DNA from: an uncultured Clostridia bacterium
GTDB taxonomy: Bacteria; Bacillota; Clostridia; TANB77; CAG-508
Length of the DNA: 42,889 bases
Reading direction: 5' to 3'
Assembly (NCBI GenBank): GCA_947591055.1
Contig: CANQCW010000004.1
Location: 1 to 42,889 of the forward strand
The notes under the pieces were generated by a model, which was not told the origin of the DNA, searched no databases, and was given only the letters and a program-made list of their open reading frames with translations. Below are positions 1 to 42,889 of this stretch, one piece after another. A program made the position numbers and the translations under genes. The number at the start of each line of letters is the position of its first letter. Positions within the stretch are counted from its first letter, which is position 1.

Positions 1-144
1 CTCCCTACTTAAGGCAAGGGTTTTCCTAATGTAAATCTCCCTACTTAAGGCAAGGGTTTTCCTAATGTAAATCTCCCTACTTAAGGCAAGGGTTTTCCTA
101 ATGTAAATCTCCCCATTTTTGGCAGGGGTTTTCCAACTCTGTAA
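1..144 (-). ncRNA. ToxI-like type III antitoxin RNA repeat array (36-bp tandem repeats, 3 near-identical plus 1 degenerate unit); cognate toxin expected left of the window
   Basis: Unit ctccctacttaaggcaagggttttcctaatgtaaat at 1-36, 37-72, 73-108; degenerate unit 109-144. Head-to-tail with no spacers. Minus-strand consensus promoter at 172-200. Shares GGAA..CCUUGCC..AAGUAGG with the array beside the ToxN-like gene at 9590-10081. Confidence 0.7.
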
Positions 145-171
145 TCTTTCGATTACTTTTATAGTATATTC

Positions 172-200
172 ATTATACAATATTCTTATACTTTTGTCAA
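172..200 (-). promoter_or_regulatory. Sigma-70-type promoter for the left repeat array
   Basis: Minus strand TTGACA-17 nt-TATAAT (195-200 and 172-177), followed by a GTAATC-GAAA-GATTAC hairpin (141-156) and the repeats. Confidence 0.75.
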
Positions 201-237
201 CCCGAAAATTAACAAATTTTACAAATTTTTTATATTA

Positions 238-2973
238 TTAATCTTCATCTTTTGATGCATTTAATTTTATGAGTTTCATTATTTCTACTATGATAACTGG
301 CATAAATATCAATAATATACATTCAAATATCTTATCTACTGGAAGTGCAATTATTCCAAATACACCTTGAAGTCCCGGAATTAGCAGCACTAAGAACATT
401 AATAAACTTGATACTCCAATTGCAAGTAATAACATTTTATTATTAAATATTCCTGTCTTTAGGATTGATTCTTTGTTGCTTCTTATATTAAATACATGAA
501 CAAGTTCTCCAAAAGCTAACACAATAAATGCCATTGTTTGACCTATTTCTATTTTTATCTCTTCTATTGATAAGTTTGGATACATACTTTGCATTTTTGA
601 AATTGTTTCTTCATTTGATGCTAAACCTAATATAAATGCAATCAATGTAATTAATCCTATCATTATACCTTGATAAACTATTCTCCAAGTCATCCCTTTT
701 GTAAATATTCCTTTATTCTTATTAGGTTTTCTTTGCATTACATTTTTACTTGCCGGATCTACTGACAAAGCTAGAGCTGGAAGCGAATCTGTAACTAGAT
801 TAATCCATAACAATTGTGGTACTAAGAATATTACAATTTTATCTATTCCAATATTAAATGCATTGCTAAGTACAGGAGTTAATAAAATAGACAAGAACAA
901 TACTACAATCTCTCCAATATTGCTAGATAATAAGAATTGAATAGCTTTTAAAATATTATCATAAATTCTTCTTCCTTCTTCTACGCTATCAACAATAGTT
1001 GCAAAATTATCATCTGTTAAAATTAAATCAGCCGCTTCTTTTGATACATCAGTTCCTACAATTCCCATTGCACAACCAATATTAGATGTTTTCAAAGCTG
1101 GTGCATCATTTACTCCATCACCTGTCATTGCCACAACTTTGCCATAGCTTTGCCAAGCTTTTACTATCCTTACTTTATGCTCTGGAGATACTCTTGCATA
1201 TACTGAATATTTTTTTACATTTTTTCTTAAGTCTTCATCAGACATTTTTTCTAATTCTAATCCTGTAATTGCCTCTGATTCATCTTTTAAGATTCCTAAT
1301 TCTTTTGCAATCGCAATAGCTGTTATCTTATGGTCTCCAGTTATCATTACTGTTCTTATTCCAGCTGTTTTACATTTAGCAACTGCCTGTTTTACTTCCA
1401 TCCTTGGTGGATCTATCATCCCACACATTCCTAAGAATATTAGGTTTCCTTCTAAATCTTTCATTTCTTCTTTTGAAGGTTTATGGTCAATTTCTTTATA
1501 AGCCATACCCAAAACTCTTAAAGCATCTTTTGCCATATTTTCATTTTCTTGTTTTATTTTTTCTTCATATTCTTCTGTTTTTTCTAATGTTTCTCCATTA
1601 AGTTCTATTTTAGTACATCTCTCTAAAAGTTCATCTATTCCACCTTTTGTATAAACAAAATATCTTTCTCCTACTTTATTAACTGTTGTCATCAATTTTC
1701 TTTCTGAATCAAATGGAATTTCTTCAACTCTTTTATATTCTTCAAATTTACTTGGGTTAAAATCAAGAGTAAATCCCATATCTACTAAAGCTGTTTCTGT
1801 TGGATCTCCTATTAGTTCTTTATCTTTTCCAACTTTAGTATCATTGCATAACATACTTGTATAAATTAAGCCTCTTAGTTCGTCATCAATTTCACTAATA
1901 TCTTCTACTTTTTCTGTTTTGTTATTCCAGAAAATTTTCTTAACAGTCATCTTATTTTGAGTAAGAGTTCCTGTCTTATCACTACAAATAACTGTAGTAC
2001 ATCCTAAAGTTTCAACAGCTGGCAATTTTTTTACAATAGCATGTTTTTTTACCATCCTTTGAACACCAATTGCAAGTACTATTGTAGAAACAGCAGCTAA
2101 GCCTTCTGGAATTGCTGCAACCGCTAAAGATACTGCTGTCATAAACATATCAAGAGGTTCTTTTCCATATCCTAAACCTATTAAAAATATTACTGCACAT
2201 ATAATTAAAGCAACTATTCCTAGAATTTTTCCTAATTTATTTAATTTCTGAGCAAGAGGAGTTTCTTCTTTTTTAGTATTACTAATGATTTCTGCAATTT
2301 TACCTACCTCTGTATTCATCCCTGTTTCAACTACTATGCCTTTTCCTCTACCATAAGTTACAAGTGATGAAGAAAATAACATATTAACTCTATCTGCTAT
2401 TCCCACTTCTTTTCCATCTAATTTATCTGACATTTTATCAACTGGTAATGATTCTCCCGTAAGTGCTGACTCTTGTACTTTTAAATTAATAGATTCAATT
2501 ATTCTTAAATCAGCTGGAACATAGTCTCCAGTATCTAAAACAACTACATCTCCTACTACTAGTTCTCTTGCAGGTAATATAACTTGTTTTCCATCTCTTA
2601 TTACTTTTGCTGTATGAGCACTCAATTTTTGAAGAGCCTCTAATGACTTTTCGGCTTTTTGCTCCTGTGCTACACCAATTATTGCATTTGCAATAATAAC
2701 AATCATTATTATAATAGTATCTGTTAAACCTTCTCCATTAATAGAACCTATTATTCCTGAAACTATTGCAGCAATTATTAAAACTATAATCATAAAATCT
2801 TTAAATTCTTCTAAAAACTTTACAATTATACTTTTCTTTTTTCCTTGTTTTAATTCATTAAATCCTTGTTCTTCTTGTCTTTTTAAAACTTCATTGTTAC
2901 TTAGTCCATTATTTATGTCTGTTTTTAGCTCAGCCTTTACAGACTCTACATCTTTGTCATACCAATTATTCAT
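238..2973 (-). CDS. P-type (P2A-like) calcium/cation-transporting ATPase
   Basis: 911 aa; DKTGTLTQNKM phosphorylation motif, TGES, MTGDGVNDAPALK, multiple TM segments. Confidence 0.95.
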   Translation of the reverse strand: MNNWYDKDVESVKAELKTDINNGLSNNEVLKRQEEQGFNELKQGKKKSIIVKFLEEFKDFMIIVLIIAAIVSGIIGSINGEGLTDTIIIMIVIIANAIIGVAQEQKAEKSLEALQKLSAHTAKVIRDGKQVILPARELVVGDVVVLDTGDYVPADLRIIESINLKVQESALTGESLPVDKMSDKLDGKEVGIADRVNMLFSSSLVTYGRGKGIVVETGMNTEVGKIAEIISNTKKEETPLAQKLNKLGKILGIVALIICAVIFLIGLGYGKEPLDMFMTAVSLAVAAIPEGLAAVSTIVLAIGVQRMVKKHAIVKKLPAVETLGCTTVICSDKTGTLTQNKMTVKKIFWNNKTEKVEDISEIDDELRGLIYTSMLCNDTKVGKDKELIGDPTETALVDMGFTLDFNPSKFEEYKRVEEIPFDSERKLMTTVNKVGERYFVYTKGGIDELLERCTKIELNGETLEKTEEYEEKIKQENENMAKDALRVLGMAYKEIDHKPSKEEMKDLEGNLIFLGMCGMIDPPRMEVKQAVAKCKTAGIRTVMITGDHKITAIAIAKELGILKDESEAITGLELEKMSDEDLRKNVKKYSVYARVSPEHKVRIVKAWQSYGKVVAMTGDGVNDAPALKTSNIGCAMGIVGTDVSKEAADLILTDDNFATIVDSVEEGRRIYDNILKAIQFLLSSNIGEIVVLFLSILLTPVLSNAFNIGIDKIVIFLVPQLLWINLVTDSLPALALSVDPASKNVMQRKPNKNKGIFTKGMTWRIVYQGIMIGLITLIAFILGLASNEETISKMQSMYPNLSIEEIKIEIGQTMAFIVLAFGELVHVFNIRSNKESILKTGIFNNKMLLLAIGVSSLLMFLVLLIPGLQGVFGIIALPVDKIFECILLIFMPVIIVEIMKLIKLNASKDED

Positions 2974-3299
2974 AAATTAAATTTATATAATCAAATATAT
3001 AAAAATAAATGATTATTTTCCCTTCTTTAAAATTTTATTTAATTATATTCTTATAATTTCAATTTATTATACATTAATAAATATCAATATTCAATTATTA
3101 TTTGTAAAAATTTAGTATATTTTTTTTATTAAAATTTAAAGCTAAACCAATTACAGTTATGTAGAAATTTTGCTTGAAATTTACATAAAATTATGATATA
3201 CTATAAATTATGATATATTATTAACATTATTCGCAACTATGCGAATTAAAAAGTAGCAATTTTAAATGTCTCGTATAACAATTGTAAGGAGGAATTTAT

Positions 3300-3758
3300 A
3301 TGAAATTATTTCACACAGAAAATGGCAAGGAAGTTGTTTACGTTCAAATGCAGGATATTATGTATTTGTATAACAGTACTATGCCAATACCTGAATTTAT
3401 ATTTACGAAGGTATTAACAGGTTTAAGTTATGTTAATGACTCAAATCGGTTTGATTTTGTAAGGTTTGATGAAGAAGATGAAGTAAGTTTTTTCAAAGAT
3501 TTAGAATTTATTATTGACTATGACAAGTATAAAGACTTTACTGATGAACAGTTAGAAAAAGAAATAAAAAAACTTGCTGAGAAAGCCAATAAAACAGCTG
3601 ATCAATGGAACAATATGTCAGCAAAAAAGAGAAAACAGAACTATAATCTTTTGCAGGAACATGAAGAACTTGAATATATGATAAACTTCTTGTTTGAAAT
3701 TTATGATGTAAAACATGGCAAGAGAAAAATGCCTTTTCCTAAATTTGTAGAGGTTTAA
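3300..3758 (+). CDS. Hypothetical protein (152 aa)
   Basis: Complete ORF with aaggagg RBS, followed by an intrinsic terminator. Confidence 0.75.
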   Translation: MKLFHTENGKEVVYVQMQDIMYLYNSTMPIPEFIFTKVLTGLSYVNDSNRFDFVRFDEEDEVSFFKDLEFIIDYDKYKDFTDEQLEKEIKKLAEKANKTADQWNNMSAKKRKQNYNLLQEHEELEYMINFLFEIYDVKHGKRKMPFPKFVEV

Positions 3759-3785
3759 ACAGCAAAATCAAAAAAGTGAAATAAT

Positions 3786-3820
3786 AAAAAACTCTGCCTA
3801 AAGGCAGAGCTTTTTATTTT
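3786..3820 (+). terminator. Rho-independent terminator
   Basis: CTCTGCCT-AA-AGGCAGAG stem followed by CTTTTTATTTT. Confidence 0.85.
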
Positions 3821-3844
3821 ATTACTTTTGTATATAACTATTTG

Positions 3845-3919
3845 TGGTGACCCCTACGGGAATCGAACCCATGATTCAGCCTTGAGAGGGCTGCGTCTTA
3901 ACCGCTTGACCAAGGGGCC
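3845..3919 (-). tRNA. tRNA-Glu (anticodon CTC), CCA encoded
   Basis: Minus strand GGCCCCTTGGTCAAGCGG...CAGCC-CTCTCAA-GGCTG...GGGTTCGATTCCC...AGGGGTCACCA cloverleaf. Confidence 0.9.
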
Positions 3920-3951
3920 ATAACACATTTATTATACATTAAATAAACTCC

Positions 3952-4356
3952 TTAGTCAACTAAATTTATGCTATTTTTTAGAATTTCTTGTAACCTATCA
4001 TTTCTTTTAGTTAAATACAAATATCCAATTAAAGCCTCAAAAGCAGTTGAATACATATAGTCTTCAGCTGAAGCATGTTTTGGAAGATGATGATTTTCTG
4101 TATTTCTTCCTCTCCTTACAATTTCTTTTTCATCCTCTGTTAATTCTAATTTTTTAACGATTTCTGCTTGTGATGATGCTTTCACATATTTTATTGACAA
4201 TATATGTAACTTATGTGGGTTCAAGTTTGTTTGGTTGCTTAAATAAGTTCTTATGTACATTTCATACACACTATCTCCAACATATGCCCAAGTTAGTGGC
4301 GACATCATATTTATTTCTGTTTCATTTTTCTTAATTAATTCTTCTTGAAATTCCAT
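3952..4356 (-). CDS. mrnC: Mini-ribonuclease 3
   Basis: 134 aa; LTWAYVGDSVYEMYIRTYL...RRGRNTENHHLPKHASAEDYMYSTAFEALIGYLYL typical of Mini-III. Confidence 0.9.
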   Translation of the reverse strand: MEFQEELIKKNETEINMMSPLTWAYVGDSVYEMYIRTYLSNQTNLNPHKLHILSIKYVKASSQAEIVKKLELTEDEKEIVRRGRNTENHHLPKHASAEDYMYSTAFEALIGYLYLTKRNDRLQEILKNSINLVD

Positions 4357-4411
4357 ATTTATTTTCCTTCTATTAACACTTTATCACTAAAATACTAATT
4401 AATTTATTTTA

Positions 4412-4648
4412 CAATATATTTTATAGTATATTTTGCAATTATATTTTATAATTATATTTTGTAGTTATACTTTTTAATTGTATTTTATAATTACGTTTTG
4501 TAATTATATTTTATGATTATATTTTATAATTTCATTTTTTAATTATACTTTTTAATTATACTTTTTAATTATATTTTGTAATTATATTTTGTAATCATAT
4601 TTTGTAATTATATTTTATAATTGTATTTTATAATTATATTTTATGCAC
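4412..4648. repeat. Imperfect 13-bp AT-rich tandem repeat (about 18 units)
   Basis: Unit aattatattttgt/at with substitutions, in the intergenic region between rbgA and mrnC. Confidence 0.7.
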
Positions 4649-4700
4649 ATCTTTTTTATAGTCAAATTTTAATTGTATTTTTTATACTCACAAATAACTG

Positions 4701-5600
4701 TTATTGAGGGCTTTCTAATGATATTCTTCCTAATTTTCCAGTTCTAAAATCATTTAAAATCATATCAGAGATTTTTTGTTCATTGATTTTTCCTCCAGAA
4801 AGTATTGCTCCTTTTTTTAGTGCAATCTTATCTCTAATATCAATTATTTCTTCATTTTCTTCTATCTTAATTTCATACCTATTTTCTACTTCTTCTTTAT
4901 AATTTTCTACTAAATATTTTAACAGATTATAAGATATTTCTTCATTATCTATAGCATGTTCTCCTATTGTATTTAAATACGCTAGATGTTCTGCCACACA
5001 TTTATTACCAAGCTTAGGCCATAACATTCCCGGAGTATCTAAGAGTTCAATTTTATTATCTACTTTTATCCATTGCTTATTTTTTGTAACTCCAGGTTTA
5101 TTTCCAACTTTAGCTACACTTCTTTTAGCTAAACAATTAATAAAAGTTGATTTTCCAACGTTTGGTATTCCTAGAATCATTACCCTTGCACTTCTTCCAA
5201 CTCTTCCTTTTTGTATATATTTTTCTTCGATATCTTGGTAAGCTAGTTTAATTTGATTTATAACTTCCTTCATACCTTTTCCTGTATTTGATTCTACTTT
5301 GATGCAAACAATATTATTCTTTTTATAATATTCTATCCATTTTGTTGTAACAACATCATCTGCTAAATCAGCTTTATTTAATACAACTATTTTCTTTTTA
5401 TTTTTTGAATATTCTTTTACATCTGGATTTTGCGAAGATTCTGGTGCTCTGGCATCTAATATTTCTATTATTATATCTATTAATTTTAAATCTTCTATTA
5501 TTTGTTTTTTAGTTTTAGCCATGTGCCCTGGATACCAAGCCACAGAAATTTTAGAATTTTCTTTGTTGTTATCTATATTTTCATCATTTTTGTTTTTCAA
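4701..5600 (-). CDS. rbgA: Ribosome biogenesis GTPase RbgA/YlqF (circularly permuted GTPase)
   Basis: WYPGHMAKTKKQI, LNKADL, GIPNVGKSTFIN, NKPGVTKNKQW, LLDTPGMLWPK. Confidence 0.93.
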   Translation of the reverse strand: MKNKNDENIDNNKENSKISVAWYPGHMAKTKKQIIEDLKLIDIIIEILDARAPESSQNPDVKEYSKNKKKIVVLNKADLADDVVTTKWIEYYKKNNIVCIKVESNTGKGMKEVINQIKLAYQDIEEKYIQKGRVGRSARVMILGIPNVGKSTFINCLAKRSVAKVGNKPGVTKNKQWIKVDNKIELLDTPGMLWPKLGNKCVAEHLAYLNTIGEHAIDNEEISYNLLKYLVENYKEEVENRYEIKIEENEEIIDIRDKIALKKGAILSGGKINEQKISDMILNDFRTGKLGRISLESPQ

Positions 5601-5642
5601 TTTTACTCACCACCTTTTTATTTTCATATAAAAGTTAATTTA

Positions 5643-6497
5643 TTATTTTTTTGGTTCAATTTTTTTAATTTCATCTATATATTCGTAATTTAAATTATTA
5701 TTTTTAGATATAGCTGATTTTTTAGTTTCTTTTTCATATAAATCTTTTGCTCCTTTGGCAACTCCTCCACCACGCTTTGCAACATTTAAATTTTCTTTTA
5801 ATCCTTTTGGATGTTCTTCTCTTGCAATATCCCTTGTTGCTATTTCACCTATATTTGTTAGAGCAACTTCAATATCAGTCATATTATCTCTTAAAGATTC
5901 TTTTCTAAGACCTTTTATTCTTTTATATTCAGAAGCAGTCATATCTGACCAACCTTTATATATTTCATTAGTTAAAAGTGCATATTCTAATGGTTTAGAA
6001 ATTCCGCCTTCCTTCCAAACATCAGTAAGTTTAAATCGATCTACAATTCCATTTAATCTTGCTTTTATCCAATCATCACTATATCCTTTTTTACGATAAT
6101 ATTCTACTGCTCTATTTACCGCAATTTCAGGATCAAATACTTCATCAATTCTTTCACTTCCTAAATTTGCAAGCCATAGTTTAAATGGTTCTGCTTTAGG
6201 ACTAGGAATTGATTCTATAAGTCTTAACATATCTTTTGTATTTAAGGTATCTGTTAATCTTAATTTACCATCATTAGCTACCAATTTCAACTGCACGATT
6301 TTTTCGTGCAGTTGGCTTCCTTCTTCTTTTAATTTTCTTTTTAAGTCGCTCCAATAATTTCTTGGAATATTAGCATTTGTTAACGCGCCAACAACATCAA
6401 CAACACTAAAATAATAATCTTCCTTCTCACTATCCCAAATACTTCTTATTTCTTTACCTTCAAATAAATTTGAAATAGTTTCTAATTTGTTATTCAA
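5643..6497 (-). CDS. BRO-N / DinD-like domain protein
   Basis: IRSIWDSEKEDYYFSVVDVVGALTN...YWSDLKRKLKEEG and DMLRLIESIPSPKAEPFKLWLANLGSERIDE are typical of Bro-N/DinD. Confidence 0.75.
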   Translation of the reverse strand: MNNKLETISNLFEGKEIRSIWDSEKEDYYFSVVDVVGALTNANIPRNYWSDLKRKLKEEGSQLHEKIVQLKLVANDGKLRLTDTLNTKDMLRLIESIPSPKAEPFKLWLANLGSERIDEVFDPEIAVNRAVEYYRKKGYSDDWIKARLNGIVDRFKLTDVWKEGGISKPLEYALLTNEIYKGWSDMTASEYKRIKGLRKESLRDNMTDIEVALTNIGEIATRDIAREEHPKGLKENLNVAKRGGGVAKGAKDLYEKETKKSAISKNNNLNYEYIDEIKKIEPKK

Positions 6498-6575
6498 AAA
6501 TTAACACCTACTTTCTTCCATTTTTTTACTCTCCTATAATTCTCATTTAATATAACTCTTTCAATATTTTAACAC

Positions 6576-6605
6576 AAAAACAAGCAATTTTCAACTAATT
6601 GCTTG
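6576..6605 (-). terminator. Probable Rho-independent terminator (minus strand)
   Basis: CAAGCAATT...AATTGCTTG inverted repeat followed on the minus strand by TTTTTG. Confidence 0.6.
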
Positions 6606-6743
6606 CTTTGATAATTTATGATTTTTGTACCATTTTGAAAATTCTCTCATAGAATCTACTGAATCGTATTTAACTCTATTTTCTCTTTCTTCATCAGTCA
6701 TTTGAGCTAGAGTTTTATCATATCCATAAGGCTTATATATCAT
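6591..6743 (-). CDS. Small hypothetical protein (50 aa), not in the ORF track
   Basis: Minus reading MIYKPYGYDKTLAQMTDEERENRVKYDSVDSMREFSKWYKNHKLSKQAIS*; weak upstream AGGAG; terminator overlaps the stop. Confidence 0.4.
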   Translation of the reverse strand: MIYKPYGYDKTLAQMTDEERENRVKYDSVDSMREFSKWYKNHKLSKQAIS

Positions 6744-6747
6744 CCAT

Positions 6748-7143
6748 TTAAAAATTTCTCCTATATGAAAAAAATATATTTGCTAATGGAATATCTGCTG
6801 GGCACATATCAAATTTTAAAATATCTTCTTTTGAGGCAAAAGTATATTCACTATGGTCTTGAAGTTTAAATTCCCCTGATATGTATTCACACTCATATAA
6901 TCTTAAATCTACTACTTTTGATGGATATTCATATACATTGTTGGTTACAAATCTTTTTGCTTTTATTTCTAAATCAAATTCTTCTTTTATTTCTCTTTCA
7001 ATTGCGTGTTTTTCATCTTCACCTTTTTCTACTTTTCCTCCTGGGAATTCCCATTTTCCTAAAACACTTTCATCTCCAGTTTTTCTTTTTGCTATTAAAT
7101 ATTTATTATCTTTTTTTATTAAAGCTGCAACTACTGTAATCAT
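6748..7143 (-). CDS. Nudix hydrolase (8-oxo-dGTP diphosphatase/MutT-like)
   Basis: GKWEFPGGKVEKGEDEKHAIEREIKEEFDL Nudix box. Internal ATG (MITVVAAL) with an AAGGAATT RBS preferred over the track start at 7182. Confidence 0.88.
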   Translation of the reverse strand: MITVVAALIKKDNKYLIAKRKTGDESVLGKWEFPGGKVEKGEDEKHAIEREIKEEFDLEIKAKRFVTNNVYEYPSKVVDLRLYECEYISGEFKLQDHSEYTFASKEDILKFDMCPADIPLANIFFSYRRNF

Positions 7144-7168
7144 AATAATTCCTTCTTTTTTAATATAT

Positions 7169-7807
7169 TTAAAATTTCTCATCTAATCCAGCATAATGTA
7201 TTAATTTTAATAAAATCAATGCTAAATTATATGATAGCCACTCCATATCTGTATTATTTCCTGCAAAATAAGTATTCGATTTATACTCTGGATATCTAAA
7301 ATATTCGACATTTTCGCCTTCAATATATTCGCCATAGTTTTTGCAAAAGTCACATACATAGTTCATATAATCTTCATTAACTGCATATTCTGTAAAAAAT
7401 TGATTTGACAGAATTTCTAAATTATGTTCATTTTTTACCTGGTGAGTTTTTTTAAGTAATAAATATTTAAAACCAATTTCAATTGCTTGTCTACCGACAA
7501 AAACTGTAACAACTGAATTTGGTAATACATTTATTAGTTTGTCAAATGCATTTACATATTCTAACCAGTAATTCTCCCATAAATCTATTCTATCATTTAA
7601 TTTAAAATTTTCCTCAGTTCCAGCAAATGTTTTTGAATTATTATTTGATGCACTTTTTACTATTGATACTTTTGCAAGATTTTTGCCATTATTATTATTA
7701 AATATTGGTGATTTATTATAGAGTTTATGTTTTTCTGAAAAAGCTCCATCTATTTGTAAAATATCTGTGTAGCTAATTTCTTGTCCAAATTTTTTAAAAA
7801 TTTCCAT
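7169..7807 (-). CDS. Hypothetical protein, possibly HEPN-like
   Basis: 212 aa complete ORF; VFVGRQAIEIGFKYLLLKKT segment resembles HEPN-type helices. Confidence 0.6.
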   Translation of the reverse strand: MEIFKKFGQEISYTDILQIDGAFSEKHKLYNKSPIFNNNNGKNLAKVSIVKSASNNNSKTFAGTEENFKLNDRIDLWENYWLEYVNAFDKLINVLPNSVVTVFVGRQAIEIGFKYLLLKKTHQVKNEHNLEILSNQFFTEYAVNEDYMNYVCDFCKNYGEYIEGENVEYFRYPEYKSNTYFAGNNTDMEWLSYNLALILLKLIHYAGLDEKF

Positions 7808-7831
7808 ATTTACTTAGTTCCTTATATAGAA

Positions 7832-8374
7832 TTATAATGTTCTATAATTATTTTTATCTGCTCTTTCATCAAGTTGTCTATCAGTTTCTTTACTTGCATA
7901 AAACCACTCTGTTTTTTTATCAGCTGGTCTTTTTGTTCTATCTGCTAATAAATCCATTAAAACTACTATAGCTAAAATTACTGCAAGTAATGATACAAAT
8001 GTTGATAATCCACTTGCTATTGTCATTTCATCTCCATTTAAAAGTGGTTTTATTGCTTTATTATACAAGTCTACTCCAAAATATCCTATATATGATGCAA
8101 AATATAATACTCCTCCAAATAATTTTCTTTTGATAACTAATGCTATACACACTAAAGTTATAAATAAAAGAATAATTTCTATTGTATTATCTAATGGTGA
8201 TACAATAAAGCTATTATTCATCCCTGCCATGACTGCTACTACTATTCTAAATGCCCAAAACATTATCATAAACATTACTGTCATATAATTTGCAAAACTT
8301 CTCATTTTTTTACCTTTTTTAGTCCTTTCTTTATCACTTAAGTTAATTTTAATTAAAACCTTTTGATTAAACAA
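7832..8374 (-). CDS. Multi-TM membrane protein, hypothetical
   Basis: 180 aa with about four hydrophobic segments. Confidence 0.6.
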   Translation of the reverse strand: MFNQKVLIKINLSDKERTKKGKKMRSFANYMTVMFMIMFWAFRIVVAVMAGMNNSFIVSPLDNTIEIILLFITLVCIALVIKRKLFGGVLYFASYIGYFGVDLYNKAIKPLLNGDEMTIASGLSTFVSLLAVILAIVVLMDLLADRTKRPADKKTEWFYASKETDRQLDERADKNNYRTL

Positions 8375-8487
8375 AAGGTTTTATTGTTATTTGGAAATTT
8401 TATTTTCCATTATTTAATTATTATAATTTTATTGTCTAAATTCTTATTACTTTCATTTTATCAATAAATATTTTTTGAATTTAATTA

Positions 8488-8862
8488 TTATTCTTCATCA
8501 TCTACAAAATTAAATTCATCTTTAAATTTTTCTTTAAATATTCCAAATATTTTATTTAATGTTGCTTCGTCTTCAACATTAACATATGATTCTTCATCTT
8601 CTGAATCTTCTGCTTCTTTATCCTCTTTTAATATAACAACTTCATCAGATTCTTCTTCATTTGCTGGTTCTGCTGGAAGTAAGATTACATAATTATCTCC
8701 TTCATATTCTATTAAATCTAAAAATTCAAAGTCAACATCATTTCCTAATTCATCTTTTAATGTAACTATATTAGTATCTAATTCTTCATCATTTACTACT
8801 TCTTCACTATTTGCTTCAACATTTTCCTTTATCTCTTCATTATCATTTACATTTTCGTTCAT
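8488..8862 (-). CDS. DUF1292-type acidic protein
   Basis: VTLKDELGNDVDFEFLDLIEYEGDNYVILLPAE...EVVILK pattern. Confidence 0.8.
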   Translation of the reverse strand: MNENVNDNEEIKENVEANSEEVVNDEELDTNIVTLKDELGNDVDFEFLDLIEYEGDNYVILLPAEPANEEESDEVVILKEDKEAEDSEDEESYVNVEDEATLNKIFGIFKEKFKDEFNFVDDEE

Positions 8863-9060
8863 TATTATTTTCCTCCTTTACTCTTATGTAAAAATACATA
8901 TATTAATATAATATACTATTTTTTATTTTTTATCAATACATTTTATGGAAATTTTATATTTCAATTAATGCTTAAAAAAACATGGTATTGCAATATTATG
9001 AAAACTTTGCTATAATTATTATAGTTTTATATTAAACCCAATGAGTATCTATTCACTACT

Positions 9061-9094
9061 CGGAGGGTATTCCTCCGGGTATAATTAAAGGAGG
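9061..9094 (+). promoter_or_regulatory. 5' leader hairpin with anti-SD able to pair upstream or with the Shine-Dalgarno
   Basis: GGAGG (9062-9066), CCTCC (9072-9076), SD GGAGG (9090-9094). Confidence 0.4.
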
Positions 9095-9101
9095 TAAAAA
9101 T

Positions 9102-9518
9102 ATGAGTTTAACAAAAAAGCAAAAATGTGATATACGGCAACTAAAAATGAACTATGCTTCAAATGAGGTATCTAGTAAAGAAACTGAATTTACAATTCCT
9201 CAATTTGGTGAAATTTATAACCAAATGCGGCAGCTTATACACGACCAAGGATTTTCTCGAATTAAAAGATGTTCTCCTTTAAAAGCGAATTGTATTATTA
9301 GAGTGTATCAAGCAGTTCAAATTCAGCATGAACACGAGCATGTTGATGTTTATGGAGCAATTTGTTATACCAAAATTCACGGGAGATGGAAGACCAATAA
9401 TGGCATTGCAGACTATCGCCTTGAGTATGGTGTTCCGTCTTTAAATCAACTTATTCCTCCATTTGATTGTTCTCTCTTTTCTAAAAGTTACGCTGACTAC
9501 TACATTAAAATTGGTTAA
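9102..9518 (+). CDS. Hypothetical protein (138 aa)
   Basis: Complete ORF with AAGGAGG RBS and downstream terminator. Confidence 0.65.
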   Translation: MSLTKKQKCDIRQLKMNYASNEVSSKETEFTIPQFGEIYNQMRQLIHDQGFSRIKRCSPLKANCIIRVYQAVQIQHEHEHVDVYGAICYTKIHGRWKTNNGIADYRLEYGVPSLNQLIPPFDCSLFSKSYADYYIKIG

Positions 9519-9522
9519 ACTT

Positions 9523-9560
9523 TAAGGACTTTAGCTTATTACTAAAGTCCTTATTTTTTA
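9523..9560 (+). terminator. Rho-independent terminator
   Basis: AAGGACTTTAG...CTAAAGTCCTT followed by ATTTTTTAT. Confidence 0.8.
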
Positions 9561-9589
9561 TCTATTATTCATTTTACTATTTTATAATA

Positions 9590-10081
9590 TTAATTATTTT
9601 TATTATTGTACTCTTTAAATTTTTCTTCTAACAACGAAAAATTACAACATCTTTCTAAGATGTTTTTTGATAAATGTCCTTTTCTATACATATTTTGAAA
9701 TAAATTTATTTTTTTGAATAATTCAGCTTTATGATTATTTAAGAAAGTAAGTTGTCCTTCTAACAGCTTCTTATATTTTTTATCTTTTATAGTAGGTAAT
9801 ACTTCTGTTAATTCTTCAATTGGTGTTGGTATCATATTATTAATATTAACTACTCCTAATTCTCCTTCCTTAATTTTAAATATGTCAAATGATTTAGGAT
9901 TTATTTTAATATGTTTCGGTTTTGGTGAAGCTAATGGAGCAAAATAATTATAGTTGTTATATGTATAAACAATACCTATATATGGTCTTGTAGTATTTTT
10001 ATTATATGCAACATTAGAATCAAACTTTCTTAAATAGTTTATATAATTTTCACTTATATAATATATTTTTAAATTTTTCAT
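9590..10081 (-). CDS. Type III toxin-antitoxin system endoribonuclease toxin, ToxN/AbiQ family
   Basis: YYISENYINYLRKFDSNVAYNKNTTRPYIGIVYTYNNYNYFAPLASPKPKH is characteristic of ToxN/AbiQ; preceded by a hairpin terminator and 36-bp repeats as in ToxIN loci. Confidence 0.88.
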   Translation of the reverse strand: MKNLKIYYISENYINYLRKFDSNVAYNKNTTRPYIGIVYTYNNYNYFAPLASPKPKHIKINPKSFDIFKIKEGELGVVNINNMIPTPIEELTEVLPTIKDKKYKKLLEGQLTFLNNHKAELFKKINLFQNMYRKGHLSKNILERCCNFSLLEEKFKEYNNKNN

Positions 10082-10100
10082 CTTACCTCCACAATATAGA

Positions 10101-10125
10101 AAATGGCAATCCGAAGATTGCCATC
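10101..10125 (-). terminator. Terminator between the ToxI array and the toxin (likely attenuating)
   Basis: Minus strand GATGGCAATC-TTCG-GATTGCCATTTTC just upstream of the toxin RBS. Confidence 0.75.
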
Positions 10126-10134
10126 TGTTTTCAT

Positions 10135-10242
10135 TTCCTACTTTGGCAAGGATATTCCTACTTTTTTAAGTTCCTACTTTGGCAAGGATATTCCTACTTT
10201 TTTAATTCCCTACTTTAGCAAGGGTATTCTATCTTTTTTATT
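10135..10242 (-). ncRNA. ToxI-type antitoxin RNA, three 36-nt repeats
   Basis: Units at 10135-10170, 10171-10206 and 10207-10242 (third degenerate), directly upstream of the ToxN-like gene, with promoter at 10274-10303. Confidence 0.85.
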
Positions 10243-10273
10243 GATATATTTCTATATCAATATTATTATATAT

Positions 10274-10303
10274 ATTATAATATTTTTTTATTCCAATTGT
10301 CAA
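10274..10303 (-). promoter_or_regulatory. Sigma-70-type promoter for the ToxIN operon
   Basis: Minus strand TTGACA (10298-10303), 18-nt spacer, TATAAT (10274-10279). Confidence 0.75.
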
Positions 10304-10359
10304 TGTTTTCATAAATTTAAGTTTCATTTTTTGCAGAAATGGGAAGCAATTAGTCAATT

Positions 10360-10908
10360 CTATTCTTCATAAAGTTTCTTATACATTTCATAATCCTTCA
10401 AAATTTTTCTTACATAAGTATTAGTTTCTTTAAATGGTATATTTTCTATATTACTCCCATCTGCTTTTATTATGTTTTCATTTATCCACTTATTAACATT
10501 TCCACTTCCTGCATTATAAGCAGCTAGTGCAACTGAATCTACCTTATAAATATTTTTCAGGTTTGCAAAATACGCTATTCCTAATTTTATATTCTTTTCT
10601 GGATTATAAAGTGTTATTCCTGATTCATATTCCATTACAACATTTTCTGCTACTTCTTTCGCTGTATTTTCCATAAGTTGCATTAACCCTGTTGCTCCTT
10701 TATTTGACAATGCACCTTCATTAAAATTACTTTCTGCTTTTATTATTGCATAGATTAAATATGGATCTACAGAATATTCTTCTGAATATTTTTCAACATA
10801 TTCTTCATATTTTATTTTATAAATTTTCTTTAGTATATAATCTGAATTTGCAATTAAAACTACTATTGCGATTACTACTATAATTACAAATATTATAGCT
10901 TTTTTCAT
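10360..10908 (-). CDS. Lytic murein transglycosylase (SLT domain)
   Basis: N-terminal TM; VDPYLIYAIIKAESNFNEGALSNKGATGLMQLM...LAAYNAGSGNVNKW. Confidence 0.9.
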   Translation of the reverse strand: MKKAIIFVIIVVIAIVVLIANSDYILKKIYKIKYEEYVEKYSEEYSVDPYLIYAIIKAESNFNEGALSNKGATGLMQLMENTAKEVAENVVMEYESGITLYNPEKNIKLGIAYFANLKNIYKVDSVALAAYNAGSGNVNKWINENIIKADGSNIENIPFKETNTYVRKILKDYEMYKKLYEE

Positions 10909-11066
10909 TTAAATTTTTATTCCTTTCTCTCTTTAACTATTAATGTTTTTCTCATTAAAGTATTTTTTGTCTTTTGTTTCATTTTTTTATTTTATTTTAA
11001 TTCACTTTTTTATTTTCATTTACATTTTGATTGTATTTCACTTTTTTAATTTTCATCTTTACTTTT

Positions 11067-13730
11067 TTATTTTGCCTCATACCAACTTTTTGCATATGTT
11101 ACTTCTACTTTAAGTGGTACTTGCAATTTTGTTGCATTTTCCATACTTTCTTTTAGTATTTTTTCAGCTTCTTCTTTTTGCTCTTCTTTAACTTCTAATA
11201 TTAATTCATCATGTACTTGAAGTATAATTTTTGCATCTAAATTTGATTCTTGTAATTTTCTATAAACCGTATTCATTGCTATTTTCATTATATCAGCTGC
11301 TGTTCCTTGTATTGGTGTATTCATTGCTGCTCTTTTTCCGAATTCTCTAACCATATAATTACTTGATTTTAACTCTGGTATATATCTTCTTCTTCCAAAT
11401 GATGTTTCTACATATCCTGTTTCTTTTGCCTTTTCTGTTACTCTTTCCATATATTCTTTTATTCCATTATATTTTTCCAAATAGCTTTCTATATATTGTT
11501 TTGCTTCTTTTCTTCCTATTCCTATTTGTTGTGCCAACCCAAAATCTGTTATTCCATAAACAATTCCAAAGTTTACTGCTTTTGCTCTTGATCTTTGTTC
11601 TTTTGTAACTTCTTCTAATGGAACTCCAAATACTCTTGATGCAACTTCTCTATGAATATCTTCATCATTTTTAAATGCGTTTATCATATTTACATCATTT
11701 GCTATACTTGCTAATACTCTTAATTCTATTTGTGAATAATCGGCATCAATATATACATATCCTTCTTCTGGTTTAAATGCCTTTTTTATATTTCTTCCTA
11801 TTTCTTCACGACTTGGAATATTCTGCAAGTTTGGTTCTGTTGAGCTTATTCTTCCAGTTGCTGTAATTGTTTGATGGAAATATGAATGTATTCTTCCTGT
11901 TTTCTTATTTATATATGGAACAAGTCCTTCTACATAAGTTGAATTTAATTTTGTTAATGTTCTATATTCTAATATTTTTTCTATTATTGGGTGTGCTAGA
12001 ATTAATTTTTCTAATACTGCAACATCTGTGCTATACCCTTTTTTATTTTTTTTGGCACCTGGTAATTTTAATTTTTCAAAAAGTATTGTTCCTAATTGTT
12101 GTGTTGAATTTATATTAAATTCTTCATCTGCTAATTTATATATTTCTTGTGTTAGCTCATCTATTCTTTGTTTTAACTCTTTTCCGAAGTTTACAAGTTC
12201 CTCTTTATCTACTAACATTCCATTAAATTGTATTTCTCCTAATACTGTAATTAATGGAATTTCTATATCTTCAAATAATTTTAAACTTCCTTCTTCCTCT
12301 AACTTTTTTCTTGTTTCTTCATATATTTTTTTAATTGCTAATACATAAAGTCCAATTTCATTTTTGTCGTCTTCTTTTGTGTCAAACAAATTTATTTGCT
12401 TACTTGGAATTAAACTATTTATATCAATATCTAAAAATTGCATTGCAAGTTCTGGTAATTTATGCTTTACATTACTTGGGTCTATATCATAACCAGCTAC
12501 TTCTATATCGTATTTTATTGATTTTATCTTTATGCCATTTTGTCTTAAAAGTACATAATCTTCACTTATATTGTATCCTATTTTTTCTATTTTCTCATTT
12601 TCAAATATTTCTTTTAATTCTTCTAAATCAGGATTTTTTACATAATAAGCTTTTCCATTTTCATATATGCCAATTCCTGTAATTTTCTTTTTTATTATTT
12701 TTTCTTCTTCATCATCTTTTTCTGTTTCTAAATAATAAATCATTGTATTTTCAATAGGAATATCTTTTATACTATTTTTTACTACAGTATCTATTTGAAA
12801 TACATCATCATCTTTTTCTTTAACACTTTCATTTTCTTTTAAGTTAAATCTTTCTATAAAACGATTAAATCTATAATATTTAAAAAGCTTTATAACTTCT
12901 TCCCTGTCCCAATCTTTTATTTTTAAATCTTCTAAACTAAATGGAAGTTCAGCTTCTACATTAATTTTTCCTATCTCTTTTGATATTTCTGCTAAGTTTT
13001 TATTCTCTATTAATTTTTCTCTTAATTTTGGCTTAAATTTTTCACAATTTGTATCTAGTTCTACAGCTTTATATAAGTCTTCTACTGTTTTATATTCTTT
13101 TAATAATTCAGTCGCTGTCTTTGGTCCTACTCCTGGAACTCCTGGAATTTCATCTGATGAATCTCCCATTAAAGCTTTTAATTCTATTAACCCTGCTGGA
13201 GACATCTCATACTCTTCTAGTACCTTATTTAAGTCATAGATTTCCGTTTCCGTCTTTCCCATTTTAGTTCTTGGAATTCTAACTACTATATTTTCATCAA
13301 TTAATTGAAATAAATCTCTATCTCCTGATAAAATATAAGCTTTTACATCACTATTTGAAAATTGTTTCGCACAAGAACCTAAAATGTCATCACCTTCATA
13401 ATTTTCCATTTCTAAAAAATTAATGTTCATTGCTTTTAAAATGTCTTTAATTTCCGGCATCTGCTCAGCAAGTTCATCTGGCATCTTGTGTCTATTTTTT
13501 TTGTAGCCTTCATATTTTTGCTTTCTAACATTTGCACCTGTTTTTGAATCAAATGCAACTAATATATAATTTGGATCAACTTCTTCTAAATTTTTAAATA
13601 GTATTGATAAAAATCCATATAACGCATTTGTATATTTTCCATTTTCAGTTGTAAGCATCTTGCTACTCATAATTCCGTAAAATGCTCTGTTCATTATAGA
13701 ATTTCCATCAATTAAAAGTAATTTTTCCAT
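11067..13730 (-). CDS. polA: DNA polymerase I
   Basis: 887 aa; 5' nuclease domain, DADYSQIELRVLA, RRAKAVNFGIVYG-like, LQVHDELILEV motifs. Confidence 0.96.
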   Translation of the reverse strand: MEKLLLIDGNSIMNRAFYGIMSSKMLTTENGKYTNALYGFLSILFKNLEEVDPNYILVAFDSKTGANVRKQKYEGYKKNRHKMPDELAEQMPEIKDILKAMNINFLEMENYEGDDILGSCAKQFSNSDVKAYILSGDRDLFQLIDENIVVRIPRTKMGKTETEIYDLNKVLEEYEMSPAGLIELKALMGDSSDEIPGVPGVGPKTATELLKEYKTVEDLYKAVELDTNCEKFKPKLREKLIENKNLAEISKEIGKINVEAELPFSLEDLKIKDWDREEVIKLFKYYRFNRFIERFNLKENESVKEKDDDVFQIDTVVKNSIKDIPIENTMIYYLETEKDDEEEKIIKKKITGIGIYENGKAYYVKNPDLEELKEIFENEKIEKIGYNISEDYVLLRQNGIKIKSIKYDIEVAGYDIDPSNVKHKLPELAMQFLDIDINSLIPSKQINLFDTKEDDKNEIGLYVLAIKKIYEETRKKLEEEGSLKLFEDIEIPLITVLGEIQFNGMLVDKEELVNFGKELKQRIDELTQEIYKLADEEFNINSTQQLGTILFEKLKLPGAKKNKKGYSTDVAVLEKLILAHPIIEKILEYRTLTKLNSTYVEGLVPYINKKTGRIHSYFHQTITATGRISSTEPNLQNIPSREEIGRNIKKAFKPEEGYVYIDADYSQIELRVLASIANDVNMINAFKNDEDIHREVASRVFGVPLEEVTKEQRSRAKAVNFGIVYGITDFGLAQQIGIGRKEAKQYIESYLEKYNGIKEYMERVTEKAKETGYVETSFGRRRYIPELKSSNYMVREFGKRAAMNTPIQGTAADIMKIAMNTVYRKLQESNLDAKIILQVHDELILEVKEEQKEEAEKILKESMENATKLQVPLKVEVTYAKSWYEAK

Positions 13731-13731
13731 A

Positions 13732-15093
13732 TTAAATTTTCCTTTCAGTATAAATCGAATATATTTTTTCTGCTATGCAGTAAAGTGCAAATGTTATAAC
13801 TAACATCATAAAATAATAGCCACCAAAGACATATCCTTCTCCTAAGAAATAAATTATATAATTTGAAAACTCTGCTATTAAAGTTAGTGCTATTACTTTA
13901 TTTATATCTTTTGATTCAAGTTCTGTAAATATACCAAATAGCCACATTATGTACCAAGCTCTAAAGTTTGTAATTGCAAGCAATATAAATAGCATCATAA
14001 GCCACATGTAGTTTTTGCCTTCTTTTTTTCTTCTGATAAATATTTGTATGAAATATGCTATACAAAATACTATTTTTCCTGCAAGTGCTAATTTTGAAAG
14101 TAAATCAAAATTAACTCCATTTAAATATAATTGAAGATATAAAGAATTTGCATATTTGCCTGTCTGGTCAATAACATTTAAAATGCTTGTTATACTTCCA
14201 GTAAAAATAAATGTTAGTCCTAAAAATGCTAGAGCAAATTCTGCTAAATAAATAATCTGCTTTTTAATTTTCTCGTTATTTATTATATATGGCAGTAAAA
14301 GTATAGGTATGTATTTTATAAGAGCACCTAGTACAATACTAATTATAGCTAACCATATTTTGTTTTGTTTTTTCAAATATATTCCAAATAGCGAGAATAA
14401 AATTAAATATATATCATTATGAACATTTATTATTCCTTCAAATAACATTAAAGGATTTAATCCATAAATTAAAACTAATTTTTTATTCTTACTAATCTTC
14501 CAAATCAAGTAACAATTTAGTATGTGAACAATAATATTTAATAATTTAAATAAAAATAATGTACCTAAAGCAGAATTAGTATCTACTCTACCAAGAACTT
14601 TGCATATAGTACCCCATAATGGACCATATATAAATTTGTGTCCAATTCCTGGTGATGCCTGAACTACTTCATCATCAGAGTAATCTTTTTGATGATCATA
14701 AAAGTTTTCTTCATACATATTAATTCCATATTTTGAATCCAATCTTCCAACAGCTGCATAATAATATACGTCAGTGCTGTTGTTTGGCAAAATAATTCCA
14801 GCAATTATTGAAACAATAAAAATAAATATAAAAGTCTTCTTTATTCCCTTTTCATCTGTATCTTTAGACTCTTTAAAAATAATTATCAGATAAGTAACAA
14901 TTAATGTTACTATAAAAATAAGAAATAAAATTAAATTCAAATCAGCTTGCTTATTATTTTTTATAGAATCCAAAATCATAGATGCACCAAAACATTGTAT
15001 CTTTCCTTTTACTTGTATTATGTACATTATATTAAAGATTGCAAAAATTAATAAAATAGCAACCATCATTATTTTAGAAATCGTCTTTTTCAA
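13732..15093 (-). CDS. Polytopic membrane glycosyltransferase-like protein
   Basis: 453 aa, about 10 TM; STDVYYYAAVGRLDSKYGINMYEENF and ...NPLMLFEGIINVHNDI resemble GT-C family mannosyltransferases. Confidence 0.65.
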   Translation of the reverse strand: MKKTISKIMMVAILLIFAIFNIMYIIQVKGKIQCFGASMILDSIKNNKQADLNLILFLIFIVTLIVTYLIIIFKESKDTDEKGIKKTFIFIFIVSIIAGIILPNNSTDVYYYAAVGRLDSKYGINMYEENFYDHQKDYSDDEVVQASPGIGHKFIYGPLWGTICKVLGRVDTNSALGTLFLFKLLNIIVHILNCYLIWKISKNKKLVLIYGLNPLMLFEGIINVHNDIYLILFSLFGIYLKKQNKIWLAIISIVLGALIKYIPILLLPYIINNEKIKKQIIYLAEFALAFLGLTFIFTGSITSILNVIDQTGKYANSLYLQLYLNGVNFDLLSKLALAGKIVFCIAYFIQIFIRRKKEGKNYMWLMMLFILLAITNFRAWYIMWLFGIFTELESKDINKVIALTLIAEFSNYIIYFLGEGYVFGGYYFMMLVITFALYCIAEKIYSIYTERKI

Positions 15094-16668
15094 TTATTTT
15101 CCTCCATCATATTTTTCAAACATATCATATTTATTTAAATTAATAACTATGTAATCATTAAACTCAACAATATTTTTCTTCTCATCATCATTAAGATTTT
15201 CATATTCAAAGTAAGCATTTGCAACTTGCTTTTCAGTAGGATACTTAAAACTAAAACCAAAATAATTAACAAACTTAATAGCTTCCTCTTGAGGTTTTTC
15301 AAAAGCATGTATTCCCCACCAAATTATAGATATACTATTTTCTCTGTGAATACGTCCATATTTTTGCTGGACTTTTGTTGGATTTTCTATGTAAAAAACA
15401 ATAGGTTTATTTTGATAATCATGCCCATTTAATATTTCATAACCAATGCTATTTGCCATCAATTTTTCTCGTTCATATCTTCTGTAATCATTGTAAAAAT
15501 AGTTGTTCAAAGATTTTGTTTGATATAATATCAATAAAATAGCACATATATTAATAACATATTTCAAATTTTTCTTTGTGCAAAAATAATTATAAATGTA
15601 AGCAGATAAAAATGCTGTCGTAATAATTAAAGAAAATAATATTCTGTTTAAAAGAGATAATTGAATTATCGTCAAGAAAAAATTTGAAAATATTATTCCT
15701 AAAAAAGATAATGTTCTTGAAATATTACTTGTTTTTAATAAATGAATAAGTTCCATAATCAATGTAATAAAAAATAGTGTAGTAAAAATAGTTGTTGGAA
15801 AATATTTATTCAAATCACTTATTATCTGATTAAAAAACTTATCTAAAATAATACTCTTCTCTGCCCAAGAACCACTTATAAATTCTTTGCTAAATAATTT
15901 AACTCCAATGGCAGAATAATTTCCAACTAATAAACCATTTTGTTTTAAAATAAAATGAATTAGTGAATTAATTAAGTAATGAATAATTACCCCTATAGCC
16001 AAAATTCCAATATTAAAAAAGAAATATTTAGCTAAGCTTTTATTTTTATCTTCATCAGAAATTGTTTTCAAAAACATAGATAAAAATAAAAATACTAAAA
16101 ATGTTTGTGAGCAAGATTCATAAGTTGAAATAGCAAAAGATAATGCAATTCCGGTAAAACAAAAAAGCTTAAATTTGTTAGTCTGTTTGTTAAAATAATA
16201 TTCATATATAAATATTCCTACAAGAATACTAATAAAATTGCATACTGTAACAGATAAGCAACTTACTTGATAAGTAAAAAAATTGTTAATTATGGGATTA
16301 GAAATAAGTATGCAAGAAAAAATAGTATAAACCCAATCAGACTTTATAATCTTTGAAAAATTTTTTCTAATAAATAAACAAATAGCAAAAGCAATAATAG
16401 CAATCAATATAGCAGTAATACAATCAGTCCAAAAAGGAGTAAACTCTTTAATGTTTAAAATGTTGTAAATAATCCACATGCCATATCTGTTTTGAGAAAG
16501 CCAGTACATACCACCATTTAAATATCTGTCAAAAGAAATGTCATCTATTCCCATAGCTTCATGAGTAATAGTATAACCAAAACTTAAAATAAAAGTAATA
16601 ATCACAGGAATAATATATTTCTTGCTTTTAAAAAAGTATAAAATTTGATCTTTATAATTGTTAATCAT
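15094..16668 (-). CDS. GtrII/glucosyltransferase-family membrane protein
   Basis: ITHEAMGIDDISFDRYLNGGMYWLSQNRYGMWIIYNI matches the Glucos_trans_II type; polytopic. Start set at MINNYKDQ. Confidence 0.7.
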   Translation of the reverse strand: MINNYKDQILYFFKSKKYIIPVIITFILSFGYTITHEAMGIDDISFDRYLNGGMYWLSQNRYGMWIIYNILNIKEFTPFWTDCITAILIAIIAFAICLFIRKNFSKIIKSDWVYTIFSCILISNPIINNFFTYQVSCLSVTVCNFISILVGIFIYEYYFNKQTNKFKLFCFTGIALSFAISTYESCSQTFLVFLFLSMFLKTISDEDKNKSLAKYFFFNIGILAIGVIIHYLINSLIHFILKQNGLLVGNYSAIGVKLFSKEFISGSWAEKSIILDKFFNQIISDLNKYFPTTIFTTLFFITLIMELIHLLKTSNISRTLSFLGIIFSNFFLTIIQLSLLNRILFSLIITTAFLSAYIYNYFCTKKNLKYVINICAILLILYQTKSLNNYFYNDYRRYEREKLMANSIGYEILNGHDYQNKPIVFYIENPTKVQQKYGRIHRENSISIIWWGIHAFEKPQEEAIKFVNYFGFSFKYPTEKQVANAYFEYENLNDDEKKNIVEFNDYIVINLNKYDMFEKYDGGK

Positions 16669-16702
16669 TTTCAATAAATCCTCTTTCCCCTTAAATAAAA
16701 AA

Positions 16703-16957
16703 TTACTCTTTAATAGCAACCATTAATTCATTATCTTGAACTTTTCTTGTAGAGCCTAAATACGAATAATCATCTCCTGTAAAATAAACTTTGTAATTCG
16801 TATTTTCAAGCCTGTTTTTGCTAAGTTCCAAAAACTTGCTTATCTCATCTTCTGTAAGATTATATGTAACTCTAAGCTCAAAAAAAGAAAAAACTAAAAA
16901 ATTGTCATCTTTTTCCTGCTTTTTATCAATAATATTACCAACAAAATTAACATCCAT
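16703..16957 (-). CDS. Small hypothetical protein (84 aa)
   Basis: Complete ORF upstream of the GtrII-like gene. Confidence 0.5.
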   Translation of the reverse strand: MDVNFVGNIIDKKQEKDDNFLVFSFFELRVTYNLTEDEISKFLELSKNRLENTNYKVYFTGDDYSYLGSTRKVQDNELMVAIKE

Positions 16958-17059
16958 TATATATCACTCCAAAAAGTTATAAATAAAAATCTATTTTGAA
17001 AATTATATATTTTTTAACAATATTCGTCAAGGTAGAAATCAAATAAAAAGCTTAAATAA

Positions 17060-17265
17060 AAACGCCCCTATCTCCCGGCAAAGCCGGGTATGAAATAAGG
17101 CGCCTAAAAGGCTATAAAAAAAGAAAAACAAAAAAATCATATGCACCCCCGCACAGTAAAAAATCTAAAAAAATTATTCCGGCGTAGCCGGATTATCTAA
17201 AAGGTTACTTTAATTACTTGTGATCCACGGCGGTCTCACAAGATTCTTAGTTAAAGCCGTTCAAA
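17060..17265 (+). ncRNA. Candidate structured RNA / 5' leader (unassigned)
   Basis: GC-rich hairpins in an AT-rich context: CCCGGC-AAA-GCCGGG, TCCGGC-GTA-GCCGGA, CTTGTGA...TCACAAG whose loop ACGGC can pair with downstream GCCGT. Confidence 0.35.
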
Positions 17266-17354
17266 ATTTTTAGAAAATAGTTTATTTTTCTATTTTTCTA
17301 TTTTATTTTATATATTTTGTGCTTTTTTGCACTTATTTTAGGAGGTTTTTTATT

Positions 17355-18020
17355 ATGAAAAAAATTACTATTTTATCTATCGTTATCGCTTTAGTTTTAG
17401 CTTGCGCTTTCGGTATTTCTGTTAATGCCGCTGACAATGCTTCTTTTAAGGCTGGCGATACTGTTGTTGTTGAATTTGATTTAAAGGGAACTATGCAAAA
17501 TGGTGATTACAAAGTAACATACAACGACGATGTTTTAACTTTTAAAAGTATTACTCCATGCGCTGACGGTGCTGCTTATACTAAAAATGCAGGCGAAGTT
17601 GTCGCTAGTTTCTTTACACCAGCTCAAAAAGTAGTTGTTACTTTTACAGCTAAAGCTGATTCTACTGTTGAAGCAGCTAACGTTACTTTAGTTCCTAAAC
17701 TTTTCACAAATACTGAAGGTGAAGATGTAAATGTTCAAGCAGGTTCACCTGTTGTAACTGTTACACCTGCAGCTATTGAAGAAAATGTTGTTGAAAACGA
17801 AGTTATAAATGAAGTACCTGCAAATGAAGTTGAAAATGAAGTTTCAAACGAGGTTGCAAATGAAGTTTCAAACGAAGTTTCAACACCTGCTACTTCTAAC
17901 ACTGTTAATAATGATGATGACAAAACTACTTACGATCAAACTGGTGCTAACATAGCTATCGTTGCTGTTGTTGCTCTTGCTGTTGTTCTTGGTTCTGCTA
18001 TCGTTATTAAAAGAAAATAA
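17355..18020 (+). CDS. Cohesin-domain-like, membrane/wall-anchored surface protein
   Basis: Signal peptide MKKITILSIVIALVLACAFGISVNA, cohesin-like beta domain (NGDYKVTYNDDVLTFKSI...VVASFFTPAQKVVVTFTAKA), NEV-repeat linker, C-terminal DQTGA + TM + KRK. ORF-track start at 17319 is GTG; ATG at 17355 has AGGAGG. Confidence 0.7.
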   Translation: MKKITILSIVIALVLACAFGISVNAADNASFKAGDTVVVEFDLKGTMQNGDYKVTYNDDVLTFKSITPCADGAAYTKNAGEVVASFFTPAQKVVVTFTAKADSTVEAANVTLVPKLFTNTEGEDVNVQAGSPVVTVTPAAIEENVVENEVINEVPANEVENEVSNEVANEVSNEVSTPATSNTVNNDDDKTTYDQTGANIAIVAVVALAVVLGSAIVIKRK

Positions 18021-18171
18021 TTTACTTTTTTAGTTTACTAATACTTATTTTAGAATGAAAATTATTTAAAAATTTATATTAAAAAAATAAAAAATAAAAA
18101 TATTTAAAAGATTATTTTAAGTGTATTAAAAAAATACACTTAAGTATATAAAATTTAAGGAGGAATAAAAA

Positions 18172-20115
18172 GTGAAGAAAAAGACTTTATTATTAACTAC
18201 ACTTGCTGGTTCTATGCTTATTGCTGGAATGGCAATGCCTACTACAAAGGCTGTTACTGATACTACAGCTATTGTTAATGAAGATAAAGAGATCGTTGCT
18301 GTTGAATTAGCTAACTCTGAAACTCAACTTTCTAAAGAACAATTAAAAACATTAATTGCCAAAGCTTATGAAGGCAAAAATTTAAAACCAGAAATTACTG
18401 TAGAAGGAGATGTTAAAACTGGTTCTACTGTAAAAGTTGGTGAAAACAAAACACTTACAGTTGTTGTTTACGGTGATGTTAATGGTGATGGTGCTGTTAA
18501 CTCAAAAGACGCTGTAGCTATTGCTAAACACTCAACAGGAGCAGAAACTCTTGAAGGTGCAGCTCTAATAGCTGCTGGTTTAGATAACAACACAGATAAT
18601 ATCAACTCTAAAGACGCTGTAAAAGTTGCTAAATTTTCAACAGGAGCACTTGAAGAATCTTTAGTTAAATCTGGTGTTAAAATTGAAGAAAAAATTAATC
18701 CAGAACAAGAAGTTCAGGAACACAAATGCACATACACACAAGGAGTATATGATAATATAGCAAAATCACATACATGGAAATGTACAGAATGTGGTGAATC
18801 TGGAGTAGAACCTTGTACATTTAGTGAATGGACATCAACAGATGGCAAAACTGCAAAAAGAACATGTCTATTATGTGGTGGTGTAGATACAGCAACCACA
18901 TTATCAGCTGCGTTAAGTGATGGAAGTACTAAAGAACTTACTGTAGATACAATAGATACTTCTGAAAATGAATTAACTATACCAAGAGGAACAACTGTAA
19001 CTGTAAATGAAGAAATAACAACAGCTAGTAATGATGTAACAGTAAATGGTACATTAGTTTTAAAAACAAAACAAGAAAATCTTAAATTAAAAGGTACAGG
19101 AACTGTTATCTATGCACCAGAAGTAGAAACACCAGAAGAATTTGCAGAACAATTTCCAAATGCCGAAGGTATATTAGGAGGAATACAAGCTGCAGATAAA
19201 GAAGCTGCAAAAGGCTTAAAATATGAAATAATAGTACCAAGCCTAAGTGAGGTACAAACAATAACAGAAGATACTCAAATAGAATTAGAAGCAGGATGGA
19301 ATTTAACAGTAGATTTAGGAAACAACATATTAACATCTAAAAACACAAATAATAACTTAATAAAAAATAGCGGAAATCTTACAATAAAAAATGGAACCTT
19401 GACAACTGCTGAGAAAAATAATAATCCTGTAATTAATGATCAAGGAAGTAGACTAACTTTAGAAAATGTTGATGTTAAAGGTAATAAAGGTATAAGAACA
19501 AATGGAAACTTAGGAGTTATTGGTGGAAAAATTGTATCAAAGAGTTATGATAATAATTCATATGCATTGGCAGTATTAACTGATGCAGAAACTCGTAGTA
19601 CTGCTGTGTTAAATAATGTAGATATTGTTGCACGAAACATCGGAGCATATATTGGAGGAGCTAATCATAGCTTAATTATGTACGGTGGAACGATAACCAC
19701 AAAAGGCTCAGAGAACAAAGATTATGCTTTAGCATCATACGCTACAGATGCAATTTTGAGCTTAGAAGGTACAAAAATACAATCTGACGACTTTGGTGTT
19801 TATTTACAAAATGGAGCAGAATCGGGTAAACCAGGTGATGTAGGAAACTTAGCTGAACTAAACAATGTCGAATTAACATCGGAAAAAGCAAGCATATGGG
19901 TAGCAGGTCAAAAAGATAGAGTAGAAGTTACAGGTGGTACAATAACAAGTAATGAAGAAGTAGTACTAAGAATATCTAGTAAAGACTGTGGACATAGCAT
20001 ATTAAAGGACTGTACTTTATCTGGTCACCCAACTGTGACATTTAATAGTAACATAACAGAGGAACAAAAGAATCAACTTGTTACTTTGACTGATGTAACA
20101 GAAAACAAAAAATAA
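18172..20115 (+). CDS. Secreted dockerin protein; putative expression site with a variable C-terminal module
   Basis: GGAGG RBS, GTG start, signal peptide, dockerin duplicated repeats (GDVNGDGAVNSKDAVAIAKH...NNTDNINSKDAVKVAKF), then junction NPEQEVQE and Cys-rich plus beta-helix-like C-terminus. Confidence 0.8.
   Translation: MKKKTLLLTTLAGSMLIAGMAMPTTKAVTDTTAIVNEDKEIVAVELANSETQLSKEQLKTLIAKAYEGKNLKPEITVEGDVKTGSTVKVGENKTLTVVVYGDVNGDGAVNSKDAVAIAKHSTGAETLEGAALIAAGLDNNTDNINSKDAVKVAKFSTGALEESLVKSGVKIEEKINPEQEVQEHKCTYTQGVYDNIAKSHTWKCTECGESGVEPCTFSEWTSTDGKTAKRTCLLCGGVDTATTLSAALSDGSTKELTVDTIDTSENELTIPRGTTVTVNEEITTASNDVTVNGTLVLKTKQENLKLKGTGTVIYAPEVETPEEFAEQFPNAEGILGGIQAADKEAAKGLKYEIIVPSLSEVQTITEDTQIELEAGWNLTVDLGNNILTSKNTNNNLIKNSGNLTIKNGTLTTAEKNNNPVINDQGSRLTLENVDVKGNKGIRTNGNLGVIGGKIVSKSYDNNSYALAVLTDAETRSTAVLNNVDIVARNIGAYIGGANHSLIMYGGTITTKGSENKDYALASYATDAILSLEGTKIQSDDFGVYLQNGAESGKPGDVGNLAELNNVELTSEKASIWVAGQKDRVEVTGGTITSNEEVVLRISSKDCGHSILKDCTLSGHPTVTFNSNITEEQKNQLVTLTDVTENKK
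18702..18719 (+). other. Cassette junction (core GAACAAGAAGTTC) in the expressed gene
   Basis: agaacaagaagttcagga; in-frame E-Q-E-V. Confidence 0.7.
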
Positions 20116-20176
20116 AAATTAATAATAAGTATTAGTGAACTTAATTGGATAATTAAAATTTATTCATTAAGAAAAC

Positions 20177-20209
20177 AAAAATATCGTACAAAAACTGTAC
20201 GATATTTTT
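20177..20209. terminator. Bidirectional terminator between convergent cassettes
   Basis: AAAAATATCGTAC...GTACGATATTTTT. Confidence 0.8.
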
Positions 20210-20247
20210 GTATTTGATAACTTTTTAATAAACTATATAATCAAATT

Positions 20248-23200
20248 TTATTTGCTTATATCTTCAACTTTTATTGTTAGGTAATTTATCTCATTTGTTT
20301 CTTTATTTTTGAATCCAATTGTCATCTCTGGTAATTCAGCTTCCCACCAAATTAAAATTTCTGTATCTTTTAAATCAAGTGATGAACTTGCAGTTACATC
20401 ATCCTCTGTAACTTGGTAGCCAGAAACAGGACCATCTGTATAAAGTTTGTCTCTTGAAATTCCTGTATCAACAATTAAAGCAAAATATGTTCTATCATTT
20501 TTAGAAGCATTATCTTCTGAAGTATATGCTTTAGTTTTAGTCTTATCAATTTTTACCGTTATAGTGTTTGTTTTTGGATCTACTTCTACAGAATTTATAG
20601 CATCCATATTTTTAGCAAATTCAGTATTATGATCGTCTTCTTTCATTATTTCTTTATTAAGTGCTTCTTTCACTTCGCTAGTTTCTTCAACGCTTAATGT
20701 TTCAGATTTTTGATTTAAAGTAACAATTGATTTTTTATTTAGAGTAAACTCAATTTCGTCTGAGTTAGTTTTAACACTATAAGAAGCTTCATTAGCTACA
20801 GAAGGTACTAGATAATATCCAAACCAATCAAGAAGTTTTGGAGTACTTGTTAATTTTTCACCAACAACAGTATTTCCTGTATAAGTTTTGTCAGTTATCA
20901 AAGTAACAGTATATTTATCACTCATACTTGTGTCACCAACTACAAGGCTTTTGAATACTGCTTTAGATATATCAACTTTACCAGATTTTACTTCTAAGCC
21001 AGTAATTTCTTGAGCATTAGTAAATACTCTTACAGCATTAGATTTATTAGCTGAGATTTCTAATCCATCTTGATTTGTTCCAACAAATTCAACATCAATT
21101 TGTTTTTCAACTTTAGATGAATCAATTGATAATTTATTGTTAGAACCAGTAAATGTAAATTTATCACCTTCTACTATAAATGGATTTATTTTTGATTCTT
21201 GTTTTATTTTCACTCCATTGATAGTAGTTGTTGTTCCAGTAGTAACTTCTACATTAACTGGGCTTGATGTATCTAAAGTTAAATCCATATTATCTTTACT
21301 GATGATTACTTTTTCAACTGATAATTCAGATAAATCAAATTTTTTTGCAGTATCTACTGTAATTTCGTTTAATTCACCAGTTACAGTTGTTGTATAATTA
21401 GCTTCACCAGTTATATTGACTTTTGCAGTTTTTGCAACTTTTGTTAAATCATATGTTGTATCTTTCTTATCATCATCTGTTAATGTTAAAGCTGTTATTT
21501 TATCATTTACTGATATTTTGTCATTATTGTCCATTTGATCTAAAACACTTATTATATTTAATACTTCTGGATAAATATCAGAAGAATATTCAGTCATTTT
21601 TTCACCTACATATAATGTGTTATCTTTATATGTAACTTGATTTGCCCCAAGTTTTGGTAAAACTGGAGAATCTTTTTCCACTTTTACATATGTGGCATTA
21701 GTAAATGCAAGTGCTGAAATTGGTGTTGTAACTTTAGCTTCATTAGAATAATATTTTGAACCATTAACTTCAGTTACAATCATAAATTTATATTCTTTTC
21801 CTGGATTTAAATTTTCTGCTACATTATATGGTAATGATGTAATTGCAGTACTATCCTCCACATAATCTTTATCTGATTCCACATAGTATAATTTATAATT
21901 TACTAAACTTGCTCTATTTTTACTTAAAATATCAAATAAATTATTAGAATCTAATAAAGTTCCTTTTAATTGTACTTTTCCATCTTCAAGTACTGCTCTT
22001 AAATCTTCAATTCTTGCTCCTTGATAATATTTCAAATTAGCTTGTTTGTCGCTACTACCACTAGCTTTCTTTATTTCATCTGAAGATTTATTTGCCATTA
22101 AAACGTCATCTTTAGCATTTGCAGTTACTTTAAATGAATATGTTCCTGCACCATATTTTTCTACTATAGATGATATATCAAAATTTGAAGTTTCAGTAGT
22201 TGTTGCTGATGATACAACATTATTATATTCTTTGTTTGTCTTAGTTGAATCATATTTTAAAATTTCAACTGTATAATCTTTTACTTTTGCTACATCTCCT
22301 GTAGGTGTCCATGATATTTTCTTTTCATTTTTGTCTAAAGTAATTGTTATTCCAGTAAGTACTGGTGATGTTGTTATTGTAACGCCTGTAGAAGAAACAT
22401 CAGTATAATCTTCGTTATCTGCAACTGCTATAACTGTCATATTGAAAGTTCCAGCATCTTGTTCCTTTAATATATCAAAGAAATCAACTTCTTTAGTTTC
22501 TCCTTTATTTACAACTGTTTCATAAACTATTTTATTAGTACTGTCTTTTAATATAACTCTATATTCAACAAATCCTTCAGTTTCTTCATTAAAATCCCAT
22601 TTATATGTAGCTTCTTTACTTGTCTCTTTTTCTACAGTTACTTTGCCTTCCATTGCATTAGCACCTTTTTTAGCAACCTTAATAGCTACAACATCTTTAG
22701 AATCTGTTCCAGAAGCAGTTTTTGCTGCTAAATATACAACACAAGCATCGTCACCTATATCAGTTGGAATAGGAATACTTGTAGTTTCATTAAAACTATT
22801 AATTTTGCTTGTATTACTTGCTGAATTACCAATTATATCAGCAACAGTTGGAGCAGGTTCTCCTACTTTCTTAACTAAGTAATATACTGTATCATTAGTA
22901 TTGGTTGATTTTAAATTTGTAATACTAGCTTGTGGCTTTTTCTTCTTATCAGCAGTACGATTAGCTTTTTCATATGTTACAACTGGAGCGTTTGCATATT
23001 TAGTTGCCGCTGTACCATTAGCTACTGTTGAAACATTACCTTCACTATCTCTTACTAATGCTTTAAGAGTTAATGTTCCTTCTTCTAATGAGCTTAAATC
23101 ACCACTAATTGTTTCATTAATATTTTTTGTTGTTAATTCTTTTGTCAAAGTTAAAGTATTTGGTTCGTCAGCAGAATCTGTAATATTAACTTCAAGAATT

Positions 23201-23592
23201 ACTGGAAGAATATTTGTATTTCCACCATTGAAAGTTACATCCATATTAACATTTTTAACATTTGAGGAATTAATTTCATTATCATTATTTCCAGATCCAG
23301 CTACAACTTTAAGTGAAGTAGGAGCAACTAATTTTTTAAATACAAAAGTTTTAGATTCTTCAAAAGAATTACTTTCATCAGTTATAAGTAATACATTTTC
23401 TTTATTTTCTTTTAGCTGTGAAATGCCATTAATTTTATAAATATTTTTATTAGATGAATCTTGAGTACCATCTACTAGAATATCATTTAATTTAAATCTA
23501 ATATCTTGTACTTCTTTATTTAATTTTACTGAGATATTTCCGCTAGCTTCAACTTCAAAAGAAACAATTTCAACATCTAGAACTTCTTGGTC
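20248..23592 (-). CDS. Silent cassette 1: large surface protein module without RBS/signal peptide (Ig/FnIII-like plus beta-helix-like)
   Basis: Opens at GACCAAGAAGTT (23581-23592): DQEVLDVEIVSFEVEASGN...; no SD before the nominal ATG; ends INYLTIKVEDISK*. Confidence 0.7.
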   Translation of the reverse strand, partial: DQEVLDVEIVSFEVEASGNISVKLNKEVQDIRFKLNDILVDGTQDSSNKNIYKINGISQLKENKENVLLITDESNSFEESKTFVFKKLVAPTSLKVVAGSGNNDNEINSSNVKNVNMDVTFNGGNTNILPVILEVNITDSADEPNTLTLTKELTTKNINETISGDLSSLEEGTLTLKALVRDSEGNVSTVANGTAATKYANAPVVTYEKANRTADKKKKPQASITNLKSTNTNDTVYYLVKKVGEPAPTVADIIGNSASNTSKINSFNETTSIPIPTDIGDDACVVYLAAKTASGTDSKDVVAIKVAKKGANAMEGKVTVEKETSKEATYKWDFNEETEGFVEYRVILKDSTNKIVYETVVNKGETKEVDFFDILKEQDAGTFNMTVIAVADNEDYTDVSSTGVTITTSPVLTGITITLDKNEKKISWTPTGDVAKVKDYTVEILKYDSTKTNKEYNNVVSSATTTETSNFDISSIVEKYGAGTYSFKVTANAKDDVLMANKSSDEIKKASGSSDKQANLKYYQGARIEDLRAVLEDGKVQLKGTLLDSNNLFDILSKNRASLVNYKLYYVESDKDYVEDSTAITSLPYNVAENLNPGKEYKFMIVTEVNGSKYYSNEAKVTTPISALAFTNATYVKVEKDSPVLPKLGANQVTYKDNTLYVGEKMTEYSSDIYPEVLNIISVLDQMDNNDKISVNDKITALTLTDDDKKDTTYDLTKVAKTAKVNITGEANYTTTVTGELNEITVDTAKKFDLSELSVEKVIISKDNMDLTLDTSSPVNVEVTTGTTTTINGVKIKQESKINPFIVEGDKFTFTGSNNKLSIDSSKVEKQIDVEFVGTNQDGLEISANKSNAVRVFTNAQEITGLEVKSGKVDISKAVFKSLVVGDTSMSDKYTVTLITDKTYTGNTVVGEKLTSTPKLLDWFGYYLVPSVANEASYSVKTNSDEIEFTLNKKSIVTLNQKSETLSVEETSEVKEALNKEIMKEDDHNTEFAKNMDAINSVEVDPKTNTITVKIDKTKTKAYTSEDNASKNDRTYFALIVDTGISRDKLYTDGPVSGYQVTEDDVTASSSLDLKDTEILIWWEAELPEMTIGFKNKETNEINYLTIKVEDISK

Positions 23593-23625
23593 TAGCAAAA
23601 ACGTTGAAAGCATTGAAAATACTGA
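23593..23625 (-). repeat. Iteron-like leader next to the cassette 1 junction
   Basis: Plus strand gTTGAAAgcaTTGAAAataCTGAAA: 9-bp period. Confidence 0.55.
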
Positions 23626-23791
23626 AAAATTGCAATTAATAAAATTAAAAGAAGAATTTAAGTGAAATAAAACTAAAGATGGGAATAAAGTAAATTCTAT
23701 CTTGTTAAAATATATAGATATGAAAATAAAAAGCTGTAAATCTGCACGTTACAGTATCTACAGCACTAGCAATACAATGTTTAAATGTTAA

Positions 23792-25127
23792 TTATTTTTC
23801 CTTTAAATATCTTTTTAAAAGGAAAGTTAAAAAATATGGGAAAGTATAAAATTTGCCATTAAAACCTATATTTTTATATCCTAGCTTTATTCCATACTTA
23901 ATATCTTTATACATTTTATTGTCTATTAAATTATTTAGAGAAATAGTCGCACCATCAATCGCTTTTACTTCAACTGGAATCAAAGAATCTTTATCTCTAA
24001 TAAAAAAGTCCATTTCAATAGTACCCTTTTCATTTTTATAGAAATATAAGTTATAGCCCTCTTTTACAAGAGTATCTGCAACAATATTTTCATAAATGGC
24101 ACCTTTATAAGTATTAAAATTTTTATTATTTCTTAAATCATCTTGTGCTTCTTCATCTAGTGAACCAATTAATAAACCTGTATCACTAAAATATATTCTA
24201 TAATTATTAGGATTAAAATTTCCTCCAAGAGGAAGTTCTGGTTGTTCTAAACAGTAACAAATATTAATAATTCCACTATCTTTCAGCCAATCTATTGTTC
24301 CAATATATTCTCTGCTTCTTGCACCATGTTCTATCTTTGAAATTTGAAACTTTTTGTTTTCATTTCCTAAAAATACAGGAATTCTACGATACACATTAAG
24401 GACTTTAGCATGATCCAAGCCGACCAGCGTACTTAGTTATATCCTCTTCATAATCAAGAAGAATTTGCTTTTGCATTTTTAATGTTCCACTATAATTTTT
24501 ATTTTTTACAAATGAATTAACAATTGCAGGCATTCCACCTATTACCATATATTCTTTAAAATTATCAAACATAACAGAAAGCTCTACATCAGAAAAAGGA
24601 ATTAAGTTTTTCATATGATTATATAGATTTTCTATTTGCTCTTCTTTATATCCTTTAGCCCAAAGAAATTCTTCAAAGTCCATTGAATACATTTCATAGT
24701 CTTCTTTATTTCCAACGCTATTAGATTCAATTTCTTTATAGTTAATTCCCATAAGAGAACCTGAACAGATTACATCATATCTTCCATCTTGATTAAATGA
24801 TTTAAGAGATGTTGCACAATTAATACAATTTTGTAACTCGTCAAAAAATATTAATGTATTTCCTGGTATAAATTCAAAATTTGGATTTTTTAAAGAGATA
24901 TTTTTAATTATAGTATCTACATCAAAACCATCATCAAAAATATCCCTATATTGCTTTTGCAGTACAAAGTTTATTTCAATTACACTTTTATAATTATTTT
25001 TTGCAAAATATCTAATTGATTCTGTTTTTCCTATTTGACGTGCTCCTTTTACTATCAAAGGCTTTTTCTGTTGACTATTTTTCCATTCTATTAAATAATT
25101 ATCAATTTTTCTTTTTAAAAGTTCCAC
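23792..25127 (-). pseudogene. AAA ATPase with DUF4143 C-terminus, disrupted by a frameshift (two ORFs 24405-25127 and 23792-24418)
   Basis: GARQIGKTESIRYFAK Walker A, LIFFDELQN, ...KYAGRLGSC / DHAKVLNVYRRIPVFL; removing one base restores KYAGGLDHAKV. Confidence 0.8.
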
Positions 25128-25262
25128 AATTTTTCACCATCCTATATATATATTATATCACAAAATTCCTGCTATATGCAATACATTTTTTCACAAAATT
25201 CCATTTCTATATATGTTTTTCACTTTTTGCAATTTACTGCCAAAAGTATTGTTTTATATTGC

Positions 25263-25302
25263 AAACTTCTTTTAAAAAAACACTGAAAGTATTGAAAATA
25301 CT
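25263..25302 (-). repeat. Degenerate copy of the junction/leader element
   Basis: Minus strand agtattttcaatactttcagtgtttttttaaaagaagtt resembles cassette leaders. Confidence 0.4.
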
Positions 25303-25414
25303 AGATAATGCGTGATAAATATATTAATTTTTATAAAAAAATAATTAAATAAATAGCACATTTTTGCTTTTTATATTATAATTAAATTATATTTAAAATC
25401 ATGGAGGTAGTGTT

Positions 25415-25777
25415 ATGCCTAGTAAACTAAAAAAAATTTTAGATGAATATACTGAAGGTTTATCTAATATTCTAGACAATAAAATAGAAAAAGTAATTTT
25501 ATATGGTTCTTATGCTCGAGGAGAGCAAAGTTCTAAAGAAGAAATTAGCGATATTGATATAATGATACTAGTAAAGTCTAATTCTAGTGAGATTAAAGAT
25601 ATAGAAAAAATAGTATTAGATTATAGTTATAATCTAGATTTAAAATATAATATTGTATTATCTCCTATGGTAGAAAATATTGATGTTTTTAATAAAAGAA
25701 CTAAATATATGTCTTTTTATAAAAATGTAATGAATGAGGGAGTTATATTATCTAAAGGAATATGTAAAGGAAAGTGA
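25415..25777 (+). CDS. MNT-type nucleotidyltransferase domain protein
   Basis: VILYGSYARGEQSSKEEISDIDIMILV motif; GGAGG RBS. Confidence 0.85.
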   Translation: MPSKLKKILDEYTEGLSNILDNKIEKVILYGSYARGEQSSKEEISDIDIMILVKSNSSEIKDIEKIVLDYSYNLDLKYNIVLSPMVENIDVFNKRTKYMSFYKNVMNEGVILSKGICKGK

Positions 25778-25872
25778 TTATCTGTATTTGTAATAGGACA
25801 AACAATTGATAAATTTGTTTTTTCATTAAATATATTATTGCTTATTACAACAGCTAATCTATAACTTCTTGG
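25750..25872 (-). pseudogene. mazF middle fragment fused to an orphan cassette junction
   Basis: Minus reading PRSYRLAVVISNNIFNEKTNLSIVCPITNTDNHFPLHIPLD resembles the MazF core; no N- or C-terminus here. Confidence 0.65.
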
Positions 25873-25908
25873 TCTAGCAAAAACGTTGAAAACCTTGAAA
25901 ATAGTGAA
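25863..25908 (-). repeat. Orphan cassette junction plus iteron leader, no cassette ORF
   Basis: Minus cactattttcaaggttttcaacgtttttgctagaccaagaagtt, nearly identical to the cassette 1 leader. Confidence 0.75.
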
Positions 25909-26036
25909 TAAATCATAAATTATTTGTTATAATATAAATAAAACATTTATATTATCTGTATCAATAATTTTATTGACATTGTAAATAAATTATGGTAAAA
26001 TACATATAATAAAAGAAAGAAAGGAAGTGTGTTATT

Positions 26037-26303
26037 ATGGCTCAAACAAATATTAATATAAGAATGGATGAAGATTTAAAAAAACAATTTGATAAATTTT
26101 GCTCTGATATAGGTATGACAATGACAACAGCTATTTGTGTATTTGCAAAAAAAGCTGTTAGAGAACAAAAAATACCTTTTGAGATTACAGCTGAAGACCC
26201 TTTTTATAGTTCTGCCAATATGAAAAGGTTACAAAAAGCAATTCAAGATGTAGAAGATGGAAAACTTACAGTTCATGATTTAATAGAGGTAGAAGATGAA
26301 TAA
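26037..26303 (+). CDS. RelB/DinJ family antitoxin
   Basis: MAQTNINIRMDEDLKKQFDKFCSDIGMTMTTAICVFAKKAVREQKIPFEI. Confidence 0.9.
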   Translation: MAQTNINIRMDEDLKKQFDKFCSDIGMTMTTAICVFAKKAVREQKIPFEITAEDPFYSSANMKRLQKAIQDVEDGKLTVHDLIEVEDE

Positions 26304-26559
26304 AGCATGGCAAGATGAAGCGTGGGAAGATTATTTGTATTGGCAGACTCAAGATAAAAAAATACTAAAAAAAATAAACCAGTTATTAAAAGATATAGAT
26401 AGAAATGCTTATGATGGAATAGGAAAGCCAGAAGCATTATCTGGAAATCTTTCTGGATACTGGAGTAGAAAAATTGATGATAAAAATAGAATTGTATATA
26501 AAGTACAAAATAATCAAATTATAATTATTCAATGTGGTTCACATTATAGAGATAAATAA
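26296..26559 (+). CDS. YoeB/Txe family mRNA interferase toxin
   Basis: AWEDYLYWQTQDKKILKKINQLLKDI...GIGKPEALSGNLSGYWSRKIDDKNRIVYKV. Confidence 0.92.
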   Translation: MNKAWQDEAWEDYLYWQTQDKKILKKINQLLKDIDRNAYDGIGKPEALSGNLSGYWSRKIDDKNRIVYKVQNNQIIIIQCGSHYRDK

Positions 26560-26651
26560 AATTGTAATTGCTAATCATATAATAATACTAAAAATATAAT
26601 AATAAATATTGACATTTATACTATGTATATACAATGAGAGGAGTTATTTAT

Positions 26652-26891
26652 ATGACTACTACTATTCAAAAATGGGGAAAAAGCCAAGGTGTTAGAATTC
26701 CTAAAAATATATTAGATTCTGTTAATTGGACAGAATCGGAACAGATTACAATTGTAGTTGAAAATGGTAAAATAATTATGGAAAAAACAAAATTAAAAAG
26801 AAAAAATATAAAAGAATTATTTGAAAATTATGATGGAAAATATGAACCAGTAAAAATAGATTGGGGAAATCCGAAAGGGAAAGAAATATGA
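26652..26891 (+). CDS. MazE-type AbrB-fold antitoxin
   Basis: MTTTIQKWGKSQGVRIPKNILDSVNW...FENYDGKYEPVKIDWGNPKGKEI. Confidence 0.85.
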   Translation: MTTTIQKWGKSQGVRIPKNILDSVNWTESEQITIVVENGKIIMEKTKLKRKNIKELFENYDGKYEPVKIDWGNPKGKEI

Positions 26892-26892
26892 T

Positions 26893-27009
26893 GCGAACAT
26901 ATTAAAGCATTAGAATTAAATAGTAGAACTTACCAAATATAGAACATTTGCCAGAAGATAATTGGCACAAGTTATAGACATTATTTATTCTGAAATAGAA
27001 AAAATATAA
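26893..27009 (+). pseudogene. mazF C-terminal remnant with frameshifts
   Basis: CEHIKALELNSRTYQ / IEHLPEDNWHK / VIDIIYSEIEKI readable across frames directly after mazE. Confidence 0.6.
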
Positions 27010-27116
27010 TTAATTAACAAAGAAAATTTAGATTTAAATATAATTTTTTATTCCTGATAATAAAATTCTCTTAAGCAATACATTAATTTGTACTTACTTA
27101 AGAGATTCATTTAATT

Positions 27117-27458
27117 TTATATATTTATAACAACTCCCTCTTTTTGAACATTAGTATAAAATGGTACAATATTAACTCTTGCATTATACTTATCAATATT
27201 TTTAATTAGTGGAGATATTTCAATTTCAAAATTATTTTCACTTTCAATATCATAAGCTATATCATATATTTTATCTTTATATTGTTCTAATTCTTTTTCA
27301 TTCAAATCAGTTAAAATCATTATATCAATATCAGATGATTTATTAAAATCTCCTCGTGCATATGAACCGTATAATATTATTTTTCTTAATCTATCTCCTA
27401 ATATAACTTTTACTTTGTAAATAAAATTTTGAATAATATTTTGTATTTCTATAGGCAT
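27117..27458 (-). CDS. MNT-type nucleotidyltransferase domain protein
   Basis: IILYGSYARGDFNKSSDIDIMILTD. Confidence 0.85.
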   Translation of the reverse strand: MPIEIQNIIQNFIYKVKVILGDRLRKIILYGSYARGDFNKSSDIDIMILTDLNEKELEQYKDKIYDIAYDIESENNFEIEISPLIKNIDKYNARVNIVPFYTNVQKEGVVINI

Positions 27459-27518
27459 AAGTATTTCCTCCTTGCATTTATATTAAATCACAAAAGAAAA
27501 AAATTCAATAATTTTAAT

Positions 27519-27605
27519 AATTTTAGTCGACACTTTTTAATGAATTTAATCAACACTTTTTAAAAATTTTAGTCGACATTTTTTTATATTTTTAGTAAAA
27601 ATTTT
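27519..27605. repeat. 23-bp-period direct repeats (tttTAGTCGACacttttt)
   Basis: Copies phased at 27527, 27550, 27573 and a degenerate one at 27596. Confidence 0.6.
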
Positions 27606-27670
27606 TAGATCTTTTATGATATATTTATTGAAATCATCCAGTGTTTTCAATACTTTCAACAATTTTTCTA

Positions 27671-30670
27671 GACCAAGAAGTTCCAGCGTTAGAAAAAGCC
27701 ATAGAAGATGCTTTAAAACAACTTGAAAAATATGATAACTTTATGAATTGTGATGATAATAAAGGTAGTTACGGAACAGAGATCGGATATTTAGAAACTG
27801 CTCAAGAAGATATAGAAAATGCAGAAACAGAAGAAGATGTAGCAGAAGCTCTTGATACCTTCTTATCTCAAATGGAAAAAGTAGATGAAGCAATTGCAGC
27901 ATTAGAAGAGAAAAAAGATGCAGCAATTGAAGATTTACAAGCTTATGCAGATGCATTAAATGATGTAAAAGGAATGAGCGCAGAAGACAAATCAAAAGTT
28001 AAAACTTTTGTAAAACAAGCTCAAGAAGCAGTAAAAGCCGCAAACTCTAACGAAGAAATAGAGGCAGCTACAGATACTTTTAATGAATTAATGGCAAGTT
28101 TTGAAGAAGTAAAAACTGCTAAAGAAAAGGCTGAAACACTTGCAGCATTAAATGATTATTTAGCAGAAGCAGAACCAGGAATGAAAAACGTTATAGAAAA
28201 AGCAATTGATGAAGTAAATAAAGCAACAACTGCTGAAGAAGTAAAAAATGCAGTTAACGGTCTTTTAGATGAAAAAACAGGAAAATTACCAACTCTAAAA
28301 GAAGCACAAAAAGCAGCATATGAAACACTATCAGCATATGAAGATTATTTAGCAAAAAATACAGTGGACGGAGAAAATTTAATTCTTGGAGAAATAGAAA
28401 CTGTAAAAGCAGCAATAGCTAATGCAGAAGATAAGTCTAATGTAGAAACAGCTATGGATGGATTTGATAATTTTATGGATGATTATGAAGACACAGTTAC
28501 TGCTGTTGAATTAGAAGTAGCAAAGAATGCATTAGACAATATGTATAAAGAAGTTACAGCAAAACTAAGTCCTTATGTATCAAGCACAGATAAAAATGTT
28601 AAAGATTTAGCAGATGCTGCAGTAAAATTATTTGATGAAATTAGAAAAGCCGGAGCCGAATCTGAAGAAAAAGATGATGTGGTGGAAGCAACTAATAGAA
28701 TAAAAGATTTATTCTATGGTAAAGGAAATCATGGATTACCAGCAGTAAATGAAGATAACTATGTTGTAGAATCAAATCTTAAAAGTTATTATAGTGAATC
28801 TAATATAGTAACTAACTTCTTAGGATATGAAAATGCATTAAAACACAATGCAGCAAAAACTGAAAAAGATGATAAAGCAGATAAATTAGGACGTGCAGAA
28901 GCATATAAATCAGCAATGGAAAAATTAGACTTATATACAACAGTAATAAATGACAATGATGCAGTTGAAGCATTAAAGTTAACAGAACAAAATGTAGCAA
29001 GTATCAAAGAAATGATAAGTTCAACAAAAACATCAGTAGAAAAAGCAGAAGGCAAAACTGCTGTAGATGATGCCAAAGCTATATTAGATAAATATTTAAA
29101 CAACTATTATGCAGAATTTGTAGAATATGCAGAAAACTATGAATTCGAAAGTACAAAAACAAGTGCTTTAAAAGAATTAGAAGCTTACAAAGAGCAATAT
29201 AAAGATGTTACTGAAGATGATACAATTTATGCACCAGTGAAAGATGCAGTAGATGATGCAATTACAGCTATTGAAGCATTAGAAGCTGACATAAATGAAG
29301 TTAGTGAAATAACAGAAGAATTAGAAACTGTAAAAGATGCAATTAAATTAGCAAACAAACAAGCAGAATTAAAATTAGCAGTAGATACAGCAGTAGCAAA
29401 ATATACACCACTATTAAAATCTGAAAGTGAAGAAGTAAAACAAGCAGCTGCAGCAGCAATAAAAGAACTTAGTGCTTTAAAATATAATGGATCAATTAAA
29501 AACACACCAAAAGACGTAGCTAAAATAGAAGAAAAATATGATCCTCAACTTAAAGAAGCACTAAAAGCTCAAGAAGAAAAAGATAAAAAAGAACGTGATG
29601 AAGCATTAGAACCAATAATGGATAAAGTTGACGAACTTATTGAAATAGCAACAGCAGGAAAGAGAACAGAAATAGTAAATCAATTAAATAATTTTAAATC
29701 AGAACTTAATAAAACAAAAACAGCTGAAGAAGTAAGAACAGTAAGTGGCCAATTAAATTCTTATATAAATGATTCATGTCAAATAGTAAGTGCTCAATAT
29801 GATGCGATATATAAAACATCAGTTGGATTATTAGACAAGTATAAAGAAATCTGTGGAAAAGATGAAGAAGCAAAAGCAATAGTAGACAAAGCAATAGCAG
29901 ATATCAAAGCAATAACAGAAACAGATATTGCAAGAGCACAAGCAGCAATTAATGCAATAGTTGGTGTAGGTGTATCTGACGAAAAAGAAACAGTTGCAAA
30001 GAAAATTGCTAAAATACAAGGTGAAATAACTAACTTAGACACTGAAAAAGAGAACGCTGTAAGAACTATTAATAATAAAATTGATGAATATCCAGAAGAT
30101 AAAGCAGCATTAAAGAATATAGTACAAGAATATATAGATGCAATAAATGCTGTAACAAGAAAAGGCAAAAATTATGAAACTACAATAAACAATATAGTAA
30201 CAGAAGCTGAAGCTGCAATACAAGATTATCTTGATGTTAAAATTTCTAATGAAGCAGAAAAAAATCTTAATATAAAAAGTGTTAAAAATGAAATAGGAGA
30301 ATCAACTACTTTTTTTGAATCTGGAAAAAAGGTTTCAGATTTACAAGAAAGTGTTAAAATAGTAGATGGAAAAGTTTCAGGAAAATTAAAAGAAGTAACC
30401 GATTTTACACAGTTTGGTGCTCCTGAAGGAGAAAACCATTTCTTAGCTTTAAAATTTGATAAAGGTTCTGCAGAAAGAGTTGAAATTCAATTAGTTAATG
30501 GTGATGAATCTAAGACTATCGGAGATTTAGATACTGACGGAATTGTAATAATAAGTTTTAAAGAAGAACAACAACTAACCACTAACAAAATGAAAGTAAA
30601 TTTTTATAATGAATCAAATGAATTAGTTAAAACTTTAACACTTGACTTATCAGGATTAAAGTTTGCTTAA
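27671..30670 (+). CDS. Silent cassette 2: alpha-helical/coiled-coil repeat surface module without RBS/signal peptide
   Basis: Opens at GACCAAGAAGTTC: DQEVPALEKAIEDALKQLEKYD...; long helical Ala/Glu/Lys-rich repeats. Confidence 0.7.
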   Translation, partial: DQEVPALEKAIEDALKQLEKYDNFMNCDDNKGSYGTEIGYLETAQEDIENAETEEDVAEALDTFLSQMEKVDEAIAALEEKKDAAIEDLQAYADALNDVKGMSAEDKSKVKTFVKQAQEAVKAANSNEEIEAATDTFNELMASFEEVKTAKEKAETLAALNDYLAEAEPGMKNVIEKAIDEVNKATTAEEVKNAVNGLLDEKTGKLPTLKEAQKAAYETLSAYEDYLAKNTVDGENLILGEIETVKAAIANAEDKSNVETAMDGFDNFMDDYEDTVTAVELEVAKNALDNMYKEVTAKLSPYVSSTDKNVKDLADAAVKLFDEIRKAGAESEEKDDVVEATNRIKDLFYGKGNHGLPAVNEDNYVVESNLKSYYSESNIVTNFLGYENALKHNAAKTEKDDKADKLGRAEAYKSAMEKLDLYTTVINDNDAVEALKLTEQNVASIKEMISSTKTSVEKAEGKTAVDDAKAILDKYLNNYYAEFVEYAENYEFESTKTSALKELEAYKEQYKDVTEDDTIYAPVKDAVDDAITAIEALEADINEVSEITEELETVKDAIKLANKQAELKLAVDTAVAKYTPLLKSESEEVKQAAAAAIKELSALKYNGSIKNTPKDVAKIEEKYDPQLKEALKAQEEKDKKERDEALEPIMDKVDELIEIATAGKRTEIVNQLNNFKSELNKTKTAEEVRTVSGQLNSYINDSCQIVSAQYDAIYKTSVGLLDKYKEICGKDEEAKAIVDKAIADIKAITETDIARAQAAINAIVGVGVSDEKETVAKKIAKIQGEITNLDTEKENAVRTINNKIDEYPEDKAALKNIVQEYIDAINAVTRKGKNYETTINNIVTEAEAAIQDYLDVKISNEAEKNLNIKSVKNEIGESTTFFESGKKVSDLQESVKIVDGKVSGKLKEVTDFTQFGAPEGENHFLALKFDKGSAERVEIQLVNGDESKTIGDLDTDGIVIISFKEEQQLTTNKMKVNFYNESNELVKTLTLDLSGLKFA

Positions 30671-30690
30671 ATTGAATTTGCAATATAAAT

Positions 30691-30726
30691 AAAAAATACA
30701 CGAGGTATAATACTCGTGTATTTTTT
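30691..30726. terminator. Bidirectional terminator between convergent cassettes 2 and 3
   Basis: AAAAAATACACGAG...CTCGTGTATTTTTT. Confidence 0.85.
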
Positions 30727-30742
30727 GCGTAAAGTCATTTAA

Positions 30743-33700
30743 CTATTTTAATCCTTGAATCTCTACTGATTCAGTTCCTTCATTTTCAATAGTTACTATA
30801 TTATTTACTCCATTTAATGTAACTTTTACATCTTCACTATCTACTCCAAAAGATGCTAAGAAGCTGTTTACTTCTGATAGAACTGTTTCTGTAATATCTG
30901 CTCCTACTGCAGTGTTTTTAGTTAATGCAGTTTTTAAATCTTCAACTGATTCATATTGTTTAATTGCTACTGTTTTTCCTTTTAAAACACTTGGAACGTT
31001 TTCTTCTACTACTGCTGTTATTTTTGCTGTTTTACCATCTTTTTTGCCTGATAATGTTACAGCTTTTCCACCTGTTAATTTATCTCCAGATACATCAACT
31101 TCTCCTTTTACTACTGTAACTTCTATATCACTTCCTACTGTTACATTTTCTTGAGTTACTGTTACTTTTCCACCATTTCCTTTTATTGTTATGCTTCCTT
31201 GTTGTGTTGTAGCTGTTCCGTCTGAACTTACAAATTTGATTGTTACATTTCCGTCATTTTGTCCTGCATCAACACTATTATTTAAGTTTTCAAATACTAA
31301 GTTGTTTGATTCTTCTCCATTTGCAACTACTGTTAATGTTGGATTATTACCTTCTATTATAGCTTTTACTGCTGTTTGTAATTTAGTTGTCATTTTAACA
31401 CCATTAATTGTTACTGTTGCTCCTTCTGCTACTATAAAGTTTCCTAATTCAGTAGCTCCTGTTTTTATTTTTACTCCATTACCTAATGTTACTACTTCGT
31501 CTTTATTCATTTTGAAATTACTTAAATCAAATTGCCCTGCTTTTAGATTTACTTCTGCTGGATATTTTTCTGATCCAGAACCGCCTATAGGTTTTCCAAT
31601 TTTTCTTTCATAATCGCTACCAGTAATGTTTAGTGTTTTTCCTTCTAAGTAATTAGCATACATAAATGATGCATCTTCTTCAGAATTTGCCTTATCTTTA
31701 TTTAATTCTAAATCTATTACATCACCATTTATTGTAACTTTATCACCATTTTTTAATTTTGAAAGGAAAGCTTTTAAGTTAGTAAATTCTCCTTTTAAAT
31801 TTGTATCACTAAAATCGTTTCCTTTGAATTCTTCTCCTTCAATTACAATTTTTCCATCACTTCCTACTGAATAAAAGTTATTTGCATTTGCTTTGCAATC
31901 TTCTTTAGTTTCAGTGCAAGTTAAGCCATTTACTCTTGGCATTGTGTGACCATTTGCAATTACATCGCTCCATCCTTCAAATTCTCCACATCTTGTAATT
32001 AGTCTAAATTGATATTCTGTATATGCTTCTAATCCGCTTACTGTGAAATATGTTGCTGTTATATTTCCATCTTCATCTTTATCATAAGTTGTTACTACTT
32101 CTGATGTTCCCATATCTTTGTAGTTAGTCTCATCAACTTTTTTATAAACTCTTACAGCATATGTTAAATCTGAATCTTCTTCTCCGTATGCGCATTTATT
32201 TGCATAGTATGGAGCTTTTTTATTTGTTGCTGTATCTAATTTAAATGTCATTGTACTATCTGAAGCGTCTGTTATTTTCGCATCTCTATATGGTGCACAG
32301 AAATAGTAATATTCTGGTTGTGAATTTACATAGATTATATTCTTATTAGTATTGTTCTTATCTTCTTCTTTCATTTTTTCACTATCTGCAGTTGCAACTA
32401 CTTCTGCATAATATCCATAGTTACGATTTAATTTTCTAGTTTTTGTCCAGTTTTCACCTACATAATTATCATTATCTGTAGCATAATAAATTGATTTATT
32501 ATTTGATTTAGTTGTTGTAGATGTTATTCTAGCATTTGGATCAAATACACCAGTTTCTGTGTCTTCTAAGTATAATTTTACTGTGTATCCTCCACAGTTT
32601 ACATCATTTTCATCCCATGATAGTTTTGGATATCCATTACTTTCATCTACAGATAATTTTATATTACTTACTGGATTTACAGCTTTTACTGTTACTGTTT
32701 CTGATTTAAATTCATCAGAATTTATTGTATTTGTTGCTTCACTTGCTATATTTCCTTTAGTTACTACTGTTATATAGTATTCTCCTGCTTCTAAAGCAGA
32801 TGTTGGATCATTGTAATTTCTTAATGTAAATTTTGTACTTCCTGCTTCTGTTTCATAATAAATTTCTCCATCTTTATATAATGTTACAATATATCCATTG
32901 TTTAAATAAGTACTTGTATGAGGATTGTTCCAAGTAAAATCTCCGTTTTCACTTGTAGGTAATGTTACACTACTAATTTTTTCTTCTTTAGTTGCCTTTA
33001 CATCATCTGCCATATCTACTTGTGGTATACTTACTGCACAATCAGCTAATACAGTTTGACTTCCATATGAATTTTCTACTATGTAGAATATTCTATATAA
33101 ATTATCGTTATTTAATCCGTCAATTACTTCATCAATTGAATCTCCATTGACTGTTATTTTTCTTGTTACTGGAGTATAACTACTGCTATTCTTTATGTTT
33201 GAGTTTGAAAACTCTTTTGTTTTTGCATCCCATTTTACTGCATCAGTAGCACTTAATTCTGTTTTTAAAGCATTATCTGGAACAGCACAATAATAAATTG
33301 TTGTTACATCACTTTCACCATATCTTGTTGCATTAAAAATAGCATTGTCTGTATTACTACGTTTTACACTAACTTTTGCAACTGTTGGCTCTACAGTATT
33401 TTTAGTTACTTTTACTTCTCCTAATGGTGTTTCATACTTTGTATCTTCTGCATCAAATAATCTAAAATATATTGTTCCATCTGATATATGTGGATATCCT
33501 CCAACTAAATCTTGATGATTTTTTTCATCTTTTGTTACATCAATTTTTGATTGGCTTGCGCCTACTGTAACTTTCATTTCATTTTCATCACTACTTGTTT
33601 CAGGTGTTACTGTTGCAGGTAAACCACTTATACTTAGTTTTCTTCCACTTTCATCAAATGCTACTAATTGAAGAGAAGTATCATCAGGGATATCTTCGTC

Positions 33701-33799
33701 ATAAGAAACAGAGATGTCTAAATTCTCTTGATTTACGTTGTTAATGATATTGTTTTCATTTACTGTTATTGTGTAATTGTAATCCTGAACTTCTTGGTC
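30743..33799 (-). CDS. Silent cassette 3: Ig/FnIII-like plus beta-helix-like surface module
   Basis: Frame open from GACCAAGAAGTTC at 33787-33799: DQEVQDYNYTITVNENNIINNVNQENLDISV...; no start/RBS. Confidence 0.75.
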   Translation of the reverse strand, partial: DQEVQDYNYTITVNENNIINNVNQENLDISVSYDEDIPDDTSLQLVAFDESGRKLSISGLPATVTPETSSDENEMKVTVGASQSKIDVTKDEKNHQDLVGGYPHISDGTIYFRLFDAEDTKYETPLGEVKVTKNTVEPTVAKVSVKRSNTDNAIFNATRYGESDVTTIYYCAVPDNALKTELSATDAVKWDAKTKEFSNSNIKNSSSYTPVTRKITVNGDSIDEVIDGLNNDNLYRIFYIVENSYGSQTVLADCAVSIPQVDMADDVKATKEEKISSVTLPTSENGDFTWNNPHTSTYLNNGYIVTLYKDGEIYYETEAGSTKFTLRNYNDPTSALEAGEYYITVVTKGNIASEATNTINSDEFKSETVTVKAVNPVSNIKLSVDESNGYPKLSWDENDVNCGGYTVKLYLEDTETGVFDPNARITSTTTKSNNKSIYYATDNDNYVGENWTKTRKLNRNYGYYAEVVATADSEKMKEEDKNNTNKNIIYVNSQPEYYYFCAPYRDAKITDASDSTMTFKLDTATNKKAPYYANKCAYGEEDSDLTYAVRVYKKVDETNYKDMGTSEVVTTYDKDEDGNITATYFTVSGLEAYTEYQFRLITRCGEFEGWSDVIANGHTMPRVNGLTCTETKEDCKANANNFYSVGSDGKIVIEGEEFKGNDFSDTNLKGEFTNLKAFLSKLKNGDKVTINGDVIDLELNKDKANSEEDASFMYANYLEGKTLNITGSDYERKIGKPIGGSGSEKYPAEVNLKAGQFDLSNFKMNKDEVVTLGNGVKIKTGATELGNFIVAEGATVTINGVKMTTKLQTAVKAIIEGNNPTLTVVANGEESNNLVFENLNNSVDAGQNDGNVTIKFVSSDGTATTQQGSITIKGNGGKVTVTQENVTVGSDIEVTVVKGEVDVSGDKLTGGKAVTLSGKKDGKTAKITAVVEENVPSVLKGKTVAIKQYESVEDLKTALTKNTAVGADITETVLSEVNSFLASFGVDSEDVKVTLNGVNNIVTIENEGTESVEIQGLK

Positions 33800-33981
33800 T
33801 CATTTAAAAAAACAAAATGTCAATTTTTATTAATATATCAACAAAAGTTAACAATTATTTGAAAGATATTATTAAAAAATAGTAGGAATAATATAAGAAA
33901 TATTGTATATAATATATAAATATATTATCTTGACAATATATTTACAAAATGATAAAATAATAATGAAGAGAGGTGATATTT

Positions 33982-34245
33982 ATGGCTCAAACTTTAATTA
34001 ACTTTAGAATTGATGAAAATATAAAAAAAGAAATGGAACAACTTTGCAATGAGTTAGGTATAACAATGACAACAGCCTTCAATATTTTTGCTAAAAAAAT
34101 GATACGTGAAAAAAGAATTCCCTTTGATGTGTCTATTGATTCATTTTATTTAGAAAATAATATAAAATACTTAGAGCAAGTAATAGCTGATATCGAATCT
34201 GGAAAATCAAAATTAGAAGAGCACAAATTAATTGAGGAGGATTAA
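33982..34245 (+). CDS. RelB/DinJ family antitoxin (second locus)
   Basis: MAQTLINFRIDENIKKEMEQLCNELGITMTTAFNIFAKKMIREKRIPFDV; AGAGGTG RBS. Confidence 0.9.
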   Translation: MAQTLINFRIDENIKKEMEQLCNELGITMTTAFNIFAKKMIREKRIPFDVSIDSFYLENNIKYLEQVIADIESGKSKLEEHKLIEED

Positions 34246-34246
34246 T

Positions 34247-34504
34247 ATGAAGCTATTATGGGAAGAAAGAGCATGGGAAGATTATTTATATTGGCAACAA
34301 CAAGACAAAAAAACATTAAAAAAAATCAATATACTTTTAAAAGATATCCAGCGAGATTGTTATAGTGGAATAGGAAAACCGGAACCTCTAAGAGAAAACC
34401 TAAAAGGTTGGTGGAGCAGAAGAATAGACAATGAAAATAGAATTGTCTACTGCCAAAAAGGAGAAAATGTAATTATTGCTGCATGTAGAGGTCATTATGA
34501 ATAA
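34247..34504 (+). CDS. YoeB/Txe family toxin (second locus)
   Basis: AWEDYLYWQQQDKKTLKKINILLKDIQRDCYSGIGKPEPLRENLKGWWSRRIDNENRIVY; GGAGG RBS. Confidence 0.92.
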   Translation: MKLLWEERAWEDYLYWQQQDKKTLKKINILLKDIQRDCYSGIGKPEPLRENLKGWWSRRIDNENRIVYCQKGENVIIAACRGHYE

Positions 34505-34517
34505 TATTAAATTATAT

Positions 34518-34560
34518 AAACAGTTGCATAAATTTTTAAAGAAACTTCTGCAACTGTTTT
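34518..34560 (+). terminator. Hairpin terminator after relB-yoeB
   Basis: AAACAGTTGCA...TGCAACTGTTT followed by TAATTT. Confidence 0.6.
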
Positions 34561-34729
34561 AATTTCTTCTTATAGCAAATGTTAATTTTTTTGTTATTTC
34601 AAACAAAACTGGCATTTATATTATAATCATATTAATCTAATCATAAAATCATATTAAAAGTATATTCAAAATCATGTCACATTCTTTCGAGAATCGATTA
34701 TGAGACATTTTATTGTGTTAATAGTATAA

Positions 34730-35656
34730 TTAATCACTTTTTAATTTCCAATTTATCATAGGATGAAATTTTATTTTTTCTATAATTTCATTATCATCAA
34801 ATAATAATTCTGGTTCATATATTCCTTTGTGAAATTTATCATAAAATTCTTGAATATTATCATCAATTATTAAAATATCTTTTAAATAGTCTCTTACTGC
34901 TTGTTTCATTTCATCTACATTACTTTTTTTGGGATTTCTATCTTTTAATGTTGGTAGTAATTTTGTTTTTATTTCTTGTTTGTCTATTTTTTCTATTTTA
35001 TCAAGACTCATATCTTCAAATTTATAGTTATTAATGGCTATATATTCTAACATAAAACATTGCTTTAATAATTTTTTTTCTTCTTTATCAAATAACTGAT
35101 ATTTACTTAATGTATACACATCAAATAGATCCCTTGCTGTAGTTCTGCTTAATAATGCACAAATTTTTGCAGCATAAATTTCTATGGGATGAATACAATT
35201 AATTGCTAATTGTTTGTCTTCAAATACATCTGTAGATATTTTTAATTTTTTAGTTTTTAAAATATGTACTCTATTCATATAATTTATTTCTATCTTTATG
35301 TTGTCTATATTACCTGTTATATCTTCATATTCTGCTACAATAGAATCTAACGCATACACATTTTTAGATTTTTCTGTATTAATTCTATATGAATTAGCAG
35401 TTAAATACTGAACTAATAGATTATGTATATCTTTTCGATTTTTTATCATTTCATCTTTTGATAAATTTTCAGCCAAATCTAAGTCAATATCAACTGATAA
35501 TCTTGGAAAGTTAAATACTGCTGTATTTATAGCTGTTCCACCTTTTAAAGCTAATATGTTTTTTAACTTCTTATCATTATTAATCCATTCTAAAATTCTA
35601 AGCAATCTTTCTACTTTTTCTAATGTCGATTTTATAAAACCTGTTTTTTTTTGCAA
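34730..35656 (-). CDS. AbiEii-type nucleotidyltransferase toxin (type IV TA / Abi)
   Basis: LALKGGTAINTAVFNFPRLSVDIDLDLAENLSKDEM...; adjacent to AbiEi-like gene. Confidence 0.88.
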   Translation of the reverse strand: MQKKTGFIKSTLEKVERLLRILEWINNDKKLKNILALKGGTAINTAVFNFPRLSVDIDLDLAENLSKDEMIKNRKDIHNLLVQYLTANSYRINTEKSKNVYALDSIVAEYEDITGNIDNIKIEINYMNRVHILKTKKLKISTDVFEDKQLAINCIHPIEIYAAKICALLSRTTARDLFDVYTLSKYQLFDKEEKKLLKQCFMLEYIAINNYKFEDMSLDKIEKIDKQEIKTKLLPTLKDRNPKKSNVDEMKQAVRDYLKDILIIDDNIQEFYDKFHKGIYEPELLFDDNEIIEKIKFHPMINWKLKSD

Positions 35657-35683
35657 TGTCTTCTATGTATTTTTTATATTCTC

Positions 35684-36436
35684 CTACCAATACAATGTCC
35701 TCCCTTTAGTTAAAAATATCTCTGGAACTATCAAGTTCCATTCTTTAACATATTTGCTTTTCATTTTTTTTGTTTCTTCATTAAAATATAACTTCTTTTC
35801 ACCTTTTTTTTCTCTACATTTTTCTATTATTGTATTATTTACACCATAATGTTCATTTAATAATTCAATAAAAAAACCAACTTTTAAATATAGTTTATTA
35901 GAATTGTATCCTTTTAAATATTCTAATATTTTATCTCCATCTAGTTGCCCAAATAATTCTAAACACATTATTAATTCTTCACTACCTCCTGCTAAATCTG
36001 TTCTATTTATGCAATCAATAAAAGTTCTTTCTTTATCAGTTAATCTTACTTTGTTCTTTTCTGTTATTCCAAAATCATATTTACTATCTATACATTTATA
36101 TGATATTCCTTCGAAGTCAAAATCTTTAAATCTTTTTTTAGTCGAGACATAAACTTGGTAAAATACTTGATTTTTTACTCCATAATATTCTAATGCAGAA
36201 TGATATGATATATATGCATCATCTTTTATTTTTGATCCTATCATATATTGATCTGCAATTGTATTTTTAAATTCAATATCACATACAACATATAAATTAT
36301 GTTTTACTCTTTTTATAAGATTAAAGTCTAATAGGTCGTTTATTAAGCCTCTAGCTGAATTTATATTTCCTGTTAATTTATATACATCTTCAGAATTAAA
36401 GACTTTTAAATTTAAAATTTTTTCATATCTTATCAT
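35684..36436 (-). CDS. AbiEi-type antitoxin/transcriptional regulator
   Basis: N-terminal winged-helix-like region, ...DAYISYHSALEYYGVKNQVFYQVYVSTKKR..., typical AbiEi pattern. Confidence 0.82.
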   Translation of the reverse strand: MIRYEKILNLKVFNSEDVYKLTGNINSARGLINDLLDFNLIKRVKHNLYVVCDIEFKNTIADQYMIGSKIKDDAYISYHSALEYYGVKNQVFYQVYVSTKKRFKDFDFEGISYKCIDSKYDFGITEKNKVRLTDKERTFIDCINRTDLAGGSEELIMCLELFGQLDGDKILEYLKGYNSNKLYLKVGFFIELLNEHYGVNNTIIEKCREKKGEKKLYFNEETKKMKSKYVKEWNLIVPEIFLTKGRTLYW

Positions 36437-36774
36437 ATTATTTCACACCTTCTTTGAAAATATAGTTTATCTTTAATAAATTTTAACATGTCTATTTTAT
36501 ATTGTCAATATTTTTTCACGCTTTTTGCTCTAATATTATGTTTTTTTGTAAATTATTAGTGCAAAATTCGTGACTTGCTATAAATAGTTAGTGTCGCTAT
36601 ACACATAAAATTTTAGCGTTTTGATGAAAATTTAACAAAATATAAATTAATATACAATTTCATATTCTTAATATTTTAATAAACTTAATATACATTATTT
36701 ATAAAAAAAATTTGTCAAATCCATTAATATCAAGAAAAATATGAATTAATATTGGAATAAATTACTAAGAATCA

Positions 36775-39702
36775 GACCAAGAAGTTCAGGACCATAATTA
36801 CACAATGACAGTTAATGGCAATAATATAATAAATAATGAAAACATAGCAAAAAGTATAATAACAGTAGATTTAGAAAAATCCTCTGATACAGATACTAAA
36901 GGCTTGAAACTTTCATATTATAAAGATGATGATGGAGATGGAAAATTAAATACTAAAGCTACAACAGTAAAAGTTGATACAATAGCTAAATACACAACAC
37001 ATGCTGAAATAAAAGATAATAATGGTACAGTAGAATTTAATTTTGAACAATTACCAGAAGGTAAAAATGTTATCCAATTATTAGATAGTACAGGAAAAGT
37101 ACTTACAGAAACAATAGTTACTAAAGATACATTAACAATACCTGTAGCTGTTGAGGTTACAACAAAACGTATAGATACATCAAAAGCATCTATGTCTTTC
37201 AAAGCTAAAGAAGGTAGCGATATTGTAAAAATGTATTATGCTGTACTTCCAGTAAGTAATGATAATAGTACAATTAGATATGTTGATATAACAAATGCAA
37301 TAAAGAAAATATCAAATGGAGATTCTGCAGATAATAGTATTGTAGCTGCTGCAGAAGTAGAAGTAAAAGATAATAAATTTGAGGGCACAATAGCTACAAA
37401 TTTAGTTAATAATACAGCTTATAGAGTTATATATGTAGTAGAAAATTCTCTAGGAAATAGATTTTATGGAAAAGATTCGACTAAAGGAACAAATGTAGTA
37501 GCTAGCAAACCTGTAACAACAAAAGCAACAATAGCTAAAGACGTTTATGGAACAAATGCAGAAAAAGAAGTTAAAAGTATTACACTTCCAGATTTAGAAA
37601 ATAATGGACCTGCAGATGCTAACTTTGAATGGACATTATCAAAAACAGAAACAGAAGATGTTTCAGCAAAAACATTCAAAGTAGAAGTTCTTGATGAAAA
37701 AGGAAAAGTTTTAAATGAAGTTGAAATCACAGGTACAAATACAGCTTCTTTAAATGAATTAGGTATAACAACTCCAGGAACATATAAAATAAAAGTTACA
37801 GTAAAAGGAAAAGATAATGGTAATACATCTGCTTCTGAATCAGTAGAATCAAAAACAATAACAATTGATTCATATGAAGCTGTAAAAAATATTGAATTTG
37901 TTAATGAAGATAATGAGAAAACATTAACATGGGAAAGTAATTATACTATAATCAATGAAGAAGGCGAAGGAAATATTGCTGGATATATAGTAGATTTATA
38001 TGAATATGATACAAAAACAGATGAATATAAGAAATTAGTATCAGCATCAAATCTATCTTCAAAAGAAAAGAAATTAGATATATCAGCATATATTACAGCA
38101 AATAAACTTTATAAAGCAGAAGTTAGAGTTGAAGCTAATCCTAACCAATCTGCTAAATTAACAGCTGAAGTTGGAGAATCAAAAGAATTTTTCGTATTAG
38201 CAGGTACATCTATATCAGTATCTAAAGACGAAAATAAAAAAGATAAAATAACAACAGATTCTGTTACATTAAAAGCTACTAAGGCTGTTGTAGGAAATAA
38301 AGAAGTATCATACGATTTAAGAGTATGGAAGAAAAATACTAATACAGGAGATTTTGATGGTGCTAGATATGCTGAAGTAACAAATAAATATATGTCAAAT
38401 GTTCAATTAAGCGAAACTAGTGAAGTTGAAGTTACTGGACTAGAAGAAGGAGCAACATATAGATTTGAATTAATAGTTAAAGTTGATAGTGCAGAAGCTT
38501 CTAGAACAACAGGTGATATTACATTATTAAAATTACCTATAGAGATAAAAGGATTAGTAGTATCTGAAACACCAGGAGAAGGAAAAATAGCAAAAACAAC
38601 TGATGGAATAAGTATAGATGACGTAGAAGTAAAATCTACAGATTTTGTAAAATATGCAAATAGTGCAGAACTAACTGTAGTATCAAGCTTGTTACAAAAT
38701 ACACCATCTCTAGTTTATGGAGATAAGATAACTTTAGACGAAGATAAACTAACAGTTGAATTACAAGCACAAGCATCAACTTCATCTGTAGCTGCAAGAG
38801 ATTTTGGAAACAAATTAGAAGGAATGACAGTTGAATTAAAAGGAAATACTTCTGATAAAATAATTAAAACAACAGCTAATACTAAAGGACCTAAAGAAAT
38901 TATATTATCTGAAGGAAGTAACTTTGATATATCAGGAGTTACTGCTGAAAAAATAACATTAAAGAATAATGTTAGCGTTAAAACTGGAATAAATAAAGTA
39001 ACAGTTGCTGATGGTGCTACAGTTACAATAAATGGAGTTATAGTTACAGCTAAAAATACAGAACTTACATTAAAATCTGATGCACAAGGTACTAAAAACT
39101 TTACAGTTGATCCAACAGGAAGTGGAGTTAACGCTGATATAACATTTGAAAATACTACAACTGATGCTGTTACAATAAATTTTGTTGGAGAAAATGATTT
39201 AAGTGGAAGACAACAAGGTTCTATCACAATTAGATCTGCTTCAGGAAAAGTAACATTATCATCTCAAAATTTCAATATTGAAAGTAAAATAGATGTTGTT
39301 GTTGAAAAAGGTGAAGTTGATATTTCTAGCAAATTCTTAACAGGTGATAAGACTGTAAGTGTAAAATCTGCTGATTCTAAAAATACTGCTAAAGTAACTA
39401 TAGAAGGACCAGAAGTTCCAACAGAGATAGCCAATGTTAAAATTGATAAGTATACATTAATTGATAGAAGCGAAAGTAGTTTAAAATCATTCTTTAATTC
39501 TTCAAGTAACCAAAGTAAAAATATAATAGATAAAACAGTTTCTTTATCTAACACAAAAGCAGTTAAAGAATACTTCGATAGTTTTAAAGAATTCTTCGAT
39601 AAAGGTGCTACATTATCTAAAGCTGCTAATTCAACAACTGTAACAATTACTTTTACAAAAGCAGTTGATGGAGCTATAGATATGTCTAACTTGACAAAAT
39701 AA
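36775..39702 (+). CDS. Silent cassette 4: Ig/FnIII-like plus beta-helix-like surface module
   Basis: Opens at GACCAAGAAGTTC: DQEVQDHNYTMTVNGNNIINNEN...; no RBS/signal peptide. Confidence 0.75.
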   Translation, partial: DQEVQDHNYTMTVNGNNIINNENIAKSIITVDLEKSSDTDTKGLKLSYYKDDDGDGKLNTKATTVKVDTIAKYTTHAEIKDNNGTVEFNFEQLPEGKNVIQLLDSTGKVLTETIVTKDTLTIPVAVEVTTKRIDTSKASMSFKAKEGSDIVKMYYAVLPVSNDNSTIRYVDITNAIKKISNGDSADNSIVAAAEVEVKDNKFEGTIATNLVNNTAYRVIYVVENSLGNRFYGKDSTKGTNVVASKPVTTKATIAKDVYGTNAEKEVKSITLPDLENNGPADANFEWTLSKTETEDVSAKTFKVEVLDEKGKVLNEVEITGTNTASLNELGITTPGTYKIKVTVKGKDNGNTSASESVESKTITIDSYEAVKNIEFVNEDNEKTLTWESNYTIINEEGEGNIAGYIVDLYEYDTKTDEYKKLVSASNLSSKEKKLDISAYITANKLYKAEVRVEANPNQSAKLTAEVGESKEFFVLAGTSISVSKDENKKDKITTDSVTLKATKAVVGNKEVSYDLRVWKKNTNTGDFDGARYAEVTNKYMSNVQLSETSEVEVTGLEEGATYRFELIVKVDSAEASRTTGDITLLKLPIEIKGLVVSETPGEGKIAKTTDGISIDDVEVKSTDFVKYANSAELTVVSSLLQNTPSLVYGDKITLDEDKLTVELQAQASTSSVAARDFGNKLEGMTVELKGNTSDKIIKTTANTKGPKEIILSEGSNFDISGVTAEKITLKNNVSVKTGINKVTVADGATVTINGVIVTAKNTELTLKSDAQGTKNFTVDPTGSGVNADITFENTTTDAVTINFVGENDLSGRQQGSITIRSASGKVTLSSQNFNIESKIDVVVEKGEVDISSKFLTGDKTVSVKSADSKNTAKVTIEGPEVPTEIANVKIDKYTLIDRSESSLKSFFNSSSNQSKNIIDKTVSLSNTKAVKEYFDSFKEFFDKGATLSKAANSTTVTITFTKAVDGAIDMSNLTK

Positions 39703-39710
39703 TTTAATTT

Positions 39711-39753
39711 AAAATAAGGTTTGAGTTATTAATTTAGCTCAAATCTTATTTTT
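39711..39753 (+). terminator. Terminator after cassette 4
   Basis: AATAAGGTTTGAG...CTCAAATCTTATTTTT. Confidence 0.7.
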
Positions 39754-39876
39754 ATTTATATTTATACAATTAATAAATTAAAATATAATAAATAATAGCT
39801 TAACACTTGTAATCAAGTATTAAGCTATATTTTTTAACTAAACCTTTAATCTAGGTATTGACATACTGTCTAAATA

Positions 39877-42702
39877 TTATTTTAATCCTTCAATATTAAC
39901 TGAAACTTGATTTCCTCTGTCATCCACTGTTTTATTTAATGAAATTGTTACTATGTTTCCTTTAGCTTCTAAAATCTTAGCACCATATTTTGTAGTTCCA
40001 CCATAAGTTGTTCCATATAATGTCGTAAATTTAGATAAATATGCATTTAATTTAGCAAGATTTTCTGCTTTTTTGTCTGGATCAACATCATATAATCCTG
40101 TAACTGCTTTGCTAAGTACTGAATTAGCTTTACTAATGTCAGAAATATTATATTCCTTTATATCTATTGCAGTTTTTATTTCAAATGGAGTTATATCAGC
40201 AGTTTTAACTTTTATTGTTTTAGCTCCAGTTGTAGTATTTGTTATTGTAACATTTTGTGCTCCTGATAAGTTACTTCCACTTAAATCAACTGTACCATCT
40301 GTAACATTAACTGTTATATCAGCTGAAAATGCTAATGAATTAGCTGTAACTGTAACATTTCCTTTTGCAGTAATATCTAATTTTCCAGATTGTGCATTTG
40401 TATCTGTTCCATCTCCATTAACAATTATATTTAAACCATTAGTATCTTCACTATTTAATATAATATTATTACTTGGTGTTGCAGAAATGGTAACGTTTGA
40501 GCTAACATCTATTGTAGTATCTGTTGAAACATTGATTTTAATTTTTTTATCCATAAAGTTAACTGGAGAAGCTCCTTCATTAGCCATAATAACAACTTTT
40601 GTTGCACCCTTAATTGTTGAACCTGCATTAATTTTTATTTCTTTTTGACTTGTAAGTCCTGTAATATCTAATGATTCATTATTTCCAGAAATTATTATAT
40701 TTCCTCCAACATTTCCTGTGATTCTTTGAGAGAAATTTCCTCCTTCTAAGTAAAGATCTCTATTTCCAATTGTCGTTCCTAATGCTCTTACTCTAGATCC
40801 TGTGTCTAATGCACAAAGTTTAACAGTTACAACATCTGATGTATATGTTAATATATCACCTACAACAAGATTATCAACTATATTTTTAATTTCTGCTAAT
40901 TCAGCTGGGTATTCTGCTGTCTTATATTCTTTTCCATCTACACTTATTCCATTAGTTGTTTTAGCAATTTCTCCTACTTTAGTTGTTACATTGTCTGCTA
41001 CAACTGTTTTATTTTCAATAGTTGGCATTGCTAATCTTGTATCAAACTCTGCACTATATCCAGAAACACCTTCAATACCATTTACTGTTGCATATAATCT
41101 AATTACATATTTTGTACCTGGTTGTAATCCTTTAACATCAAATGTTCCATCTGCTTTTACAGTAACATCTTGAGTTAATTTTGATACTTCTTTATATTTT
41201 CCATCAAATAATCCATCTGGATCATTTGTATTATATAAGAATACTTTTACTCTATATGTTGGGGTCATGCCTGAAACTTCACGACTAGTTATTTTAAATG
41301 TAGCTGAATCTGACCCAGCTATGCCTTCTATTGCTGGCGTATAGACTTTAAAGAATTCCTTTGATTTAACTTCATCTGAATCTACTACAGATAATTTATC
41401 GCCTGTTGCTTTTGTTGTAACATAAGCTTTATATAATACATTATCTGTCATTGAAGATATACCTTCAATTTTTGTATCTTCTACTGGAGATCCACTAGTT
41501 AATTGTACTTTATTTGTATAATCTTTATTTGATATATCATATCCATATAAATCTACATTGTATCCCTTAACATCTTCTGCTGGTGATGTACTAGCATCCC
41601 ATGTTAATACAGAGTTATTATATTTATCTACATCTAATTTTATATTGTCTGCATTAACTGCATCTAATTTAGAAACTGTTGTTTCATTTGATTTAAATGT
41701 AGCTGATGGTAATTTATTACCAGATCCTTCTCCGTATACTTCAAAGTAATATGTTCCTGCTGTAAGAGGAGAAGATACAAATGTATCAAGAGTTGTACTT
41801 AAAACTGCGATTCCTGTTTTTTCTTCTATAGCTTTTCCATCTCTATATAATACAACTGTAAATTTATTTGATCCTATTGTTTCTCCTTCAGCTAATTTCC
41901 ATGTAAGTTGAACATCTGATAATTTGTTAACTGTAGCTACATCAGTAATTTTTGCATCTACTATAGTTGGAGCTAAAGTTGTAGCACCATCTTTTTCCCA
42001 TGGAATAAGAGCCTTTTCTGAAAGAACTGAAGTTGATACATTTCCATATTCATCTTCTAATATAAAATATACATCAAATGTTTTATCTTCATAAGTTGTT
42101 TCATCTGTTAATAAAATTGGTGCTTCTACTACTTTGTTATTAGTAATTTGAATATATTTTGCCTCTTTCAAATCTCCAAATTCTGATACATTAGAAGGTG
42201 CACTTGAACTACTTGTAGCAGCACTATTAGCTTTTTTTAAGTAATAAGCTTTTACTATATTATCTTCACTTTTAACACTAAAAGATACAGTTCCTGTTGA
42301 AGATGCTGGACGATTTCCTTTTAATCCAACAAGTTTTGTATCTTTCATTGCATTTGTGCGAGCATCTAATTTAAATTCAGCCAATGTACCAACTTTGGTA
42401 TTACCAGACATTTCTACTAATCTAAATTTATATACTTTATCTTGCGTAATTACACGAGATAAATTCATTTTAGGTAAATCAATTTTAGATGTATTTGCTG
42501 GTATTGTTATAGTACTTGGACTAGTTGAAATTACACTACCTAATGTTCCATCATCGTTTACCAAATATATTTTAGCAAATTTAGATGTGTCTAATTCACT
42601 TTTTATACGTAGACTTGTTTCTACAGCTCCAACATTCTTATTATTTACATATTTGCCAACAGGAGTAACTGTAAAGTTACCATCCCCTGGAACTTCTTGT
42701 TC
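39877..42702 (-). CDS. Silent cassette 5: Ig/FnIII-like plus beta-helix-like surface module
   Basis: Opens at GAACAAGAAGTTC (42690-42702): EQEVPGDGNFTVTPVGKYVNNKNVGAVETSLRIKSELDTSK...; no RBS/signal peptide; ends VSVNIEGLK*. Confidence 0.75.
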   Translation of the reverse strand, partial: EQEVPGDGNFTVTPVGKYVNNKNVGAVETSLRIKSELDTSKFAKIYLVNDDGTLGSVISTSPSTITIPANTSKIDLPKMNLSRVITQDKVYKFRLVEMSGNTKVGTLAEFKLDARTNAMKDTKLVGLKGNRPASSTGTVSFSVKSEDNIVKAYYLKKANSAATSSSSAPSNVSEFGDLKEAKYIQITNNKVVEAPILLTDETTYEDKTFDVYFILEDEYGNVSTSVLSEKALIPWEKDGATTLAPTIVDAKITDVATVNKLSDVQLTWKLAEGETIGSNKFTVVLYRDGKAIEEKTGIAVLSTTLDTFVSSPLTAGTYYFEVYGEGSGNKLPSATFKSNETTVSKLDAVNADNIKLDVDKYNNSVLTWDASTSPAEDVKGYNVDLYGYDISNKDYTNKVQLTSGSPVEDTKIEGISSMTDNVLYKAYVTTKATGDKLSVVDSDEVKSKEFFKVYTPAIEGIAGSDSATFKITSREVSGMTPTYRVKVFLYNTNDPDGLFDGKYKEVSKLTQDVTVKADGTFDVKGLQPGTKYVIRLYATVNGIEGVSGYSAEFDTRLAMPTIENKTVVADNVTTKVGEIAKTTNGISVDGKEYKTAEYPAELAEIKNIVDNLVVGDILTYTSDVVTVKLCALDTGSRVRALGTTIGNRDLYLEGGNFSQRITGNVGGNIIISGNNESLDITGLTSQKEIKINAGSTIKGATKVVIMANEGASPVNFMDKKIKINVSTDTTIDVSSNVTISATPSNNIILNSEDTNGLNIIVNGDGTDTNAQSGKLDITAKGNVTVTANSLAFSADITVNVTDGTVDLSGSNLSGAQNVTITNTTTGAKTIKVKTADITPFEIKTAIDIKEYNISDISKANSVLSKAVTGLYDVDPDKKAENLAKLNAYLSKFTTLYGTTYGGTTKYGAKILEAKGNIVTISLNKTVDDRGNQVSVNIEGLK

Positions 42703-42875
42703 TCAACAAATCGATAAATTTATTGATTTTACATAGGTTTCCTGTATTTTATAAAAAATTATATAGAGCAGCTAAAAAAACTATTTGATTGCAAATTTTG
42801 TAAAAAAATTAGAAAAATTTGCATTGAGTTGCATTTTTTTATAAAATAGTATATAATAATAATGGAGGCGATAAT

Positions 42876-42889
42876 ATGGTAGAAAGAAA
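42876..42889 (+). CDS. Start of a gene truncated by the window edge (MVER...)
   Basis: GGAGG RBS 7-8 nt upstream of ATG and TATAAT-like box upstream. Confidence 0.45.

Follow-up and report, generated by a model that had tools for sequence, protein, structure and literature searches.

The known systems that exchange parts of proteins, or sets of genes, by rearrangement differ in what is exchanged and in how the exchangeable parts are arranged. In phase-variable hsdS, inverted repeats lie within coding sequence and bound convergent partial genes, whose domains are exchanged in frame. Cellulosome-type cohesin-dockerin systems diversify through many dockerin genes, and chromosomal superintegrons carry cassette arrays with interspersed toxin-antitoxin genes that are thought to be stabilising. 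In the pilV shufflon of R64 (IncI1), with Rci, there are seven sfx sites, each segment carries two partial ORFs, and no conserved stretch of the 31-nt sfx exceeds 13 nt (PMC11852207, PMC5430464). Shufflons also defeat assembly (PMC5430464). The vpma/Xer1 shuffling of lipoproteins in Mycoplasma agalactiae is cited as a shufflon as well, and there a promoter is reported to be moved to whole genes (PMC11868660).

The window analysed here is the entire contig C4 (42,889 bp) of a 1.25-Mb, 69% complete MAG, and the locus that it contains works like a shufflon in its architecture. A constant 5' part and five alternative 3' modules correspond in frame at a short repeat, and inverted repeats bound convergent partial ORFs in the order + - - + - + -, which gives three pairs. 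We consider it probable that inversion in this array swaps the C-terminal module of one secreted dockerin protein. The locus resembles R64 in its constant N-terminal gene, exchangeable C-terminal partial ORFs, convergent pairs, seven repeats with 13 conserved bases and three segments in the window, and the related genome G130 is likewise hard to assemble. It differs from R64 in its chromosomal location in a gut Clostridia, in modules of about 1,000 aa as against short pilus tips, in segments that stand 3-4 kb apart with toxin-antitoxin (TA) and defence genes in the intervals, and in its unrelated core (AGAMCAAGAAGTTC), which is unlike the published sfx (GTGCCAATCCGGT...); no adjacent rci-like gene was found.

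As in vpma, a surface protein family would be switched by site-specific inversions, but in the window the crossover would lie inside coding sequence, after the dockerin; the relative G185, with its cores upstream of the cohesin, is closer to vpma in this respect. The hsdS genes differ in exchanging restriction-enzyme specificity subunits instead of surface modules. With the cellulosome the locus has in common a dockerin protein adjacent to a cohesin-like protein that is presumably anchored. Unlike those of superintegrons, the cassettes of the window are paired in inverted orientation and fused to a constant gene; no integrase gene was seen in the window, and short in-frame cores in alternating orientation are found rather than attC sites. 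None of the papers searched pairs "shufflon" with "dockerin", or dockerin with phase variation and inversion.

Expressed gene, core repeat and silent modules

The coordinates of the locus are given in Table 1. The expressed gene contains a Dockerin_1 domain (PF00404; E 4e-5, 24.1 bits vs the Pfam cut-off of 22.9), and has a current module of 470 aa after the core; a Shine-Dalgarno-linked start (AAGGAGGAATAA before GTG) is found in this frame alone. The neighbouring cohesin-like protein of the window has no hit in Pfam. Of its seven aligned homologues, one matches the PF00963 cohesin family (1.5e-6); a profile of the seven matches solved cohesins, with a best E of 8e-5, and the top Foldseek hits of an AF2 model are mostly cohesins, at an E of 2e-3, both falling short of strict thresholds. 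From these weak profile and fold matches the protein is likely to be a cohesin, and it is presumed to be the surface anchor for the dockerin. In relatives, a sortase gene (PF04203) lies upstream of the cohesin.

Table 1. Positions in the window of the dockerin and cohesin-like genes, core copies, silent cassettes, hairpins and interval genes
Feature	Position	Strand	Remarks
Cohesin-like protein	17355..18020	+	signal peptide, beta-sandwich domain, NEV-rich linker, DQTG plus TM tail
Expressed gene	18172..20115	+	signal peptide, X-like domain, type I dockerin, current C-terminal module
Core 1, expression site (NPEQEVQ)	18702..18719	+	AGAACAAGAAGTTCAGGA, at dockerin-module junction
Bidirectional terminator hairpin, expressed module / cassette 1	20175..20211 (about)	.	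16-17-bp, T-runs on both strands
Silent cassette 1	20248..23592	-	1,114 codons from core; whole frame 20248-23613
Core 2, cassette 1	23576..23593	-	AGACCAAGAAGTTCTAGA
Interval 1: AAA_14/DUF4143 defence-type gene (PDC-S01)	23792..25127	-	split into two frames
Interval 1: nucleotidyltransferase (MNT-like)	25415..25777	+	
Core 3, orphan	25858..25875	-	frame closes after 6 codons
Interval 1: RelB/YoeB toxin-antitoxin pair	26037..26559	+	
Interval 1: MazE antitoxin-like gene	26634..26891	+	
Interval 1: second nucleotidyltransferase	27117..27458	-	
Core 4, cassette 2	27670..27687	+	
Silent cassette 2	27671..30670	+	999 codons; BLASTP: no homology to other modules
Terminator hairpin, cassettes 2 / 3	30691..30726	.	
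Silent cassette 3	30743..33799	-	1,018 codons; fn3-like
Core 5, cassette 3	33783..33800	-	
Interval 2: RelB/YoeB toxin-antitoxin pair	33973..34504	+	
Interval 2: AbiEi/AbiEii	34730..36436	-	type IV TA, phage defence
Core 6, cassette 4	36774..36791	+	
Silent cassette 4	36775..39702	+	975 codons; homologous to cassettes 3 and 5
Hairpin, cassettes 4 / 5	39795..39828	.	
Silent cassette 5	39877..42702	-	941 codons; fn3
Core 7, cassette 5	42686..42703	-	contig end 186 bp beyond

The 13-bp core AGAMCAAGAAGTT occurs in seven exact copies, all of them in the window contig: one at the expression site, five heading intact silent modules, and one orphan. When one mismatch is allowed there are 8 copies vs 0.30 expected (at most 2 in any of 100 shuffles), and elsewhere in the MAG no copy was found with one mismatch or fewer to the 18-bp pattern. 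The first base of the core is a constant A, while the preceding codon varies (L, L, L, stop, S, stop or P). A further copy of leader plus core, degenerate and probably a dead site, is present at 25254-25309 on the minus strand. A search of 31 genomes of the same genus for a common core gave hits outside the window at or below the rate of a reversed-pattern control, so that the core appears to be lineage-specific; 14 hits in viral contigs each fell in an unrelated protein or frame.

Cassettes 1 and 2 and the orphan have about 35 bp of leader in common at their cores. Repeats of this kind, together with the longer ones of relatives (66 bp in G004, leaders of about 62 bp in G185) and the failure to find a recombinase nearby, might be expected if the cassette ends were exchanged by RecA-dependent homologous recombination or gene conversion with no dedicated recombinase, as in the variation of pilins or of the C. 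fetus S-layer. The expression core and the silent cores of the window, however, have only 13-18 bp in common, which is below the usual length of a RecA substrate, and the cassettes are mostly unalike beyond the core; we regard this explanation as improbable.

Read in the frame of the expression core, all five silent copies are open, with no stop, for the lengths listed in Table 1. Modules 3, 4 and 5 are homologous (26-29% identity) and module 1 is weakly so, while module 2 and the expressed module match no other module. Since such unlike modules flank conserved core DNA, the core is better read as a joint between them than as a relic of gene duplication. An in-frame stop immediately precedes cores 5 and 7, and another lies two codons before core 6; it follows that what cassettes 3, 4 and 5 have in common there is DNA and not an upstream protein. 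A Shine-Dalgarno-linked start is absent from the six silent copies in the window and from seven in G130, and the cassettes are without signal peptides. These features bear on the notion that nothing is rearranged and that the modules belong to separate surface-protein genes in which a linker motif (E/D-Q-E-V) is conserved. The motif is indeed coding in every copy and cassettes 3, 4 and 5 are true homologues, yet genes of this kind would not be expected to lack start signals and signal peptides, to have stops immediately before the motif, to conserve the base in front of it regardless of the amino acid, or to alternate in orientation in a way that recurs in other genera, and we give the idea hardly any credence.

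Searches of PDB sequences with two of the modules gave no hits. Many modules of the window and of G130 end in a similar hydrophobic tail (..I/L-x-GLK), perhaps a C-terminal signal that they share.

Predicted inversions and the genes between the pairs

Each of the three tail-to-tail pairs has one hairpin between its members, and that of the first pair has an MFE of -19.3 kcal/mol (z -7.4). An earlier note on this DNA had described the first pair as lying tail-to-tail around a bidirectional terminator, which agrees with the frames at 18172-20115 (+) and 20248-23613 (-) and the hairpin between them, and had placed inverted cores at its outer ends. The cores are there (18702-18719 and 23576-23593), and the outer end is to be moved from 23592 to 23593. 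The note had also predicted that inversion would put cassette 1 in frame after the dockerin (...NPEQEV joined to LDVEIV...). When core 1 was recombined with core 2 in silico (18709-23586, 4,878 bp), the product was indeed one open frame of 1,291 aa, reading ...KINPEQEVLDVEIVSF....

Corresponding fusions of the dockerin with cassettes 3 and 5 are 1,195 and 1,118 aa long, and inversion with the orphan leaves a 183-aa dockerin that is empty of any module. A one-step inversion from the expression core reaches cassette 1, 3, 5 or the orphan, and cassettes 2 and 4 take two steps. The segment of the earlier note thus has two counterparts among the convergent pairs of the window, and the two states that the note foresaw are a subset of those open to a multi-state array: the module-swapping inversion that it proposed agrees with the anatomy of the locus and with the relatives, while the restriction to two states does not hold for seven cores, five silent modules and one orphan. 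The narrower reading would have only 18702-23593 invert, between the current module and cassette 1, and would make the other cassettes unrelated paralogues. It is true that inverted cores bound this segment, that the fusion is open and that this inversion is the shortest; but four more intact modules are headed by exact cores, as is one orphan, and contig ends in G130 join at least two cassettes to one dockerin, so that we think this reading very improbable.

The intervals between the pairs are occupied by toxin-antitoxin and defence genes (Table 1), the first of them by a split AAA_14/DUF4143 gene, two nucleotidyltransferase genes, RelB/YoeB and MazE. Between the two RelB/YoeB pairs there is 71-73% identity, and each stands about as far from a minus core (25858 and 33783) as the other, so that the orphan has probably lost its cassette. 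Deletions between direct cores would each cost a toxin-antitoxin pair, the sole exception being that from cassette 1 to the orphan, and the loss of such a pair on deletion may guard the array from collapse, as has been proposed for superintegrons.

Three other features of the window can be recorded here. The stretch 9590-10232 holds a ToxN/AbiQ-like type III toxin with a 36-nt tandem repeat array (10125-10232) adjoining it, a similar 36-nt array occupies the left contig edge (1-134), and an AT-rich tandem array with a 13-bp unit in at least 18 copies lies between two genes at 4354-4704.

Related loci and the search for a recombinase

G130, from another genus of the same family, follows the same plan of alternating orientation with a core of its own (AGGAAGAACCTGACG, at least nine copies). 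Seven of its silent modules can be read, over 919-1,176 codons, and AAA_14, HEPN/MNT and HigBA genes lie between modules. The contig that carries its dockerin, C28, breaks off 26 bp beyond the domain, and the junction recurs on C38, C39 and C40 in alternating orientation. The overlap of C40 and C39 is exactly 77 bp, which is also the commonest end overlap in G228; the contigs accordingly have the appearance of paths through a k=77 graph. C28 closes with a 77-mer of about 52 bp of dockerin sequence followed by the core and GTATTAGATAC, after which some cassettes continue with A and another with G, and it is at this first point of difference that the single-copy C28 stops. C40 and C39 have one silent leader in common and diverge where the cassettes read GTATTAG or GTATTAA, and the cassette contig C38 begins at the first base common to dockerin and leader. 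Breaks of this kind are expected if a flank joins more than one cassette and a cassette more than one flank, implying, as judged from the assemblies, that junctions might be mixed in the sampled G130 population. The evidence from contig breaks is indirect and is drawn from relatives, in which the cassettes are alike beyond the core as well. Among about 32 dockerin homologues, three (in G031, G228 and G130) lie on dockerin contigs that end 8-26 bp past the dockerin, where a rough expectation is about 0.06; no silent cassettes were seen in the contigs read for G031 and G228.

In G004, of the same genus as the window, a dockerin gene is convergent with a second module, and the contig ends at the corresponding junction, where the dockerin tail is repeated perfectly over 66 bp in inverted orientation. 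G185 has three convergent pairs of whole cohesin-dockerin operons, with a leader (about 62 bp, exact in four) common to five of the six cohesin starts in alternating orientation and a sortase-like gene before the first cohesin only; L012 is similar. The six-gene array of G185 was rejected as an instance of the same junction, since its dockerin tails differ and the common sequence is the 5' leader before the cohesin. In G185:C4 (40000-79999; L195-L196), leader arms TTGCACAA...TTGTGCAA surround a 9-10-bp centre before the cohesin starts and may be a recombinase site, which would place the crossover of G185 there. The tandem copies of G005 were rejected as an inverted array because their repeats are direct. 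They consist of a duplication at 5,470-bp spacing (L104, G005:C40, 482-10771) of an upstream gene together with those for cohesin and dockerin; the copies are almost identical in their 5' parts, differ in their C-terminal modules, and represent another route of diversification.

Searches of the window with hmmsearch and phmmer, up to the contig end 186 bp past core 7, gave no match to a tyrosine or serine recombinase, and no contig was found that overlaps the window past 42889. The recombinases of the MAG (Pfam Phage_integrase and Resolvase) comprise two of Xer type, one integrase at a contig edge, one truncated Xer-like and one large serine enzyme, none of them linked to the array. Nor did a Phage_integrase search of the genus and of G130, G031, G228 and G185, or an HMM scan of dockerin loci, turn up a recombinase for the array, and the dockerin loci of relatives have no consistent extra enzyme. 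The only tyrosine recombinase near a dockerin, a XerD-like enzyme in G228, was set aside on account of its housekeeping context. Large serine recombinases were seen within about 4-10 kb of dockerin loci at L212, L203 and L211 (G186, G092 and G189). The truncated Xer-like gene of the window genome (L004, G000:C33) has a full-length homologue (L185) in G004:C49 and is a candidate for a lost recombinase, unlinked to the arrays.

The window contig crosses all seven cores unbroken, with no sign of mixed orientations in the assembly, which means that one configuration was dominant in the sample or that the system is slow or dead. A locked array, shuffled once and then fixed in its present module when the recombinase was lost from the lineage, would account for the unbroken contig, the orphan core and the truncation of L004. 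If the array were long dead, however, five silent modules would not be expected to remain intact over about 1,000 codons each, and because the MAG is 69% complete the absence of a recombinase is weak evidence; we judge a fossil array unlikely. Inversion that swaps modules is well supported by the anatomy of the locus (frame, orientation, terminators and a single ribosome-binding site) together with the relatives, and inversion in the strain of the window is predicted from these features.

Proposed mechanism and implications

We propose that a single promoter and start codon serve to express a secreted protein in which an X-like domain and dockerin would form the fixed N-terminal part and the C-terminal module would be exchangeable. 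The short core at the dockerin-module junction would be matched by the inverted copies at the heads of silent modules, and site-specific recombination between the expression core and one of these would flip the intervening DNA, fusing a new module in frame behind the dockerin and leaving the former module without a promoter. The dockerin presumably docks on the adjacent anchored cohesin, such that the surface tip would change and the anchor remain constant. The five silent cassettes thus appear to be spare tips of one surface protein, plugged in behind a fixed docking domain.

The balance seems to us to tilt slightly toward a class of surface shufflons that recurs on the chromosomes of one family of uncultured gut Clostridia. 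These would be built on cohesin-dockerin display (sortase-linked in relatives), and the toxin-antitoxin and phage-defence genes that separate the invertible pairs would preserve them. Their crossover would have moved among genera, lying behind the dockerin in G004, G130 and the window and ahead of a whole cohesin-dockerin operon in G185.

If this is true, two fields that have so far been separate, cohesin-dockerin display and shufflons, would be joined, and there would be a hint as to why toxin-antitoxin genes sit amid invertible cassettes. Uncultured gut Clostridia would re-tip a surface display protein by DNA inversion with the anchor untouched, and each inversion would alter the targets that are bound or determine which phages can use the cells.
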